Assembly: GCF_020405225.1 (NCBI RefSeq)
Contig: NZ_CP084474.1
Span: 62,001-126,000, forward strand
Source: Natrinema sp. DC36
Lineage (GTDB): Archaea > Halobacteriota > Halobacteria > Halobacteriales > Natrialbaceae
Reading direction: 5' to 3'
DNA: 64,000 nt
Notes under the pieces: model-generated
What the model was told of the DNA's origin: nothing
Database searches by the model: none
Seen by the model: the letters and a program-made list of their open reading frames with translations, nothing else
Shown here: positions 1 through 64,000 of the stretch, in pieces
How positions within the stretch are numbered: position 1 is the stretch's first letter
Layout: each line of letters starts with the position of its first letter
Made by a program: the position numbers and the translations under genes

Positions 1-563
1 CCGAGGACGATCCCCGCCCGTCGAAAGCACAGCTCATCGACACGATGAAACGGGTCGTGGACGGCGCCTACGTCGTCGACGAGAGCGTCACGTCGATGTT
101 TCCCATCAAAACGCGCTGGGACTTCGATCCGGAACAGTACGTCACCAACAAAGGTGGCGGCCTCGGCTACGGCCTCCCCGCGTCGATCGGCGGGGCGATC
201 GCCGAACGCCAGCGAGACAATCCGCGCGAGGTGATCGGTTTCGTCGGCGACGGGTCCTACCTCTACTACCCGAACGCGATCTACAGCGCGGCGCGCTACG
301 ACCTCGATCTCACCGTCGTCGTTGCCGACAACCGCAACTACCGGATCCTGAAGGACAACACGCTCGACCTACTAGGCGGTGACGAGGAGGACCACGAGTT
401 CGTCGGCATGGACTTCGACCCACGGGTCGACATCGTACAGAACGCCGAGAGCCACGGGGGGCGCGCAGAACTCGTGGAGGATCCCGATGAGATCGAACGA
501 GCGCTCGAGGACGCACTCGCCCATGACGGCGTCGACGTGCTCGACGTGCTGGTGCACGATTGA
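1..563 (+). CDS. Thiamine-diphosphate-dependent enzyme, C-terminal part (benzoylformate decarboxylase/acetolactate synthase family), 5' truncated by the window edge
   Basis: The reading frame is open from base 3, so the start lies outside the window and only about the last 186 residues are seen. They form the C-terminal thiamine-diphosphate-binding domain: a GGGLGYGLPASIGGA stretch, then the cofactor/Mg motif beginning GDGS, followed 25 residues after GDG by the Asn of VVADN. This is the classical GDG-X25-N pattern of 2-oxoacid decarboxylases, acetolactate synthases and benzoylformate decarboxylases. Which member it is cannot be decided without the N-terminal and central domains. The surrounding aromatic-acid genes make a benzoylformate decarboxylase-like role plausible, but this is inference. 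A 179-base spacer with its own TATA element separates it from the next gene. Confidence 0.8.
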   Translation, partial: EDDPRPSKAQLIDTMKRVVDGAYVVDESVTSMFPIKTRWDFDPEQYVTNKGGGLGYGLPASIGGAIAERQRDNPREVIGFVGDGSYLYYPNAIYSAARYDLDLTVVVADNRNYRILKDNTLDLLGGDEEDHEFVGMDFDPRVDIVQNAESHGGRAELVEDPDEIERALEDALAHDGVDVLDVLVHD

Positions 564-708
564 ACTGTACGAGTTCCGCTCGCGGCGACGGGGCCACACG
601 TTCACTGGCCGCGCCGGCTGGCCAGTTCTCCGATTAGAGCTAATTCCGGAAAAGATACTTATAACTTAAATAATTAATAGTTTGGTACTTATCTCGATAT
701 GAGAAAAA

Positions 709-718
709 TATTTAACTG
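709..718 (+). promoter_or_regulatory. TATA element for the DJ-1/PfpI gene
   Basis: The TATTTAACTG box is centred about 29 bases before the ATG at 743, consistent with a leaderless or near-leaderless haloarchaeal transcript. It lies at the end of an AT-rich stretch (650-718). Confidence 0.45.
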
Positions 719-742
719 TAGACCGGTGGCGAATACACCTGC

Positions 743-1309
743 ATGAGCACAACCGACCGGCAACCCCTCGACGGAGTGAGCGTCGGAATTCTCGTCGCGC
801 AGGAAGGCACTGAAGAAGTCGAGTTCACCGAACCAAAAGAGACCGTTTCGGACGCCGGTGCCGACGTCGTCGTTCTCAGTAGCGACACCGGCGACGCCCA
901 GACCGTCAACAACGATCTCGACGAAGCGGATGCGTACAGTGTCGACAAACGCTTCTCCGAGGTGTCCGCCGACGAGTACGATGCGCTGATCGTTCCCGGC
1001 GGGACCGTCGGTGCGGACAATCTTCGCGCCGACGAAGATGGGGTTGATTTAATAAAACAGCATCGAGCAGAGAACAAGCCGATCGGGTCGATCTGTCACG
1101 GTCCGTGGACGCTGGTCGAAGCCGGCGTCGTCGATAATCGCGAGCTGACTTCCTACGCCAGTCTACGGACGGACGTCGAGAACGCGGGAGGCGAATGGAC
1201 CGATCAGGAGGTCGTCGTCGACGACGGCGTCGTGACGAGCCGCAACCCCGACGATCTGGACGCGTTTACGGATGCGATCGTTGAGGAGTTTGCAGCGGCC
1301 TCCGAGTAA
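743..1309 (+). CDS. DJ-1/PfpI family protein
   Basis: A 188-residue protein of the DJ-1/PfpI superfamily (glutamine amidotransferase-like fold). The family includes proteases/chaperones, deglycases and glyoxalase III-type enzymes. Visible landmarks are an N-terminal beta strand SVGILVAQEGTEEVEF with the conserved acidic residues, the LIVPGGTVGADNLR strand-turn, and the nucleophile elbow SICHGPW with Cys118 followed by His119. The C-terminal SYASLRTDVENAGGEW and VVTSRNPDDLDAF segments are typical of the PfpI branch. The ATG at 743 is supported by the upstream TATA box. The following LLM oxidoreductase starts 26 bases after the stop on the same strand, so the two are probably co-transcribed. 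The exact substrate is unknown. Confidence 0.9.
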   Translation: MSTTDRQPLDGVSVGILVAQEGTEEVEFTEPKETVSDAGADVVVLSSDTGDAQTVNNDLDEADAYSVDKRFSEVSADEYDALIVPGGTVGADNLRADEDGVDLIKQHRAENKPIGSICHGPWTLVEAGVVDNRELTSYASLRTDVENAGGEWTDQEVVVDDGVVTSRNPDDLDAFTDAIVEEFAAASE

Positions 1310-1335
1310 CCGCGTGACGCCTGAACTTCACAGAC

Positions 1336-2292
1336 ATGACCGAAATCGGATTTACCCTTTCGAGCGAAGAGCACCACCCGAACGATCTGGTCGAGTACGC
1401 AACGCGGGCCGAAGCGATCGGCTTCGATTTCCTCTCGATCTCAGATCACTTCCACCCGTGGATCAGCGCGCAAGGCGACGCGCCGTTCGTCTGGTCGACG
1501 CTCGGCGGTGTCGCTGCAGCAACCGACGGGATCGATGTCGGCGTGGGCGTCTCGGCGCCGATCGTACGCATCCACCCGGCGATCTACGCGCAGGCAGTCG
1601 CGACGACGGCGGCGATGTTCGACGGTCGGCAGTTCTTCGCCGGCGTCGGGACGGGCGAACTGCTCAACGAGCATATCCTCGGCGATCACTGGCCAGAGCA
1701 CGAAGTCCGCTTGGAGATGCTTGAGGAGGCGGTTGAGGTGATCGACGAGCTCTGGACGGGCCAGCAGGTCAGTCACCGCGGCGAACATTACACTGTCGAG
1801 AACGCGAAACTGTTCACGCTCCCTGAGGAACGGCCGCCGATCTGCGTGTCGGCGTACGGCGAGCGCGCCGCGAAAGCGGCAGCCGATTTCGGCGACGGGT
1901 TCTGGTCGGTCGGCCCCCAAGACGTCGTCGAGACGTGGGAACAACACGGCGGGGAGGGTCCCCGTTTCTGCCAACTCCAAGCCTGCGTCGCCGACAGCAA
2001 GGACGGGGCCATCTCCACCGCACATGAACAGTGGCCGATAGCGGGTCTGAAAGGGGAACTGAACTCCGTCTTGCCGACGCCGAAACACTTCGAGCAGGCG
2101 GCACAGATGGTTTCGGAAGAGGATATCGCGGAGAGCAGCATCATGACTGGACCGGACGCCCAACAACACATCGACGCGATTCAGGAGGCGATCGACACTG
2201 GGTACGATCACGTCTACGTAATGCAGATCGGGGACGACCAGGACGCCCTCCTGGAGATGTACCGAGAAGAAGTCCTTCCGTCGTTCTCGTGA
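1336..2292 (+). CDS. LLM-class (luciferase-like) F420/flavin-dependent oxidoreductase, TIGR03557-like
   Basis: A 318-residue TIM-barrel protein of the bacterial luciferase-like superfamily. It begins EIGFTLSSEEHHPNDL and carries the SISDHFHPW segment and the GVGVSAPIVRIHPAIYAQA strand, typical of the F420-dependent glucose-6-phosphate dehydrogenase-like TIGR03557 branch. GVGTGELLNEH is the phosphate/cofactor-binding loop, and the C-terminus YDHVYVMQIGDDQDALLEMY closes the barrel. Haloarchaea make coenzyme F420, so F420 is the likely hydride carrier (inference). The substrate is unknown. It lies directly behind the DJ-1/PfpI gene. Confidence 0.85.
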   Translation: MTEIGFTLSSEEHHPNDLVEYATRAEAIGFDFLSISDHFHPWISAQGDAPFVWSTLGGVAAATDGIDVGVGVSAPIVRIHPAIYAQAVATTAAMFDGRQFFAGVGTGELLNEHILGDHWPEHEVRLEMLEEAVEVIDELWTGQQVSHRGEHYTVENAKLFTLPEERPPICVSAYGERAAKAAADFGDGFWSVGPQDVVETWEQHGGEGPRFCQLQACVADSKDGAISTAHEQWPIAGLKGELNSVLPTPKHFEQAAQMVSEEDIAESSIMTGPDAQQHIDAIQEAIDTGYDHVYVMQIGDDQDALLEMYREEVLPSFS

Positions 2293-2948
2293 GCGGCCTC
2301 AGTGATTCCGAGGCTGTCCGTGACTGAGTCGGACGCGCTCGCGTTACCATAGGTCTGAACTTCGGAAAAGATATGAAAGAGAGTTTTTACCCTTCGTTGT
2401 GAAACGTCCATTCACGGTAGCCGGGGATGATGCCGTTCGTTGCTCTATTGGCACACCGAAGGTAATACGCAGGTTTCGCTTGTAGGCGGGGGAGGGGTGA
2501 CTGCCTCCCAACCACATTTCTGGTGAAATATTATTTCGCAGGTGGAGGTCAAATTCTTCGAGCATTACTTCAGGGTAGAGTATTTACGATCGGATAGTAT
2601 CTGCGTGGACCGTTGATGCAGGAGACACAAATATAGGCGATCTCCGCTCCGCCCTTTCGGTTCCGCGCTATTTAGTCACAACCTCGGAGGATGGGAGTGA
2701 TGCGTGCCTTTCTCCCAGCACCATAGGCCGACTACATCTGGCCGATGGTCCAGTTGGGACTTGAGGACGTCTCGTTCGCCGAGGCCGGCCCGGACCATCT
2801 CCGGCGGCACGAACACTTTCCATGACGTGAGGAGGTACTGAAGCGGATACGGGACGGAATCGGTGGCGTAGGCCACGTCGGCACGGGGACGGCAAGGCTA
2901 ACGGGTGCGATAGTATCGGCCACGACCTTCGGAGCTGCGGGCAGCCGC
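2293..2948. other. Intergenic stretch without an intact gene; possible decayed reading frame on the minus strand
   Basis: No convincing gene is present. On the minus strand between about 2885 and 2676 a frame reads like protein (for example SWKVFVPPEMVRAGLGERDV), but it has an in-frame stop just upstream, no ATG and no recognisable family. It looks like the remains of a gene. The rest (2300-2650) shows nothing beyond AT-rich patches. Confidence 0.3.
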
Positions 2949-3200
2949 TCATCGATTGTCGTCTGCGGTGTCGACCGCCGTCGCATCCCCGTCGTAGATG
3001 TCGACGTTGTCGGGAGCGGAGATATCGAGTGGTTCATCCTCGAGGTCCGTCTTGAGCAGGCGGAGTCGTTGCGCGGTCTCAGCGCCGATCAGCTGCTTGA
3101 CGGTCTCAAACTCGAGTTGGTCGTCGTAGTACTTCGTCGCGACGGGTTCCTGAAACATCTCGCTGTCGGCGGTCTCTTCGATGTACTCCGACCTGGTCAA
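2949..3200 (-). CDS. Small acidic hypothetical protein
   Basis: An 83-residue, strongly acidic frame beginning at a TTG directly after the stop codon of the broken MFS gene. Translation could be coupled, or an internal ATG (at 3158, MFQEPVATKYYDD) could be used. Composition is that of real haloarchaeal protein. The central part EFETVKQLIGAETAQRLRLL looks like a helix-turn-helix or dimerisation segment. I do not recognise a family. It may be a complete small gene or a truncated remnant, since the sequence immediately downstream (2676-2885) also looks decayed. Confidence 0.4.
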   Translation of the reverse strand: MTRSEYIEETADSEMFQEPVATKYYDDQLEFETVKQLIGAETAQRLRLLKTDLEDEPLDISAPDNVDIYDGDATAVDTADDNR

Positions 3201-4378
3201 TCAATAATCGATCGAAGCGAACACAGTGAGGGCGACGATAGCAGCCAGACCGGCGATGCCGAGGAATGCCTCGTCGAAGTATCCTTGCTCGGCAATCGCC
3301 CCGAAGAGGACCGGACTCAACGCGCCGAGCGCGAGATAGACTGTCCGAAGCGCACCTAAATTCGTTCCCTGTGTTCCCTCCGGAAGTCGCCGAGTAAGAT
3401 CTGATATAACGATTGTTTCGAATCCCAGAAGACTACTCGCTAGCGCAGTCACGGGGACGAACAGCCACGCTGCTTCGACGAACGGAAGCGCGGCAAGAGC
3501 CAGACTTGCCACACTCATGAGTGCTAACAGTGGAATTCGAACGCCGATACTATCGTAGGCCCGACCCGCAACGGGCTTCATCAAGATACCGAGCGCGAAA
3601 AAGAAGCCGAACAGAGCGGTTGCGATCCGTGCTGAGATCCCCTTCACGTCGATCAAATACGTCGGATAGAAGCCCATGAATGCCTGAATGATTACGGCCC
3701 AGAGTACGAGTAAGATGGTTCCTCGCAGCACAATCGGTTGAGACAACGTTGAGAGAATGTCTCCGAGCGCGATAGACTCGCGGAGTGATGTCGCTGCTGA
3801 CATCCGTTTTGGAAGCGTCGCCCAGAGACCAACTGCAGCGAGCAGGAAAAGCGGAACGGCGAGCCCGAATCCGTACTGCCAGGCCATTGCGGTCGCAATG
3901 AATCCGGCAGCGGGTGGCATCACCGCGTTCCCGATATCGCCAGCAGCCATCGTCGCACCCGTTGCTGTGCCGAGTTGCTCGGAATAGATCTTTCCCAAAA
4001 TAGTGAACCTCGAGACGCCGTACAGTGCTGTCCCCACGCCGAACAACGCTGTCGCTGAAAACAGAATGACCGCCGAGTCCGCGACGATAACGAGCGCGAG
4101 CATCGCCGCGGCGAGGAGCGAACTGGTGATCAATAGTGGGCGCTCTCCTATCCAGTCAGCGAGGATTCCACCAGGAAGTTGGCCAGACGCATACGCGATC
4201 CAGAGGACCGTCAAGAGGAACCCAGATGTCGTCAGTGTAAGATCGTACGTCCGCGAATATGTGGTAACACCGCCGGGTAGATCATCCGAACGCTGATCGA
4301 TAGGAACCAGCCGAAGGCAACGGCGAGTAGAACCTTCCCGCGTCCACCACTCCAGAGTTCACCAACCGTACGTTTCAC
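3201..4378 (-). pseudogene. MFS transporter disrupted by a one-base frameshift
   Basis: From 4250 down to 3201 this encodes most of a major facilitator superfamily permease: IAYASGQLPGGILADWIGERP is the classical loop 2-3 signature, followed by about ten hydrophobic helices. The first helix is present in another frame: from a GTG at 4378 the sequence reads KRTVGELWSGGRGKVLLAVA and on to MIYPAVLPHIR, then hits a stop. Inserting one base near 4251 (CGC GxG ACG TAC) would restore continuity into TYDLTLTTSGFLLTVLW. I therefore read one gene with a single-base deletion. Sequencing error is the alternative. Substrate unknown. A shorter protein from the ATG at 4214 would lack the first helix and probably be inactive. 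Confidence 0.7.
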
Positions 4379-4612
4379 TGCCGGAATGTAGCGCACAGTG
4401 GTGGGTTTTCGGTCGCAGTATTCAGTCTTATTATTTGTACGGTAAATCGCCTCGGGGTCAAGTGGTTCGAGACGTGTGCCGAATTTGTTCGGATATCTCC
4501 CCGAAATAGCCCATCCTCCGAAACTGGAGGTAGCTGAGATGCCTCAAGTCCCTATAGCGTTATGAAGTTTATCTAATTTTGGCTCCATTTCGGACCTATA
4601 CCGCTTATCTTG

Positions 4613-4631
4613 TTTGTCTACACGAGACAAA
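4613..4631. promoter_or_regulatory. Inverted repeat upstream of the integrase gene
   Basis: Perfect 7-base arms TTTGTCT / AGACAAA separated by ACACG, 111 bases before the preferred integrase start. The geometry fits an operator for a small dimeric repressor. No binding protein can be named from the window. Confidence 0.35.
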
Positions 4632-4741
4632 TTGGTAAGCGGTACTATTATGTGATTGTTACGAGTGGCGAGACACAGGAAAATGAGAGTCTTAGAATGC
4701 ACCCAGACCGGAGAAATACGCCTTCTCAAACGGGTGAGCCG

Positions 4742-6022
4742 ATGAGTCAACAGGAAACGATTAACTGGTCTCGCAAATCCCTCGAGGATCTCAAGTCGTT
4801 CTGGAACGCCCACATCGAACCGGATCTCACTCGTGACGGCCTCAATCTCGATACGCGACCGACGTACGAGGAGATCACCGAGGCAGGTTACTCCGGAATT
4901 GCACGCACGCTGCGCGAACACCACGACCTCACGCTATCGCAGTTCCTCGCGATGGTTGGCTATCCGAACCCCAGTTCGGACGTCGATGACAGCTACGACT
5001 GGGAGATCGACGCCGAAACGACAATTCGCGAGCTCGAGTTGTACCTAACGACCTATCTCGATCGGTCGGGACATTCGGACAGTACGATCGCTTCGAAGCG
5101 CTCCCGACTCGCTCGGTACGTTCGGACCTATGCGGACCTGTACGACTCGGCTCCGATTGTCGAGCGCGTCCGGGAGGACGAGGTCCCCCGGCGTGACGAA
5201 AAGCAGCGGGTTCGAGCCGTCTACGATACCTTCGATGCCGAGCTCTCGAGCCCCGAATCGAAGATGAAACACGCGACTGACGTGCGTGTCTTCTACAAGT
5301 GGCTTGAGATCGACCGTGATGCCCCCTACAATCCGGCGCTCGGCGCACCGCAGGAAGATAGCTGGGCGAAGGAAACGCCGGATGACGATGATCGAGACCC
5401 GCCTGCGATCGACGCGGAACACGTCCAGGCGATGGTCGACATCTGCGAGTCGGTGGAGGAACGCTTGCTGATCATCGCGACGTGTGCGTGGGGGCTCCGG
5501 CGCGGGGAGGTCGCGGCGCTCTCGATCGACCAGTTCGAACCGACGAACGACGAGGGCTACTTCGATTTCGATGCCGAGGACCCACGAATTGTCTTTGGTG
5601 ACGAGCGAAAGAACGGACCAGGGCGTGTCTCGGTCCAATATGGCCTCGAAACGCTCGCTGGTCGGTGGGAGAAACTCGCCGATCGTGACCAGTGGAACGG
5701 GTATCTCTTCCCGAGTGTGACCGCTGCGAGTGGTCACCGGACTCCGAATACGATCACGGAGCGATTCAAGCGGTTGGCTGATCGGGCTGGTGTATCCAGG
5801 CGTGAGAAGACGCCTACTCCGCAGTATGGCCGGCGGTTCTGGTATCGGACGTACGACGACGCCGTCAAGCGGCTTGCGAATCGTGCTGAAGCCTTTGCCG
5901 AGGATCAGGGCAGTGATGATCCTCACGTCGTCGTCACGAACTATTTCGGCGAAGAGGAGGCCCGGAAACGGCGGCGTGAGTTTATGGGGAATCAGTTAGC
6001 AGCGGCGTTCGGGGATGAATAG
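4742..6022 (+). CDS. Tyrosine recombinase/phage-type integrase
   Basis: A 426-residue protein from the ATG at 4742 (MSQQETINW); an upstream in-frame ATG at 4697 is less likely. Residues about 8-70 form a HEAT-like/homing-endonuclease-associated repeat (SLEDLKSFW to LAMVGYP). Residues about 85-200 form the helical SAM-like core-binding domain (DRSGHSDSTIASKRSRLARY). The C-terminal part is the catalytic domain, with the first Arg in WGLRRGEVAAL, the second box around QYGRRFWY and the nucleophile Tyr in VVTNYFGEEEARK. The usual HxxR box appears as QYGR, so the His is replaced. This variation occurs in some tyrosine recombinases but should be checked. No attachment site or tRNA is visible nearby. 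It probably marks an old integrative element. Confidence 0.85.
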   Translation: MSQQETINWSRKSLEDLKSFWNAHIEPDLTRDGLNLDTRPTYEEITEAGYSGIARTLREHHDLTLSQFLAMVGYPNPSSDVDDSYDWEIDAETTIRELELYLTTYLDRSGHSDSTIASKRSRLARYVRTYADLYDSAPIVERVREDEVPRRDEKQRVRAVYDTFDAELSSPESKMKHATDVRVFYKWLEIDRDAPYNPALGAPQEDSWAKETPDDDDRDPPAIDAEHVQAMVDICESVEERLLIIATCAWGLRRGEVAALSIDQFEPTNDEGYFDFDAEDPRIVFGDERKNGPGRVSVQYGLETLAGRWEKLADRDQWNGYLFPSVTAASGHRTPNTITERFKRLADRAGVSRREKTPTPQYGRRFWYRTYDDAVKRLANRAEAFAEDQGSDDPHVVVTNYFGEEEARKRRREFMGNQLAAAFGDE

Positions 6023-6092
6023 CACCACGAGTCTACTGGCAGCCTCATCGTCGCCTTCCAACCTTGGAATATCCACCTGGTTTATGTGTTCA

Positions 6093-6795
6093 GACGGCCG
6101 TGTTTAGTTAATCGTGAAAAGTGAGGCGTGCTGATTTTCAGCTGGTTCATGGCAGAAATCGCACGCCTCAGCGGTAGTAGCGACTGGATTGATTTGGATT
6201 TTGTGGAGCGAGAACGGACACCGCGTCGGCTGATGGAGCTCGGTATTCGACTCCATCTTGCTGGATTATCGCTTTTGAATACCGTTCGAGAATTAGAGAG
6301 GTTCGGTGTCGAGCGCAGTCGCAAGGCAGTCCATGATTGGGTTCACAAATGCGATATACAGCCGACAGTTGACGAGGAACCGAATCACGTCGCACTTGAC
6401 GAGACGGTGATTCAACTTAACGAGCATCGCTATTGGCTGTACACCGCTGTCGATCCAGAAACGAACAACATACCCCATATACGGCTGTATTCGACGACTA
6501 CGACTGCGTTGACAGAACGGTTCCTGCACGAACTCGCTGAGAAACATGATCTTGATGATGCCATGTTTCTCGTCGATGGAACGAAACATCTCCAGACTGC
6601 ACTCCGTCGATCTGGGCTCCGATTTCGATACGAAAAACATGGAAATCGGAACGCGGTGGAACGTGTCTTCCGCGAGATAAAGCGACGTACCTCTTCGTTC
6701 TCAAACTGTTTCAGTCACGCACAACCATCAACAGCCGAATCGTGGCTCCAAGCCTTCGCCGTCTGGCACAATGCTACAAACTAAACACGACCCTC
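6093..6795 (+). mobile_element. IS6-family insertion sequence, apparently complete
   Basis: A 703-bp element bounded by 17-bp terminal inverted repeats: 6093-6109 and the complement of 6779-6795 match at 15 of 17 positions, both ending in CGTGTTTAGTT. The right repeat overlaps the transposase stop codon. The flanks do not show a clear 8-bp target duplication. That is compatible with replicative cointegrate/resolution events or adjacent deletion by IS6 elements. It lies between the integrase and the start of the CoA-ester catabolic block. Confidence 0.75.
6149..6784 (+). CDS. IS6-family transposase (ISH15/ISH29-like)
   Basis: A 211-residue DDE transposase from the ATG at 6149 (MAEIARLSG), the usual beginning of this haloarchaeal group; a GTG at 6128 would add seven residues. 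The helix-turn-helix region (LAGLSLLNTVRELERFGVE) precedes the catalytic core. The three acidic catalytic positions are visible: Asp in VALDETV, Asp in MFLVDGTKH and Glu in NAVERVFREIKRRT. Length and all motifs are normal for the family, so the enzyme is likely active. A degenerate relative lies at 31.2-31.7 kb. Confidence 0.9.
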   Translation: MAEIARLSGSSDWIDLDFVERERTPRRLMELGIRLHLAGLSLLNTVRELERFGVERSRKAVHDWVHKCDIQPTVDEEPNHVALDETVIQLNEHRYWLYTAVDPETNNIPHIRLYSTTTTALTERFLHELAEKHDLDDAMFLVDGTKHLQTALRRSGLRFRYEKHGNRNAVERVFREIKRRTSSFSNCFSHAQPSTAESWLQAFAVWHNATN

Positions 6796-6811
6796 GCTAT
6801 AGCACTCAAAC

Positions 6812-6819
6812 TTTTATAC
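6812..6819 (+). promoter_or_regulatory. TATA element that decides the crotonase start
   Basis: TTTTATAC is centred 26 bases before the ATG at 6842, so the transcript is probably leaderless from that codon and not from the ATG at 6827. It lies only 17 bases outside the right end of the IS6 element. Confidence 0.5.
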
Positions 6820-6841
6820 GCCGTTCATGACACGATACAGT

Positions 6842-7609
6842 ATGGAGTTCGAACTCATCGAGACTCATATCGACAGCGGACACTATCACGTGACGCTAGC
6901 GAACCCGGACAAACCGAATCCTATTAACAGTCAGCTGCAGTCCGAACTTGGAACGGTTCTCGACGATATCGAGGAGGACGACGATGCGATCGTACTCACC
7001 ATGACGGGCGGAGGTGGTTCCTTCGCCGTCGGCGCGGATATCTCACAGATGAACGAGTGGTTCCAGAGCGACGACTGGGACGACCTCATCCGCTTTTTCC
7101 GTAGCGGCCAACGACTTATGGATCGCATCGCCGATCTCGACGTCGTTGCCGTCGCCGGAATCAACGGATACGCGCTCGGCGGCGGGTTAGAACTCGCGCT
7201 CGCTGCCGATGTACGGATCGCTGGCGAGTCCGCGACGGTCGGCTTTCCCGAAGTCGATCTCGGGATGGTTCCGGCTTGGGGCGGTACGCAGCGGCTTCCC
7301 CGGGTTGTCGGCGAGAGCACCGCCAAGGACCTGCTGGTGACGGGCCGCCACGTCGACGCCGACGAAGCCGCCGAGCTCGGACTCGTCGAGCGAGTCGTAG
7401 ACGACGACGTCCTCGAAGACACGCTGATCGACTACGCCGAAACGCTCGCGGAGAAGCCCGACCACGTTCTGCCGTACCTCCTCGACGCCGTCGAGACGGG
7501 GGCGGAGAGCCCGCTCGAAACTGGCCTCAGTTACGAACTACTGTGTAACACGCTCGCCAGTTTCGACGAGGAGACGAGCGGACTGGTCGCCGATTTCGCC
7601 GAGAAATAA
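6842..7609 (+). CDS. Enoyl-CoA hydratase/isomerase (crotonase) family protein
   Basis: A 255-residue crotonase, hydrating or isomerising an enoyl-CoA. The oxyanion-hole segment is seen in GGGSFAVGADISQM and in GINGYALGGGLELALAADVRI. Both catalytic Glu positions of true hydratases are present: the Glu in GGGLELA and the Glu in FPEVDLGMVPAWGGTQRLPR. The start at 6842 (MEFELIE) fits the TATA element. It sits at the head of a block with an acyl-CoA dehydrogenase, acyl-CoA ligase and two SDRs. A role like cyclohex-1-ene-carboxyl-CoA hydratase (BadK type) is possible but inferred from the BadH-like neighbour only. A general fatty-acyl or phenylpropanoid hydratase is the alternative. Confidence 0.9.
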   Translation: MEFELIETHIDSGHYHVTLANPDKPNPINSQLQSELGTVLDDIEEDDDAIVLTMTGGGGSFAVGADISQMNEWFQSDDWDDLIRFFRSGQRLMDRIADLDVVAVAGINGYALGGGLELALAADVRIAGESATVGFPEVDLGMVPAWGGTQRLPRVVGESTAKDLLVTGRHVDADEAAELGLVERVVDDDVLEDTLIDYAETLAEKPDHVLPYLLDAVETGAESPLETGLSYELLCNTLASFDEETSGLVADFAEK

Positions 7610-7742
7610 TAGTTTGGGCTCGAGTATCGGTCCAGTTCTCGGTCGGTTCAGATAACTACGCCGATGATTTTATGCGGTATCGCGGTCGGGCGCCGATCTC
7701 TATCACGGGTTCGGATGACGGTCCATCGCGGGTACGTTTGAT

Positions 7743-8885
7743 TCACCGGTCGTACGAGAGGTACTCGCGGCCGAACGTCTCGCGGGCGACGATGAGCTTC
7801 TGGACATGAGGTGCGCCGTCGGCGATCTGCTGGCCGAGCACGTCCTGGAGGCGTTTGCCTATCCCGAAGTCGTCGGAGTAGCCGTAGTGGCCGTGCAAGA
7901 CGAGACAGGAACGGACGGTGTCGACGGCGACTTCCGGCGCGTACCACTTCGTCATTGCCGCGTCTTTCGTGTGGGGTTCGCCCTCGCCGGCTTTCCAGAG
8001 CGTCTGGTAAGCTTTGAGCCGCGCGGCGTCGACGCGGGTCTGCCACTCGGCGTGCTCGAACTGTGGCCCCTGATAGCTGGCGAGGGGATTTCCCATCGCC
8101 TCGCGGTCGGTGAGGTAGGTCGCGGTCTCGTCGAGCGACTGTTGGGCCGCGCCAAGCGCGTATAGCGCGATCCAGGCGCGTGATTTGTCGAACGTCCGCA
8201 TCGCCATCTTGAACGCGTTCTCCTCGCTGATCCGGGCCTCAGCCGGAATCTCTACGTCGTCGATGAAGATTTGCCCCCAGCCGCTTACCTCACACCCCAG
8301 ACCGGCGTAGGGCTGGATGTCGATGCCGTCGCTGTCGAGATCGATAAGATATCCGCGGATGTCGTCGGCCCCACCCGTTTCGCGAGCGAGGATGAGTCCC
8401 CAATCTGCGAGCGTCGCTCCAGTGATCGCCGTCTTTTCGCCCGACAGGACGAAACCGTCGTCGGTCGGTTCGGCCGTGGTGTCGAGGTTCCGTGCGTCCG
8501 ATCCCTGATCGGGCTCGGTGAGCGCGAAACAGATGTGCTCTTCACCCGCACAGACCCGCTCGGCGACCTCCCGGTGGTGGCCGTCGCCGTGTTCCCAGAC
8601 AATCTTGGTCGCCAGGTTCTCCGAGAGCGCGAGCATCGTGAGGCCCACGTCGCCGCGGCCCAGTTCTTCGTAGACGAGGCCCGCTGTCACCGGCTCGAAC
8701 CCTTCGCCACCGGCCTCCTCCGGAAGATGCAGGCCGAGTACGCCCATATCGATCAGGTCGTCGTACACGTCGTGAGGGAAGTCCACGTCGTCCCAGTCTA
8801 GGTTCTCGCCGACCACGTTTTCGAGGACGTAGTCACGGATTTGTGACTGGATCATCTGCTGCGTCTCTGTCAATCCGAACTCCAT
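7743..8885 (-). CDS. Acyl-CoA dehydrogenase
   Basis: A 380-residue FAD-dependent acyl-CoA dehydrogenase. The ATG at 8885 (MEFGLTETQQM) is chosen because a TATTAAAGA element lies about 27 bases upstream and family members begin this way; an ATG six codons earlier is less likely. Family signatures: CFALTEPDQGSDARN (substrate/FAD loop), TGATLADWGLILARE, and the C-terminal LHGHYGYSDDFGIGKRLQD. In the position of the usual catalytic Glu (YEGT motif) the sequence reads IADGAPHVQ, so an Asp appears to replace it. This occurs in some alicyclic or aromatic acyl-CoA dehydrogenases but is worth testing. It follows the amidohydrolase-like gene on the same strand after 74 bases. Confidence 0.9.
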   Translation of the reverse strand: MEFGLTETQQMIQSQIRDYVLENVVGENLDWDDVDFPHDVYDDLIDMGVLGLHLPEEAGGEGFEPVTAGLVYEELGRGDVGLTMLALSENLATKIVWEHGDGHHREVAERVCAGEEHICFALTEPDQGSDARNLDTTAEPTDDGFVLSGEKTAITGATLADWGLILARETGGADDIRGYLIDLDSDGIDIQPYAGLGCEVSGWGQIFIDDVEIPAEARISEENAFKMAMRTFDKSRAWIALYALGAAQQSLDETATYLTDREAMGNPLASYQGPQFEHAEWQTRVDAARLKAYQTLWKAGEGEPHTKDAAMTKWYAPEVAVDTVRSCLVLHGHYGYSDDFGIGKRLQDVLGQQIADGAPHVQKLIVARETFGREYLSYDR

Positions 8886-8959
8886 ACCGTGAGATCCCGG
8901 CATCAGCTATTAAAGATTCGGGACGAGACGGGACCGACGCTACGGATTACTGTCGGCGG

Positions 8960-9853
8960 TCAGATGTCGAAGACCTCAAGCGCGTTCTCGCGGAGGACGG
9001 CTCGTTTGGTCTCGTCGCGGACGTCCAGTTCGAGGAACTCCTCCTTGCATCGCTTCAGTCCGAGTCCGTTGGTCGCCCACATCACCTTATCGCGGATGCG
9101 ACCGTCGATGAATTCCACCTGACTGTCGGGGAGGAAGGAGGGATAATAGGCGCCGATATTGCCGTAGACGTTCGGGTGTCGCCAAAGCATCGAACACCAC
9201 TCCTCGGTCCAGGGCCACCCCGTGTGGGTAAGGACCAGCGTGAGGTCCGGGAAGTCCATCGCGACTTCGTCGGCGTACATCGGGTGGCCGGGTTCGCTCG
9301 GCAGTGGCTCGGCCGACTGGCCGGTCTGGAAACTCACTGGCACGTCGAGTTCGTTGGCCTTGGCGTACAGCGGGTAACACTTCTCGTCGGTCGGCTCGAG
9401 ACCGAACGTCATCGGGTGGAACCAGATGTACTTGAAGTCGTGGTCCTCAACGGCTCGCTCGATCCGCTCGAGGCTCTCCGGGATCCGGTGGGGATTGTAG
9501 CCGACGCCGGGGACGACGCGGCCGTCCGACCGATCGACCATCTCCGCGAGTTCTTCGACGCTGAGTAGCGTCAGCGCCTGCTTCGCATCCCGTGACCACT
9601 GGACGAGTTGATCGAGAAAAATCTTCTCTACGCCGACCTCGTCCATTTCGTCGACCGTCTCCTCCAGCGATTCGTTGCCGAGCACGCCGAACACGCGCCA
9701 CGCTTCGTCCTCGGGGATGTCGTGTTTCGCCATCACGCCGCCGAACGTGGACTTGGCGAGTGTCTTGAACTCTCGGACTTCGAAGAGCGGTTTCGCGAGC
9801 TCGGGTTCCACATAGAACCCTCGGCACATGGTATCGATTGCTTGCACGTCCAT
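8960..9853 (-). CDS. Amidohydrolase-2 (ACMSD-like) family protein with altered metal site
   Basis: A 297-residue TIM-barrel protein of the amidohydrolase-2 family, which includes ACMSD, resorcylate-type decarboxylases and lactonases. Recognisable strands: KYIWFHPMTFGLEP, DLTLVLTHTGWPWTEEW and the final DKVMWATNGLG. Two canonical metal-binding points are changed: the N-terminal HxH is absent (DVQAIDTMCRGF), and the Asp of the last strand (normally GTD/GSD) is Asn in WATNG. It may therefore bind metal differently or be a non-hydrolytic lyase/decarboxylase. It is transcribed divergently from the SDR at 9963, with a TATA-like GTTTTACG about 27 bases upstream. Substrate unknown, probably a ring-derived acid given the neighbours. 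Confidence 0.75.
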   Translation of the reverse strand: MDVQAIDTMCRGFYVEPELAKPLFEVREFKTLAKSTFGGVMAKHDIPEDEAWRVFGVLGNESLEETVDEMDEVGVEKIFLDQLVQWSRDAKQALTLLSVEELAEMVDRSDGRVVPGVGYNPHRIPESLERIERAVEDHDFKYIWFHPMTFGLEPTDEKCYPLYAKANELDVPVSFQTGQSAEPLPSEPGHPMYADEVAMDFPDLTLVLTHTGWPWTEEWCSMLWRHPNVYGNIGAYYPSFLPDSQVEFIDGRIRDKVMWATNGLGLKRCKEEFLELDVRDETKRAVLRENALEVFDI

Positions 9854-9962
9854 ACCACATCCGTAATTGTCCTCCCTCGTAAAACTTCACGTTCCTGTTC
9901 CGACAGGTGTGGGTGGAGTCACGGGGAAACGGTCTTTAGGACGGCGATTGCACATCAGGGCG

Positions 9963-10739
9963 ATGTCAAGGAGCCAGACTCACGAGTGGCAGGATGCAGT
10001 CGTCGTGATCACGGGCGCGAGTCGCGGTCTCGGCCGGGCCATCGCCGAGGAGTTCGGAGCGCGCGGCGCCACCGTCGTCGTCAACTACCGGTCGGATGAG
10101 GAGGCGGCGGCCAAGACCGTCGTCGCAGTCGAGGAGGCCCACCCAGAGGCCGAAGCCCTCGCCGTGCAGGCAAACGCGGGCGATTCCGATGCCATCGACC
10201 ACCTATTCGACCGTGTCGGTGACGAGTACGAGAAAATCGACGTATTCATCCACAACGCGGCCGTCACGGCGTTTAAGTCGCTGGACGAGGTCACGGTAAA
10301 AGACATCGCGTTGACCTACGATCTGGGCGTCACGGGATTTCTGCTCTCGGCACAGCGTGCGCTCGATTTGATGGGCGACGACGGCTGTATCGTCGCCGTG
10401 TCGGGCAACGACAGCCACACCTACATGCCACTGCACGGCCTTCTCGCGAGCGCGAAATCAGCGCTGGAATGTCTCGTTCGCTACCTGGCCGTCGAACAGG
10501 CTGAGAACGGGATTCGTGTCAACGCGATCAATCCTGGCCCCCTCCGAAAGGACAACTACTACGCGTCGGTATCGTCGGAGACGGCGGCGGCGATGGCGGA
10601 GTTAGAGGCGCGGGTACCGAAAGGCGACGCTGTTCCCCTGAGCGCCGTTGCCGAGAGCGTAGCGTTGCTGGCCGATCCGCGTAATGAGTGGGTTACCGGC
10701 GAAATCCTTCACGTTGACGGCGGGCTCGCCGCGCTGTAA
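9963..10739 (+). CDS. Short-chain dehydrogenase/reductase-like protein lacking the catalytic Tyr
   Basis: A 258-residue Rossmann protein; the start at 9963 (MSRSQTHEW) has a TCTTTAGG box about 27 bases upstream. The N-terminal cofactor motif TGASRGLG (residues 18-25) and the IHNAA segment are normal. The active site is not: Lys165 sits in LLASAKSALECLVRYLAVEQ, but the residue four before it is Leu, and seven before it (the FabI/FabL spacing) is His158. It resembles the enoyl-ACP reductase FabL branch in its ...RYLAVE...GIRVNAINPG segment. It may be a reductase with unusual chemistry or a non-catalytic homologue. It opens a plus-strand run with the CoA ligase and BadH-like gene. Confidence 0.8.
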   Translation: MSRSQTHEWQDAVVVITGASRGLGRAIAEEFGARGATVVVNYRSDEEAAAKTVVAVEEAHPEAEALAVQANAGDSDAIDHLFDRVGDEYEKIDVFIHNAAVTAFKSLDEVTVKDIALTYDLGVTGFLLSAQRALDLMGDDGCIVAVSGNDSHTYMPLHGLLASAKSALECLVRYLAVEQAENGIRVNAINPGPLRKDNYYASVSSETAAAMAELEARVPKGDAVPLSAVAESVALLADPRNEWVTGEILHVDGGLAAL

Positions 10740-10786
10740 ACGCTGCCGGTCGGAGCCGTATATCGCTATCGCGTCACCAACTACTA

Positions 10787-10799
10787 TTATATACCTTAT
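10787..10799 (+). promoter_or_regulatory. TATA element before the acyl-CoA ligase gene
   Basis: The AT-rich stretch TTATATACCTTAT places transcription near 10818. This argues against the ATG at 10804 and favours the GTG at 10843 as ligase start. Confidence 0.35.
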
Positions 10800-10842
10800 A
10801 TCTATGCAAAGATTCATTGTAATTGCTCAACCATATAGCGTT

Positions 10843-12369
10843 GTGATTACCCAACGACGGTACTTAGAGCGGAATGTGGAGTGGCGGACGAACAAGCCGG
10901 CGCTCGAGATCGTCGACTCGGACGAGACGGTCACCTACGCAGAGTTCGACGAGCGGGTCAACCGCATCGCAAACGCGCTGACGGATCGCGGTGTCCGGAA
11001 GGGCGATCGCGTCGCGATGGTCCTGTTCAATACGGTCGAGTTTCCGGTGACCCTGTACGCGTGTTACAAACTCGGTGCGGTGCCGGTGCCGATCAACTTC
11101 ATGCTCGCACAGGACAACTTCAGGTACATCTTCGACGACATCGCTCCGAAGGTCCTGGTCTACGACGCGGCGGTCGAAGACGACATCACCGCCGCACTGG
11201 AGTCTGCGACCGTTACGGCCCACACTGTCGGCGTCGACGACTGTGCGAACGCGGACGAATCCTTCGAATCGCTCGCCGATGACGACGCAAGCCCGCCACC
11301 CGAGGTTCCGATCGAACCCGGCGACCCAACGTACATCCTCTACACGAGCGGCACGACCGGGATGCCGAAAGGCGTCACCTTCACGGCCGAGACGGCGTCC
11401 AACCGCGCACAGGAAGGGGCTCGAAATATCGGTCACTCACAGGCGACCGTCGCGCTCCAGCTCTCGCCGTGGTTCCACGCCGGCGGGGTGGATCTCACGG
11501 TCCATCCCGTGATCGAAGCCGGTGGGACGATCCTCGTCACGCAGGATTGGGAACCGGAGTCGGTGGTCGAGATGGTCGAAACGGAGGACGTCACACATAT
11601 CGTGGGCGTCCCGACCGTCGCCCAGCGGATGACCGAACTCGAGGGGATCGACGAGCGTGACCTCTCCAGTCTGGACTGTCTGCTGTGTATGGGCTCGCCG
11701 CTGTCGAAACAGTTGGCCGAGGAGATTATGGAGACGATCACGCCGAACCTGTACAACGGGTACGGGACGACGGAGACGCTACTCGATACGATGCTCCGAC
11801 CGGAGGACCTGCCCGAACACGCCGGATCGGCGGGGCGACCCACGAACGACACCGAGGTCAACATCATCGAGTTCGACCGCTCCCGCGTCGTCGCGCCCGA
11901 TGAAACGGTTCCGCACGGTGAGGAAGGCGAGATCGTCGTGTCCAGCGATGCCGCGCTGGACTACTACTTCGGTAGCAAGGAGAAGACCAAAGAGTCGATC
12001 CGGAGCGACTGGTACTACACCGACGACCTCGGCGTGATCGACGACGGGTATCTCACGATCACCGGCCGCGCCGACGACATGATCCTCTCGGGCGGTGAAC
12101 TCGTCTCGCCGATCGAAGTCGAGGAGGCCCTGGAGGCTAACGATGACGTCGAAGCGGCTACCGTCGTCGGTACCGAAGACGAGGAGTGGGGCCAGATCGT
12201 CACCGCGTACGTCGTCGCAGACGACCTCGACGCGGACGATCTCGACGAGTACTGCAAGGATAACGAAAGCCTCGCGGATTACAAACGCCCCCGCAAATAC
12301 GAGTTCGTCGACGAGATCGAGCGGACAGCGACCGGGAAGAAACAACGATACAAGTACCGAGACGACTAG
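10843..12369 (+). CDS. AMP-dependent acyl-CoA synthetase/ligase
   Basis: A 508-residue class I adenylate-forming enzyme that activates a carboxylic acid with ATP and CoA. The GTG at 10843 is preferred (MITQRRYLERNVEW), as family members start just before the YLERNVEW segment; an ATG at 10804 is the alternative. Motifs: P-loop-like YILYTSGTTGMPKGVTFT, A5 NGYGTTE, A8 YYTDDLGVIDDGYLTITGR, and the C-terminal catalytic Lys in RTATGKKQR. The substrate cannot be read directly. With the BadH-like dehydrogenase just downstream and the acyl-CoA dehydrogenase and crotonase nearby, an alicyclic or aromatic carboxylic acid is the natural guess. A T-run after the stop and a new TATA box suggest transcription ends here. 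Confidence 0.9.
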   Translation: MITQRRYLERNVEWRTNKPALEIVDSDETVTYAEFDERVNRIANALTDRGVRKGDRVAMVLFNTVEFPVTLYACYKLGAVPVPINFMLAQDNFRYIFDDIAPKVLVYDAAVEDDITAALESATVTAHTVGVDDCANADESFESLADDDASPPPEVPIEPGDPTYILYTSGTTGMPKGVTFTAETASNRAQEGARNIGHSQATVALQLSPWFHAGGVDLTVHPVIEAGGTILVTQDWEPESVVEMVETEDVTHIVGVPTVAQRMTELEGIDERDLSSLDCLLCMGSPLSKQLAEEIMETITPNLYNGYGTTETLLDTMLRPEDLPEHAGSAGRPTNDTEVNIIEFDRSRVVAPDETVPHGEEGEIVVSSDAALDYYFGSKEKTKESIRSDWYYTDDLGVIDDGYLTITGRADDMILSGGELVSPIEVEEALEANDDVEAATVVGTEDEEWGQIVTAYVVADDLDADDLDEYCKDNESLADYKRPRKYEFVDEIERTATGKKQRYKYRDD

Positions 12370-12375
12370 CGCCTG

Positions 12376-12384
12376 TCCTTTTTT
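12376..12384 (+). terminator. Probable T-rich transcription terminator
   Basis: A run of six T (12379-12384) starts 10 bases after the ligase stop codon and before the TATA element of the next gene. Short T tracts like this terminate archaeal RNA polymerase. Confidence 0.4.
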
Positions 12385-12390
12385 GAGAAA

Positions 12391-12398
12391 CAATTAAG
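12391..12398 (+). promoter_or_regulatory. TATA element of the BadH-like gene
   Basis: CAATTAAG lies about 27 bases before the ATG at 12422, supporting a separate leaderless transcript. Confidence 0.4.
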
Positions 12399-12421
12399 TC
12401 GCCGCCCTCGTATTTTCCACT

Positions 12422-13189
12422 ATGCGAGGGTTAGCTGAGACGACAGCGATAGTTACTGGCAGTGGACAAGGCATCGGTCGCGCTATCGCGCTCCGACTCG
12501 CGGAAGAGGGCGCGACAGTTGCCGTAAACGATCTCGAAGAAGAACGCGCTGCGGAGACAGTCGCGGAGATCGAGGATGCCGGTGGCAACGCGCTCACTGC
12601 CGTCGCCGACGTGACCGACTACGACGATGTTGAGTCGATGGTCGCCGGAGTCGTCGAATCCGAGGGCGGCGTCGACCTGCTCGTCAACAACGCTGGTTGG
12701 GATCGGCTGGAGTGGTTCGTCGACCAAGATCCTGAGATCTGGGATCAACTAATCGATATCAATCTCAAAGGGCAAATCAACTGCGCCCACGCGGTCGCAA
12801 ACCATTTCGTCGAGACGGACACGGAGGGAAAGATAATTAATATTGCGTCGGATGCCGCTCGCGTCGGAAGTTCCGGCGAGGCGGTGTACTCAGGTGCCAA
12901 AGGTGGAATCGTTTCATTTACCAAAACGATCGCTCGTGAACTGGCCCGGAATGGCGTTACCTGCAACGCCGTCGCTCCAGGGCCGACGGACACACCGCTG
13001 GTTGACGAGATGAAAGAGTCCGATCTCGGTGGGAAAATTCTCGGTGGCATGGCGAAGCAAGTCCCGCTCGGACGGATGGCCGAACCGGAAGATATCGCAG
13101 GTGGCGTCGCTTTTCTCGCCAGTTCCGATGCGGATTTCATCACTGGACAGGTGCTGAGCGTTAGTGGCGGACTCACGATGGTCGGCTAA
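12422..13189 (+). CDS. SDR, 2-hydroxycyclohexanecarboxyl-CoA dehydrogenase-like (BadH-like)
   Basis: A 255-residue classical short-chain dehydrogenase with a complete active site: TGSGQGIG (residues 12-19), NNAGWD, Ser143, Tyr156 and Lys160. Several segments agree unusually well, as I recall the sequence, with BadH of Rhodopseudomonas, the NAD-dependent 2-hydroxycyclohexanecarboxyl-CoA dehydrogenase: NIASDAARVGSSGEAVY, APGPTDTPL and the C-terminus FITGQVLSVSGGLT. BadH makes the 2-ketoacyl-CoA before hydrolytic ring opening. Close relatives acting on other 3-hydroxyacyl-CoAs exist, so the exact substrate is inference. The gene has its own TATA box. An IclR regulator gene follows on the opposite strand after decayed gene pieces. 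Confidence 0.85.
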   Translation: MRGLAETTAIVTGSGQGIGRAIALRLAEEGATVAVNDLEEERAAETVAEIEDAGGNALTAVADVTDYDDVESMVAGVVESEGGVDLLVNNAGWDRLEWFVDQDPEIWDQLIDINLKGQINCAHAVANHFVETDTEGKIINIASDAARVGSSGEAVYSGAKGGIVSFTKTIARELARNGVTCNAVAPGPTDTPLVDEMKESDLGGKILGGMAKQVPLGRMAEPEDIAGGVAFLASSDADFITGQVLSVSGGLTMVG

Positions 13190-13334
13190 CGCGGGCACTG
13201 CTAGTTCTGTTCTGTATCTCCTTAATCGATGTCGCTCCCGTTGCCAGACATGGGTACTCATCTGTTAGCCTGAGCAACAGGCGGATCGCAGCGTCAGCGG
13301 ATCGATGGAGGATGTCGATCGATGACGCGCCGGT

Positions 13335-13564
13335 TCAGCGGAACGACCAGCGGGGCGTCTCCAGTGTAATCTCGACGTGGTTGAGTCGCGGGTCCGCAGT
13401 GAGGGCGGCGACGATCTCTCGCTGGGACTCGGCGTCGCTGGTACCGATCAGCGACAGATGGCCGTCGTACGAGGTCCTGTCGTCGACCTCTGTCCACTCG
13501 ATCTCGAGCCTGGCGCGCCGGAACCGGGTCCCTTCGACGTGTCGGATCGACTCGAGATCGCTGG
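13335..13564 (-). pseudogene. C-terminal remnant of an unidentified gene
   Basis: On the minus strand about 77 residues of good haloarchaeal coding sequence (VTSDLESIRHVEGTRFRRAR onward to ITLETPRWSFR, stop at 13335) have no start of their own. They begin exactly where the acyl-CoA synthetase fragment upstream ends. I do not recognise the family. It is the tail of a gene fused by deletion to the acyl-CoA synthetase head. Confidence 0.45.
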
Positions 13565-13795
13565 TCACTTCGCGAACGGATAGCCGTTCGACGTGTCGAG
13601 TACCTTTTCGTAGGGCGTTTCCCAGACAAGACCCGTATCTTCGACCGCTGCGTCCCAAAATCGTGCAAGTTCGTCCTCGGAGTCAGGTCTCGTTTCCGCG
13701 TACGAGTCGTAGTCGTATTCGTCGAGAAACTGAGCGATATTACTTTTCGTTCTGTAGTATCCGTACGGGTCCCAAGCTACGCCACGCTGTGACAT
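13565..13795 (-). pseudogene. N-terminal fragment of an acetyl/propionyl-CoA synthetase-type gene
   Basis: From the ATG at 13795 (MSQRGVAWDPYGYYRTKSN) 76 residues match the N-terminal ACAS_N region of AMP-forming acyl-CoA synthetases: ELARFWDAAVEDTGLVWETP, then YEKVLDTSNGYPFAK, at which point the family normally continues KWF... Here a stop codon follows at once and the sequence changes into an unrelated gene tail. The rest of the roughly 650-residue enzyme is missing, so this is a deletion remnant. Confidence 0.7.
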
Positions 13796-13966
13796 AGATT
13801 GAGTTTCCGCATATTTCGTGATTATTCTTACGCTTGGGCTGCTTTGGGTGCCCGGCGACGCACGCACTCTCCTCAGTCGAGAACTGGTCGACCATCGTCG
13901 CCAACCCAACAACAGTCTGGTGCAGAGTGTCAGTGGCGAATTGACGACGGTCGACTACCGCACCTT

Positions 13967-14734
13967 CTATCGTGTACCGGAGTAGTTGAGGTTCACCTGA
14001 ATCATGTTCGCCGTCCGCATGACGGCGTCTTTGATCCGTTCTAGATCGTCGTCGTTGTCGATACGGCTGGCGGGACTACAGACACAGATCGCGCCCAGAA
14101 CGCGGTCCTGTCGGCTGAGGATCGGAGCCGCGAGACAGATGACGCCGTCGATCCGTTCACCGCGATCGATCACGTAGCCCTGCTCTCGAGCATCGGCGAA
14201 CTGTTCCTCCAGTTCGTCGCGAGACGTCACCGTGTTTTTCGTCATGGCGGGGAGTCCGTGTTCGTCGATGATTTCGTCGACGTGATCGTCGGGGAGGTGG
14301 GCGAGGATCGATTTCCCCAGCGCGGACGTGTGCAGGGGCATCCGAACGCCCGGATAGGTGTGGAGCTGAATCGCGTCTTCCCCCTTCTTGATGTCGAGGA
14401 GGACGCCGTTCCCGTGCTCCTCAATCATTAGCGAGGCCAGTTCGCCGGTCTCCTCGGCGAGTGAGGCGAGTTCGGGTTCGGCGACGCGATAGAGCGGTCG
14501 CTTCATCCGTTCCGCTTCGCCGATCTCCAAGAACCGCGTTCCCGGTCGGTACACGTTGTCCTGCTTCGTCACGTACTGTATCTCCTCCAGCGTTTTGAGA
14601 TAGTCGTGAACGGTACTAACGGGCTTATCAACGTGCTCGGCGAGTGTCGAGGCACGTGCCCCATCAAGACGTTCGAGTCCCTCAACCAACTCAAAGGCCG
14701 TTTGGATGGATTTTATTCGGCTATTGTTACCCAT
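13967..14734 (-). CDS. IclR-family transcriptional regulator (1)
   Basis: A 255-residue IclR-type regulator from the ATG at 14734 (MGNNSRIKSIQTAF). Residues about 10-70 form the winged helix-turn-helix (TLAEHVDKPVSTVHDYLKTLEEIQYV). Residues about 85-250 form the effector-binding domain (ELASLMIEEHGNGVLLD, HTSALGKSILAHLP, ICVCSPASRI). Such proteins usually sense an aromatic or other small acid and control adjacent catabolic genes. The closest candidate target is the BadH-like/CoA-ligase block at 6.8-13.2 kb. A strong inverted repeat lies just upstream (14763-14785), suggesting autoregulation, and a second palindrome class lies at 15086. It is one of four IclR genes of identical length in the window. 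Confidence 0.93.
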   Translation of the reverse strand: MGNNSRIKSIQTAFELVEGLERLDGARASTLAEHVDKPVSTVHDYLKTLEEIQYVTKQDNVYRPGTRFLEIGEAERMKRPLYRVAEPELASLAEETGELASLMIEEHGNGVLLDIKKGEDAIQLHTYPGVRMPLHTSALGKSILAHLPDDHVDEIIDEHGLPAMTKNTVTSRDELEEQFADAREQGYVIDRGERIDGVICLAAPILSRQDRVLGAICVCSPASRIDNDDDLERIKDAVMRTANMIQVNLNYSGTR

Positions 14735-14762
14735 ATGTAGAAATCGGAATTGGTCCGGATAA

Positions 14763-14785
14763 ATGTTCCGGCATCGTCGGAACAT
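14763..14785. promoter_or_regulatory. Inverted repeat in the IclR(1) promoter
   Basis: Perfect 8-base arms ATGTTCCG / CGGAACAT with a 7-base spacer, 29 bases upstream of the IclR start. This is where a dimeric repressor would block transcription. A weaker half-conserved version with the same spacing (TCCG-N7-CGGA) occurs at 14989-15003. Confidence 0.5.
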
Positions 14786-15085
14786 CTACCGAGAATTGAA
14801 GCCATATATCCAAATTATTTCTTAACTATCGGATGTATAATACCGGAGAGTAGCGATTAGACCGAGATAAACGTGTATCTGTGGGATCAGTCCCTTCAAG
14901 AGCGATTTTGGACAATGCCGGATCGAAAATCTTCCCATTCGAATAAGACGCTATTTCGACTAACTAAATATCTATTTGGTGGATTCAATCCGGATTCATC
15001 GGAACTACCTCTAGGTATGGTGTTCGATCATAAATGGAGTCTACTATCGGTTCAGAGATCCGGGAGGGGTCCCTTCCAACGATAT

Positions 15086-15105
15086 TTACAAAAGTACGAT
15101 CGTAA
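15086..15105. promoter_or_regulatory. Palindromic operator candidate, site A
   Basis: TTACAA-AAGTACGA-TCGTAA fits the 20-base pattern TTACRA-N2-GTAC-N2-TYGTAA found at three other places near IclR genes. This site has one mismatch between the arms. It lies about 350 bases upstream of IclR(1). Confidence 0.45.
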
Positions 15106-15178
15106 TATAGGTAGAGTATCGTCTACTCTCTCAGACTTTAAGGTGATTAGTATCGATTCACATCTTCCAAGGCGTCCT

Positions 15179-15221
15179 CAGAACGCTTCGCGTTCTGATG
15201 GGTCACACGAGTAATCGTGTG
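15179..15221. repeat. Two tandem hairpins
   Basis: The first is the 19-base palindrome CAGAACGC-TTC-GCGTTCTG (15179-15197). The second is CACACGA-GTAA-TCGTGTG (15204-15221). The first palindrome recurs, with complementary loop, at 24762-24780, again beside a second hairpin. They may be transcription terminators or a dispersed repeat. Confidence 0.45.
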
Positions 15222-15365
15222 TCTCTCGAAGCGAACACTCGGTGGCATAGAGGCGGACGGCGAACACCCTGATGACGTTGCTGTCTGATCCCGCTTTCTA
15301 GGTTATCAAATTTCGCCGCGTAGCACTCGTTGAGCAGTCTGCGAGCGACATGTTCAAGTTTGCTC
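15222..15365 (-). mobile_element. N-terminal remnant of an IS6-family transposase
   Basis: Read on the minus strand, the segment aligns base by base with the start of the IS6 copy at 19.1 kb: LLNECYAAKFDN corresponds to LLSEGYAAEFE, followed by a shared GVRRPP/RVFAV stretch in shifted frames. Only the first 45 or so codons survive, with frame changes. It is the oldest-looking of three pieces of the same IS subtype (others 18.5-19.2 and 60.5-61.2 kb). Confidence 0.6.
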
Positions 15366-15519
15366 AATGATCCACTCATTTTTAGATGCTATAGATAAAC
15401 CATAATAGAAGCAAACAACATTATTAATACAAACATTATAATACTTGGCCTAACCTGCTACCCTAAAGAGCCTCGGCTGAACTTGATCAACCGATATACC
15501 CCCTGTCTCTCTGAACCGC
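15366..15519. other. AT-rich spacer downstream of the SMC-like gene
   Basis: An AT-rich stretch (for example 15400-15440) between the IS remnant and the convergent end of the SMC-like gene. No gene is seen. Confidence 0.3.
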
Positions 15520-17478
15520 TTAGATTTCCGTGAGGAGGGCGTGATCCTCATCGATGGCCTGCGCGTCTTCGTCTAACAGCGCCACGACGAGATATGGAAC
15601 GTACGAGTGGAAGTACTCGACGAGCGCCGCGATCCGTTCGGAATCGATCGCCTCGAGGGAGTCGAGCAGCATGAACGGGACCGTCTCGTACACGTCATGG
15701 ACGAGATAGCCGGCTAACGCGAATACGAGTCCAGTCACTTCTCGTTCGCTTTCGCTCAGGTGGTCGATCGTGTCTTCGTAGGCTGCACCCTCGTCGGTAG
15801 TGCGGACGATCTTGAGATCGAACGACGACTTCGAAACTTTCCGACGCCCCTCGCGGACCTCGCGACTAGTCCGATCGATCCAGATCCGGTCAAGGTTGTC
15901 GTATCCGAGCGTCTCACGCAGATTCTCCATATGTTCGTTGAACGCCTCGACCGCATCAGCTTCGATCTGATTGATCCGGGTCCGGAGATCCGTCAGTTCG
16001 TCCGTGATGTCCTCACGACGCGCTTCGAGTTCGTCTCGCTCGCCGAGACGCTCCTCGATCGTGGCGATTTTGTCTTCGATCTCATCGCGCTCTCGTTCCT
16101 TGCGTTCGAGTTTGAACTCGAGCTGATTGACCTCCTTATGCTGGTCGAGGATGCCGCTATACTCCTCAGTTTCGAGGTTATTGACTTCGTCCTCAAGTTC
16201 GTCGATTTCGACGGTAAGCGCTTCGCGGTCGTCAGTGAGTTCGTCGATTCGGTCGCTCCGGCGCTCAATCTCGTCAGTGATTGACTTGAGGCGTTGCTGA
16301 GTCTGTTGGTATTCGGCTCGATTTTCGTTGATCGTCGAGAGCGTGTCCCGCCGGCCCTCGAGTTCGGCATTGATCTCGGATCGCTCTTCGAGTCGCTCCT
16401 GTCGTGCGGTTCGGAGTTGCTCGATCGTCGTCTCGATCTGTTCGCGGGCGACCGACGAGCCGCAGGTCCAGCACGTAACCGTCTCGGAATCATTGGTTAA
16501 CTGATTAGTTACTGGTCCGTCGTCGGTTCGGTCATCGTCTGCGAGGATGGAGTCGGGTTCGTCGAGGAGTTGCTCGTTAAACTGGATCGTGCTCTGGAGC
16601 TGTGAGATTTCGTCGGAAAGGTCCGTTTTCTCCTCCTGCAGCGTCTCAATCTCGGCTTCGAGACGACCGATATCCTCTTCGCCCTCGGTCGAGAGAGACT
16701 GGAGCCGGTCTCGCATCTCGCCCTGTTCTTCCTCCAGTGCCTCGATACTTTCGCGTTCGGTCCCGATTCGATCGCGGATCCGTTCGAGTTCCGATCGCGT
16801 CTCGCGTAGCTCTTCGAGTTTCGTCTCGAGCTTCGATTTCTCTTCCCGTCGCTGTTCGACGTCGACGTTTGCTTCTTCGAGATCCGTTCGAGCCGTTTCG
16901 AGTTCGTCCTGTAGCGTCTCAATCTTGTCGGTGAGTCGCGTCCGCTTGGCCTCGAGGTCAGGCAGGCGGTCTTTCAACGACGCCAGCTCCTCGAGTTGTT
17001 CGTCGAGCTCTCGCTTTCGCTGCTCGTACCGTTCAATTTCGGACTTGATCGCCGCCGTGTCGACTGGACGCATGATTAACTCGCGGAGGTCGTCACCACT
17101 CCTGACAGCCCGGCGCGCTTCGTTGGACTCGAGCAGAAACGCGAACAGGTCCGCGAGTTCCGGATCCTCGAGGTAGGGGTCGCCTTCGGTGGTGATCGCT
17201 CCGGCTCGCCGTTCGAGCCGACGCCGATAGATGTTGTCGCCGAATTCGAGCGTCGCGTTCCCCTCGTCGGAGTCTGCTTTGAGACTCACCTGATCGCTTC
17301 CGAGTGCTGCCATGATTCCCTGTAGCAGCGACGTCCGGTTGGTCGCATTCCGTCCAGAGAGAATCGTTACCCCTTCTTGGAAAGAGACTTCTGTCTCGTC
17401 GATACCACCGATATTACTGACAGAAAGCGTCGCTCCTTCAGGAATTTCTTGCACCTTCTCTTCTGTGCTACTTGCCAT
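15520..17478 (-). CDS. Archaea-specific SMC-related protein (SMC/Rad50-like ATPase)
   Basis: A 652-residue ATPase with SMC architecture. The N-terminal part carries a degenerate Walker A, GRNATNRTSLLQG (about residues 41-53), in the context GVTILSGRN. Residues about 140-520 are a long heptad coiled coil, interrupted near residue 330 by a zinc-hook-like VTCWTCGSSVA (CxxC). The C-terminal domain has LSESEREVTGLVFALAGYLV (ABC signature region) and VPFMLLDSLEAID (Walker B with D-loop). The Rad50-like hook suggests dimerisation through a metal. The gene lies 85 bases downstream of rdfA on the same strand, an arrangement commonly seen in haloarchaea, so the two probably act together in cell-shape or chromosome functions (inference). 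Confidence 0.88.
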   Translation of the reverse strand: MASSTEEKVQEIPEGATLSVSNIGGIDETEVSFQEGVTILSGRNATNRTSLLQGIMAALGSDQVSLKADSDEGNATLEFGDNIYRRRLERRAGAITTEGDPYLEDPELADLFAFLLESNEARRAVRSGDDLRELIMRPVDTAAIKSEIERYEQRKRELDEQLEELASLKDRLPDLEAKRTRLTDKIETLQDELETARTDLEEANVDVEQRREEKSKLETKLEELRETRSELERIRDRIGTERESIEALEEEQGEMRDRLQSLSTEGEEDIGRLEAEIETLQEEKTDLSDEISQLQSTIQFNEQLLDEPDSILADDDRTDDGPVTNQLTNDSETVTCWTCGSSVAREQIETTIEQLRTARQERLEERSEINAELEGRRDTLSTINENRAEYQQTQQRLKSITDEIERRSDRIDELTDDREALTVEIDELEDEVNNLETEEYSGILDQHKEVNQLEFKLERKERERDEIEDKIATIEERLGERDELEARREDITDELTDLRTRINQIEADAVEAFNEHMENLRETLGYDNLDRIWIDRTSREVREGRRKVSKSSFDLKIVRTTDEGAAYEDTIDHLSESEREVTGLVFALAGYLVHDVYETVPFMLLDSLEAIDSERIAALVEYFHSYVPYLVVALLDEDAQAIDEDHALLTEI

Positions 17479-17563
17479 GTTTTATTTCATACGTCTCCAC
17501 ACACATAGGTATTGCCGTTTCACCTGCGCATACAGAGACATCTGCAAACCGGCCAATCGACAC

Positions 17564-18208
17564 TTAGATCTCAGCGCTGCCCGGCTCTTGACAATTACAG
17601 GCCCGTTGGTCAAGCAAGTCTCTAACTGTGTATTCCCGGAAGCAGTCCTCACAGGTCACTGTCACGGAGACGTTTACGTTGAATTTACCGATTTCGAGAA
17701 TCCCCTTGCGATCCAGTTGTTCGACCGTGTCCGTGGTGACTGCCGCCGTTCTGTTTTTGAGCGCACCCAGTTTCTCCTCGCTTCGCTCGAGTCGTTCCTC
17801 ATCATTGGGAGTTTCGATTGACGCCTCGAGACACTTAGTCAGATGGTTGTAGACCGTCTGATGGGAGACGAAGTCGGATTCGACTGCTTCGATCGGGACG
17901 CCGTCGCGCTCGAGTTCGTTTCTTATCTCGATGCGCGTTCCGCTGGTGACATCGTCGCTCGTGAGCAATCTGTACATGTTTTCGATCTCCCCCTCTTTGG
18001 GCGGGATATCCGCGTTCGTAAGCGCTATCTTCAATATTTGTTGGTTCACGTACGTTGCGAGTTCGCGCGTGCTGCGTCGTTCATCGCCGTCGCCAGTCCA
18101 GTCCCCGACTAGCGTCTCGTCGAGATCGGCTAAGTCGTACTTCGCGGCGACTCGGCCGAGCTTACAGCCGCATGTCGTTTCTGTTTTCTTGGGTTGGGGT
18201 TCGGTCAC
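17564..18208 (-). CDS. rdfA: Rod-determining factor RdfA
   Basis: A 214-residue protein recognised by the N-terminal CGCKLGRVAAKYDLADLDE segment, the middle part GEIENMYRLLTSDDVTSGTR with IEAVESDFVSHQTVYNHLTK, and the C-terminal cysteines (CEDCF ... CNCQ). The terminal Cys clusters may bind zinc. In Haloferax volcanii RdfA is needed for formation of rod-shaped cells; its biochemical action is not established. The gene precedes the SMC-related gene on the same strand, suggesting an operon. Many haloarchaea carry several divergent rdfA copies, often on accessory replicons, so this copy need not be the shape-determining one. Confidence 0.88.
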   Translation of the reverse strand: MTEPQPKKTETTCGCKLGRVAAKYDLADLDETLVGDWTGDGDERRSTRELATYVNQQILKIALTNADIPPKEGEIENMYRLLTSDDVTSGTRIEIRNELERDGVPIEAVESDFVSHQTVYNHLTKCLEASIETPNDEERLERSEEKLGALKNRTAAVTTDTVEQLDRKGILEIGKFNVNVSVTVTCEDCFREYTVRDLLDQRACNCQEPGSAEI

Positions 18209-18466
18209 TGGTGAGAGATAGTGACATGAGCGTAAAATGAGTTTCTATATCAGAACAGAGGCAACGGCCCGTAACGAGCTCAATATCGACCCTAGTTTAC
18301 ATACGCACATATGTCATACATTGCTATCCCGCTCGAAGGACAGCTCAGATTCGCGGGTTAATAAATAAGGAACAGGAATTGGAAATTATTTATAGTTCAA
18401 CAAATTTATAGTATTGTGACAAAAATATTAATTTAAAATACTATAGGTGAAAAATGAGACTATATA

Positions 18467-19192
18467 AGCTCTGTTTAGCTCCTCCGCTGGTATTTGTCTG
18501 TTAATGATTGGTGCGGTCGTTGCGCGTTGTAGGAGTGTACAAACTGTTCAAGCCATTCTCTGACGCTCGCCCGATCGCCCACCCATGAATTATGGAAGTG
18601 GTCAACGCGCATCTTCAAGGTGTGAAACCACTTTTCGATAAACGTAGTCGAGTTGACCGCTCAATCCTAATTGGGAGAGGGCAGTCAGATAGCCATAGCT
18701 ATCAACGAGAAACACCATCTCGGAGAGATCGTGGTTCTCGGTCAACTTATGCAGGAACGTAGCGGCTGGATCTGTGCCTCGTCGTCCGAAGACTGCGATA
18801 TCGAGAATCAACCGCGAGTTTAAGTTGATTGCAGTATATATCTAGGAACGGTCGCCGTTGATCTTGTCACCTATCCAATTAATCACAATTCGCGACGGCT
18901 TCGACGTCGGCGGGTCTGAAACGCTGTTAGCCAGCCGATGTACTCCGTGCCAGGTTGGTTGATGAGAGCGTTCAACACCGAGAAATCGAAGAATAGCTTG
19001 TGTCTATCGAAGTGAACAACTGGTCGCGTGGAGACAGACGGCGAACACCCTGACGGGTGTCGCCGTCCGCTCTCGCTCCAAAGACACCTCAAATTCCGCT
19101 GCGTAGCCCTCGCTGAGCAGGTCTACAAGCTGCATGGCCAAACTAGCTCTACGACCTGTCCGCTTCTCGAATTGCGCTAACTAGATGGTGCC
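18467..19192 (-). mobile_element. Degenerate IS6-family insertion sequence
   Basis: A transposase in pieces on the minus strand. It begins near 19134 (MQLVDLLSEGYAAEFE), with a stop after HATSCSLR, a frameshift into LGVERSHQPTWHGVHRLANS, another stop after KINGDRS, then LDIAVFGRRGTDPAATFLHK and FLVDSYGYLTALSQLGLSG, and a tail near 18480. The right terminal repeat (complement of 19176-19192, reading GGCACCATCTAGTT) resembles the ends of the 60.5-kb copy. The left end at 18467-18481 is less conserved. Several stops and frameshifts make it inactive. It appears to have inserted into the small gene that continues from 19193. Confidence 0.75.
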
Positions 19193-19385
19193 CTCTTTCC
19201 AAATTCCATAGAACCGCTACTTGTCACCGTGATCGGAGAGGTAGCAAATTCGGTCACTGGTCTCGGGATTCAGTTGACTCGCCAACTCCGCGATTGTCGT
19301 CTTCCCTGCGTTGTAGATTGTCTCGTCTCACTGCATCGCCGTCTCAACTGGTGGTTTCTCTTATCTATACAGTACTGATCTGACT
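19193..19385 (-). pseudogene. Small gene remnant interrupted by the IS6 insertion
   Basis: Minus-strand sequence directly next to the IS end reads TIAELASQLNPETSDRICYL, then a stop, then RFYGIWKEG before the IS boundary. It also has stops upstream. It looks like a small haloarchaeal winged-helix or regulatory protein, but I cannot name it. The stop codons and the IS junction mark it as dead. Confidence 0.35.
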
Positions 19386-19492
19386 CAGGCTTGGACTTGG
19401 AATTGTATTCAACCGTCGTATCGACCAGTTTGGCTCGGATGCTGCTTCTCCGAAAGTGTTTTGTCAGTTGTATACGTTCATATGGCACAACA

Positions 19493-20260
19493 ATGGGTAA
19501 CAGTCCCAATCGCCGGGTCAAAACAACCGACACGCTGTTCAAGATAATCGCTACGTTACAGTCGATGGACGGTGCGTCACTGGCGGAGCTAACCAATGAA
19601 CTCGAGTTTGCGAAGAGTACGATACACGGTCATCTCGCTACGCTAGAGAGTAACGAGTACGTAGTCCGAATCGACAACGTCTACGAGCTCAGTCTCAAGT
19701 TTCTCGAGCATGGAATGTTCGTCAAGAACAACCGCCCTATCACCCGCGTGGGGAATCCCATTCTTGAGGATCTGGCCGACGAAACAGGTGAAGTCGCGTG
19801 GCTTATTGTCGAAGAACATGGGAAGGCGGTGTACCTCGACAAGACAATGGGTGAAAAGGCCGTACAGACGCACGCGAGTGTCGGTGGTCGAGCGCGGTTA
19901 CATCACCTCGCAACTGGGAAGCTCATCCTGGCGTATCTCTCCGATGAGCGTGTCGAGGAGATCATCGATCGACACGGGTTACCCGAACTGACACCCCACA
20001 CGATCACCGATCGTGACGAACTGCAGGCCGAACTCAAGCGAATCCGCGATGACGGTATCGCGCTCAACGACAAGGAGACCATAGACGGTCTGCGAGCGAT
20101 TGGTGCGCCGGTATTGGGAGAGAACACGATCCACGGTGCGATCTGCGTCTCCGGCCCCGCCAACCGACTCACCACCAAGCGCTGTCACGACGAGATCAAA
20201 CCGTTGTTGCTCGAGGCCACGAACGAACTCGAGCTAAAGTTGCAATATCCGCAAAACTGA
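19493..20260 (+). CDS. IclR-family transcriptional regulator (2)
   Basis: A 255-residue IclR regulator from the ATG at 19493 (MGNSPNRRVKTTDT); a GTATACG box lies about 20 bases upstream. The helix-turn-helix is SLAELTNELEFAKSTIHGHLATL. The effector domain shows EVAWLIVEEHGKAVYLD, HHLATGKLILAYLSDE and AICVSGPANRLT. It stands upstream of the amidohydrolase/Rieske ferredoxin pair and the Gate-domain transporter, all on the same strand, so these are the likely targets. A palindromic operator candidate (20363-20382) lies between this gene and the amidohydrolase. Confidence 0.93.
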   Translation: MGNSPNRRVKTTDTLFKIIATLQSMDGASLAELTNELEFAKSTIHGHLATLESNEYVVRIDNVYELSLKFLEHGMFVKNNRPITRVGNPILEDLADETGEVAWLIVEEHGKAVYLDKTMGEKAVQTHASVGGRARLHHLATGKLILAYLSDERVEEIIDRHGLPELTPHTITDRDELQAELKRIRDDGIALNDKETIDGLRAIGAPVLGENTIHGAICVSGPANRLTTKRCHDEIKPLLLEATNELELKLQYPQN

Positions 20261-20362
20261 ATTATGTCAGTTTTCGCCATCTTGATAACGCGTACATATA
20301 CAACATCTTTAATTATAAGAAATATAATCGTTCGGCGACTTCGAACGGTAGTTGCCCTACTA

Positions 20363-20382
20363 TTACAAACGTACCTTTGTAA
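20363..20382. promoter_or_regulatory. Palindromic operator candidate, site B
   Basis: TTACAA-ACGTACCT-TTGTAA with perfect 6-base arms and a central GTAC, in the 295-base gap between IclR(2) and the amidohydrolase gene (174 bases before its start). It has the same architecture as sites A, C and D. Confidence 0.5.
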
Positions 20383-20555
20383 TTCTCCTGGCGCCATGGA
20401 ATATCACTGCCCCTATTCAGCACCAATCTATTATTTCGAACAACTCTATTCGGTAATCCCGAATGGTGGTCGGTAAATATTTTCCATATCTCCTTCTGAT
20501 GGGCCTGAAATCCGATCATAAGGTTGAATAACGATGATTGAGAATACGCGAGTGT

Positions 20556-21689
20556 ATGGTATCATCAGTCAAGAGGCTCGATAGGGATAAGGAGGTTCCG
20601 GATCAGGCGTTCGAGGACTACATCGTCGACCTGGACTTCCACGTCAATCCAGATGAAGACGAGCTACTGACGTACGTTGAGGATGACCGTGCGCTGGACA
20701 AGCTGACGACGGAGTTCGGTCCGACGCCGGTGATGGGCAAGTGGGATGCAGCCTATGCGATCAAGGAAGGTCAGGAAGGACTGTTCACTCAGGGCCGAGC
20801 CAAGTACGCCGAGGACGTTCGTGAGGCTTGCGAGCCCATCGCCGTCGACGAGCCGATCGTCAACGCGGGGATCAATAACCTCCCCCTCCAACACCACCCG
20901 GTGTTGAAGAACGCCGTTTGTCAGGCGGCCAATGACTACATGCTCGACCACTTCGTCGACGAAGGGATTTATACCTCGATGATGGTCCCGAAGTGGGACC
21001 CCGAGTACGCCGTTGAGGAGATCGAACGCGTTGCGGATGAAGATGGGATCGTCGCGGCCTACTCCTGGTTCGATCCGAAGGTGCCGTGGGGTAACGAGCA
21101 GTTCGATCCCGTCTTCGAGGCGCTCGTCGAGAACGATCTCCCGCTGGTGCTTCACGGGTCGCTGGCCTACTGGCCTCAGCACTCTTACGTCGGTGATGAT
21201 ATGTTGACGTGGACGGAGGTGCTCGGTTTCGACTGGCCTATTCACGCAATGGTCAACGTCGTCAACATGATCATGCGCGGTGTCTTCGATAAGTATCCCG
21301 ATCTCGACGTCGTCATCCAGGAGGGCGGTCACTGGTGGGTGCCGTTCCTCCGCTACCGTATGGACGAGTTCTACGAGATGCATCCCGAAGACGTGCAGAT
21401 CACGCCTCGAAAGATGGACTCTGGTGACAGATATCTCGAACGCGCGCCCAGCGAGTATCTCCGGGATAACATCTACCTCTGCACGCAACCGTTCGCGTTG
21501 CCACGTAACGCCGGGAACGCGGAGAACCTCCTCGAGATCTCGATGGCTAGCGATATGTTCATCTACTCAAGTGATTGGCCTCATCAGACGTTGGACCCGC
21601 CGACGTGGTTCTACACGTCGCGTGCGTTCGACGAGTACACGCGTGAACAGATCCTCAACGGGAACGCTACGGACATCCTCGATATCTAG
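20556..21689 (+). CDS. Amidohydrolase-2 family metal-dependent hydrolase/decarboxylase
   Basis: A 377-residue amidohydrolase-2 protein; the ATG at 20556 (MVSSVKRLDRDKEV) is preferred to an in-frame start six codons earlier. Metal-site landmarks: VDLDFHVNPDED (HxN in place of HxH), LPLVLHGSLAYW, VVIQEGGHWWVPF and IYSSDWPHQT with the last-strand Asp retained. Family members hydrolyse or decarboxylate ring-derived acids. The stop is only 4 bases before the Rieske ferredoxin gene, so the two are translated from one mRNA. The pairing hints that the ferredoxin serves an oxygenase elsewhere, or that the substrate arises from one. The substrate is unknown. Confidence 0.85.
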   Translation: MVSSVKRLDRDKEVPDQAFEDYIVDLDFHVNPDEDELLTYVEDDRALDKLTTEFGPTPVMGKWDAAYAIKEGQEGLFTQGRAKYAEDVREACEPIAVDEPIVNAGINNLPLQHHPVLKNAVCQAANDYMLDHFVDEGIYTSMMVPKWDPEYAVEEIERVADEDGIVAAYSWFDPKVPWGNEQFDPVFEALVENDLPLVLHGSLAYWPQHSYVGDDMLTWTEVLGFDWPIHAMVNVVNMIMRGVFDKYPDLDVVIQEGGHWWVPFLRYRMDEFYEMHPEDVQITPRKMDSGDRYLERAPSEYLRDNIYLCTQPFALPRNAGNAENLLEISMASDMFIYSSDWPHQTLDPPTWFYTSRAFDEYTREQILNGNATDILDI

Positions 21690-21693
21690 ACCG

Positions 21694-22059
21694 ATGGTTG
21701 ACACTGACAACTTCACGAAGGTTGCAGAGGTCGGCGACATCCCGAAAGGAGAGGGCGAGGGATTCGATGTCAACGGGATCGAGATCGCCGTGTTCAACAC
21801 CGGTGACGACTACTACGCGATCAGTAACCGGTGTTCCCATCAACGCGCACCGCTCTGTAATGCGGGCGATCGGAAGATCAACGCCGAAGACACGTGGACC
21901 GAAGAACGCGGCGGCGTCGATACCGAGGCCTGTACGGTCTCCTGTCCGTGGCATCTCTGGGAGTGGGACCTTGAAACGGGCGAGCATGAGGCCTCGGGCC
22001 AGCGCATCGGGACGTTTGATTGCGTAGTCGACGATGATGATATACTTGTTCGCATTTAA
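21694..22059 (+). CDS. Rieske [2Fe-2S] ferredoxin
   Basis: A 121-residue small Rieske protein of the type that feeds electrons to ring-hydroxylating oxygenases. The cluster ligands are visible: Cys-Ser-His in NRCSHQRAPLC and Cys-Pro-Trp-His in SCPWHLWEWDLETG. An insertion of about 25 acidic residues (DRKINAEDTWTEERGG) lies between the two ligand pairs, longer than in NdoA-type ferredoxins. It follows the amidohydrolase after 4 bases. The dioxygenase alpha and beta genes at 28-29.9 kb are the obvious partners in the window, though no ferredoxin reductase gene is seen. Confidence 0.9.
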   Translation: MVDTDNFTKVAEVGDIPKGEGEGFDVNGIEIAVFNTGDDYYAISNRCSHQRAPLCNAGDRKINAEDTWTEERGGVDTEACTVSCPWHLWEWDLETGEHEASGQRIGTFDCVVDDDDILVRI

Positions 22060-22178
22060 AATTCTAGGTTCACCTATCTAATCACCAACGAGCGGACGGG
22101 TATCAGACCGTGGCACTCATTCCTCCTCATTACCGCACCACTATGATTGTGCGGTCAATGCCAACATATAACCGGTGT

Positions 22179-22187
22179 TTTTATATA
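22179..22187 (+). promoter_or_regulatory. TATA element of the first Gate-domain transporter gene
   Basis: TTTATATAC is centred 27 bases before the ATG at 22210, which therefore is the probable leaderless start, rather than the ATG at 22195. Confidence 0.5.
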
Positions 22188-22209
22188 CCGTAATATGGTT
22201 TCTCTATCC

Positions 22210-23670
22210 ATGTTTGACAGCCAGAGCTGGGAGGATGACGATCACGTATCTGGTGAGACAGTCCAGCGAGACACAAAATCGATAGACGAGATAGATTTCG
22301 CCGAAAGAGAGTGGACATCTACGCTGAGGTTTCTCATCGCGTTTATAAGTGGTGCGTTCGTATTTGTGGTTCCGGTTCAATGGGAGGGTCAAGTCACGAT
22401 CCCGCTCGATATCATGATGACTCTCATTCAGGATGCATCGATGTCTGCCGTCAACGTGTTCGCGTTCGGGGTGATTGCAGCGGGCGGGATTCTGACGACG
22501 ATCTCGGAACTTCACTACCGAGGGACGATCACCGTCGATGAACGGACGGAGGAGTTGCTCCAGTTAGATTACTGGCAGACGTCGTCGGTATTCTGGTTGT
22601 TCCGTGTTCTTGCTGTCTTTCTCGCGATAGCGATTCTCTTCAATGTCGGACCCCAGTGGGTGCTCATTGATCCGATTGTCGACACTGCTTGGGGAGCACT
22701 CGTCATTACGGTTGCCCTCGTGATTCCGATCGGATCGATCTTCGTCAATCTGTTGGCGGAACTCGGCGGCCTTCAGTTCATCGGCACGCTCGCCCAACCG
22801 ATTATGCGCCCTGCGTTCAACCTCCCTGGTCGGTCGGCCCTAGACGGCGCGGCGTCGTGGCTCGGTTCGTTCAGTATCGGCTACTACCTCACCCGCAATG
22901 TCTTCGACCGAGGCGGATATAACAAGCGCGAAGTGTTCGCTATCTGTACCTGCTTCGCGACTGCGAACGTCGGAACGGTAGGGGCAGTCGCTGCACTTCT
23001 TGGTCTCCTTCACCTCTTTCCGATTATCCTTCTATTGTATACTATCGCGACCCTCATCGTCGCGGCAATTCTCGTTCGCATTCCTCCGCTCTCAACGGTG
23101 CCCGAGGAATACATTGCAGAGCCGGAGCCCGAACCACAGTTCACTGGAACCGTCAGTGATTACTTCTGGTTTGCCTTCAACGAAGGCGTGAAAACGGCGA
23201 AAGAGGGCGACTCGATCGCGCGTACGTCGATTACCGGTTTTTTTGACGGACTGAAACTGGCTGGAATGGTCGTCGGATCCGTGTTAACGATGTCGATGGC
23301 AGTTCTCCTCGTTGAGGAGTACACTGCCCTCTTCGAGCTTCTCGCCGCACCGTTCGTCCCGTTAATGTCCCTTCTCGGTATTCCGGACCCGCAAACGGCG
23401 ACGATCGGTATTATTCTCGGCGGTGCAGAGTTCTTCATCGGCGCGTCGTTTGTCGTCGAAGCGAGTCTTACCACACAGGTGTTCGTCGTTATCGTCACGG
23501 CCGCCCAGGCGATCTTCTTCTCCGCCCCAGCTCCGATGATGGTCGATATGTTCGACGATATCCCGATGCGATTCCGCGATCTGTTCCTCTTGCTCGTCCT
23601 CCGAACCGCGTTCCTAATTCCCATCGCTGCAGCTCTGACCCACGCAGCTGTGGCCGTTGGGCTCATCTGA
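22210..23670 (+). CDS. Nucleoside-recognition (Gate) domain membrane protein, YjiH-like (copy 1)
   Basis: A 486-residue membrane protein with about ten hydrophobic segments, resembling YjiH/nucleoside-recognition (Gate) domain proteins. A hydrophilic N-terminus (SWEDDDHVSGETVQ) precedes TM1 near residue 45. The most conserved block runs from VNLLAELGGLQFIGTLAQP through FNLPGRSALDGAASWLGS and SIGYYLTRNVFDRGGYNKRE to ICTCFATANVG, typical of Gate domains. A second Gate-like half lies at PMMVDMFDDIPMRFRDL. Its paralogue at 49.3-50.7 kb has the same length. Both copies sit in catabolic blocks without another obvious acid importer, so a role in organic acid uptake is an attractive inference. The family's transport function is not established. 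Confidence 0.8.
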   Translation: MFDSQSWEDDDHVSGETVQRDTKSIDEIDFAEREWTSTLRFLIAFISGAFVFVVPVQWEGQVTIPLDIMMTLIQDASMSAVNVFAFGVIAAGGILTTISELHYRGTITVDERTEELLQLDYWQTSSVFWLFRVLAVFLAIAILFNVGPQWVLIDPIVDTAWGALVITVALVIPIGSIFVNLLAELGGLQFIGTLAQPIMRPAFNLPGRSALDGAASWLGSFSIGYYLTRNVFDRGGYNKREVFAICTCFATANVGTVGAVAALLGLLHLFPIILLLYTIATLIVAAILVRIPPLSTVPEEYIAEPEPEPQFTGTVSDYFWFAFNEGVKTAKEGDSIARTSITGFFDGLKLAGMVVGSVLTMSMAVLLVEEYTALFELLAAPFVPLMSLLGIPDPQTATIGIILGGAEFFIGASFVVEASLTTQVFVVIVTAAQAIFFSAPAPMMVDMFDDIPMRFRDLFLLLVLRTAFLIPIAAALTHAAVAVGLI

Positions 23671-23849
23671 GGTGACCACCTTCAACCGAGAACGTAATCG
23701 TCTCGTCACTCACTTCGCTCGGACATTATCACGAAGTCGCTCGTGATATCTGCTTGCTTCAACCGATACTGGAAAATTAACTATACTTAGCTACTAACTC
23801 TGAGTCTTGATTGATCACGTGGCGATCTCGCAATTGGCTCCAACGACTC

Positions 23850-24617
23850 TTAGCGGGTACTGAAGTCGACGTCGCCGAACAGGAGCCGTCCCGCCCCGGG
23901 AACCTGTGTGCTGAGACCGAGATTGTCGAGGATTTCGTATGTCGTCGCAGTTGCCGCAGAGAACACGGGCACTCCGAACTTGTCCTCTGCGGCCTGAATC
24001 GAGTTCAGAGACGGCATCTGGACGCACGACGAGAGAATCAGTGCGTCAGCACCGTCGGTATCGAGGTCGGCAGCGATATTCATGAGATTTCGCTGATCGA
24101 GTTGAGCGACCTCTAGGTTATCAGGACACTCGAGCGTCTCGTAGTCTATCACGTCGACACCCGCGCTCTCGAAGTAATCGATCATCGTTCGGGTGAGTTC
24201 CTCTACATACGGTGCGATCAGGGCAACTCTCTCGGCTTCCAGTCGCTCGAGCGCGCGGACGAGCGCGCCGGCGCTGGTCACGACAGGCGCATCGCCGTCG
24301 TTCTCAACAGTTCGCTGGTGGAGCATCGCCTCGCTCTCCTCATGGTAACCCGGCCCTTGTGCCATAACTCCGATGAGACATGCGTACGCGAGGACATCGC
24401 AGCGGGCGTCGGAGAGCAGGGTCGCGCAGCGTTCTGATTGCTCGTCCATCTGCTCGAGTTCCTCTTGGGTGACGCTTTGCATCCGCATTCGACTGGAGTG
24501 GAAGGTGAACTCCTCGCCATAGTGGTCTGGACGAGCATTCAGCATTGCCGGGATTTCCGTTTCCATGGTGACGTTCGAACTTGGTACTATCAAACCGATG
24601 CGAAAGTCATCCGTCAT
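23850..24617 (-). CDS. Maleate isomerase (Asp/Glu racemase superfamily)
   Basis: A 255-residue protein of the maleate isomerase/arylmalonate decarboxylase group. The start MTDDFRIGLIVPSSNVTMETE is typical. Two catalytic cysteines are in place: Cys80 in LAYACLIGVM and Cys198 in LSSCVQMPSL, the latter segment being diagnostic of maleate cis-trans isomerase. The reaction is maleate to fumarate. Maleate is made when maleylpyruvate, the gentisate ring-cleavage product, is hydrolysed directly, so this enzyme can connect the gentisate block at 43-50 kb to the TCA cycle, although it lies 20 kb away. It is convergent with the Gate-domain gene. Confidence 0.85.
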   Translation of the reverse strand: MTDDFRIGLIVPSSNVTMETEIPAMLNARPDHYGEEFTFHSSRMRMQSVTQEELEQMDEQSERCATLLSDARCDVLAYACLIGVMAQGPGYHEESEAMLHQRTVENDGDAPVVTSAGALVRALERLEAERVALIAPYVEELTRTMIDYFESAGVDVIDYETLECPDNLEVAQLDQRNLMNIAADLDTDGADALILSSCVQMPSLNSIQAAEDKFGVPVFSAATATTYEILDNLGLSTQVPGAGRLLFGDVDFSTR

Positions 24618-24744
24618 AGCTCAGCTGTACGTACGCTATCGAGCGTATAATAAGTTTGGTAATCGACAGCGGTATTCGGATGTGTCTCGCGGACTAACCC
24701 GCGACATTTTCGAAATACTTTCTCCCAGATCAACTGCGACTTCC

Positions 24745-24780
24745 GACGGCTGCGCCGTTTCCAGAACGCGAAGCGTTCTG
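24745..24780. repeat. Two tandem hairpins, second locus
   Basis: ACGGC-TGC-GCCGT (24746-24758) is followed by CAGAACGC-GAA-GCGTTCTG (24762-24780). The second is the same palindrome as at 15179 apart from the loop orientation. It sits between the divergent maleate isomerase and IclR(3) genes. Confidence 0.45.
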
Positions 24781-24865
24781 CTGTCAAGGCGAATCGCTAT
24801 TCTCCCAATTCACCTACCGTTGGAGAAGCGAGAGATTCATACGCCTACAAAACATTTCTCAAGAT

Positions 24866-25633
24866 ATGTCTGGGCCGTCTGATACCGACCAGAATTTGAA
24901 CACGGTACTGAACGCGGCCAAGGTCATCGACGCGATCGACGAACTGGACGGGGCCACACTGATGGAACTTACGAACCACCTCGAGATGGCGACGAGCACG
25001 GTTCACGATTACCTCCACACGCTCGAGACTGCACAGTATATCGTCAAAACGGACGGCGAATACCAGCTCAGCCTTAAACTGTTTTACTACGGGATGAACG
25101 CACAGCGATCGACCGGAATCGTATCCACGGCAAAACCTATCCTCCAGAACGTCGCCAAGCGGACGGGAGAAACGGTCTGGCTGGTCGTCGAGGAGTACGG
25201 AAAATCGGTGCTTATTGAGCAGGCTACTGGCGAAAACTCCGTTCCTATGGAGGCCAACGTCGGTGATCGAGTTCCGATTCACTCGATCGCGAGCGGCAAA
25301 GCGATTCTCGCATATCGAGAGGAGGAGCACGTTCGACAGATCATCGATCAGTACGGACTGCCGGCGCGAACTGAACGGACGATAACGGACGAGGAAACGC
25401 TCTTCGACGAACTAGCCGATGTGAGAGAGCGGGGATTCGCGGTCAACAGACAGGAGTCGATTTCCGGTCTCCGTTCGATCGCTGCTCCCATCCAGAAGGA
25501 CGATCGTGTGCTCGCGGCAATCAGCATCGCCGGGCCTGCCAACCGATTGAGTGATACCCGGATACGTGACGAATTTGGCCCCCTCCTACTGGAGTCTAGC
25601 AACGAGATCGAATTGAAGATGAAGTATTCGTAA
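24866..25633 (+). CDS. IclR-family transcriptional regulator (3)
   Basis: A 255-residue IclR regulator (ATG 24866, with an ATTCATACG box about 27 bases upstream). The helix-turn-helix is TLMELTNHLEMATSTVHDYLHTL. The effector domain carries ETVWLVVEEYGKSVLIE, IHSIASGKAILAYREEE, GLRSIAAPIQKDDRVLAAIS and IAGPANRLSD. It is divergent from the maleate isomerase gene, with 248 bases between them, and may control that gene or the APC permease/dioxygenase genes downstream. Confidence 0.93.
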   Translation: MSGPSDTDQNLNTVLNAAKVIDAIDELDGATLMELTNHLEMATSTVHDYLHTLETAQYIVKTDGEYQLSLKLFYYGMNAQRSTGIVSTAKPILQNVAKRTGETVWLVVEEYGKSVLIEQATGENSVPMEANVGDRVPIHSIASGKAILAYREEEHVRQIIDQYGLPARTERTITDEETLFDELADVRERGFAVNRQESISGLRSIAAPIQKDDRVLAAISIAGPANRLSDTRIRDEFGPLLLESSNEIELKMKYS

Positions 25634-26489
25634 CGCTCGATTCCGTCCGTTCACTCGACGACAAAACTGCTGATTTCGCTCGTTTAACTCGAATCCTCAA
25701 TCCCTTCTCTAATTGACGTCTATCGACAGAAATAGTCCTATTTTGTATTCCCTCCTATCTGCAGATACGATACTCCGACGAACGATCCCCGAGTTCCGAT
25801 TATAGCGGAATAGCGGTTCGAGACCTACAGGAGGATTATCGATCCTTCAACGAGTCCCAGAACGAGACTCTCCTGTTCTCTCCTCTGCTACGACATTTGC
25901 GTTACAATAGTATGGCTGTAAATCAGTGCGATAGGACTATTCCGAGTATCCCGGAACAAGAGGTGATTCGAGAACGAAAGAAGCGACAAGTGCATCGCAT
26001 TCCCTGCACGCGCAGATAAATTCGAACTCGGTGACCGTCCTATCGCTAGGGATTCAGGAGACGATTCCTCCGTGCCGCTCGAGGAAAACGTGCTGACCAG
26101 TTATTCTGACTGGCGATGAGATACTCGTTCGATGAACGTCCGTGAAACGACTGGCTTACTGATACACCACCTCAGTGATCGTAGACGGTCGAGAGAGAAT
26201 ATATGACCCAGTTACCGCGATACCGCTGTCAGTAGCGGTATGGACTCTTCGAGCGTTGTGACCAAGCGCTTATGGACGGTATCGAAATTCTACGGAGTAC
26301 GACCAAACCATCTATAATTGACATTTAGAATCGCAGTATCAACAAAACCGTCGTTCTCTATAGCGACCACATGATTTATATCCCAGTAGCATATACTATG
26401 ATTTAGAATCCCGAGACACGGGTTTGCATACCAATGAAACCGGATACTACACGCCACGCGCGCTCAGTCAGAACGTCAGGTACGAGACC
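25634..26489. other. Long intergenic region with a hairpin
   Basis: 856 bases without a supported gene or recognisable remnant. A perfect 8-base hairpin (ATACCGCT, loop GTCAGT, AGCGGTAT) lies at 26220-26241. A TATA-like CATATACTA near 26393 would start a transcript near 26424, leaving a leader of about 66 bases before the APC permease ATG. Confidence 0.4.
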
Positions 26490-27845
26490 ATGAGTCAGAT
26501 AGAAGAAACGAAGATCGGGTTCCTCGCAAGCGTCGCTGCCGCAATCGGTATCAGTATCGGTGGAGGAGTATGGGTAACCCCCGTCGTGGCCGGCTCGATG
26601 GCCGGACCGACGATCATCCTCTTGGGCGTCTTGGCCGCGATCCCCATCTTTCTCTCCTTCCCTGCTTACTTCACCTTGATCAAGGGATGGCCGACGTCAG
26701 CTGGACACTACTTCTATCCGTCTCGGCTCTTGCTACCTGAAAACAAGTCGGTGGGTCAGTTGATTGGTTGGTTAGCGGTATGGATGATGACGAGCCTCGG
26801 TGCCGTCGCGATCATTCAGTACATTCTGATCCCAGGTGCAGAGATAATCCACTCGGTCGCCCCGATAGTCAGCACGCATTCACTTGTTTTACTTCTGATT
26901 ACGTTTTCGTTCACTGTCGTCTGGTTCGGTCTCCGGATGATCGGTTGGATCGAAATTGTTCTCTCCGCGTTGCTGCTGATCTCGATCGCGGCGGTCGTCC
27001 TTCCTGGATTCGGAGCCGTCAATCCAGACAACCTATCGCCCCTGACGCCACCGAGCGTCGGTGGTGCAGTTGCGGCGTTCGCGTTACTATACAGTATCGC
27101 AGCGGCCTCCTTTTACACGGTAGATTTCGGTGGTGGAGTAAAGGATGCCGAAGAGAGAGTCACGCAGTCGATTACCATCGCTGCGACAGCGAATATTACC
27201 ATTGCCATCTTGATCGGAGTCGTCAGCGTTGGTATCGTCTCGTACACGCAACTCAGCAATGAGACACTCGCTTTCGTGGCGCTCCAATATTTGCCGTCGG
27301 AATTACTCGTCGTCGTCGGGTTCGGTGCAGTACTGGCCGGTGTTACGTCCAATATTGTCTTTATCATGATCATGAACCGATACGTAAAGGCGACGGCGTC
27401 AGACGGCCTCATTCCGGATATATTCGGAAAGACCAACAAATACGGAGAGCCGATGAACTTCCTCGTGTTACTGTACGTGATTACGATCGCGACCACCTTT
27501 TTGAATATCCCCCTTAGCGTCCTAGCTACCTGCCTCACGCTCGCGTTCCTGACGACGTTTAGCATCGGCCCACTGATCGGTATTCGACTCCCCTCTCAAT
27601 TTCCGGACTTCTTTGAGAAGGACGCGTTACAGTCATCCCGGTACCTGACCCCAACTCTCGTACGGTACACGTCGATTGGAGCGATCGGGATTAATACTGT
27701 CTCGTTCGCGTTCGTTTCCTTCCAGACGCCGTTGGCGTTCGCCGTCTACCTCGGACTGATCACTATCGGGACCGTTCTCTATGGCATTCGGCGGAAACAA
27801 GCGGATATCACCCCCGATCCGAGCGCTGTCCCTACCGCTGATTGA
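26490..27845 (+). CDS. APC-superfamily amino acid/organic acid permease
   Basis: A 451-residue permease with 12 predicted membrane helices and the APC-type first helix GFLASVAAAIGISIGGGVWV with its Gly-rich unwound segment. Further landmarks: GPTIILLGVLAAIPIFLSFP (helix 2), KGWPTSAGHYFYPSRL (loop) and YTVDFGGGVKDAEERVTQSI (helix 6 to loop). The ATG at 26490 (MSQIEETKIG) is preferred over the TTG at 26424. Lying 126 bases upstream of the ring-hydroxylating dioxygenase on the same strand, it may import the aromatic substrate, but amino acid transport cannot be excluded. Confidence 0.85.
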   Translation: MSQIEETKIGFLASVAAAIGISIGGGVWVTPVVAGSMAGPTIILLGVLAAIPIFLSFPAYFTLIKGWPTSAGHYFYPSRLLLPENKSVGQLIGWLAVWMMTSLGAVAIIQYILIPGAEIIHSVAPIVSTHSLVLLLITFSFTVVWFGLRMIGWIEIVLSALLLISIAAVVLPGFGAVNPDNLSPLTPPSVGGAVAAFALLYSIAAASFYTVDFGGGVKDAEERVTQSITIAATANITIAILIGVVSVGIVSYTQLSNETLAFVALQYLPSELLVVVGFGAVLAGVTSNIVFIMIMNRYVKATASDGLIPDIFGKTNKYGEPMNFLVLLYVITIATTFLNIPLSVLATCLTLAFLTTFSIGPLIGIRLPSQFPDFFEKDALQSSRYLTPTLVRYTSIGAIGINTVSFAFVSFQTPLAFAVYLGLITIGTVLYGIRRKQADITPDPSAVPTAD

Positions 27846-27939
27846 CTGCCAACGTTCATGAATAAGAGATAACATTCATATGTATAAATCCCATGTGAGG
27901 TTCTATTACGGCTGCACGCTGCGTTACTAATCCAGTAAT

Positions 27940-27948
27940 ATTATAACC
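27940..27948 (+). promoter_or_regulatory. TATA element of the dioxygenase operon
   Basis: ATTATAACC is centred about 28 bases before the ATG at 27972, consistent with a leaderless transcript for the alpha-beta-third-gene operon. Confidence 0.5.
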
Positions 27949-27971
27949 GACCTCATCAAATGTGATATCGT

Positions 27972-29327
27972 ATGGCAGAGTCTCGAGACCAGTTACAGAA
28001 CGAGGAACTTGTCCGGAACGTTCGGGAACACCTTGAGAATGGGAAGTTCCCGCTTCAATACTATAATGATTCGGACGTTTATGAGCTGGAGATGGATCGG
28101 ATCTTCAGCGAACAGTGGGTTTTTATCGGCCATGAGAGTGAAATTCCGGAACCTGGCGACTACGCGAGACGGTACATCGGGAACGACCCGTTCATCTTCG
28201 TCCGCGACGAAAACGGGGAGATCAACCTGCTGTTCGACGCCTGTCGCCATCACGGCGCCCAGCTCTGTCGGGCCGAGCAGGGGAACACCACTCACTTCCG
28301 CTGTCCGTATCACGGCTGGACGTACAAGAACGACGGTGAATTGATCGGCGTTCCGCAGAAAGATGCGGGCTTCAAGAACCTCAAACGGGACGAAAACGGC
28401 CTGTTCCACGTCCCCCGACTCGAAAGCTACAAAGGGCTCGTCTTCGGCTCGCTCGCCGAGGACGGACCCTCACTCGAAGAGCATCTCGGCGGATTCAAGT
28501 GGTACCTCGATATTCAACTCGATTTGGCCGACGGCGGGATGGAGGTCATGGGCGAACCTCACCGCTGGGAGATCGATGCGAATTGGAAGACGATTGCGGA
28601 GAATTTTAACGGGGACAGCTACCACACGGCGTGGGCTCACGGCTCGATCCTCGACCTCGAGCTCGGCGGCGAGGAGACCGTCGGCGGTGCCGGGACCGGC
28701 GAGAGTATCGACCGGCACGTCTACGTCGACGGTCACACGCTAAGCACGCGAATGCTCGACGAGTCAGTGTATCTCACGTATCCGGAGGAAGTCCAGTCGC
28801 TGCTCACGCCAGACGGACTCTCCGATGAGCAATTCGACATCGGACGGCGAGCGCTGCAGTTCGTCGGTGCGATCTTCCCAAACTTCGGATTCATCCACTT
28901 CGGGAATACGACAGACGACAGCGCCAAGGAGGTCTGTCCGTTCTTCGCGATTCGCAAGTGGCGGCCCTTGGGTCCCGACAAGATGGAGCTCTGGAGTTGG
29001 GCGCTCGTTCCGAAGGAGGCTTCCGAGGAGTTCAAGGAGCGAATGTACAAGATGTACACTGCAAGTTTCGGGCCGACCGGTAACTTCGAGCAGGACGACG
29101 TCAACCTCTGGGAGGGGATCACGGACTCGGCCCAGGCACGGGTCGCTCGGAAGGAAAACTACGCGCTGAACTACCAGATGGGGATGGACTGGATGACGGA
29201 CGTTGATGTCGACGAAGACTGGGAGGGACCAGGAACGGCCTACACCGAAAACCTTCAGGAAGGAGGGATGCGGCAGTTCCACGAACAGTGGTACGAGTCG
29301 ATCGTCGACGATAAGGAGGGGATTTAG
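27972..29327 (+). CDS. Aromatic ring-hydroxylating dioxygenase, alpha (large) subunit
   Basis: A 451-residue Rieske non-heme iron oxygenase alpha subunit. N-terminal Rieske domain: Cys91-X-His93 and Cys111-XX-His114 (CRHHGAQLC and RCPYHGWTY), exact C-X-H-X17-C-X2-H spacing. Catalytic domain: the mononuclear iron triad begins Asp215/His218/His223 in ENFNGDSYHTAWAHGS, with a late acidic ligand expected around DVNLWEGITDS. Asp215 also links to the neighbouring Rieske centre. The enzyme would cis-dihydroxylate or hydroxylate an aromatic acid with electrons from the Rieske ferredoxin at 21.7 kb. The beta gene starts on the next base after the stop. A related alpha subunit begins at 63890. Confidence 0.95.
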   Translation: MAESRDQLQNEELVRNVREHLENGKFPLQYYNDSDVYELEMDRIFSEQWVFIGHESEIPEPGDYARRYIGNDPFIFVRDENGEINLLFDACRHHGAQLCRAEQGNTTHFRCPYHGWTYKNDGELIGVPQKDAGFKNLKRDENGLFHVPRLESYKGLVFGSLAEDGPSLEEHLGGFKWYLDIQLDLADGGMEVMGEPHRWEIDANWKTIAENFNGDSYHTAWAHGSILDLELGGEETVGGAGTGESIDRHVYVDGHTLSTRMLDESVYLTYPEEVQSLLTPDGLSDEQFDIGRRALQFVGAIFPNFGFIHFGNTTDDSAKEVCPFFAIRKWRPLGPDKMELWSWALVPKEASEEFKERMYKMYTASFGPTGNFEQDDVNLWEGITDSAQARVARKENYALNYQMGMDWMTDVDVDEDWEGPGTAYTENLQEGGMRQFHEQWYESIVDDKEGI

Positions 29328-29861
29328 ATGAGCGGGGAGATTGAGGGTATAGACGCAGACGAACTGCGAGCGCTCGTCCTAGAGCGCAACGTTCGTAACT
29401 TCTTCAAGCGGGAGGCTGACCTCCTCGACGAACGGAAGCTTGATGCATGGTTCGAACTAATCGACGACGACATCCGATACCAGATGTCTCGTCGACTGAT
29501 GAAGGAGTACGAACCGTCCGAATTTGACGAAGAGGGATATTTCTTCAACGAGGATTACGGCTCGCTCAAGGCCCGGGTCGAACGGTTCGACTCGAGTTAC
29601 GCCTGGGCGGAGCGGCCACCGGCGCGTACTCGCCGATACGTCACGAACGTCGCGCTCGAGGACTGGACCGACGAGGACGTCTCCGTGACGAGTAACGTCC
29701 TCCTCTACTACAGTCAGGGCGATACGACCGACTACTCGTTACTATCGATCCGGCGTGAAGACACACTGAAGCGTACCGAGGACGGATTTTCGATCACGGA
29801 TCGGACGATCCTACCGGACCACAACACGCTGGGTATCAGTAAAATATCGACGTTTCTATGA
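29328..29861 (+). CDS. Aromatic ring-hydroxylating dioxygenase, beta (small) subunit
   Basis: A 177-residue protein of the SnoaL/NTF2-like beta-subunit family. The pattern NFFKREADLLDERKLDAWFE, then DDDIRYQMSRR, RVERFDSSYAWAERPPARTR and the late FSITDRTILPDHNT is typical. The beta subunit has no cofactor and stabilises the alpha3beta3 hexamer. Its ATG directly abuts the alpha stop, and its stop overlaps the next gene by four bases, so the three are tightly co-translated. A decayed fragment of a second beta gene lies at 31776-31862. Confidence 0.93.
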   Translation: MSGEIEGIDADELRALVLERNVRNFFKREADLLDERKLDAWFELIDDDIRYQMSRRLMKEYEPSEFDEEGYFFNEDYGSLKARVERFDSSYAWAERPPARTRRYVTNVALEDWTDEDVSVTSNVLLYYSQGDTTDYSLLSIRREDTLKRTEDGFSITDRTILPDHNTLGISKISTFL

Positions 29862-30337
29862 CCGAGAACACACGCCACGGGCCGTACGTCACCGTCGTTG
29901 CTGAGTTCGACGTCTCGAATGCTGACCGAACGGCTATCGTTCGGAGGCTCAAAACGCGGAAAGGAGAGCGACTGGAGATTGAAGCTCCGTCGGAGGGAAC
30001 CTCGCTTCGGGTCGATGCACTCGGACTGGAATCGTTGGCGTGGCAGGAGACGAACGCCGTCTCCCGGTACCTGCCCGACAGCGACGAGATGCGTCGGCTC
30101 GACGAAGCGTCGGACGACGTGACGTGTGACACCGAGTTCGAACTCATGAACGAGTACGCTCACGTCCAGATCCGCCGTCTGCAATCACCCGAGGGTACCG
30201 TGCTCCAGATTTGCGCACCAAAGAAGCGCGAACGGATTCAGATCGATACGAACGGACTCGTTGGACTCTCCACTCAGGATCACACGATTTTCTCCGAGTT
30301 CTTAGAGCAACCGCACGGTCCGGAAGACCATCACTAA
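29858..30337 (+). CDS. Uncharacterised two-repeat protein encoded in the dioxygenase operon
   Basis: A 159-residue acidic soluble protein whose ATG overlaps the beta-subunit stop (ATGA). I do not recognise its family. It consists of two similar halves: residues about 15-75 (AEFDVSNADRTAIVRRLKTR ... LGLESLAWQETNAVSRYL) and about 92-152 (TEFELMNEYAHVQIRRLQSP ... NGLVGLSTQDHTIFSEFL). Both have a strand-rich first part with IRRLxS/VRRLKT, a RLEIEAP/VLQICAP strand and a closing V/L-DALGLESL or IDTNGLVGL turn before a helix. The strict coupling suggests a subunit, assembly factor or product-binding partner of the dioxygenase. No transmembrane segment or metal motif is seen. Confidence 0.75.
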   Translation: MTENTRHGPYVTVVAEFDVSNADRTAIVRRLKTRKGERLEIEAPSEGTSLRVDALGLESLAWQETNAVSRYLPDSDEMRRLDEASDDVTCDTEFELMNEYAHVQIRRLQSPEGTVLQICAPKKRERIQIDTNGLVGLSTQDHTIFSEFLEQPHGPEDHH

Positions 30338-30418
30338 CCGGATCGAATTCGTTCTTGGTTCCGTCTCCGAACGTCGATACATGACCCTCGTTCGGGAACC
30401 GCCGAGCCACCAAAGCGT

Positions 30419-31080
30419 TCATTCGAGACCTGTACCGTTCAAATCAGCGGTCAAAGAGGTGCTCACGGTCCTCATCCGCTGGGTAATCGGTAGACCGGCC
30501 CATTGCTCGTCGAACTCGAGGCTGTCTTCGGCGACGAGCTCCATCTCATCGAGCGATTTCCCAGCCTGCTCTTGTATCATCTGTGTGACGTGGAATTAAA
30601 TGCGTCAAGATGAGCGTTGCAACGTATCAGCTAAGCTCGCGATTTCACTGCAATTTTCGGCTGTACAGTGATTCCCCTAAACCGTTAAGTCGTTTATCGT
30701 ACGCGTACGAGAGTCGGTTCGGTATCGATTGGAGACAGTCTACCCTCAGGTACTCAATCTTTGTCTTATGGTCCGATATAAGGACCTATACGAGGAGATC
30801 AGCATCTCGAGCGAACGCTGCTATCTCTACCATTTTATTCGTATCAGCGGAGAAGACGAACGTCCGATCGGAATCGTCGTCAGTCACTTTGATCGCACAG
30901 ATTCAATCGAAGGCTCGACTTTGAGTGCTGTTATCGTATGAGTGTTGAACATCGACGAAATCCCTCTGCCAGTCGTACGGTTCGATATCCTCATCTCGTC
31001 CATCAAACAAACTTCGTTCCGTAGTCGAGATCAACTTCGTAGATGTCGGACATCGATTCGAACAACTAGCCGTGTAGAAC
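30419..31080 (-). pseudogene. Decayed duplicate of the metallo-beta-lactamase-fold hydrolase gene
   Basis: On the minus strand several stretches match the intact MBL gene at 33107-33955. The C-terminal SLDEMELVAEDSLEFDE corresponds to FSGSVVIAEDGLELD. The block around 30845-30940 matches the DNA around 33455-33545 (AGACGAACGTC..., GTCAGTCACTTTGATCGC...). 31044-31068 (GTAGATGTCGGACATCGATTCGA) matches about 33645-33670. Many indels and stops intervene, and no N-terminal metal motif survives. It is an old copy of the neighbouring hydrolase, now non-functional. Confidence 0.6.
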
Positions 31081-31244
31081 TAGCTGGTGAAGCCTCGGTA
31101 GCCATCGCCGTCCACTCACGGTCGAATTTAGCTCATAGCATTGTATCGGAGACGAAGACTCAAAGGCATGATTCTGCTGTCGCTAATTCTGTGTTATTAA
31201 AATAGTTGAAAAGAAGATGTATCGCATTTCATCCCGAAGAATAT

Positions 31245-31700
31245 ATGTTCCGAGCATTCCAGTTCCCGTATTTCTATATCGAAATAGGAGTCCAATTGAC
31301 GGAGTGCAGTCTAGAGATGTATTGCTCCAACGAAGAGAAATAAGGCATCGGAAATCCGTGTTCCTCAATTAGTTCCTGTAGAAAACGTTCTGTCAATGCG
31401 ATTATATCCGTCGGGTACAGCCGTACAGGAAGGGGTTTGTTCGTTTCTGAACCCATATCAGTGTACAACCAATAGCAATGATTAGCGAGTCGATTCATCA
31501 TCTCGTCAAATACGACGTGATTCAGACTTTCGCCATCTGCCGGCTGTAGATCGCACCTGTGAACTGATTTGTGACTGTGTTCGATATCGATTCCTCTAAT
31601 TGTCGAATAGTATTCAAAGGCAATAGATCTGCGAGATAGAGTAATACCGAATCCCATTACTGACGCGATGTCCGCTCTCGCTTTATAAACCGCAAACTTA
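31245..31700 (-). mobile_element. Degenerate IS6-family transposase fragment
   Basis: Minus-strand pieces resemble the intact transposase at 6149: FIKRERTSRQ for FVERERTPRR, HKSVHRCDLQPADGESLNHV for KAVHDWVHKCDIQPTVDEEP..., CYWLYTDMGSETN for RYWLYTAVDPETN and ALTERFLQELIEEHG for ALTERFLHELAEKH. The second catalytic Asp region has become SSLEQYIS and the C-terminal third with the catalytic Glu is missing. No terminal repeats are found. It is inactive. Confidence 0.7.
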
Positions 31701-31775
31701 TTCGGGCCCTATACTCATTGAGATGGTTAATTTTCACATAGAAGTCCATAAAACGTACTACTTTACTTTTCACGC

Positions 31776-31862
31776 GTATCGAAAGGTTCGACTCGAGCGA
31801 CGCTTGGTGGAGCGACCACCAGCGCGCACCCGGCGATACGTAACGAAGCCAGATCTCACACT
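31776..31862 (+). pseudogene. Fragment of a second dioxygenase beta-subunit gene
   Basis: About 75 bases align with the beta-subunit gene at roughly 29573-29650. Translated, IERFDSSDAWW corresponds to VERFDSSYAWA, and after a one-base deletion the frame for PPARTRRYVTN is recovered at the DNA level. Nothing else of the gene is left. It ends next to the MFS gene stop. Together with the MBL pseudogene and IS6 fragment it shows that a duplicated catabolic segment has decayed here. Confidence 0.6.
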
Positions 31863-31871
31863 GAACTCGAC

Positions 31872-33059
31872 TTAGTACCCGAGAGAGAACAGTTCGTTGG
31901 CGGAAATCACGACACCGACGACCAGCGAGATGCCCGCCAGAAATCCGAACGAGACGCCCCAAGTAAAGAAGTCCGCCAACGCACCGACTACGCTTGCTCC
32001 AGTGCCCCCGATAACGCCGTAGATCATTCTCGGCAATCCGAACTCGGTTCCGACGTTATCTGTAGCGAAGCTGTTGACGAGTCTCGAATCGATGACGGGG
32101 ACGCTGCTCGAACCGATAGCCAGCAGCAAAATTGCAACGACCAGCGAGAGGAGTCCCGACTCGAGGGTCAAGAGCAAGACCCCACCCCAGCTGGCGAAAA
32201 AACAGCTGGCTAGCGTGACGTCCTCTCCGTACAGATCAGCGAAGTGTCCCACTACAACCTGCAATGGGATTAGAACGACGAAGAACGCCGTGAAGATGGC
32301 GCCGGCGACGGCTGTCGAATACCCGCTGTGTTCGACGAGGAACGTCGGGACGAAGGTAAACAGGCCGATCGCAACGAACATGGAGACGATACCGATACAG
32401 ATTGTAAAGACAATCGACGGCGTCATCAGGATCCGGCTGAGGCGGTCGCGGTCGATTTTTTCCCGGAGCGGTTCTTTAGGACGAGTCGTTTCTCTCGACT
32501 GTATCTTCCAGGCGAACGCGAGCACGATGGGGACAGCGGTGACGAGCACAAGCACCGAGGCGGGCCGCCAGCCGTACCGGATACCGACCCACGAGGCGAC
32601 GACGGGCGCGATAAGTCCACCTGCGGGCATACCCATATTGTGTACCCCGATCGCCATGCCGGTATTGTCGTACGTTCGAGACAGCAGTGCCGTTGCGGCG
32701 CTATAGTGCAATCCGCCGACCGCTCCGAGCAGTACCGTGCCGATGAGAAAGACGACGTACACCGGTGCGAACGCTACCACGAGACTCGTCATCCCCGTTC
32801 CGGCGAGCGCTGCCAAGATAACCGACCGCTCCCCGTACTGATCCGCGAGGAGTCCGCTCGGAAACTGCGTAAACGAGTACGCGGCCCACATTCCCGACAG
32901 TGCGATCCCGATTTCCGCGTTCGAAATTCCGAAGTCAGTGGTGATCAGCGGAACGAGGGGGCTGAGAGCGAGGCGACCGAATGCGGTCACGAAGAACGCG
33001 AGCGTACACAGCAGGAGAACGCTCGTTTTGTATGTATCGGACGTGTATTCGATTTTCAT
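31872..33059 (-). CDS. MFS transporter
   Basis: A 395-residue, 12-helix major facilitator superfamily protein starting at the ATG at 33059 (MKIEYTSDTYKTS); an earlier in-frame ATG at 33086 is less likely. Family signs: LAFFVTAFGRLALSPLVPLI (helix 1), FTQFPSGLLADQYGERSVI (loop 2-3 signature), GAVGGLHYSAATALLSRTY and GVHNMGMPAGGLIAPVVASW (helix 5 motif C-like). Transport direction and substrate are unknown; being close to dioxygenase, MBL hydrolase and alcohol/aldehyde dehydrogenases, an aromatic compound is plausible. The intact gene resembles in type the broken MFS gene at 3.2-4.4 kb. Confidence 0.88.
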   Translation of the reverse strand: MKIEYTSDTYKTSVLLLCTLAFFVTAFGRLALSPLVPLITTDFGISNAEIGIALSGMWAAYSFTQFPSGLLADQYGERSVILAALAGTGMTSLVVAFAPVYVVFLIGTVLLGAVGGLHYSAATALLSRTYDNTGMAIGVHNMGMPAGGLIAPVVASWVGIRYGWRPASVLVLVTAVPIVLAFAWKIQSRETTRPKEPLREKIDRDRLSRILMTPSIVFTICIGIVSMFVAIGLFTFVPTFLVEHSGYSTAVAGAIFTAFFVVLIPLQVVVGHFADLYGEDVTLASCFFASWGGVLLLTLESGLLSLVVAILLLAIGSSSVPVIDSRLVNSFATDNVGTEFGLPRMIYGVIGGTGASVVGALADFFTWGVSFGFLAGISLVVGVVISANELFSLGY

Positions 33060-33106
33060 GGATCGTATTCTGCGACGGTTCGTCACCGTTCTCGGTAGCC
33101 GTCGCG

Positions 33107-33955
33107 CTATATGTCGAGTTCGAGGCCGTCTTCGGCGATGACGACCGATCCGCTGAACTTCCTCTCGGCTCGCTCGTACATTTCGTCTGTGTCGCGATAC
33201 GGCAGGAAGTGGGTTAACACGAGCGTCCCCACGTCAGCCTCGCTCGCTATCTCGCCGGCGTCCTCGGCAGAACAGTGGCTTTCGTAGATCGTATCGCCGC
33301 TGTACGGCGAATCAGTCCGGTACTGCTCCCAGACGAGCCCCTCTTCTGGGACTTCCTCTTCGTCGTACGGACCGATACAGGCATCTTGTACGAGGACGTC
33401 GGCGTCCCGTGCAAAGTCCGTTAGCGCCGGTATTTTGCTCGTGTCCGAGGAAAAGACGAACGTCTTGTCGGTTTCGTGGTCGGTGACCTTGATCGCGTAC
33501 GTCTCGATGGAGTGACTCACGCTGAGTGCCGTGATCGTGTGCCCGTCGATCGTCGTCGAGAACTCGTCGTGGAGACCCACGGTGTCGATGTTGGTGATCC
33601 CCTCCGACGGATAGATGTCCTTCCGATACTCGAGGTCCTCCTCATAGATGTCGTACATCGACTCGATGAGCGTGTCCGTGTTGTCCGGTCCGTAGACGGT
33701 TAACGACTCGCGGCCTCCCTGGGCCCAACTCGTGAAGACGAAGTTGTAGAAAGCTGCGTTGTGATCGAGGTGGTGATGTGTGATGAACAGGTCCTCGATC
33801 TCACCGTAGTCGATGTCGTTTTCGATCAACCGATAGACTGCGTTCGGCCCGCAATCGATCATGAAGTTCTCGTTCCCAGTATCGATGACTAGAGATGTTC
33901 CGGCGCGCTCGAGGGTGGGGATAGGACTCCCCGTTCCTAAGAGAGTAACTCGCAT
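33107..33955 (-). CDS. Metallo-beta-lactamase-fold hydrolase, RNase Z/arylsulfatase-like
   Basis: A 282-residue MBL-fold enzyme beginning MRVTLLGTGSPIPT, as in RNase Z-like and AtsA-like hydrolases. The di-zinc motif is complete: His60-X-His62-X-Asp64-His65 (THHHLDH), a further His in LSVSHSIETYA, the bridging Asp in FVFSSDTSKI and the last His in LVLTHFLPY. This makes it a probable zinc hydrolase of an ester, lactone or sulfate. It lies between the MFS transporter and alcohol dehydrogenase on the same strand, so a role in a catabolic pathway is more likely than tRNA processing. A decayed copy is at 30.4-31.1 kb. Confidence 0.88.
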   Translation of the reverse strand: MRVTLLGTGSPIPTLERAGTSLVIDTGNENFMIDCGPNAVYRLIENDIDYGEIEDLFITHHHLDHNAAFYNFVFTSWAQGGRESLTVYGPDNTDTLIESMYDIYEEDLEYRKDIYPSEGITNIDTVGLHDEFSTTIDGHTITALSVSHSIETYAIKVTDHETDKTFVFSSDTSKIPALTDFARDADVLVQDACIGPYDEEEVPEEGLVWEQYRTDSPYSGDTIYESHCSAEDAGEIASEADVGTLVLTHFLPYRDTDEMYERAERKFSGSVVIAEDGLELDI

Positions 33956-34080
33956 AGAAGCTACTACTGGGTCGAATACTAAATAAGTTTAGGATCATGT
34001 GTATCCTTTGTCGGGTAGTGGGTTCAATCCGACTGCCTGTCGGCGGTGGCGATCGTCGATCCGATGACAGCTGCCCTTCC

Positions 34081-35169
34081 TCACTCGTCCGGTCGGACGA
34101 CGCTCCGGATCACTTCTCCATCGCGCAACGCGTCGAACGCGTCCCCGAGTTCCGAAAGCGAATACGAATCGGTCAGCAACGCGTCCAGATCGAGCCGACC
34201 ATCGAGGTAGAGATCGGCCAACTTCGGGATGTCCTCGTGAGGCCGTATCGAACCGACCATGTTTCCGATGATGCCGACACCTCTCGGGAACGCACCGCCG
34301 TCGATTTCGAACGTCCCGGTGTCCTTCGTCGTCGTCGCCACGGCAATACCACCTCTCCCCAGCGATTCGAACGCCTGTTCCAGCGTCTCGGGTCGACCGA
34401 TGCACTCGAAACTGTAGTCGACACCGCCGGTCAACTCCTGAATCTCGTCGACCGGATCCGTCGTCGACGAATTGATGGTGTGGGTCGCACCGAGCTCGGA
34501 CATTTCGTTCAGCTTCCGCTCCTCGATGTCGACGGCGATAATCCGTCGGGCACCGACCAGATCGGCTCCCAAAATTGCGCTGGCACCGACACCGCCGCAG
34601 CCGAAGATAGCGACGTCGTCACCGGGTCGGACGCCCGCCGTGTTCAGTACGGCACCGATACCCGTTGGCACACCGCAGCCGAGCAGTGCGGCAATCTCGA
34701 ACGGTACGTCCGCCGGGATCGGTATCGCAGACCGTTCCGGAACGACCGTTTTCGAGGCGAACGACGATTGGCTGAAGAAGTGGTCGATTGAGCCGTCGTC
34801 GTCGTACAATCGCTTCGTTCCGTCCGGCATAGAACCTCGAGTCTCTGCGTGTGTCGGACAGAAATACGGCTCGCCCGCCGAACAGTGTTCACACTGTCCG
34901 CACGACGGTAACACCCAGAGCACGACGTGATCGCCGGGTTCAACTGCAGTCACCTCCTCGCCGACCGCTTCGACGATCCCGGCGCCCTCGTGACCGAGCA
35001 CAATTGGCCGTCCCGTGTCCGGATTCGTGTACGCGTGGTAATCGGTGTGACAGACGCCGGTCGCCCGGACGTCGACCAGTACTTCCGTTGCTTTCGGCTC
35101 TTCGAGTTGGACCGTCTCGTACGAGAGTTGTTCCGGCTCTCGCATGACGGCAGCATTTATTTCGTGCAT
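34081..35169 (-). CDS. Zinc-dependent alcohol dehydrogenase (MDR family), copy 1
   Basis: A 362-residue medium-chain dehydrogenase. Catalytic zinc ligands: Cys40 (TGVCHTDYH), His60-Glu61 (LGHEGAG) and Cys165 (LLGCGVPTG). Structural zinc ligands: Cys90, Cys93, Cys96 and Cys104 (SCGQCEHC...FCP). The Rossmann motif FGCGGVG follows. The pattern is that of aryl/benzyl-alcohol or class III alcohol dehydrogenases using NAD. The aldehyde dehydrogenase gene lies just upstream on the same strand (84-base gap), so the two may oxidise a benzylic alcohol to the acid. A paralogue lies at 62.6-63.7 kb. Confidence 0.93.
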   Translation of the reverse strand: MHEINAAVMREPEQLSYETVQLEEPKATEVLVDVRATGVCHTDYHAYTNPDTGRPIVLGHEGAGIVEAVGEEVTAVEPGDHVVLWVLPSCGQCEHCSAGEPYFCPTHAETRGSMPDGTKRLYDDDGSIDHFFSQSSFASKTVVPERSAIPIPADVPFEIAALLGCGVPTGIGAVLNTAGVRPGDDVAIFGCGGVGASAILGADLVGARRIIAVDIEERKLNEMSELGATHTINSSTTDPVDEIQELTGGVDYSFECIGRPETLEQAFESLGRGGIAVATTTKDTGTFEIDGGAFPRGVGIIGNMVGSIRPHEDIPKLADLYLDGRLDLDALLTDSYSLSELGDAFDALRDGEVIRSVVRPDE

Positions 35170-35253
35170 GGATTCTGAATCCCTTCTCCGATCAGATACG
35201 TGATTCGCATGTTAATATCTATCTATCACAGTCCATGGACTTCACGTATTCGC

Positions 35254-36726
35254 TCAGAACGGATACGTCCGCTGAGTGGTCTGAATCGAGAACCACTTCG
35301 GTTCGGTGAACTTCTTGACGATCGCTTCGCCGTTGAACTGGCCAAGCCCGGATGCTTTTCTACCACCGAAGGGAATTCGCGGACTGCTGTTTATCGGCTG
35401 GTCGTTAATATGGATCATTCCTGCTTCGATTTGATCTCCGATATCCTTCGCTCTCGAAATCTCTCCGGAGTGGACTGAAGCAGCCAGTCCGTATTCCGTC
35501 TCGTTCGCGAGTCGGATCGCCTCTCGGTCGGAAGCAAACGGAATCACCGGTGCAATCGGACCGAAGTGTTCGTTACAGGCCGCGGCCATCTCGTTCGTCA
35601 CCTGTGAGAGCACGGTTGGCTCGAGATAGAGGTCCTCGAAGCCGCCGCCCGTTTCGATTTCACCACCCTGTGCAACCGTGCGTTCGATGTAGTCGACGAG
35701 TTCGTCGCGCTGACTCTCATTGATTATCGGACCGATTACCGTCTCTGAGTCGCGGGGATCGCCGACGGGGAGTTTGTCTGCACGCGTCGCGAGTTTCTCG
35801 ACGTACTCGTCATAGATCGACTCGTGGACCAGGTGGCGATTCAGCGAGATACAGACCTGTCCCTGGTGCAGAAACGTCCCGAACAGGCCCGCATCGACGG
35901 CGTCATCGACATCTGCGTCCTCGAGAACGACGTGAGGGTTGTTCCCGCCGAGTTCCATCGCCTGTTCGGTGAGTTGCTCGGCCGCGAGTTTCGACACGTG
36001 CCGACCGACTCCCGTCGAACCAGTAAACGCTATCACGTCCGCATCTGGGTGTGCCGCCATGCGATCCCCGATCTCCGAACCGTGTCCAGTGACGACGTTT
36101 ACCACACCCTCCGGAAGCCCCGCCATCTCGAACAATTTGGCGACGAGCAGTCCCCCAGTGATCGGTGTCTCCGTCGCGGGTTTGATCACGACAGCGTTCC
36201 CGAGCGCCACAGCCGGGGCGACCGCGCGCATCGTCAACGAGAGCGGGAAGTTCCACGGTGAGATCACGCCGATGACACCCGCCGGATCGCGTTCGATTCT
36301 GTTCTCCTTATCCGGGATCGACGACGGCCCGACCTTCCCACGCAACTCGGCTGGAAGCGTCGATGCATACTCGAGGAAGTTCCCGGTGTTTTCGACTTCA
36401 ATCGTCCCCTTTACGCGGGTGCTCCCCGCTTCGATCGCCAGTGTCGAGACGATCTCGTCCTCGTGCGTCTGCAGCAGTTTTGTGACATCCTCGAGGACTG
36501 CGGCTCGCTCTCCGGGCGGCATCTCTTTCCACTTACGCTGGGCGGTCGCTGCTTCGTCGTACGCGTCGTCGATATCATCGGTAGCACCGGCTGGTACGGT
36601 TGCGATTTCGGACTGATCGATCGGTGTCGTCACAGGGATCCGTTCGCCAGCGTTCGAATCAACCCATTTGTTACCGATACACAATCTCCACTGTTCGTTA
36701 GCTAATTCTGGTAGCTCTACGGGCAT
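35254..36726 (-). CDS. Aldehyde dehydrogenase (NAD(P)+), benzaldehyde/salicylaldehyde dehydrogenase-like
   Basis: A 490-residue aldehyde dehydrogenase with all key residues: Asn159 (ISPWNFP), Lys182 (VVIKPATETP), Glu258 (AMELGGNNP), Cys292 (HQGQVCISLNRH) and the FTGSTGVGRHVS cofactor loop. The NxxH-type VCISLNRHLVHESIYDEYVE region resembles the benzaldehyde/vanillin dehydrogenase branch. It would oxidise an aldehyde to the carboxylate that CoA ligases or dioxygenases take on. It is probably the first gene of the minus-strand group with the alcohol dehydrogenase. Confidence 0.93.
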   Translation of the reverse strand: MPVELPELANEQWRLCIGNKWVDSNAGERIPVTTPIDQSEIATVPAGATDDIDDAYDEAATAQRKWKEMPPGERAAVLEDVTKLLQTHEDEIVSTLAIEAGSTRVKGTIEVENTGNFLEYASTLPAELRGKVGPSSIPDKENRIERDPAGVIGVISPWNFPLSLTMRAVAPAVALGNAVVIKPATETPITGGLLVAKLFEMAGLPEGVVNVVTGHGSEIGDRMAAHPDADVIAFTGSTGVGRHVSKLAAEQLTEQAMELGGNNPHVVLEDADVDDAVDAGLFGTFLHQGQVCISLNRHLVHESIYDEYVEKLATRADKLPVGDPRDSETVIGPIINESQRDELVDYIERTVAQGGEIETGGGFEDLYLEPTVLSQVTNEMAAACNEHFGPIAPVIPFASDREAIRLANETEYGLAASVHSGEISRAKDIGDQIEAGMIHINDQPINSSPRIPFGGRKASGLGQFNGEAIVKKFTEPKWFSIQTTQRTYPF

Positions 36727-36972
36727 ATGCCGATAATTCGGGCTCCTCTATAAAATAAATTCCCCTCGATAGCCGATTGCTGCACGGACCGGAGATATCA
36801 AGGCGCATATGACCGCTAATAGAACGACTCAGTGACGATGCTCGTCATAACGAAGTGACGTTCTCGATTGGCCGCGATGACTCAATCATCGGTCTCCGTT
36901 CATCGAACGCTTTCCGCATCGTTCCGGGGCGCCATGATACCTGTGTCGGCTGATCTGTCGCTCCGCGCCCGA

Positions 36973-38163
36973 TCACAGAAGTACCGTCGACGCTCCGTAG
37001 AAGATTGCATACGAGAGGACGAGCGATCCGATCAATGAAAGCAGCCATGCGAGGACGGTATACCCCATCTTCCATGCACTGACGCCGCTTCCACCGGTTC
37101 CAGCCGCGGCACCGCTCCCGACGATAGAACTGACGATAATCTCGTTGAACGAGATCGGAATCCCAAAGAGGACGGCCGTCTGAGCGATCGCGAACGACGG
37201 GATTAGAGCGGCGATCGAGCGTCGGGGACCGAGCGAGGAGTAGTCTTGCGCGATGGCCTTGATCATTCGAGGAGCGCCTGTCCACGATCCGGCGAGGAGA
37301 CCGATACCGCCGCCGAACAGCAACGCAAGCAGCGGAACACCGATCTCTCTCATCATCGGAAGCAGCGGACCGATCGCGAGTCCGACCTGACTACCACCCG
37401 CGGAGAAGGCGACGAGTCCGCCCATCACCAGCAGAAAGATCCGCTGCGTCCGTTCGGCATCGCTTCGAACGCCGAGAGCAGTCGCACCGGCCCAAACAAC
37501 CATCAACCCAACCGTCACACCGAAGAGACCGAGCGTCGTCGAGACGGGCATCGCCCCACCGACCGTTTTAGCCAGTGAGTTTCCGCTATTTCCCGATCCA
37601 AGCACAGCGAATTCGATGTTGGCAAGTACTGCACCGACGGCCGACGCGAGGGTGACCAGAACGGCATTTTCCCAGCGCGGGCGCTCAAGCAGCATACGGG
37701 CAATCGCGTACGCGAGGCCGCCGCCAACGAATGGTGTCAGGATCCACATTGAACCGATCTCGAGATACTTTGGCCACACTGGATCGCCGCCCATCGCGAG
37801 GCCGATCCCGATCACGGCTCCCGTCGTCGTGAACGCGGTTGCGATCGGATACCCCGTGAAGATACCGATCGAGACCAGCGAGCCGGCAATGAGTAGTGCG
37901 ATCGTTGCGGCCGCCGGCGACAACGTCGCTCCACCGATCAGTTCCTCGCCGATCGCTTCGGACACGTTCGCACCCTGTAACACCGCACCGAGGAATCCAA
38001 GAATTCCGACGATAAAGCCCGCCTGCATCACTGAAATCGCGTTCGCCCCGACGGCTGGGGCGAACGGCGTCGACCCGCTTGATCCGGCTCCGATCGTCCA
38101 AGCCATGAAGAGACTGGCTACTGCGGCGACGAGAAAGATTCCGATCGATGCTACCTCAACCAT
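36973..38163 (-). CDS. Inorganic phosphate transporter, PiT family
   Basis: A 396-residue membrane protein with about ten helices and the duplicated PiT arrangement: the N-terminal half has AVGANAISVMQAGFIVGILG, the C-terminal half AVLFGIPISFNEIIVSSIVG. The usual GANDxxN signature is GANAISVMQ here, as in other haloarchaeal members. It probably imports phosphate by cation symport. The DUF5828 gene starts upstream on the same strand (93-base gap). It is not obviously part of the aromatic pathways. Confidence 0.85.
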   Translation of the reverse strand: MVEVASIGIFLVAAVASLFMAWTIGAGSSGSTPFAPAVGANAISVMQAGFIVGILGFLGAVLQGANVSEAIGEELIGGATLSPAAATIALLIAGSLVSIGIFTGYPIATAFTTTGAVIGIGLAMGGDPVWPKYLEIGSMWILTPFVGGGLAYAIARMLLERPRWENAVLVTLASAVGAVLANIEFAVLGSGNSGNSLAKTVGGAMPVSTTLGLFGVTVGLMVVWAGATALGVRSDAERTQRIFLLVMGGLVAFSAGGSQVGLAIGPLLPMMREIGVPLLALLFGGGIGLLAGSWTGAPRMIKAIAQDYSSLGPRRSIAALIPSFAIAQTAVLFGIPISFNEIIVSSIVGSGAAAGTGGSGVSAWKMGYTVLAWLLSLIGSLVLSYAIFYGASTVLL

Positions 38164-38256
38164 CTAGCCGATCGCAGCCGTCTCAGGCATAAAATAGTAC
38201 TGACATCCGCTCGAACCGTCCGCGAACGAATTCGTCGGAACTGTCCGTCCGTCGGT

Positions 38257-38976
38257 TCAATTAGTCGTCGGATCGACGCGATCCTCCTTGTCCGGCGGTG
38301 CTTCGACGCCCTCGATCGCCTCTGCGGCAGCTGTGTTCTTCCGGACGTTGACGTGCCATCGGTCGACCCTCTCATCGATCCTCGAGAGGCGGGTCGAGAC
38401 CTCGTCTTTTAGGTCGTCGTCATTAATGTTGACTTCGAACGCGAATTGTGGATCGGACTCTCGCCGAATCGATTGTTGTACGTTCGCACTGATGAGCCGG
38501 TTATCGAAGTAGTACGGCGCAAGCTGCGTCATCACGTTCTGATAGACCGTGTTCTCGACTCGGCGGAGTGCCTTCCGTCCAGTGGTATCGGCCGCGCGGA
38601 CGACGTGGGCGATCGACGCACTCCAGTTGTCGACCGCCGCTTCAGTGTTGTCAGCCTCGAGCAATTCGTAGGAACTCGCGAGTTTCTCGCCGGCGGTTCT
38701 GATGTCTTCGTCGGATGTCTTGCCAACGCGTTCGCCCGCCCCTTCACCGACGCTCGCTTGCGCGGCGGTCTTCTCGCTGATCTCCGCTTCGAGGGTCTCG
38801 TGTGCTTTCGGTCGCCAGTTTTCCCACTCGTCGAACGCCGACGGGAAGTATGAGTCATACCGGCCGGTGTCATCACTCATATGGACTTCTCGCAATGCAC
38901 GTGTGATGCGTTCGCCGTGTTCGATGATGTCGCTCCAACTACCGCGGGTTTTGAATCCGGAGATAGATTCTTCCAT
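38257..38976 (-). CDS. DUF5828 family haloarchaeal protein
   Basis: A 239-residue acidic soluble protein, start at 38976 (MEESISGFKTRGSWSDIIEH). It matches my memory of DUF5828, a haloarchaea-specific family. The middle (GKTSDEDIRTAGEKLASSYE, ADTTGRKALRRVENTVYQNV) is helical, and FDNRLISANVQQSIRR precedes a beta-rich piece FAFEVNINDDDL. Function unknown. It precedes the phosphate transporter on the same strand and could be a regulator or partner, but nothing in the sequence shows this. Confidence 0.7.
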   Translation of the reverse strand: MEESISGFKTRGSWSDIIEHGERITRALREVHMSDDTGRYDSYFPSAFDEWENWRPKAHETLEAEISEKTAAQASVGEGAGERVGKTSDEDIRTAGEKLASSYELLEADNTEAAVDNWSASIAHVVRAADTTGRKALRRVENTVYQNVMTQLAPYYFDNRLISANVQQSIRRESDPQFAFEVNINDDDLKDEVSTRLSRIDERVDRWHVNVRKNTAAAEAIEGVEAPPDKEDRVDPTTN

Positions 38977-39047
38977 TCGATGTCCTCTGTAGTGCGGTGT
39001 GACGTACAGTGTCGTTTCTCGTTGTCTTGCTAACCGATCACGATAGT

Positions 39048-39263
39048 CTACTGATGATGGCACCGCGGATTAGAACCGCGCCGATGGTAATCGGTAAGCC
39101 TCTTAACCGAGTCTTGAAGAAGAACGCACCGAGACCGAAGGCGAGAACAAATCGAATCACGACTGCGTTCCCTCTGTCGGCACTCTTGTCTTTCTCTTAT
39201 TTCCGAATTAGCGGTATCATCTCTGATGTGATTGCTCTTCTCCCACGTTGATTTACCGAACAT
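39048..39263 (-). pseudogene. Small membrane protein with probable frameshift
   Basis: From the ATG at 39263 the minus strand reads MFGKSTWEKSNHIRDDTANS in one frame. A neighbouring frame then gives EKDKSADRGNAVVIRF and two hydrophobic stretches, FVLAFGLGAFFF and LPITIGAVLIRGAIISRLS, ending in a stop near 39055. A one-base change around 39200 would join them into a protein of about 70 residues. This is either a broken gene or a sequencing error. Family unknown. Confidence 0.35.
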
Positions 39264-39403
39264 AGTCTGCTACCATTATCAAGATTAATAAATTGATTGG
39301 GTATTATATCCGATTGTTTGATCACAAAAAGCGAACCCAAGTCCGATTATTTCGGAATGAACAACGCTCTGAATTGACGGAATAGATCCTATTTGGTCTC
39401 ATA

Positions 39404-39418
39404 TGGTCCTAAGGACCA
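39404..39418. promoter_or_regulatory. Perfect palindrome TGGTCCT-A-AGGACCA
   Basis: Seven-base perfect arms around a single central base, 39 bases before operator candidate site C. It may be a binding site for a dimeric regulator. Confidence 0.4.
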
Positions 39419-39456
39419 ATAACTGAAACCAATAGTTAATGAACTCACTTGTATAT

Positions 39457-39476
39457 TTACGAACGTACTATCGTAA
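39457..39476. promoter_or_regulatory. Palindromic operator candidate, site C
   Basis: TTACGA-ACGTACTA-TCGTAA with perfect arms and the central GTAC, 304 bases before the IclR(4) start. It matches sites A, B and D. Confidence 0.5.
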
Positions 39477-39779
39477 AACGAGTCCGATTCACTCCTTCCG
39501 AGTATGGCGGAACTACTGAAATCGATCCGTAACTGCATCAATTATCGATATTGAATTCTGCGAATTCATTGCTAACACGGAGGTCCAACGTTGAACGAAT
39601 TGTCTAAGTAATATCGAGTTGTCAACTGGGCCGGTCACCGCTACTCGAAAACAGGCATCTTTCGGAACCGTTTCACACTTCGTCTCGTTTCCTGGGAGCG
39701 AATCACCGAATCTACTTTATGTGAACAAGGATGGGTAATCAACAGAAATTTTTACCTGTGCCTGTTTCATACGTAATCT

Positions 39780-40547
39780 ATGAAAGAGAACGGGAATTCA
39801 GGTCGGTCAATCAAATCAAACGAGACTCTGTTCGCTATCATCGAATCACTGAAGGAGGGCGATGGTGCGGGCGTCACCGAACTCGCCGATCGCCTCGATC
39901 TCGCGAAGAGCACCGTCCACAAGCACCTCGTGAGCTTAGAGCGGAACCGCTACGTCGTCAACGAGGACGGCCGCTATCGACTCGGACTCGAGTTCTTCAA
40001 CACCGGCGTCTACGTGCGTAACCAGTACGATATCTACCACGTCGCGAAGGATCGCATCGACAGGTTGGCCGAGGAGACCGACGAAGCGGCGTGGCTCATC
40101 GTTCCGGAGAACGGTCTCGGAATGTTCGTCTACGGTGTCCCACGAAACAAGTCGTTCTCGTTCGATTCGATGATCGGGACCTGGGTCTACCTCCATGCGA
40201 ATTCAGCCGGTAAGGCGATTTTGGCTCATCTCTCCGACGAAGAAATTCAGCAGGTTATTGATCGCCACGGTCTGCCGGCCCAGACAGAGCACACGATCAC
40301 CGGTAGGGAGGAACTGTTCGCCGAACTTGAGGACGTCCGCGAGCGCGGCTACGCGATGAACTTGCAGGAGGACCTTCGGGGACTGCATGCGATCGCGACG
40401 CCGGTCATCTGCAACGAGCGACCGATCGCCGCCGTCACGATCGCTGGCGCTGCGAACCGCTTGACCGAAGAGCAAATAGAGGACGAGTTGTACGGCTCGC
40501 TCCTTGAGGCTGTCGACGATATTGAACTTCGCCTCGTCTACGGATAG
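39780..40547 (+). CDS. IclR-family transcriptional regulator (4)
   Basis: A 255-residue IclR regulator (ATG 39780, MKENGNSGRSIKSNETLF). The helix-turn-helix is GVTELADRLDLAKSTVHKHLVSL. The effector domain has EAAWLIVPENGLGMFVYGVP, LHANSAGKAILAHLSDEE, LRGLHAIATPVICNERPI and AVTIAGAANRLTEE. It is the nearest regulator to the CoA ligase and gentisate genes downstream. Operator candidates flank it on both sides (site C at 39457, site D at 40585). Confidence 0.93.
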   Translation: MKENGNSGRSIKSNETLFAIIESLKEGDGAGVTELADRLDLAKSTVHKHLVSLERNRYVVNEDGRYRLGLEFFNTGVYVRNQYDIYHVAKDRIDRLAEETDEAAWLIVPENGLGMFVYGVPRNKSFSFDSMIGTWVYLHANSAGKAILAHLSDEEIQQVIDRHGLPAQTEHTITGREELFAELEDVRERGYAMNLQEDLRGLHAIATPVICNERPIAAVTIAGAANRLTEEQIEDELYGSLLEAVDDIELRLVYG

Positions 40548-40584
40548 CACGGTCGTCTCCACGTCTCACCGCACCCATTTTGTA

Positions 40585-40604
40585 TTACAAGGGTACTATT
40601 GTAA
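40585..40604. promoter_or_regulatory. Palindromic operator candidate, site D
   Basis: TTACAA-GGGTACTA-TTGTAA with perfect arms, 38 bases after the IclR(4) stop and about 920 bases before the CoA ligase start. Confidence 0.5.
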
Positions 40605-41521
40605 ACAGAATAGTGACCGAGCGATTTGCTCGAATCGGCGAGACCGTGACCGACCGTCGGGCAGTGATTACGTCTCATCGAATTTCCGTTTGTATAGACG
40701 TTCGATGTGTTCTCTCAGAAGAAACGAGCTCCTCCTGTGTTGTGGTGCGGTGATAGTTCCGCTGCGCTTCGGCGAGCGACTATGAAACGGAGAGTGAGCG
40801 TCTCCTCCGACGACATAAATGGTGTTCCCTGGTCGCTTTCGATTCGTTGGTTCACCATTTCAACTGCGGGTTTCGGATCGCGGCCTGAACTCCCTCAGGA
40901 GTGACCGTCCGCCATCGTTACTGGTAGGATAGGGATACTCTATTGGATACGTTTCGATGATAGGATTATGTAAAATAGAACACAACTCATAGCCCGTTCT
41001 CGGAGTACAAAAATACGTTCGATATTAGTGAACAGGACCCACATTGGGCCAGTTCCCGAGGGTTATCCCCAGCGGTCGACGCGAACCGCGAGGAACAGCG
41101 CGGCGACGAAGACGTACGTTGCACCGATAAACAGTCTGACCAGCCGCTGTGGGGTGAGCGACCTGAAGAGAAGCGACCGTGACACCAGCGGAAACGATCC
41201 CCGACATCGCTGCTACCGGAAGCAGAAAGATCGGCTACACGTGGAGCCATAGCCACGCGCTCTGCGTTCGGTCCGATGTCAACCGATCGTGCACGGTCGA
41301 TTGTAGGACGAACCACTACATCGATGTGACTGAGCGGTCCGCGACTACCGAGCGAAGCCGAGTTGGGGAGCGGTGAACGATACCGGCGCTTGCGATCCGA
41401 TGGAGTGAACGGAACTGACGACGGTGGCCTGAGTGCGAATATATCCTACTATACGCCCGTCGTTTGACGGGGATTCCATAATCATTAATACCCTCGGTAG
41501 TGCTCATCACACATAGCCCGT
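40605..41521. other. Intergenic region with a decayed membrane-protein tail
   Basis: About 900 bases with no intact gene. The only protein-like signal is the tail of a TauE/SafE-like permease on the minus strand (41063-41250). The stretch before the CoA ligase start (41440-41521) is AT-richer and probably holds its promoter. Confidence 0.35.
41063..41250 (-). pseudogene. C-terminal remnant resembling a TauE/SafE-type permease
   Basis: Minus-strand reading gives PIFLLPVAAMSGIVSAGVTV, then after a frame change LFRSLTPQRLVRLFIGATYV and FVAALFLAV up to a stop at 41063. The arrangement of Ser-Leu-Thr-Pro-x-x-Leu-x-x-Leu-Phe before the last hydrophobic helix is typical of TauE/SafE permeases. An upstream stop and a frameshift make it a dead fragment. 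The assignment is tentative. Confidence 0.3.
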
Positions 41522-43075
41522 ATGAATTTCATCGAGACCTTCCACCGTACCGTTCGACGGTACTCGTCGGATACGGCGATCATCTTCGACGATGGGTGGT
41601 CGTTGACCTACCGGGAACTCGACGACCGTACCACCCGTCTCGCGAACGCCCTGAACGACCGAGCGGGCGATCGTCGGGCGGCGACGCTGGCGGTCAACGG
41701 CCCGACAGCCATTGAGATGATGATCGCGAGCCAGAAGCGTGGGATTGGCAACGTCCAGTTGCCGTTTCGCGACAGCCTCAGCGGACTCAGATCGATGCTC
41801 GAGCCCACCGATACGGCAACCCTCGTCTTCGACGACGCCAACGCTGAGAAGGCCCTCGATGTTTTAGATCACACAGATATCGAGTACGGCATTCACGCTG
41901 GAAAGACGTCAATTGATCGTGATGATGTCGAGTCGTATGACGTTGTCCTCTCGGACGCGTCAATCGGCGAGGTCGAGCCGTATCAGGACTACGAACACGG
42001 CGTCTTCTACACTAGCGGGACGACGAGCGCGCCGAAAGCGGTGCTGTTCGATCAGGAGAAGCTCTGGCACGGCAGCACGCAGGCAATCATGGAGATGGGT
42101 ATCGAAGAGACTGACACGGCGCTAGTGACGACACCGTGGTATCACATGATGACCTGTGACGCCTGGATCCTGCCCCACATTCAGGCCGGTGCGACGCTGG
42201 TCGTGCAGTCGGACTTCGATCCTGACGAGACGCTTCGGCTCGCAGCGGACCACGACGCGACGGGGCTGTTGGCCGTGCCGACGCAGCTGCACGCGCTGGC
42301 CGATCGCCAAGCAGAAGCCGAGTACGACATCGACGCCCTCTCGTACATCCGGATAGGCGGCTCGATCGTCACAGAGGGACTCGTCGAGAAGGCATCCGAG
42401 CACCTTACCGAGGGCGTCTACAATACCTACGGGCTGACCGAAGGCGGACCGAACCTGACGTTCGCACACCCCTCTGTTCAGGACGAACACGCAGGGATGA
42501 TCGGAAAGGAGTCGTTCGTATCAGAGGTCCGCGTCGTCGAAGCGGCCGACCCAGACGAGGTTCCAGATCCGGAGGCGACAGTCGACCCCGGCGAGACGGG
42601 CGAAGTAATCGCTCGTGGGCCCGGCACCTGTGATGGCTACATGGACCGTCCGGAGGAGACCGAGTGGCTGATTATCGACGACGAGTGGATCCGGACGGGC
42701 GACGTCGCCGAAGTCAACGAAGACGGCTACCTGTACATCACCGGCCGCGTCGACAACATGTTCGTCTGCGGTGGCGAGAACATCTACCCCGAGGAGGTCG
42801 AGGAAGTCGTTGAGACCCACGAGGACGTCGACGAGGTCGTCGTCGTCGGCGTCGAGGATGAGAAATGGGGCCACCAAGTGGCCTGCGTCGTTTGTCCCGA
42901 CGCAGACGATCTCACAGAGGACGAACTGGACGAGTTCTGCAAGGATCACGACCAACTGCCGAACTTCAAGCGCCCCCGCGAGTACGTGCTGACGAAAGAG
43001 AAGTTACCGCGGACCGACACGGGAACCGTCCAGCGGGAGACGGTCCAGACCGAATTCTTCGCCGAGGCCGAGTAG
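41522..43075 (+). CDS. Acyl/aryl-CoA ligase (AMP-forming), probable 4-hydroxybenzoate-CoA ligase
   Basis: A 517-residue class I adenylate-forming enzyme. Motifs: GVFYTSGTTSAPKAVLFDQE (A3), NTYGLTEGGPN (A5), WIRTGDVAEVNEDGYLYITG (A7-A8) with FVCGGENIYPEEVEEV, and the catalytic Lys-region PRTDTGTVQRETVQ, in which Thr stands at the usual TGKxxR Lys position, a point to verify. The gene opens the block containing gentisate dioxygenase, a flavin monooxygenase and a 4HBT thioesterase, so an aromatic acid such as 4-hydroxybenzoate, benzoate or 3-hydroxybenzoate is the probable substrate. A fatty-acid ligase cannot be excluded from the sequence alone. Confidence 0.88.
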   Translation: MNFIETFHRTVRRYSSDTAIIFDDGWSLTYRELDDRTTRLANALNDRAGDRRAATLAVNGPTAIEMMIASQKRGIGNVQLPFRDSLSGLRSMLEPTDTATLVFDDANAEKALDVLDHTDIEYGIHAGKTSIDRDDVESYDVVLSDASIGEVEPYQDYEHGVFYTSGTTSAPKAVLFDQEKLWHGSTQAIMEMGIEETDTALVTTPWYHMMTCDAWILPHIQAGATLVVQSDFDPDETLRLAADHDATGLLAVPTQLHALADRQAEAEYDIDALSYIRIGGSIVTEGLVEKASEHLTEGVYNTYGLTEGGPNLTFAHPSVQDEHAGMIGKESFVSEVRVVEAADPDEVPDPEATVDPGETGEVIARGPGTCDGYMDRPEETEWLIIDDEWIRTGDVAEVNEDGYLYITGRVDNMFVCGGENIYPEEVEEVVETHEDVDEVVVVGVEDEKWGHQVACVVCPDADDLTEDELDEFCKDHDQLPNFKRPREYVLTKEKLPRTDTGTVQRETVQTEFFAEAE

Positions 43076-43422
43076 ACCGTTTTCGAGCGGGGAGGTCTCG
43101 GACGGTGTTTTGATCCCCTCCGAAATCGAACGACCGATATACACCGAACTACTGCCGAGAGTGTACGATATTACGGGCCAGGACGACGGCGACGCTAGCT
43201 ACCACACGTTCCTCGTCGAACAATTACACCCCCTCAATCTTCGAACGATCTCACTGGGATGGGTTTCGAACGTGTTCGACCCAGCGATATCGCGATCGTT
43301 GGGGCCACCGATACGCCGGCAGTAGCGCTCAACGTACTCGTCTCGCTCGAGGACTGAGAAACCGAGAGACCGACCGAGAATGGAATCGAAAGCCTTGGGC
43401 CGAGACCGGTATTCGGTACCCG
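43076..43422. other. Convergent intergenic region
   Basis: 347 bases between convergent genes. A short plus-strand frame ends in DIAIVGATDTPAVALNVLV and a stop near 43358; it has no start and no recognised family, and may be a gene scrap. Confidence 0.3.
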
Positions 43423-44301
43423 TTATTCGCCCTTCTGACTCTTCTGGACGTCGATGTCCTCGAAGGCGACGTCACGCTCGGTGACGTCGACAGTCATCGC
43501 GCCGACGCCCTCGATCTCGGCGTCGATGGTGTCGCCGTCCGAGAGCGGGCTGACCCCCTCCGGCGTCCCCGTGGTGATGACGTCGCCGGCCTCGATGGTC
43601 GCGCCGATCGAGGCGTACTCGACGATGTCGGCGCAGCTGTAGATCATACCGCCGGTGTTCTGCTGCTGCTTGGTCTCGCCGTTGAGCTGCAGTTCCATTT
43701 CGAGGTCGTGGGGGTCATCGAACTCGTCGGCGGTCGTGACGCAGGGACCGATGATCGTGAACGTGTCGTAGGACTTGCGGTTCGAGCGGTCCTGGTCGCC
43801 GCGGACGGAGACGTCGAGCAGGATCGTGTAGCCCAGGACCGCATCCCAGACGTCGTCGGCGTCGATGTCCTTGACGTCCTCGCCCATGACGAACGCCAGT
43901 TCGATCTCGTGGTCGACACGGCGGTCGTTGAACGGCAGTTCGATGCCGTCCTCGGGGCCGGCGACGCTCGAGGGGGCCTTGAGGAAGTAGCCCTTGTCCT
44001 CGATGGTGAACCACTCCTCAGTGACGATGTCCTTGTCAGCGAGGGCTTCCTCGACGTGGTTCTCGTAGTTCAGCGGCGCGGCGATGACCTTGCCGGGTCG
44101 GCGTACCGGGGATTCGATGGTGATCTCCTCGCGGTCGTAGTCGGGCTCTTCGTCCTCGTACTCGCTGGCGTCGTAGTCCTTTCGGGCGTACTCCTTGAGC
44201 GGATCGTTCGTCTCGAGGCCGAGTTCGTCGGTCACGTCGATGATGCTGTTGTCGTCGGTCAGTAGGCCGAGCCGATCGTCGTTGAATCTAACGAGTCGCA
44301 T
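43423..44301 (-). CDS. Fumarylacetoacetate hydrolase-family protein, probable fumaryl-/maleylpyruvate hydrolase
   Basis: A 292-residue FAH-family hydrolase starting at 44301 (MRLVRFNDDRLGLL). Core landmarks: GKVIAAPLNYENHVEEA, FLKAPSSVAGPEDGIELP, VDHEIELAFVMGEDVKDI (with the metal-binding Glu-x-Glu), VRGDQDRSNRKSYDTFTIIG and AGDVITTGTPEGVSPL. In gentisate catabolism this family splits fumarylpyruvate, or maleylpyruvate directly, into pyruvate and fumarate or maleate. No maleylpyruvate isomerase gene is visible nearby, so direct maleylpyruvate hydrolysis followed by the maleate isomerase at 23.9 kb is a coherent alternative (inference). Confidence 0.9.
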   Translation of the reverse strand: MRLVRFNDDRLGLLTDDNSIIDVTDELGLETNDPLKEYARKDYDASEYEDEEPDYDREEITIESPVRRPGKVIAAPLNYENHVEEALADKDIVTEEWFTIEDKGYFLKAPSSVAGPEDGIELPFNDRRVDHEIELAFVMGEDVKDIDADDVWDAVLGYTILLDVSVRGDQDRSNRKSYDTFTIIGPCVTTADEFDDPHDLEMELQLNGETKQQQNTGGMIYSCADIVEYASIGATIEAGDVITTGTPEGVSPLSDGDTIDAEIEGVGAMTVDVTERDVAFEDIDVQKSQKGE

Positions 44302-44470
44302 GGTAGATACACTGCGATCCGTCCACATAAATCATCCTCTCTCGTTCCCGTCCGTTCGAAAAATGATGATGTACTTTGACCGGAGTTCGACGTTTCGATA
44401 ATCTCGTCACACGTCTCGTGTTTGCTTCCCTTTCCCGTGGCGGTCCGGGAGCGGACTGCCGACTCGTTCG

Positions 44471-44653
44471 TCAGCCGTCAGCGGCGATCTGATCGTCGAA
44501 GACGTCGTTCGAATCGAAGATGCTGCGACAGTCCTCACACACCATCTGGCCGTCGATCGCGTACTCCCACAGTTTGCCGCCGCAATCCAGACAGTCGAAG
44601 TGCGCCCGAACGAACGGGTCGTGCTCCGCGTACGGATTCTCGAACTCTGCCAT
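44471..44653 (-). CDS. Small zinc-ribbon protein (HVO_A0556-like)
   Basis: A 60-residue acidic protein from the ATG at 44653 (MAEFENPYAEHDPFVRAHF) with two CxxC knuckles, CLDCGGKLWEY and MVCEDCRSIFD, the layout of a zinc ribbon. It matches small haloarchaeal zinc-finger proteins that often occur inside aromatic or CoA-ester gene clusters. It lies between the FAH hydrolase and gentisate dioxygenase on the same strand. Its role is unknown; nucleic acid binding or an Fe/Zn-delivery role are possibilities. Confidence 0.75.
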   Translation of the reverse strand: MAEFENPYAEHDPFVRAHFDCLDCGGKLWEYAIDGQMVCEDCRSIFDSNDVFDDQIAADG

Positions 44654-44813
44654 ACAGACAGGGTACGGTCGCCGACCAATAAAGTATTCCCCATGTTGAC
44701 GGGTGCCGGTTCGGTGCGGCGAGTTCGGGCTGTCGAGAACGAGTACAGAAGTGAGAGTGAAAACGGGAGAGCGCACGACCGCGATGTACGATCGCTTCGA
44801 AGCGAAGACGGGG

Positions 44814-45899
44814 TTATTCGTCGGGCGCCGATTCGGCGTAGAAGTTGAACGCCTCGAACACCGGTCGATCGGTCATGCCCAGCAGGATCGCTTCCTCGCC
44901 GTCCGGCTCGTGGCTGTGGAGTTCGTTTGGAGGGACCACGAAGATATCCCACTGTCCCCACTCGAGAGTCTCGTCGCCGACGTGCGTGGCGCCCTCTCCT
45001 TCGATGACGAAGTAGACCTCCGTGGCGTTGTGGAAGTGCGTCTCAGTCGCTTCTTGCAATAACTGCGCCCGGAACGACATCGTCGGGAACAGCGGCGGCT
45101 GGCCGTTCGTCGGGTTGACGTAGGCCATGCTGTAGCCGTCGTAGGGGTCGGGCGTGTTGTTGTCCGCGCGCTGGCGCAGCGTCCGGATGGTCTCCTCCCA
45201 ACTGAAGCGGTGTGGGGGAGTCGGGTCGCGGATCCCATCGAACGGCCCGGGGATACCGTCGCTTTTGCTCTCATCGGCGGGGCGACCCTGTCCGAACTGA
45301 GAGTCCCAGTAGCCCTGCGTCTTGGAGACGGGCTGACGCTCGAGCTCGTGGTTCTCGAAGACGTTCGAGGCGTTCAGCGAGTCGAGGACCAGCGGCAGAT
45401 CCAGTACGTCGAGCCACATCGCCGTCTCGTCGGAGTCGTTGACATGGTCGTGCCACTCCCATTGGGGCGTCGTGATGAGGTCATTGTTCTCCATCGGGAA
45501 CTCCTCGCCCGCGACGACAGTCTTCATGTCCTCGTGGCCGTCGATGGTAAAGCGCAGGGCGTTGGCGCCGTGACGGTGAGACGGTGCTGTCTCACCGGGC
45601 GAGACGGTCTGCACACCGACGTAGATCGTGTTCGAGATGGCATTGTCCATCCCGGTGTTGATCGGCACCGCGACCCGGCGCTGGAACCCTGGCGGGAGTT
45701 CCTCGATAGGCATGTCCTCCTCGACGTTGTCGATCGCCCGCTTGATGTCGTCCCACTTCCAGATATCCGCCTGGAGATTGTCGTAGACGTTCCCCATCGT
45801 GTTCTCGACCTCCCAGAGGGGACGGAGGTCGTTCTCCTCGAGGATCTCTCGGGTCTCCGAAGTCAGTTCTATGCGCTCTTCGGGGTCTTGCTGTGCCAT
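44814..45899 (-). CDS. Gentisate 1,2-dioxygenase
   Basis: A 361-residue bicupin iron dioxygenase, start at 45899 (MAQQDPEERIEL) in preference to an ATG nine codons earlier. The catalytic N-terminal cupin has His108 and His110 in PSHRHGANALRFTIDG and His150 in PQWEWHDHVND, the Fe(II) ligands of gentisate dioxygenases. The second cupin shows ETHFHNATEVYFVIEG and WGQWDIFVVPPNELHSHE. It opens gentisate (2,5-dihydroxybenzoate) between C1 and C2 to maleylpyruvate. It is the central enzyme of this block; the FAH hydrolase downstream on the same strand takes its product. Confidence 0.95.
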   Translation of the reverse strand: MAQQDPEERIELTSETREILEENDLRPLWEVENTMGNVYDNLQADIWKWDDIKRAIDNVEEDMPIEELPPGFQRRVAVPINTGMDNAISNTIYVGVQTVSPGETAPSHRHGANALRFTIDGHEDMKTVVAGEEFPMENNDLITTPQWEWHDHVNDSDETAMWLDVLDLPLVLDSLNASNVFENHELERQPVSKTQGYWDSQFGQGRPADESKSDGIPGPFDGIRDPTPPHRFSWEETIRTLRQRADNNTPDPYDGYSMAYVNPTNGQPPLFPTMSFRAQLLQEATETHFHNATEVYFVIEGEGATHVGDETLEWGQWDIFVVPPNELHSHEPDGEEAILLGMTDRPVFEAFNFYAESAPDE

Positions 45900-46054
45900 A
45901 GTAGCTAATTCCGGAAGAATCGACATAAGTGTGTTGGAGAATCCTGCGGGAGTGACATCGTTCAGGAAGGGGACCGAATATGTCCGCTGTCACAACTGTG
46001 CCCGCCCTCGCACGAGAGACGGTCACCGACTGTCGGGCCGTCTAAAGCCCGATA

Positions 46055-46963
46055 CTACAGGAACCGGTCGGTCCGCGTCGTCTCGTAGCCGTCGGCGATC
46101 GAATCGAACACCTCGTTGACCGCGTCGACCGTCCAGCCGTCCTCGGCGACGCCGGTCCGAATCTGCCGCGGTTCCGAGAGGATCCCAATCTCGTCGCCCG
46201 CTGCGGTCACAGTGACGCCCGTGACGTCGGCGGCGGCCTCGCTCAACAGATAGACTGCAGCAGGCGCGACGTTCTCGGGTGGCAGTTCCTCGCGCGTGTA
46301 CGGCCGGTGCTCTTCCGGAATCGTCTCGGTCATCCGCGTGTAGCCGTTCGGAACGAGCGCGTTGACCCGGACGTCCTGGCGGTGCAATTCCGTCGAGGCC
46401 GAGCGGACGAAGCCGAGGACGCCCGCGTTCGCGCTCGCGTACGCGAGTTGCCCGACGTTACCCAGCGCCCCTCTGGAACTGACTGCAAGGAAGGATCGGT
46501 CGTCTGCCGCATCTGTGCCATCGGCCTCGCTCTCGTCCCCGTTATCGACCGAGCTCCAGTGGCGGACGGCACTGCGCAACAGCGTGAAGTTGCTCCGGAG
46601 GTGGCTCTGCATCACGGCGTCCCAGTCCTCCTCGGACAGCGACCAGGACATTCCGTCCCGGAGGATTCCCGCGAAGTTGGCAACGCCGTCCAGTCGGCCG
46701 AACGACTCGAGGGTCGTCTTGACGGCTGCCTCGGCGTCCTCGGCGTCGGCGGCGTCACCGAAGTGGGCGACCGCCGAGGCGTCCTCGATCTCGCCGATCT
46801 TGGCGGCGATCTCGCGGGCTGGCTGTGGATCTGACCCGGTGCCGTCGACGGCGGTCCCTAAATCGGAGACGACGACGTTCGCACCCTCGCGGGCGAGTTC
46901 TCTCGCGGTCGCCGCGCCGAGTCCGTTGGCACCGCCGATGACGAGGTATGCAGGGTCGGTCAC
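46055..46963 (-). CDS. Short-chain dehydrogenase/reductase, (R)-hydroxyacyl-CoA dehydrogenase-like
   Basis: A 302-residue SDR from the GTG at 46963 (VTDPAYLVIGGANGLGAATA). The long Arg/Ser-rich upstream frame to 47110 is unlike haloarchaeal coding sequence and rejected. Cofactor motif GGANGLGA is unusual in having GGANGLG instead of TGxxxGxG. The long insertion before Ala-Val-Ser-Ser-Arg-Gly and the Tyr/Lys pair (GQLAYASANAG; position +4 is Asn, so the Lys is missing) set it apart from classical members. It resembles the dehydrogenase unit of peroxisomal multifunctional enzyme type 2. It lies beside gentisate dioxygenase, but a step for it in that pathway is not obvious. Confidence 0.75.
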   Translation of the reverse strand: MTDPAYLVIGGANGLGAATARELAREGANVVVSDLGTAVDGTGSDPQPAREIAAKIGEIEDASAVAHFGDAADAEDAEAAVKTTLESFGRLDGVANFAGILRDGMSWSLSEEDWDAVMQSHLRSNFTLLRSAVRHWSSVDNGDESEADGTDAADDRSFLAVSSRGALGNVGQLAYASANAGVLGFVRSASTELHRQDVRVNALVPNGYTRMTETIPEEHRPYTREELPPENVAPAAVYLLSEAAADVTGVTVTAAGDEIGILSEPRQIRTGVAEDGWTVDAVNEVFDSIADGYETTRTDRFL

Positions 46964-47297
46964 GCGAACCACCCTTCCGTCGCTCCGTCCGCTCTCTTTT
47001 CGTCGTCGAGTACTGTCCGCTCGCGCTCGCGTGCTCGCACGGTCGCTTGGCAACTCTCGCTCGTGGGCATGAATGGAATCATCGCTTGATACGCAGTCCC
47101 CGATATTCATGGTTCGGAATCGGCGAATCTAGAACCGCCACCAGCACGAGGCCGCGATCGAAATCCCTCGTAATCACGATCTTTCTTCTCAAGGAGAAGG
47201 AGCGAGATCGGACGGCCGTCTCCGATTGGAATCATTTCAGCTCCAGAGGTGAACGAAAGGGGATGGATTTAGGTGACCACGCTACAAAAATGAGTGT

Positions 47298-47621
47298 ATG
47301 GTACTCGAACGAGACCTCGAAGCAGTGACAGCCGAACAGGACGACCTTCCGGATGTCGACGCGATGTACGACAAGTGTGAGGAAATCGCTATCACTGACG
47401 TGCTCGACCGTGAGTTCGTCACCGAACGGACCGACTTCGAAACCTTCGATGAACTGGTGTCCGAGAGCCCCAGCGAGGCTGGTTCCGCCGCGGAACTTGA
47501 GACGATCCCCCACGGCGAGTGGGACGAGTTCGTTGCTGAACGGACCGACTTCGACGACGAGGAGGCATTCGTCTTGGCCGCCCGCGACCACTGGGTCGCC
47601 AAGCGACTGGACCTGACCTGA
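47298..47621 (+). CDS. Acidic hypothetical protein with repeated motif
   Basis: A 107-residue, very acidic protein (ATG 47298, MVLERDLEAVTAEQDDLPDV). I do not recognise a family. Two similar segments are visible, LDREFVTERTDFETFDEL and WDEFVAERTDFDDEEAF, suggesting an internal duplication. A CxxE-type Cys occurs only once. It stands alone on the plus strand between the minus-strand SDR and monooxygenase genes. Confidence 0.55.
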   Translation: MVLERDLEAVTAEQDDLPDVDAMYDKCEEIAITDVLDREFVTERTDFETFDELVSESPSEAGSAAELETIPHGEWDEFVAERTDFDDEEAFVLAARDHWVAKRLDLT

Positions 47622-47789
47622 ATCGGTCCCTTTCTGCGATCGTTTTTCGCTACTCCACCGTACGGCGCTACGTCGAGACGCGTCGCTCACGGCGCATCGA
47701 CGTCCGCTACTAGTCGCTGCTGAGAGCGAGCAAGAGGCCGCCACGTAGCGGTGACGGTTTGAATGCGAAAACGAGAACGAGTCGGTCGT

Positions 47790-49025
47790 TCAGTAGTTAC
47801 CGGTCGAGACGATCGGCGGTGACCCATGGGGGCCGTACGGTGCGTCGTCGAGCCACTCACCGGCGGTCTCGAATTTGTCGGCCATCGAGGCGGCCACCTC
47901 TTTCCGGAGGACGGTCACCGGATCGTCGCCCTGGAGGTACTCGAGAGCCTGTCCGGCCGCGCCGAGGTTGTATTCGGCGGCTTTCTCACGACGTGCTGCG
48001 TACAGTTCGACCTCATCGCGGGCGACCGCGTCCGTGCGGGCGTCGAGTGCAACAGAGATGGCGGAAGCGGCCTCGTCAGCGTCGGCGATACCGGAGTTCA
48101 TCCCGCGAGCGCCGAAGGGCGCCAACAGGTGTGCGGCTTCGCCGGCCAGCAGGACGCGGCGGTGGTCGTCGACGAAGGTGTCCGCCATCACCTGAAGGAA
48201 GTGATAGGTGGAGACCCACTTCAACTTGTCCGCGTACTCCTCGCCCATGATGTCGCGGACGAACTCGCGCATCCGCTCGTCGCTGCTGAGTTCCTCGGGA
48301 TCGTCGCCATCGATACACTGGATGTCGAGCCGCCAGCCGCCGGTGAAGGGAACAAGCAACACGTTCCGTCCGTCGGCTTCGGGCGCGTCGTAGTGGAACA
48401 TCCGCTCTAGGTCCGGATGGCCGTCGTCGATATCCTTATCTTCGACGTCGGCGATAATAAAGGCGTTCTCGGACTGGTCGCCCTCGAAGTTGGCGCCGAT
48501 CTCCTTGCGGACCGTCGAGCCGCCGCCGTCCGCGCCGATCAGGTGCTCGGTCTCCCACTCGCGGCCGTCGTCGGTCTCGACGGTGACGCCGTCCGGCGAG
48601 GAGTCGACCGAGACGACCTCCGACCCCCAGTGGATGTCGATACCGACCTCTTCCAGCGCCTCGAGCATGTACTGCTCGGTCACGACCTGCGGAACGCTGG
48701 TGAAGTGGGGGATGTCGCCGCTACCGCCTGGCGAGTCGTACGTCCGGTTGAACACTTCCTTACCCTTGTAGAGGGTTCGCCGGGTCGGCCAGACAAGCCC
48801 TTCCTCGACGAGATCGGCACCCAGTCCCGGACGGATCCGCTCGAGGGTCCGAAGCGTCGAGCCGTGGACGTAGATGGCCCGGCTCCCCGATCGATCGCGG
48901 TCCTCGGGATCCGCCTCGAGGACCGTAGTCTCGATTCCCCGTGCGTGCAGTGCGAGCGCAGTTGTCATGCCAACTGGTCCGGCACCGGCAACCAGTACCG
49001 GTACGTCGGTCGTATCATCGCTCAT
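47790..49025 (-). CDS. Class A flavin-dependent aromatic monooxygenase, candidate 4-hydroxybenzoyl-CoA 1-hydroxylase
   Basis: A 411-residue p-hydroxybenzoate-hydroxylase-fold enzyme. FAD site: LVAGAGPVGMTTALALHARG at residues 10-29 with ETTVLEADP closing the fold, the DG motif HLIGADGGGSTVRKEIG, and the second FAD motif LLAGEAAHLLAPFGARGMNS. The usual GDAAH is GEAAH here, so the ribityl-contacting Asp is Glu. Family members hydroxylate aromatic acids or their CoA esters with NAD(P)H and O2. Located between gentisate dioxygenase and a Gate-domain transporter, its product should be gentisate or gentisyl-CoA. 3-Hydroxybenzoate or salicylate hydroxylase activity is the alternative. Confidence 0.88.
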   Translation of the reverse strand: MSDDTTDVPVLVAGAGPVGMTTALALHARGIETTVLEADPEDRDRSGSRAIYVHGSTLRTLERIRPGLGADLVEEGLVWPTRRTLYKGKEVFNRTYDSPGGSGDIPHFTSVPQVVTEQYMLEALEEVGIDIHWGSEVVSVDSSPDGVTVETDDGREWETEHLIGADGGGSTVRKEIGANFEGDQSENAFIIADVEDKDIDDGHPDLERMFHYDAPEADGRNVLLVPFTGGWRLDIQCIDGDDPEELSSDERMREFVRDIMGEEYADKLKWVSTYHFLQVMADTFVDDHRRVLLAGEAAHLLAPFGARGMNSGIADADEAASAISVALDARTDAVARDEVELYAARREKAAEYNLGAAGQALEYLQGDDPVTVLRKEVAASMADKFETAGEWLDDAPYGPHGSPPIVSTGNY

Positions 49026-49271
49026 GGTTCACAGTGACGTAGCACTCACCCATAGTGTTTATGGTGTCCACTAATAGCCCTCTATGATGTTACGATTGTC
49101 GATAGTAAGAGAAGAAGGATTACAGTGAACATCATAGCACCGCTCGGCGGCTCGAGACCGCAGGAACTGTCGGACGAACTACCGCGGCGTCAGACGATAT
49201 CGAAGAGCGGTCGCGCAGATCGGAACCAGAGTCTGGCGAGAACCGTGGACGGTGATCGACGACCTGTCGGC

Positions 49272-50732
49272 TCAGATGAGGCCGACGGCGGCAGCACCGT
49301 GGGTCAGCGCGGCCGCGATGGGAACGAGCAGCGCAGTCCGGAGGATCAGGAGGACCGTGAGATCGCGGAAGCGCATAGGAACGTCGTCGAACATGTCGAC
49401 CATCATTGGGACCGATGCGGCGAAGAAGAGCGCCTGCGCGCTTGTGACGATCACGACGAACACTTTCGTCGTGAGGCTCGTGCCGACGACGACTGTCGCG
49501 CCCACGAAGTACTCGCCGGCGCCGGCGAGGACCGCAATCGCGGCCATCTCGGGGTCCGGGATACCGAGGATCGTCATCAACGGAACGAACGGCGCAGCGA
49601 GAAGTTCGAAGAAGTCGGTGTATGCCTCGAGCAGGAGGACGGTCGTCGCGATCGTCATGATGGTGCCGAGGATCGTCGCGGTGAGTTTCGTCCCGTCGAC
49701 GAACCCGTTGGTCGCCGCTCGCGGGATCGATTCGCCTTCGTCTGCCGTTTTAACGCCTTCATTGAAGGCGAATCGAAAGTAGTCGGTCACAGTACCGGTG
49801 AACTGCGGTTCCGGATCTGGTTCCGCGATGTACTCCTCAGGAACCGTCGAGAGCGGCGGGACGCGGACAAGGATCGCTGCGACGATGAGCGTCGCGATCA
49901 CGTACAGCGCGATGACGATCGGGAAGATATGTAGAATCTCAAGGATGGCGGCGACCGCCCCGACGCTCCCGAGGTTCGCGGTCGCGAAGCAGGTGCAGAT
50001 CGCGAACACTTCGCGCTTGTTGTAGCCGCCGCGGTCGAAGACGTTGCGGGTGAGGTAGTAGCCGATGCTGAACGAGCCGAGCCACGATGCCGCGCTGTCC
50101 AGAGCTGACCGTCCTGGCAGGTTGAACAGCGGCCGCATGATCGGCTGGGCGAGCGTGCCGATGAACTCGAGACCACCGAGTTCGGCCAGCAGGTTAACGA
50201 AGATACCGCCGACCGGAATCACGAGCACGATCGTAAGCATGAGGACGTCCCAGGAGGTGCCCGCGATCGCGTCGCTAAGCAGCCAGTCGGGCCCGACGCC
50301 GAAGAACATCGAGAGCCCGAGTGGGATCGCGATCACGCGGAACGCCCAGAACGGTTTCGACGTCTGCCAGTACTCGGGCTGGATGAGATCCCGTGCGCGT
50401 TCGCTTAGCGCGATCACGTCCTGATAGTACAACACAGACACCGTCGTCATGACCGCCCCGGTGAACAGCACGAATAGGACGAACAGTTCGACGGCGAGCA
50501 GCGCCGTCGACTCGATGTACGACAGTAGTACGTCGAGCGGAATCGTTGTCTGTCCTTGGTATTGGACGGGGAAGAGAAAGAAGAACGCCCCGGTCGTGAA
50601 CGCGAAGAGGAACTTGAGCGTCGGTCGCAACCGTTTCTCGACCAAGTTCACGTCATTGATCGACTTCTTATCGGGAGACACGGATTCACCCGATATGTGA
50701 TCGTCATCTTCCCAGCTCTGACCACCGAACAT
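49272..50732 (-). CDS. Nucleoside-recognition (Gate) domain membrane protein, YjiH-like (copy 2)
   Basis: A 486-residue membrane protein, start at 50732 (MFGGQSWEDDDHISGESV) by alignment with copy 1 (MFDSQSWEDDDHVSG). The Gate block VNLLAELGGLEFIGTLAQP, SAASWLGSFSIGYYLTRNVF, DRGGYNKREVFAICTCF and the second half PMMVDMFDDVPMRFRDLTVL are nearly identical to copy 1, while N-terminal helices 1-4 are more divergent. The gene sits between the aromatic monooxygenase and a universal stress protein gene, in the same direction as the gentisate genes. It is a candidate importer of an aromatic acid (inference). Confidence 0.82.
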   Translation of the reverse strand: MFGGQSWEDDDHISGESVSPDKKSINDVNLVEKRLRPTLKFLFAFTTGAFFFLFPVQYQGQTTIPLDVLLSYIESTALLAVELFVLFVLFTGAVMTTVSVLYYQDVIALSERARDLIQPEYWQTSKPFWAFRVIAIPLGLSMFFGVGPDWLLSDAIAGTSWDVLMLTIVLVIPVGGIFVNLLAELGGLEFIGTLAQPIMRPLFNLPGRSALDSAASWLGSFSIGYYLTRNVFDRGGYNKREVFAICTCFATANLGSVGAVAAILEILHIFPIVIALYVIATLIVAAILVRVPPLSTVPEEYIAEPDPEPQFTGTVTDYFRFAFNEGVKTADEGESIPRAATNGFVDGTKLTATILGTIMTIATTVLLLEAYTDFFELLAAPFVPLMTILGIPDPEMAAIAVLAGAGEYFVGATVVVGTSLTTKVFVVIVTSAQALFFAASVPMMVDMFDDVPMRFRDLTVLLILRTALLVPIAAALTHGAAAVGLI

Positions 50733-51012
50733 AGTTCGATAAATCGTACCATGTGTCATAAAAACACCGATCATATGTCGCAATACGTATTATTATAACA
50801 ATAACCACATACATTATATTTCTATTTTAGAAGTGGAAAATACTGGCTGATGCCGATCGAGAGCAGTGAAACTACGATCGGAGTTCTACTGCCGGTGTCT
50901 GCAACGGCTAGGACAAATTCGACTGTGTGGTAGCGACGGTAGAACAGTGCGGCGAATGCTGCGGTCGTCGACCGTGCAGTCGCAACCGGCTTCGCCGTCT
51001 TCTGGACTGTGG
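50733..51012. other. Intergenic region upstream of the Gate-domain gene
   Basis: 280 bases without a gene. The strongly AT-rich part 50780-50830 should hold the promoter for the Gate-domain gene on the minus strand. Confidence 0.3.
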
Positions 51013-51405
51013 TTACTCGGTCGTGCTCAGCAGCACCGTCTGATCGGACCTCAGGATCACGTCCTGCGTGACGCTCCCGAACAGCGCCTTCCCGGTCGGT
51101 GATCGCTTCCGGCCAGCCAGGCTGATCACGTTGGCGTCGAGCTCCGCGGCCTGGTTCAGAATGTTCCGGACGGCGTCGCCGCTCGACTGCGCGACTTCGA
51201 CGGTAAAACCCGCCTCCTCGAGCCGCTCGCTCGCTTCCGAGACCGATTTCAAGTTCTCGGCGTCGGCGTTCTCGCCGTCGGCCCGGAAGACGTGATAGAG
51301 CACGATACGCACCTGATCAGTCTCTAGCGGGAGCTCGGTTACCGATTTGACCTGTTCGACCGCCCGTTCGATATCCGTGTCGATGCAGAGTAGGATCGTT
51401 TTCAT
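51013..51405 (-). CDS. Universal stress protein (UspA family)
   Basis: A 130-residue UspA-domain protein: MKTILLCIDTDIERAVEQV at the N-terminal strand and the C-terminal ATP-binding loop GRKRSPTGKALFGS followed by VTQDVILRSDQTVLL. The Gly-x2-Gly-x9-Gly-Ser pattern is present in slightly altered form, so nucleotide binding is likely. It lies downstream in the gentisate-side cluster, probably as a stress or energy sensor. Confidence 0.9.
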   Translation of the reverse strand: MKTILLCIDTDIERAVEQVKSVTELPLETDQVRIVLYHVFRADGENADAENLKSVSEASERLEEAGFTVEVAQSSGDAVRNILNQAAELDANVISLAGRKRSPTGKALFGSVTQDVILRSDQTVLLSTTE

Positions 51406-51564
51406 GGGAATTACTCTCGAGTGCTCGGCGACGGAACCGTTCGCTGCCGTCGACCACTCGGATCGTCGTGTAACCGTTACATCAGTTCACAACATTATAG
51501 TACTTGTTATCACGAGCCATTGCGGCAGCGTGGTCAGACCCGCCGAACAGCAGATCGATCGCGT

Positions 51565-51822
51565 GACCATGAACTCGTGAACCGGACCGTCGAGGGAATC
51601 CTGCTCTCATTGACCTACTGTATGCTCTGTAACGCGCCGACCTTGTCCAACCGACGCGACACCAACACGTTCGTCGACGGCGAGGGCGAGCGCTGGACGA
51701 TCACTTGCGATGCGCTCGAACGCGAGAGCGACAGGCGAGAACTGACCCGTGTCTCGAGGTGCCACGGTCTGTTCTTCGCGTTCCGCTCCTAGTACGAGAC
51801 CGTCGAAATCGGACCGAACTGA
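51565..51822 (+). pseudogene. DUF3179 protein remnant with internal deletion
   Basis: The plus-strand reading HELVNRTVEGILLSLTYCML, then CNAPTL, matches the start of the DUF3179 core (HEIVND...LVTYCPLCGS). It then jumps directly to RVSRCHGLFFAFRS, then a stop, then YETVEIGPN and a second stop, matching the family's C-terminus. About 200 central residues are missing. It is dead. Confidence 0.45.
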
Positions 51823-51825
51823 GCG

Positions 51826-52221
51826 TTAGATGCTCTCGAGCGCTTCCCGCAAATCGTCGGGAACTTCGACGCCGCTGTCGCCATCCATCGGTACGCAGAC
51901 ACGGTGTTCGGTCCCTTCAAAGACGACATCGCCGTCGTGGCTCGCCCGGTAGTTGAACTGGACGCTCGATTCCCCGACGGTTGCGTCCAGTTCGATCTCA
52001 ACGTCGTCGCCGCCACGGACCTGACCCGTGAAATCGAAGTCCATCGAGACGAGCGGAAGGCCGAGGCCGTGTCGCTCGTGGAGTTCCCAGTAGGGCCAGC
52101 CGATCTCCTCCATAAGTATGTCAGACGTCTCGTGGACCGCGTCGATCATCCGCGGGTAGTGGGCGATACCGAACGGATCGGTGTCCGAGAACCGGACGGT
52201 CCAGGTGCGTGTGAAACTCAT
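51826..52221 (-). CDS. 4HBT hot-dog thioesterase, candidate gentisyl-CoA thioesterase
   Basis: A 131-residue thioesterase of the 4-hydroxybenzoyl-CoA thioesterase group, start at 52221 (MSFTRTWTVRFSDTD). The catalytic Asp15 lies in SDTDPFGIAHYPRMIDAVHE, the diagnostic segment of Pseudomonas-type 4HBT enzymes. The remaining strands (PLVSMDFDFTGQVRGGDDVE, SSVQFNYRASHDGDVVFEG) complete a single hot-dog domain. In this cluster it can release gentisate, or another hydroxybenzoate, from its CoA ester, which together with the CoA ligase and flavin monooxygenase completes a CoA-based hydroxylation route. Confidence 0.88.
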   Translation of the reverse strand: MSFTRTWTVRFSDTDPFGIAHYPRMIDAVHETSDILMEEIGWPYWELHERHGLGLPLVSMDFDFTGQVRGGDDVEIELDATVGESSVQFNYRASHDGDVVFEGTEHRVCVPMDGDSGVEVPDDLREALESI

Positions 52222-52554
52222 GACATCGTGAGGCGAGTGTACCGGCAAATATAAAGCTACTGTCGACACTGCGGCTTATCGCTCGGTGCCGTTCAGCGGT
52301 CACCGTCCGATCCAGAGTCCGTTCGCAAGCGGGTTGCTACCTGCTGTTCACGATCGGAAGCGATCGAAAAGCGAGAGAGTATCTCGCGAGAAAACATTGA
52401 TGGGTGTGGCGTTCGAAGACCTCTCACGAATGACTATTGATACGCGGATCTGGATGCACCGGCCAAGAGACACCGGCAACGCGTCCGCGACCGAACCCAC
52501 CGGTATCTGCGCCGTCTTCGAATCATCCGCCGACTCCCTCCGGCCTGATGAGCG
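52222..52554. other. Divergent intergenic region
   Basis: 333 bases between the divergent thioesterase and dehydrogenase genes. No gene is seen. A large antisense reading across 52348-53088 is a shadow of the dehydrogenase. Confidence 0.3.
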
Positions 52555-55500
52555 ATGACTGCGAGTCCTAACACCTCTCTCGACGTCGACGCACCGAACG
52601 CCGACGAGCGGGCGGAGTACGACTACGTCTCCGACGACGTCGAGCGACCGGATCTGGTCGCTGCTCTCCGCGAGCGGATCGACGGCGACGTCCGGTTCGA
52701 TACCTATACTCGACAGCTGTATGCGACCGACGCGAGCGCCTACGAGGAGACGCCGATTGGCGTCGTCTTCCCGACGTCGACCGAAGACGTCGCGAGCGTC
52801 GTCTCCTACTGCGCCGACCGCGAGATTCCGGTCCTCCCGCGGGGCGGCGGGACGAGCCTCGCCGGCCAGGCGGTCAACGAGGCCGTCGTTCTCGACTTCA
52901 GCCGTCACATGGACGGGATCGTCTCCGTCGACGCCGACGCCCGACGTGCCCACGTCCAATCGGGCGTCATCCTCGAGGAACTCAACGACGCGCTGGCCCC
53001 CCACGGGCTGAAGTTTGCGCCGGACCCCGCCGCCGGCAATCGCAGTGTTATCGGCGGCGCGATCGGGAACAACTCGACGGGTGCCCATTCGCTGAAGTAC
53101 GGGAAGACTGACGCCTATATCGAGGAATGCGAGGTCGTACTGGCCGACGGCACCGTCGCAACTCTCGGCAAGGTCGACATCGATGAACTACGCGAACGGG
53201 CGGATCCGAAGGGCGACCTCCTCGAGCGCATCTCCCACAAGGTCGTCCGAATCATCGACGAGAAAGCCGACGAAGTCCGCGAGCGGTTCCCTGACCTGAA
53301 GCGCAACGTCTCCGGGTACAACCTCGATATGCTCGTCGAAGAGGCTGAGACCGGAACCGTCAATCTCGGCCGGTTGCTGGCCGGCAGCGAAGGGACCCTA
53401 GCCGTCGTGACGGAGGCTGAGGTCTCCCTCGAGCCCGTTCCCGAGACGAAAGCGGTCTCCCTGCTGTTCTACGAGAGCGTCCTCGAGGCCGTCACGGACG
53501 TCCAACACGTCTTAGAGTACGACCCCGCGGCGGTCGAACTCATCGACGACGTGCTCATCGGACTGGCCCGCGAGACCGCGGAGTTCGAGGAGATCGCGGC
53601 GCTGGTTCCCAATAATGCACAGGCGGCGCTGCTCGTCGAGTTCTACGCCGATGACGACGATCACGGCCGGGAACGGACCGCCGGGCTCCTCGCCGATCGC
53701 GTGCCCGGCAGCGACAGCGAGGCGACGCCGTCCACCAAGCACCCCGCCGTCGACGAGGCCCACGCCTTCGAGGGACTCGAGGCGCATGCGGACGCCGAAC
53801 GCGAGAAGTTCTGGAAGCTCCGCAAGGCGGGGCTGCCGATCCTGCTCTCGCGGACCTCCGACGAGAAGCACATCAGCTTCATGGAGGACTGTGCCATCCC
53901 GCCGGAACACCTCCCCGAGTTCGTCGAGCGGTTCCAGTCGCTGCTCGTCGAGAAGGACCGCGACGTCGACGCGGCCTTCTACGCGCACGCCGGGCCGGGC
54001 GTCCTCCATGTTCGCCCGCTGGTAAACACGAAGGCCACCGAGGACCGCGAAGACATGGTCGAGATCGCCGACGAAGTAACGGACATGGTCGTCGAATTCG
54101 GCGGTTCCGTCTCCGGCGAGCACGGTGACGGACGCGCCCGGACCCAGTGGAACAGGAAGCTCTATGGCGAGGAGCTCTGGCAGACATTCCGCGATCTGAA
54201 GACGGCATTTGATCCCGATTGGCTACTGAACCCTGGGAACATCTGTGGTGACCACGACATGACGGAAAACCTCCGGTACGACGACGAATACGCGTACGAC
54301 GCCGGATTTGAGCCGTCGCTGAACTGGGACAACGAAAACGGCATGCAGGGGATGGTCGAGCTCTGTCACGGCTGTGGCGGCTGTCGGGGCGAACAGGAGA
54401 CCACGGGCGGTGTGATGTGTCCGACCTACCGCGCCGCCGACGAGGAGATCACGGCCACGCGGGGCCGCGCAAACCTCCTTCGGCAGGCCATGAGCGGCGA
54501 CCTCCCCGGCGATCCCACCGACGACGAATTCGCCGAAGAGGTACTCGACCTCTGTATCGGCTGTAAGGGCTGTGCACGGGACTGTCCGAGCGAGGTCGAC
54601 ATGGCGAAGCTCAAAACAGAGATCATGCACGCCCGCCATCAGGAACATGGCTCGAGCCTTCGGGACAAGCTCTTCGCCAATTTCGACCGGTTGGCACCGC
54701 TGGGCAGCGCGCTGGCCCCCCTCTCGAATCTCGTGCAATCGCTCCCGGGAGCCGGAACGATCACCGAGAAGACCGTCGGCATCGCTCACGAGCGGTCGCT
54801 GCCTGAGTTCCACCGCGAGACAGTTCAAGGCTGGTTCGAGTCGCGTGGCGGCTCCCACATTCCCGAGTCCGAGGCCGAGCGAAAGGCCGTCTTCTTCGCG
54901 GACACTTACACTAACTACAGCCATCCCGCAGTCGGGAAGGCAACGGTCCGCGTCCTCGAGGCCGCCGGAGTTCACGTCAACGTCGCCAAGCGAACCGACA
55001 GCGGGCGCCCGGCGCTGTCGAAGGGTTTCGTCGATAAGTCTCGCGAGACGATGCGGGCGAACGTCGCCGAACTCGCGCCCCGCGTCGACGAGGGCTGGGA
55101 CGTCGTTCTCGCGGAGCCGTCGGACGCGGTGATGTTCCAATCCGACGCGCTCGATCTGCTCGGCGGGACTGGCGTCGAGTCCGTCGCGGCTAACGCCTAC
55201 GGCGTCTGCGAGTATCTCGACGCGTTCCGCCTTGACGAGAACGTCGACTGGGCGGCCCCGTCGGAGTCGGTGGCCTACCACGGCCACTGTCACCAGAAGG
55301 CGACGAAGAAGGACCACCACGCCGTCGGTATCCTCCGCCGCGCGGGCTACGCCGTCGATCCGCTTGACTCGGGCTGCTGTGGTATGGCCGGCAGCTTTGG
55401 CTACGAGGCCGAGCACTACTCGCTGAGCCAATCGATCGGTGACATCTTAGTCGACCAGATCGACGACAGCGACGCGACCGTCGTTACCGCACCAGGGACC

Positions 55501-55632
55501 TCCTGTCGCACCCAACTCGGCGACAAGCGTCTCGATCCGACTCCCTCGGAGAGTTCGCTCGCCGACAGCGAGCTCGACGGCGAGGAGCCGCCGACGCCGG
55601 TCGAACTACTGGCGTACGCGCTCTCGCGATAA
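52555..55632 (+). CDS. Fused FAD/4Fe-4S D-lactate or glycolate dehydrogenase (GlcD-GlcF-like)
   Basis: A 1025-residue fusion. Residues about 50-240: VAO/PCMH-type FAD domain (PRGGGTSLAGQAVNEAVV, GGAIGNNSTGAHSLKYGK). About 250-540: FAD-oxidase C-terminal domain (VSGEHGDGRARTQW near the end). About 600-690: two 4Fe-4S motifs (CHGCGGC ... VMCPTYR and CIGCKGCARDCPSEVD). About 760-1000: two CCG-type cysteine-rich segments (HGHCHQKATKK, SGCCGMAGSFGYEAEH). It oxidises a 2-hydroxyacid such as D-lactate or glycolate and passes electrons to the membrane quinone or another acceptor. Fusions of this length are common in haloarchaea. It could recover 2-hydroxyacids formed in aromatic catabolism, but this is open. 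Confidence 0.9.
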   Translation: MTASPNTSLDVDAPNADERAEYDYVSDDVERPDLVAALRERIDGDVRFDTYTRQLYATDASAYEETPIGVVFPTSTEDVASVVSYCADREIPVLPRGGGTSLAGQAVNEAVVLDFSRHMDGIVSVDADARRAHVQSGVILEELNDALAPHGLKFAPDPAAGNRSVIGGAIGNNSTGAHSLKYGKTDAYIEECEVVLADGTVATLGKVDIDELRERADPKGDLLERISHKVVRIIDEKADEVRERFPDLKRNVSGYNLDMLVEEAETGTVNLGRLLAGSEGTLAVVTEAEVSLEPVPETKAVSLLFYESVLEAVTDVQHVLEYDPAAVELIDDVLIGLARETAEFEEIAALVPNNAQAALLVEFYADDDDHGRERTAGLLADRVPGSDSEATPSTKHPAVDEAHAFEGLEAHADAEREKFWKLRKAGLPILLSRTSDEKHISFMEDCAIPPEHLPEFVERFQSLLVEKDRDVDAAFYAHAGPGVLHVRPLVNTKATEDREDMVEIADEVTDMVVEFGGSVSGEHGDGRARTQWNRKLYGEELWQTFRDLKTAFDPDWLLNPGNICGDHDMTENLRYDDEYAYDAGFEPSLNWDNENGMQGMVELCHGCGGCRGEQETTGGVMCPTYRAADEEITATRGRANLLRQAMSGDLPGDPTDDEFAEEVLDLCIGCKGCARDCPSEVDMAKLKTEIMHARHQEHGSSLRDKLFANFDRLAPLGSALAPLSNLVQSLPGAGTITEKTVGIAHERSLPEFHRETVQGWFESRGGSHIPESEAERKAVFFADTYTNYSHPAVGKATVRVLEAAGVHVNVAKRTDSGRPALSKGFVDKSRETMRANVAELAPRVDEGWDVVLAEPSDAVMFQSDALDLLGGTGVESVAANAYGVCEYLDAFRLDENVDWAAPSESVAYHGHCHQKATKKDHHAVGILRRAGYAVDPLDSGCCGMAGSFGYEAEHYSLSQSIGDILVDQIDDSDATVVTAPGTSCRTQLGDKRLDPTPSESSLADSELDGEEPPTPVELLAYALSR

Positions 55633-56008
55633 CGGTGCAGACGTACCGCTCCGGTCGTTCCCACTGACGGTAGTTCGCGGCGATTCGGTACCGATCGTCT
55701 GAGCAATAGGTGGTATCCACGTCTCTCGTCGGACCGTGAGCAGGTGAGAAATCTCGAGTCGGTTTCTCACCTCCAGGTTAACAGGGAGGACATTGGGATT
55801 TCTAGCGTGATATATCCTCGAGTGAACTGGGATAGCACTGTGAAAACCGGAAGTCGGTTGTCCGGGTACCGAGTAACGGTCTGGCGTTCCGACGAGCGGG
55901 TCCGTCACAAGATTCGTCAACCGTCGGGTTTCGCATGCAGTGAGATACCGTCACATCCATAAGATATCAGGTAAACTTTTTACGACGTATCTCTCACAGG
56001 CGATTACA
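55633..56008. other. Intergenic region before the Lrp-like gene
   Basis: 376 bases without a gene. TTTTTACGA near 55978-55986 is about 27 bases before the ATG at 56009 and is the likely TATA element. Confidence 0.35.
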
Positions 56009-56554
56009 ATGAACGATACCGAATCCTTCGACGTCTCTCCCCGTGACATCGCCATACTGAAAGCACGAGTAGATAACCCGACCTCGTCGACGCGCGAACT
56101 CAGCCGAATCCTTGAGGAGGAGTACGGAATATCACTATCTCATAATCGGATCAATGAGATTCTTCGGACGATGTCCGAAGAGGAAGTGTTTCGCGAGATG
56201 GTCCTCCCGAACCGGGAAATCTTTCGCCACTACCTATTCCGGGTCTCCTTCAACTTCCCGAACTTCGAGGACCACTGGCGGGACTGCTACGAGGCGCTTC
56301 AGAACGACCCACACGTCTTGATGTTCTTCACTGCGGACACTGACTACCAGTGGCACGCCATCGCCCAGTTCCGGACAGACGACCGGATGGAAAGTTGGGT
56401 ACACGATTTCTTCAGTGATCACGGCGAACTGATTTCCGATTTCCACAACACGATGCTCCATAGCGTCCACAAATTCCAAACGGAGTCGGCAGTCTTCGAC
56501 GACATCCTCGCAGAGACGGAAGAAGGACAGGAGTATCTCGACCACAGCGAGTAA
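56009..56554 (+). CDS. Lrp/AsnC-like winged-helix regulator (copy 1)
   Basis: A 181-residue protein from the ATG at 56009 (MNDTESFDVSPRDIAIL). Residues about 10-60 form a winged helix (SPRDIAILKARVDNPTSSTR, ELSRILEEEYGISLSHNRIN). The C-terminal domain (FRHYLFRVSFNFPNFEDHW, HVLMFFTADTDYQWHAIAQF) looks like a ligand-binding alpha/beta domain that resembles but does not clearly match the RAM domain. It precedes the ADP-forming acyl-CoA synthetase gene (91-base gap, same strand) and may control it. A paralogue is at 61263-61871. Confidence 0.75.
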   Translation: MNDTESFDVSPRDIAILKARVDNPTSSTRELSRILEEEYGISLSHNRINEILRTMSEEEVFREMVLPNREIFRHYLFRVSFNFPNFEDHWRDCYEALQNDPHVLMFFTADTDYQWHAIAQFRTDDRMESWVHDFFSDHGELISDFHNTMLHSVHKFQTESAVFDDILAETEEGQEYLDHSE

Positions 56555-56645
56555 ACGAATTACAAATTCCTCAATTCCGGGGTATTTCACAGGCCCAGGT
56601 CCGTTTCCCCGGAATTTATATTACAATGTTCGACAATGGTGGGAT

Positions 56646-57980
56646 ATGGGAGTAACCGACTTCTTCGATCCGGACGGAATCGCCGTCATCGGCGCATCGA
56701 AAACGCCTGGAAAACTTGGGAACGACACGATGACCAATATTCGGACCTACAACGGCGAGGTCTATCCAGTCAACCCCTCCAGCGATGGGAGCGTCTACGG
56801 CTACGAGTTCGTCGACTCGGTCCGCGACGTTGACGCCGATCTGGCACTGTGTTGTGTGCCTAGCCCCGTCGTTCCGGAGGTCTTAGAAGAGTGCGGCGAA
56901 GCGGGTGTCGGCGCTGCGGTGATCTTCGCCGGCGGCTTCGCGGAGGTCAACGAGGACGGACGAGAGCGCGAGGACGAGATCGTTCGTATCGGAGAGGAGT
57001 ACGACATGACCATTCTCGGGCCGAACACGGCGGGCTATTGCATCCCGCATCTGGACCTCTACGGGTCGTTCGTCCCGGAAATCCGTGACGTCGAGATGGG
57101 GAACGTCGCCCTCCTCGCCCAGAGCGGCGGCGTCGGAATTACCTCTGCGTTCCAACTGGACCGCGAGGAGTACGGCGTGTCGGCGATGTTTGGGCTTGGG
57201 AATCGGGCGAACACCGGGTTCGCCGAACTCATTCCGGTCCTCGACGACGATCCGCGGACTGACGTGATCGCGCTTCACATAGAGGGCACCAAAGACGTCG
57301 ACGCGTTCCTCGAGGCCTGCCGCGAGGCGAAGACACCGATCGTCGCCTACAAGGCCGGGAGCAAGTCACTAAGTGACTTCGTCGCGTCGCACACTGGCGC
57401 GCCAAACCAGTCTCGGGAGCGCTACGAAGACGCCCTCACCGGCGAGGGCGTCGTCTTCGTCTCGTCGGTGACCGAACTCATCGATGCCAGCCGCGCGATC
57501 GCGGACACGCCGAACCCGGCTGGGCGGAATGTCGGTCTCGTCACGGCTCAGGCCGGTCCGGGGATCATCATCGCCGATGAACTCGACGAGCGGGGCGCCG
57601 AGTTCCCCGACCTCGAAGACGAGACTCAGGAGCGCGTCGACGACCTTTTGCAGGGGATCACCTACACGGAGAACCCGGTCGACACAGGTCGACCGTTGCC
57701 CGAGTTCGGACAGATAATCGATGCTGTTGCCCGCGACGACAACGTTGACATCGTCATCGTCTACGAGATCTACGAGGACTCGTTGGGCTATCCGATCGAG
57801 GAACTGGAGACGCTCGCCGACGAACTCGAGAAGCCGATCCTCTTCACGGTCGCCGGCCCAGACAGTTTCGAAAAGGAACGGTTGCAGATGGAGGCGGCCG
57901 GGATTCCGACCTTCCAAGCGCCGGAGCGTGGGTCCAACGTGGTTGCGGCGTTGATTGACTCGATCCCCGATGACGCATAG
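56646..57980 (+). CDS. ADP-forming acetyl/acyl-CoA synthetase, alpha subunit (CoA-binding)
   Basis: A 444-residue protein of the succinyl-CoA-synthetase superfamily. N-terminal CoA-binding domain: FFDPDGIAVIGASKTPGKLG. Ligase-CoA domain: NVALLAQSGGVGITSAFQLD. Phosphohistidine region: VASHTGAPNQSRERYEDAL, with the His near residue 249. ATP is made from an acyl-CoA, ADP and Pi, or used in reverse. The beta (ATP-grasp) subunit is not in the window after or before this gene, so it must be encoded elsewhere or this protein acts otherwise. The final product of catabolic CoA esters is a natural substrate. Confidence 0.85.
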   Translation: MGVTDFFDPDGIAVIGASKTPGKLGNDTMTNIRTYNGEVYPVNPSSDGSVYGYEFVDSVRDVDADLALCCVPSPVVPEVLEECGEAGVGAAVIFAGGFAEVNEDGREREDEIVRIGEEYDMTILGPNTAGYCIPHLDLYGSFVPEIRDVEMGNVALLAQSGGVGITSAFQLDREEYGVSAMFGLGNRANTGFAELIPVLDDDPRTDVIALHIEGTKDVDAFLEACREAKTPIVAYKAGSKSLSDFVASHTGAPNQSRERYEDALTGEGVVFVSSVTELIDASRAIADTPNPAGRNVGLVTAQAGPGIIIADELDERGAEFPDLEDETQERVDDLLQGITYTENPVDTGRPLPEFGQIIDAVARDDNVDIVIVYEIYEDSLGYPIEELETLADELEKPILFTVAGPDSFEKERLQMEAAGIPTFQAPERGSNVVAALIDSIPDDA

Positions 57981-58168
57981 ACGCAAAGACGCGCAGACGC
58001 ATGGGCCGATGGACGAGGCGGTCTGACCGCTCGTCAGTATTGTTCTCTGCTATCGAACGGCACGATCGATAGGGACGGTCGCGTCCGACCGATCGCGGAC
58101 TCAAGTTCACGGCGCTGAAGGCCGCTCTCGTGGCGGGGCGCGGCGATGGCGGTTCCGCGGGCGAGCGG

Positions 58169-59569
58169 TTAGTACAGCAGCGTGAAGACGGCCAACTGCA
58201 GCGGGAGCAGGAGGACAATCGTCGCAACCGAGCAGGCCACCGTGGTGCGGATGACGTCGCCGGTGTCGGCCGTACCTTCGGCCAGGATCACCACAAGGAC
58301 CGCCGACTGATAGGGGAAGAAGTACGAGCTCAGCGCCAGCGTCTCCGACATCAACACGGGCGTCAGCGGCAGCCCCGCGGCCTCCGCGTAGGGGATGAGC
58401 ACTGGCGTGAGGACACTCGCGACGGCCAGCCCCTCCATTAGGAAGGTCAGTAGGAAAGTAATCCCGAAGATGACTGCGAGGACGACCGCGAGCGACGCAT
58501 CGGCTGGGACCAACGCGAGCAGGTAGTCGGCCGCGTCCTCGGTGAAGCCGGTGTAGACCAACCCGTCGCCGATCGCGAAGACGGCGGCGATGAAAAAGAG
58601 GATCGAAAAATCGGTTTCGGCGACGCTCTCGAAGTCGGTGACGCCGACGCGGGGCAGGAAGGCGAGCACGACGACAGCGACCGCACCGACGACCGGGTGA
58701 AAGCCGTGGACGAAGTCGGTCGCCCAGATCGCCGCCCCGACGAGGAGGGCCGCCAGCATGCGGCGTTCGGTTCGCGACGTATCGCCGCCCGTATCCGCCG
58801 GAACGTCGACGCTCGCGGACGGATCTGGATGGAAGAGGTAGTAGACGACGGCATAGACCAGCAACACGCGTGTCAGTCCCATGACCGGGTACATGTGGTA
58901 CAGCCACTCCGTCCAAGAGACGGGATGGTCCGCGATCGAGTCGCCGAACCCGGTGAGCATGATGTTCGGAAGGTCAGCGGTGAGAATGCCGGCTGAACCG
59001 TAGAAGGTCGCGAATGCCGGGCCGAGGAAGAGGCCAACACGCGCCGAACGGTCGTCGAAGAGTTCGCCGGTCTCCGTGAGAATCGGTGCGATGATGAGGA
59101 TCCGGACGAGCGACGAGGGGATGAGAAACGCCAGCGCGTGTGCGCCAATGGAGAGCGAAAGCAGGAGACGCCGGTATGTCCGTACCGGTTGTGTCCCGGC
59201 CGATTCGGAGACCGTTCGAGCGGTGATGTGGGTCCCGGCCCAGTTCGCGAGTCCGCTCCGGCGCGTCGCCTCGCCCATCAGTAGGCCGAAGCCGATGAGC
59301 CACGTCGCTGGCTTCTGGAAGCCGGTCAGCGCCCGTTCGGTCGAGAACGTCACGGCGATCAGTCCGATGCCGATCAGTCCCGTATACGCAGGCGGGATCG
59401 GCGTCAGGATCCACAGCACGATACAGAAAACTGTGATCGAGAGCATCCATGCGACGTCACCGCCACTCCCGCCGGAGAGACCGACCCAGACCGCCGCGGC
59501 GACTAGTATCGCGACGGCGAATGCTATTCGAGGGGTTCTGAGCGTCTCAAGTACTGACTGGCTATCCAT
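58169..59569 (-). CDS. SLC13/DASS-type anion (dicarboxylate) permease
   Basis: A 466-residue membrane protein with about twelve helices, start at 59569 (MDSQSVLETLRTPRIAF). Typical strands: GSGGDVAWMLSITVFCIVLW, TPIPPAYTGLIGIGLIAVTF, SSLVRILIIAPILTETGELF with SAGILTADLPNIMLTGFGDS (first re-entrant loop with Asn) and SVLTPVLIPYAEAAGLPLTP (second). This is the DASS/SLC13 fold of di- and tricarboxylate transporters. A substrate such as a C4 acid or 2-hydroxyacid would fit the neighbouring dehydrogenase and synthetase. Confidence 0.85.
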   Translation of the reverse strand: MDSQSVLETLRTPRIAFAVAILVAAAVWVGLSGGSGGDVAWMLSITVFCIVLWILTPIPPAYTGLIGIGLIAVTFSTERALTGFQKPATWLIGFGLLMGEATRRSGLANWAGTHITARTVSESAGTQPVRTYRRLLLSLSIGAHALAFLIPSSLVRILIIAPILTETGELFDDRSARVGLFLGPAFATFYGSAGILTADLPNIMLTGFGDSIADHPVSWTEWLYHMYPVMGLTRVLLVYAVVYYLFHPDPSASVDVPADTGGDTSRTERRMLAALLVGAAIWATDFVHGFHPVVGAVAVVVLAFLPRVGVTDFESVAETDFSILFFIAAVFAIGDGLVYTGFTEDAADYLLALVPADASLAVVLAVIFGITFLLTFLMEGLAVASVLTPVLIPYAEAAGLPLTPVLMSETLALSSYFFPYQSAVLVVILAEGTADTGDVIRTTVACSVATIVLLLPLQLAVFTLLY

Positions 59570-59765
59570 CGTTTCGTAAGTACGGTCACGTAATTTGGGG
59601 TTAAATCTATTGAGATATCCACATCTGTCTTCGGTCCGCGATGGCCATGGGGCCGCAGCGATCCAGCGGTCGGGCGCCGTCTCTGTCTCAGTGTCCACCT
59701 CCGGCCCGACTAGACTGTTTCGACTCGGTGTGCAAATAGTTATTACGCGTTTTCGTGGGGGATCG

Positions 59766-59993
59766 ATGGATGATAATACGGTTTTTCAGAGCCTCGTCGG
59801 CACGCTTGCGAAGCTCTTAGAGCGGGCGAACGTCATCGAGCAGGGACGGCTTATAGGCGACGATCGGTCTCGCGTGGCCGCGCATTGTCTCGGGCTGACG
59901 CAGATATCAAAGCAGGCCGCTAGTGTCGCGATAGTTGGACTGGTCGCAGGGTCGCCGGCGATCACCGGGCTCGCATTCGCGGACGTGTACTAG
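59766..59993 (+). CDS. Small hypothetical protein with a hydrophobic C-terminus
   Basis: A 75-residue protein from the ATG at 59766 (MDDNTVFQSLVGTLAKLLER); an AGTTATTACG element lies about 26 bases upstream. The N-terminal half is helical and charged; residues about 50-70 (QAASVAIVGLVAGSPAITGL) could be a membrane segment. The family is not recognised. A typical short haloarchaeal accessory protein. Confidence 0.45.
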   Translation: MDDNTVFQSLVGTLAKLLERANVIEQGRLIGDDRSRVAAHCLGLTQISKQAASVAIVGLVAGSPAITGLAFADVY

Positions 59994-60457
59994 CAGTCTT
60001 GCTAGTCGGAGATATGTTCATCCTTACCATGATCACGCTCTATCGGTATCACACCGGCGTCTGGCACGACGTCAGCTGTTCGATTCGCGGGCGATCACGG
60101 AACGGCGGGCTAAGACGCGCTGAGTGGCCTACTGAACAAGTTCGACAGTACGTCCGCTATCAGGAAACGCTGACCAGTTATCGCCCGGATGACGCTGCGA
60201 ATCCGGCGAATGCATTCACGGTCCGCGAATCGGTCTCCCCGGTCGACGGATCGTCGAGGGATCGGACCAATAGCCAAAAGCGGCGTACAAGCCTTCGGAT
60301 GGACGAAAAACCATTGTCGATTGATGACAAACTTCATCAGCCGAACTTATCGGTCTGGTCGAATCACATTCGAGCTGCGTCGATTCGTTCCCACCTGGCG
60401 GCTCCGTTCACTAATAGGAAATAAATACGATTCATAGATAAAAGAAGGTAAAATACA
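59994..60457. other. Intergenic region without recognisable content
   Basis: 464 bases with no supported gene or familiar fragment. The frames that are open here have shadow-like composition. Confidence 0.3.
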
Positions 60458-61209
60458 GGCACTGTCTACTTGAGTCAGTTTGATAAGTGAGTAGATTGTT
60501 AAATTTCTTGGAGAGATGGTCTCAGACCTGCTCAGTGAGAGCTATGTAGCGGATTTAGAAGAATCTTGGGAGAACGAGCGGACGGCGGACGCCCTGATGG
60601 GCGTCCGCCGTCCGCCTTCACGAAACTGGTTGTTCTCTTCGAGAGACAATAACGATTTTAGCCAAATTAGGCGTTGAACGCTCACATGGGGCGGTCTGGA
60701 ATTGGGTACATCGGCTGGCTAACAGCGGTTGCGACCCGCCGACTGCGAAGCCGTCAAGGGTCGCGGTTGACGAGACCGCTGTCAAAATTAACGGCGAGTG
60801 GTCTTGGTTGTACGATGCAATAGACATCGAGACAAGGTTGATTCTCGACGTCGCGCTGTTTGGTCGGCACGGCACCGATCCGGCGGCTGCGTTTCTGCAT
60901 CAACTTAAGGAGAAACACGATCTCTCGGAGGCTAATTTTCTCGTCGATCAATTCGGCTATCGGACTGCTCTCTCTTTCTCTCTCGATCAGGACTGAGCGA
61001 TCAGGTCAACTACACCGAGTGAAACCTGATCGAAAAGTGGTTTCACACCCTCAAAGTTCGGATCGACTGCTTCCATAACTCGTGGGTGGGCAGTCGGTCG
61101 AGCGTCCGCGAGTGCTTGAACAGTTTATGCACTACTACAACCGTCAGAGATCGCACCGTGCTCTCGGTGGAAAGACGCCGATTGAGGAGGTGTAGAACTA
61201 GACGGTGCC
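60458..61209 (+). mobile_element. Disrupted IS6-family insertion sequence
   Basis: A 752-bp element bounded by 15-base terminal inverted repeats (60458-60472 GGCACTGTCTACTTG; complement of 61195-61209 GGCACCGTCTAGTTC, 12 of 15 matching). The transposase is in fragments: MVSDLLSESYVADLEESWE at 60516, a shifted frame with a stop, then LGVERSHGAVWNWVHRLANS, DETAVKINGEWSWLYDAIDI, GRHGTDPAAAFLHQLKEKHD, another shift near 60975 and a stop before NLIEKWFHTLKVRIDCF. It is the least decayed of three copies of this IS subtype. No target duplication is recognisable. Confidence 0.78.
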
Positions 61210-61262
61210 ATATTTTGTGCATCGAGTGGGATTCAGATGAATGGTACTTAGCATCATTCACT

Positions 61263-61871
61263 TTAACTCGTACTGTCCACTTCTTCTTGGTTAACTTCCC
61301 CTCTGGTCGATTGGTCGTCCGTATCCAAGTCGGTCCGATTCGCCAGATATCCTTGTCCCTCTTCGCTCTCAATTAGCATATCATCGAATATTTCGGCATC
61401 GGTATTGAATTTGTGGAGATTATGAACGGATGTCGTATCGAATTCGTCGATCATCTCGCCGTGCTCTTCAAAGAACGCCGTCACCCATTCGTCCATTTGT
61501 TTGTTTCTTCGGAACTGAGTGATTAACTGCCAACGGTATTTACTATCGGCGTTGAAAAACATTAATACATGAGGGTCCTCAATTAGTATTTCTCTACATT
61601 CTTCCCAATTATCCTTAAAGTTCGGGTAATGGAAACCGATACGGAAAATATAGTGGTTAAAGAGTGTTCGGCGCGGAATGACCGTTTTTCGGAACAGATC
61701 CTCTGATTGCATCTCTCGAAGGAGTGTGTTGACATGGTTGTGTGAGAGGTGAATGTCGTATTCCTTGTTAAGGAATTTGCTAAGCTCTCGACTGGATGCT
61801 GTCGGGTTCGCAACTCGAGCCTGTAGTAGAGCAATATCGCGCGGTTTTATGTCATTGGATTGGTCAGGCAT
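61263..61871 (-). CDS. Lrp/AsnC-like winged-helix regulator (copy 2)
   Basis: A 202-residue paralogue of the regulator at 56009: KPRDIALLQARVANPTASSR, DIHLSHNHVNTLLREMQSED, FNHYIFRIGFHYPNFKDNWE and DPHVLMFFNADSKYRWQLIT align throughout, with an extra acidic tail of about 20 residues. A GATATTTTTACC box lies about 27 bases upstream of the ATG at 61871. It is divergent from the Nudix gene (159 bases). AT-rich codon use, compared with its neighbours, suggests more recent transfer. Confidence 0.72.
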   Translation of the reverse strand: MPDQSNDIKPRDIALLQARVANPTASSRELSKFLNKEYDIHLSHNHVNTLLREMQSEDLFRKTVIPRRTLFNHYIFRIGFHYPNFKDNWEECREILIEDPHVLMFFNADSKYRWQLITQFRRNKQMDEWVTAFFEEHGEMIDEFDTTSVHNLHKFNTDAEIFDDMLIESEEGQGYLANRTDLDTDDQSTRGEVNQEEVDSTS

Positions 61872-62030
61872 CCTTGTTCCGATATATTTGCTGGGTAGGT
61901 AAAAATATCACTAGTATCCTGTCTTCTCGTGTCACGGTAACGGAACAGTACCAGATTTCGTGCAACGACGATTCAGTATGAGGACTTTTATTCGGCACCG
62001 ACGTACCATCTCAGAGATGGAATCAAGCAC

Positions 62031-62582
62031 ATGAGCGACGAAATTTCACTGCCAGAACAGCAAGACACGGAGATTCCATACTCGGGAGAGCAGTTCGATG
62101 TCCGTCGAGATGTGGTTTCCGGGGCTCACGATCAACTCGAGATCGAGTATCTCGATACCGCCAATGCGGTCGTCGTTATTGCGATGACGCCGGACGATCG
62201 GATCATCGTCGTCGAAGAGTGGCGACAGAGTGTCAAACGATTCGATATTGGGCTGCCAGGCGGCCAACTCGAGCCAACTGATGAGACACTAGAAGCAGCA
62301 GCCCAGCGTGAACTCCGCGAAGAGACGGGATATGAGACCGACCGTCTAGTTCCAATGCAGTCATTTGATCCTCTCAACAGCCTTCTCAACACGACAATTC
62401 ACTTCTTTGTTGCTACAAACTGTCAAAAGGTCGGGGAACCGAATCCAGACGAAGACGAGCGAATTCGAATGCAAACGGAGTCACTTGAAACACTTCGAAC
62501 GTGGGTTCGAGATGGGACGATAACCGATATGAAGACTGCAGTCGCACTTCTATATTACTCGGATTTCATCGAAGATCATTAA
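62031..62582 (+). CDS. Nudix hydrolase, ADP-ribose pyrophosphatase-like
   Basis: A 183-residue Nudix enzyme. The Nudix box is complete (GGQLEPTDETL ... RELREETGYE, residues about 79-104), with the Glu residues that bind Mg2+. The preceding strand IIVVEEWRQSVKRFDIGLPG is typical of ADP-ribose pyrophosphatases. It would hydrolyse ADP-ribose or a related nucleoside diphosphate. It ends 22 bases before the convergent alcohol dehydrogenase gene. No link to the catabolic blocks is apparent. Confidence 0.88.
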   Translation: MSDEISLPEQQDTEIPYSGEQFDVRRDVVSGAHDQLEIEYLDTANAVVVIAMTPDDRIIVVEEWRQSVKRFDIGLPGGQLEPTDETLEAAAQRELREETGYETDRLVPMQSFDPLNSLLNTTIHFFVATNCQKVGEPNPDEDERIRMQTESLETLRTWVRDGTITDMKTAVALLYYSDFIEDH

Positions 62583-62604
62583 TTGATACTGTTCCAACAG
62601 CAAG

Positions 62605-63699
62605 TCACGGACCAGGATCGAAGCGAACGACACTTCGAATTCCCTCTCCCGACTCGAGCGCCTCGAACGCGTCGTCGAGTTCGTCGATCTCGTATAAGTC
62701 AGTGAGTATTGCGTCCAGATCGAGATCTCCGTTCTGATACATCGTCACGTATTTCGGGATATCTACGTGGGGTTGCGTGAATCCGACGATGTTTCCGATT
62801 ACGTCGATGCCGCTGGTGAAGAGTCCGAGGTCGAGTTCGATCGGATCGGAGTCGCTCGTACCGGTGATGACGGCTGTTCCGCCCGGTCCGATCACTTCGA
62901 TCGATTGTGTAACGGTTGGTGGGGAGCCGATACACTCGAACGCGTAGTCGACGGAGCCAACGTAATCGTCGATAGCGGTGACGGGATCCGTCGCGGACGC
63001 GTCGATCGTCTTCGTCGCGCCGATCTCTCGCATTGTCGCTAGCGTCTCCGCGTCCAGATCGACGGCGATGATTTCGCCGGCACTCACCGCACTCGCCGCG
63101 AGAATCGCTCCTGCGCCAACGCCACCGCATCCGAAGACGGCGACAGTTTCGCCACTTTCGACCTCTGCGATGTTTGTAACCGCACCGAGGCCCGTCGTTA
63201 CGCCACACCCGAGTAAGGCGCTGATCTCGAATGGCAGCGTCTCGTCGACTGGCACCACCTGTCGCTCGGGGACAACGGCCATGCTGGCAAACGATGACTG
63301 CGCATAAAAGTGATTGACTGGCGTATCCGATCGACTGAGACGGCGAGTTCCGTCCATCATGCGGCCGCGAGTGTCTTTGCGCGCCTGGCAGAGGTAGGAT
63401 TGGCCGCGCTGGCAGTGCTGACAGTCGCCACACGACGGGAGCACCCAGAGGACGACGTGATCACCTGAGTCGACCGTCGTCACGTTGCTTCCGACGGCAT
63501 CGACGACGCCAGCACCTTCGTGACCGAGAACGACGGGAAATTCGGTTCGATCGCTCGTGTACGCGTGATAATCGGTGTGGCAGACGCCGGTTGCGCGTAC
63601 GTCGATCAGGACTTCGTTCGGCTTCGGATCCTTGAGCGTGACGCTTTCAACCGTATGTGTTCCCGGTTCGTGAGTTACCGCAGCGGTTATTTCATGCAT
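62605..63699 (-). CDS. Zinc-dependent alcohol dehydrogenase (MDR family), copy 2
   Basis: A 364-residue paralogue of the dehydrogenase at 34081, with the same zinc sites: TGVCHTDYHAY, LGHEGAGVV, SCGDCQHCQRG with the fourth Cys in YLCQA, LLGCGVTTG, and the Rossmann loop FGCGGVGAGA. It is divergent from the second dioxygenase alpha gene (190 bases between starts). The pairing of this alcohol dehydrogenase type with a Rieske dioxygenase occurs twice in the window, suggesting that aryl alcohols and acids are handled by matched sets. Confidence 0.93.
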   Translation of the reverse strand: MHEITAAVTHEPGTHTVESVTLKDPKPNEVLIDVRATGVCHTDYHAYTSDRTEFPVVLGHEGAGVVDAVGSNVTTVDSGDHVVLWVLPSCGDCQHCQRGQSYLCQARKDTRGRMMDGTRRLSRSDTPVNHFYAQSSFASMAVVPERQVVPVDETLPFEISALLGCGVTTGLGAVTNIAEVESGETVAVFGCGGVGAGAILAASAVSAGEIIAVDLDAETLATMREIGATKTIDASATDPVTAIDDYVGSVDYAFECIGSPPTVTQSIEVIGPGGTAVITGTSDSDPIELDLGLFTSGIDVIGNIVGFTQPHVDIPKYVTMYQNGDLDLDAILTDLYEIDELDDAFEALESGEGIRSVVRFDPGP

Positions 63700-63856
63700 G
63701 TACTACCACCGTTTACTGTAGCGAGCGGTCAATTCTGGGTTGGTAACCGATCTCACACCTTTGCTTGCAGGCCCAGTGTAATATATCTTGGCACTGGAGG
63801 ATACATATGGGTAAATCATGGGTATATAGATTACAAGTGTGTTTAGACCCCCCAAC

Positions 63857-63866
63857 AGTTAAATAC
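63857..63866 (+). promoter_or_regulatory. TATA element of the second dioxygenase alpha gene
   Basis: GTTAAATACC lies about 27 bases before the ATG at 63890, consistent with leaderless transcription. Confidence 0.45.
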
Positions 63867-63889
63867 CTCTCACCCGAACAACAGTGTAT

Positions 63890-64000
63890 ATGGTGACAGA
63901 TGACACTCCACCGGAGACGGCACAGGTTCTCCGAGAGGCCAGAGAAACATTAGATGAGGGTCGCTTCCCACTTCAACTGTTTCAAGACGACGACCTGCAC
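63890..64000 (+). CDS. Second ring-hydroxylating dioxygenase alpha subunit, N-terminus only (window edge)
   Basis: The first 37 codons are present: MVTDDTPPETAQVLREARET, then LDEGRFPLQLFQDDDLH. They match the N-terminus of the alpha subunit at 27972 (VREHLENGKFPLQYYNDSDV), including the FPLQ motif and the following acidic residues, so a Rieske oxygenase alpha subunit continues beyond the window. The start is supported by a TATA element 27 bases upstream. Confidence 0.65.
   Translation, partial: MVTDDTPPETAQVLREARETLDEGRFPLQLFQDDDLH

Follow-up and report, generated by a model that had tools for sequence, protein, structure and literature searches.

A candidate gene set for CoA-dependent conversion of 4-hydroxybenzoate to gentisate in a haloarchaeon

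A gene set on a 334-kb replicon of the haloarchaeon Natrinema sp. DC36 is, judged from sequence, a strong candidate for a CoA-dependent route from 4-hydroxybenzoate to gentisate. The window, the whole stretch of 64,000 nucleotides that was analysed, rather probably encodes such a pathway as far as central metabolism. 4-Hydroxybenzoate would be activated to 4-hydroxybenzoyl-CoA by an aryl-CoA ligase (LIG), which in other species an ADP-forming acyl-CoA synthetase joins or replaces, and a flavin monooxygenase (FMO) would hydroxylate the thioester at C1, the ipso position para to the phenolic hydroxyl. Movement of the CoA-thioester group from C1 to C2 would give gentisyl-CoA, from which a 4HBT-type thioesterase (TE) would free gentisate. 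The gentisate dioxygenase (GDO) would then produce maleylpyruvate, to be split by a hydrolase of the FAH family. All of the genes named in a preliminary description of this DNA exist at or near the positions described, with family matches far above chance, and the SDR, Gate-domain, Usp and IclR genes lie between or beside the core genes:

39780..40547 (+): IclR-family regulator (PF01614/PF09339), a divergent neighbour recurring near the gene set
41522..43075 (+): LIG, candidate AMP-forming aryl-CoA ligase (PF00501, AMP-binding, 7e-50)
43423..44328 (-): FAH-family hydrolase, candidate maleyl-/fumarylpyruvate hydrolase (PF01557, FAA_hydrolase, 4e-53), recurring with GDO
44814..45926 (-): GDO, bicupin gentisate 1,2-dioxygenase (PDB 2d40, E=2e-46)
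46055..47110 (-): SDR oxidoreductase (PF13561/PF00106)
47790..49025 (-): FMO, single-domain class A FAD monooxygenase, candidate 4-hydroxybenzoyl-CoA ipso-hydroxylase (PF01494, FAD_binding_3, 4e-46)
49272..50783 (-): Gate-domain membrane protein, candidate transporter of the set (PF07670), recurring near FMO
51013..51405 (-): universal stress protein, Usp (PF00582), a common neighbour
51826..52221 (-): TE, 4HBT-family thioesterase, candidate gentisyl-CoA thioesterase (PF13279, 4HBT_2, 7e-11)
52555..55632 (+): DLD, FAD/FeS D-2-hydroxyacid dehydrogenase-like protein (PF02913/PF01565/CCG)
56646..57980 (+): CoA-binding protein resembling the alpha subunit of ADP-forming acyl-CoA synthetase (PF13607/PF13380)
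58169..59698 (-): SLC13-type permease, a frequent neighbour of the set, whose homologues near FMO are annotated as SLC13 family permeases

FMO, GDO, TE and LIG are a real unit. Among 292 haloarchaeal genomes, counted without regard to kinship, FMO is present in 46 and GDO in 45, with both in 44 and two FMO genomes having no GDO. TE occurs in 41 genomes, 40 of them among the 46 with FMO, and LIG in 38, of which 37 are shared. The distance from GDO is at most 20 kb for LIG in 36/37 genomes and for TE in 36/41, the order of the four genes being shuffled from genome to genome. Since the monooxygenase, dioxygenase, ligase and thioesterase both co-occur and co-localise, the grouping is not one of chance neighbours. 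The LIG family, the beta subunit of an ADP-forming acyl-CoA synthetase, or both are found in all 44 genomes with FMO and GDO, and the beta subunit is present in each of the seven that have no LIG. In the sampled haloarchaea, virtually every gentisate dioxygenase of the GDO type has this module alongside it. This tight co-inheritance of ligase or synthetase and TE with FMO and GDO, which extends across many genera, speaks against FMO acting on a free hydroxybenzoic acid while LIG and TE belong to a different branch, such as the degradation of hydroxycinnamate side chains, and lie beside it just because the region as a whole is an aromatic-catabolism island. The window is a catabolic island that also carries other ligases and a Rieske dioxygenase, and LIG has no A10 lysine, both of which would suit such an arrangement. 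We regard it as improbable, as FMO has also lost the residues that clamp a free acid and the free-acid gentisate cluster of Streptomyces atratus, of the 3HB-6-hydroxylase type and with a monooxygenase that barely matches FMO, shows neither ligase nor thioesterase.

The closest known system by enzyme type is PhgABC of Brevibacillus laterosporus PHB-7a (Zhao et al, 2018), in which the same three kinds of enzyme feed gentisate cleavage; here too an aryl-CoA ligase, a class A FMO and a 4HBT-type thioesterase are linked to a gentisate dioxygenase. The haloarchaeal set differs in being archaeal and on a 334-kb replicon, with shuffled gene order and an optional ADP-forming acyl-CoA synthetase, and no Bacillota locus, hence none from Brevibacillus, was among the best 80 loci listed in a contig scan. 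Two precedents invoked in the preliminary description can be traced in the literature as cited by later papers. Conversion of 4-hydroxybenzoate to gentisate was shown to be carried out in one bacterium by ligase, hydroxylase and thioesterase (Zhao 2018, as cited in PMC7862547 and PMC10983741), and in Haloarcula D1 an NIH shift accompanies the breakdown of 4-hydroxybenzoate through gentisate (Fairley 2002, as cited in PMC4005966 and PMC10815724). In the literature searched there was no paper naming genes for this archaeal carboxyl-group NIH shift, known since 2002 from Haloarcula sp. D1. The present set provides a small, expressible list of candidates, and genes would be assigned to that reaction if the proposed route is correct.

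FMO, a protein of 411 residues encoded by a single copy in the genome, has a predicted structure with a pLDDT of 89. Its best structural matches, PnpA (Z 35.8), PobA (35.1) and HspB (34.3), are roughly tied, lying within 1.5 Z units, so that the fold search does not separate para enzymes from meta or ortho enzymes; 3HB6H is not among the 50 matches listed, which excludes nothing. PnpA and HspB are, like FMO, single-domain class A enzymes, and attack ring carbons that are already substituted, but their substrates are p-nitrophenol and a pyridine, identity is 22-24%, and fold alone shows no function. PobA, the 4-hydroxybenzoate 3-hydroxylase, has the fold and length of FMO and likewise a para-hydroxybenzoate chemistry, proposed in the case of FMO. 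Its carboxylate-binding residues Ser212, Arg214 and Tyr222 are, however, replaced by Leu, Pro and Asp in a MAFFT alignment with FMO, and hhalign likewise places no arginine at the position of residue 214. The genome holds no intradiol dioxygenase, as the protocatechuate branch would need, and no second strong PF01494 protein. A PobA/protocatechuate route was rejected on the missing clamp and the missing dioxygenase. Clusters with the 3-hydroxybenzoate 6-hydroxylase of NF006021 resemble the present one in placing a class A FMO beside GDO and an FAH hydrolase, but that enzyme uses the free acid and has negligible similarity to FMO: a 3HB6H-type protein matched at E=0.02 across 35 residues, and FMO falls outside NF006021, which is absent from the best 25 of its 70 NCBIfam matches.

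A natural replacement within the genus bears on the substrate. Natrinema salinisoli, the sole genome with GDO and TE but without FMO, keeps GDO, FAH, TE and DLD, and has a 699-residue SdgC-like protein in place of FMO and a protein resembling DHB-AMP ligase in place of LIG. The SdgC-like protein aligns with positions 1-717 of the 768 in NF006101 at 562 bits, below the cut-off. This swap, a single case, suggests that TE probably acts on gentisyl-CoA and FMO on an aryl-CoA other than one of the salicylyl-CoA type. The SdgC pathway (PMC13215587) shares hydroxylation of a CoA thioester to give gentisyl-CoA, and by its class of chemistry and its product FMO could be taken for a salicylyl-CoA 5-hydroxylase in a set degrading salicylate. 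That is very improbable: the SdgC family is longer (about 770 residues in NF006101, to which FMO does not belong) and two-domain, only chance-level BLAST matches connect the SdgC-like protein with single-domain FMO, and the congener pairs that protein with the same GDO/TE module instead of FMO. The salicylate route was rejected on these points.

The start of TE is best placed at the ATG at 52221, since the family alignment favours it over an upstream GTG. Its SDxDP..IAHYPR motif is invariant and includes the catalytic Asp that marks class I enzymes of the 4HBT family ([CT]DPxGI), an Asp that does not vary among 15 relatives. BH1999 of Bacillus halodurans, a gentisyl-CoA thioesterase (PMC516016), likewise combines the 4HBT fold and this Asp in a gentisate cluster, but its second catalytic residue is not clearly matched in TE.

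The activation step is less secure in this genome. The solved structures nearest to LIG by profile are feruloyl-CoA synthetase (8weu/8wev) and 4-chlorobenzoate-CoA ligase, and the P-loop (TSGTT..PK in ANL enzymes) is present as YTSGTTSAPKAV with its Lys invariant. At the A10 position, where the superfamily requires a lysine for adenylation, LIG has Thr (LPRTDTGTVQR), as do most of its orthologues; the other orthologues and the paralogues examined have Lys. No beta subunit gene adjoins the CoA-binding protein, and this genome, searched at the threshold used for the others, also lacks that of the module's ADP-forming synthetase. The Thr in LIG and the lack of the ADP-forming alternative together leave activation here insecure.

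FMOs of Streptomyces (44-48% identity) form the sister branch in the tree, with support of 100/100 for the joint clade. Their operons run pabB, a benzoate/4HB-CoA-ligase-like gene, an AMP-binding gene, FMO and pabC, a context that points to a para-substituted benzoyl thioester as substrate. At that distance the para-aminobenzoate context may reflect another regiochemistry.

The earlier proposal of a CoA-dependent route from 4-hydroxybenzoate thus stands in part. Gene content, linkage, the salicylyl-CoA-hydroxylase-like swap and the disappearance from FMO of PobA's free-acid clamp lend good support to a CoA-thioester route to gentisate, and we infer strongly that FMO acts on a CoA ester, while 4-hydroxybenzoyl-CoA as that ester, with migration of the acyl group, is only the best fit. 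The 4-hydroxy isomer is favoured by the Streptomyces context and the nearness of LIG to 4-chlorobenzoate-CoA ligase, by the missing clamp and the lack of an intradiol dioxygenase or other strong class A FMO, and by the haloarchaeal NIH shift in the literature. Its main rival is 3-hydroxybenzoyl-CoA, which a 6-hydroxylase could turn into the identical gentisyl-CoA with the same three enzyme types and no migration, starting from 3-hydroxybenzoate or from benzoate via benzoyl-CoA. Benzoate, 3-hydroxybenzoate and phenylpropionate all support growth of Haloferax sp. D1227 by way of gentisate (PMC4005966), and Paa-type epoxidase-like genes occur at FMO loci, but at only 3/46 of them; with the sister clade in a para-substituted context and LIG nearer, among solved structures, to ligases of para-substituted acids, we hold this substrate to be unlikely, if a serious contender.

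The pab genes beside the actinobacterial sister enzymes would also suit conversion of 4-aminobenzoyl-CoA to 5-aminosalicyl-CoA by FMO, with the ring-cleavage enzyme a 5-aminosalicylate dioxygenase. GDO scores 215 bits with the model for that dioxygenase (NF049978) and 208 with the gentisate model (TIGR02272), but both are far below the curated cut-offs, 650 and 442. Full-length bicupin homology joins GDO, the sole such gene in the genome, to solved gentisate dioxygenases (3bu7 at E=2e-39, besides 2d40). Given that the haloarchaeal clusters showed no p-aminobenzoate gene and that haloarchaea are known to grow on 4-hydroxybenzoate by way of gentisate, this activity is quite improbable for the haloarchaeal enzyme. 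Tentatively, FMO may represent a family, as yet without a name, of ipso-hydroxylases that act with an acyl shift on para-substituted benzoyl-CoA, one branch being archaeal and catabolic (4-hydroxybenzoyl-CoA to gentisyl-CoA) and the other biosynthetic in Streptomyces (4-aminobenzoyl-CoA to 5-aminosalicyl-CoA); the gene set would then predict a reaction for the Streptomyces enzyme.

Among the accompanying genes, the IclR regulator is matched by PcaR/PobR-type models with scores below cut-off, and an IclR gene recurs near FMO in most relatives. The SDR, whose homologue (71-78%) adjoins FMO in two other genomes, is best matched by PRK07791 from residue 56 onwards, and its real start is probably internal. 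DLD, which scores 532 bits with a YdiJ-like model, short of its cut-off, recurs with the module in relatives, the salicylate-type module included, and could possibly serve in D-malate oxidation.

Every gene named in the preliminary description, which had proposed a CoA-dependent route from 4-hydroxybenzoate to gentisate (ligase, monooxygenase, thioesterase, gentisate dioxygenase and FAH hydrolase), is found in the window, which sits on a 334-kb contig of a 5.1-Mb haloarchaeal genome.

41522-43075 (+), candidate AMP-forming aryl-CoA ligase (LIG)
43423-44328 (-), FAH-family hydrolase (FAH)
44814-45926 (-), gentisate 1,2-dioxygenase (GDO)
46055-47110 (-), oxidoreductase (SDR)
47790-49025 (-), class A flavin monooxygenase (FMO)
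51826-52221 (-), 4HBT-family thioesterase (TE)
52555-55632 (+), FAD/FeS D-2-hydroxyacid dehydrogenase-like protein (DLD)

FMO, SDR, GDO and FAH run in one shared direction, from 49025 down to 43423; upstream of them, on that same strand, are TE and the genes for a Usp protein and a Gate transporter. LIG is on the strand opposite to the FMO/GDO/TE group. FMO, GDO, TE and LIG form a genuine unit. In the one set of 292 haloarchaeal genomes used for all co-occurrence counts, 46 genomes carry FMO, 45 GDO, 41 TE and 38 LIG, and FMO is accompanied by GDO in 44, by TE in 40 and by LIG in 37. GDO lies less than 20 kb from LIG in 36 of the 37 genomes with both, and from TE in 36 of 41. The Fisher values for co-occurrence, which ignore the kinship of the genomes, range from 1e-37 to 1e-48. 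Occurrence is patchy inside genera (in Natrinema, FMO is present in two sampled species and GDO in three), so common descent alone is insufficient to explain it. The same genes recur in widely varying order in the 46 neighbourhoods, an indication of functional linkage rather than mere conserved synteny.

FMO is a single-domain class A protein of 411 residues that forms one clade with 12 actinobacterial proteins (support 100/100), which a long branch separates from the PRK08132-like enzymes. Eight of the 12 actinobacterial genes lie in a Streptomyces/Saccharothrix operon (loci L032, L087, L089-L093 and L098) in the order pabB, a gene for a benzoate/4-hydroxybenzoate-ligase-type AMP-binding protein, one for another AMP-binding protein, FMO and a pabC-like gene. 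This content predicts a p-aminobenzoyl thioester as the natural substrate there and a hydroxylated p-aminobenzoyl thioester as the type of product; a hydroxyl placed para to the amino group would mean that the ring carbon bearing the acyl group is attacked ipso. The carboxylate clamp of PobA (Ser212, Arg214 and Tyr222) is not conserved in FMO when aligned with real PobA sequences, as would be expected for a thioester substrate. PnpA and HspB hydroxylate ring carbons that are already substituted. The AlphaFold model of FMO (pLDDT 89) matches PnpA, PobA and HspB about equally well, a likeness of fold that is no proof of function.

No intradiol dioxygenase and no second strong class A monooxygenase were found in the window's genome, and a PobA/protocatechuate route is therefore not visible. 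Haloarcula D1 is described as converting 4-hydroxybenzoate to gentisate with an NIH shift (Fairley 2002, as cited in PMC4005966 and PMC10815724). Our best guess for the FMO substrate is 4-hydroxybenzoyl-CoA, its chief rival being 3-hydroxybenzoyl-CoA. The guess rests on the para operons, the nearest solved relatives of LIG (feruloyl-CoA synthetase and 4-chlorobenzoate-CoA ligase), the loss of the clamp, and the lack of a protocatechuate route together with the Haloarcula D1 shift. Paa-type CoA-epoxidase genes, possibly a benzoyl-CoA-type feeder, adjoin FMO in a few species (L033, L036, L072 and L074).

Adenylate-forming enzymes normally use the A10 lysine in catalysis. LIG has threonine at this position, as do some two thirds of the orthologues in haloarchaea, the others having lysine; the LIG paralogues examined keep the lysine. 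This threonine is a weak point of the proposal. At L171:4198-6317 and relatives the FMO/GDO set comes with a gene pair for an ADP-forming acyl-CoA synthetase, which often directly adjoins TE. Its beta subunit occurs in 39 of the 46 FMO genomes, in all seven FMO+GDO genomes that lack LIG and in three of the four without a close TE, and all 44 FMO+GDO genomes have LIG, the beta subunit or both. The synthetase may form the aryl-CoA or may release gentisate from gentisyl-CoA with recovery of ATP. At the same threshold the beta subunit was not found in the window's genome (best relative 40% identity), where LIG and TE are both present.

The sole genome among the 292 with GDO and TE but without FMO corresponds to Natrinema salinisoli, whose plasmid carries the same GDO (NZ_CP084471, 13242-14321), FAH, TE, CoA-binding/synthetase pair and DLD. 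Adjoining its GDO/TE module is a 699-residue salicylyl-CoA 5-hydroxylase-like protein (L168:16604-18703), which matches the model for bifunctional salicylyl-CoA 5-hydroxylases along most of its length at 562 bits, below the model cut-off, and is itself adjoined by a 2,3-dihydroxybenzoate-AMP-ligase-like protein. The simplest reading of this single case is a common module for handling gentisyl-CoA and gentisate, with hydroxylase and ligase exchanged with the substrate.

GDO is clearly homologous over its full length to gentisate dioxygenases of solved structure; it scores far below the curated gentisate cut-off, which we count as a weak point. A maleylpyruvate isomerase was not noticed among the cluster genes. 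An Asp/Glu-racemase-family protein (23850-24617), which shares 83% identity with a neighbour of GDO in Haladaptatus salinisoli, is a candidate maleate isomerase, and together with FAH and DLD would be compatible with a route through maleate or D-malate.

A UbiA-family prenyltransferase, not seen in the window, stands beside LIG and the IclR gene in many relatives (L034, L036, L044, L054, L060, L068-L075 and L171). The window has a second acyl-CoA catabolic cluster at 6827-13189, with an enoyl-CoA hydratase, an acyl-CoA dehydrogenase, an AMP ligase and a BadH-like dehydrogenase. It also encodes an archaeal two-subunit Rieske ring-hydroxylating dioxygenase (27972-29861), with naphthalene dioxygenase (2b1x) and phthalate 3,4-dioxygenase as nearest solved relatives and an Amidohydro_2 protein, an IclR regulator and a Gate transporter nearby.
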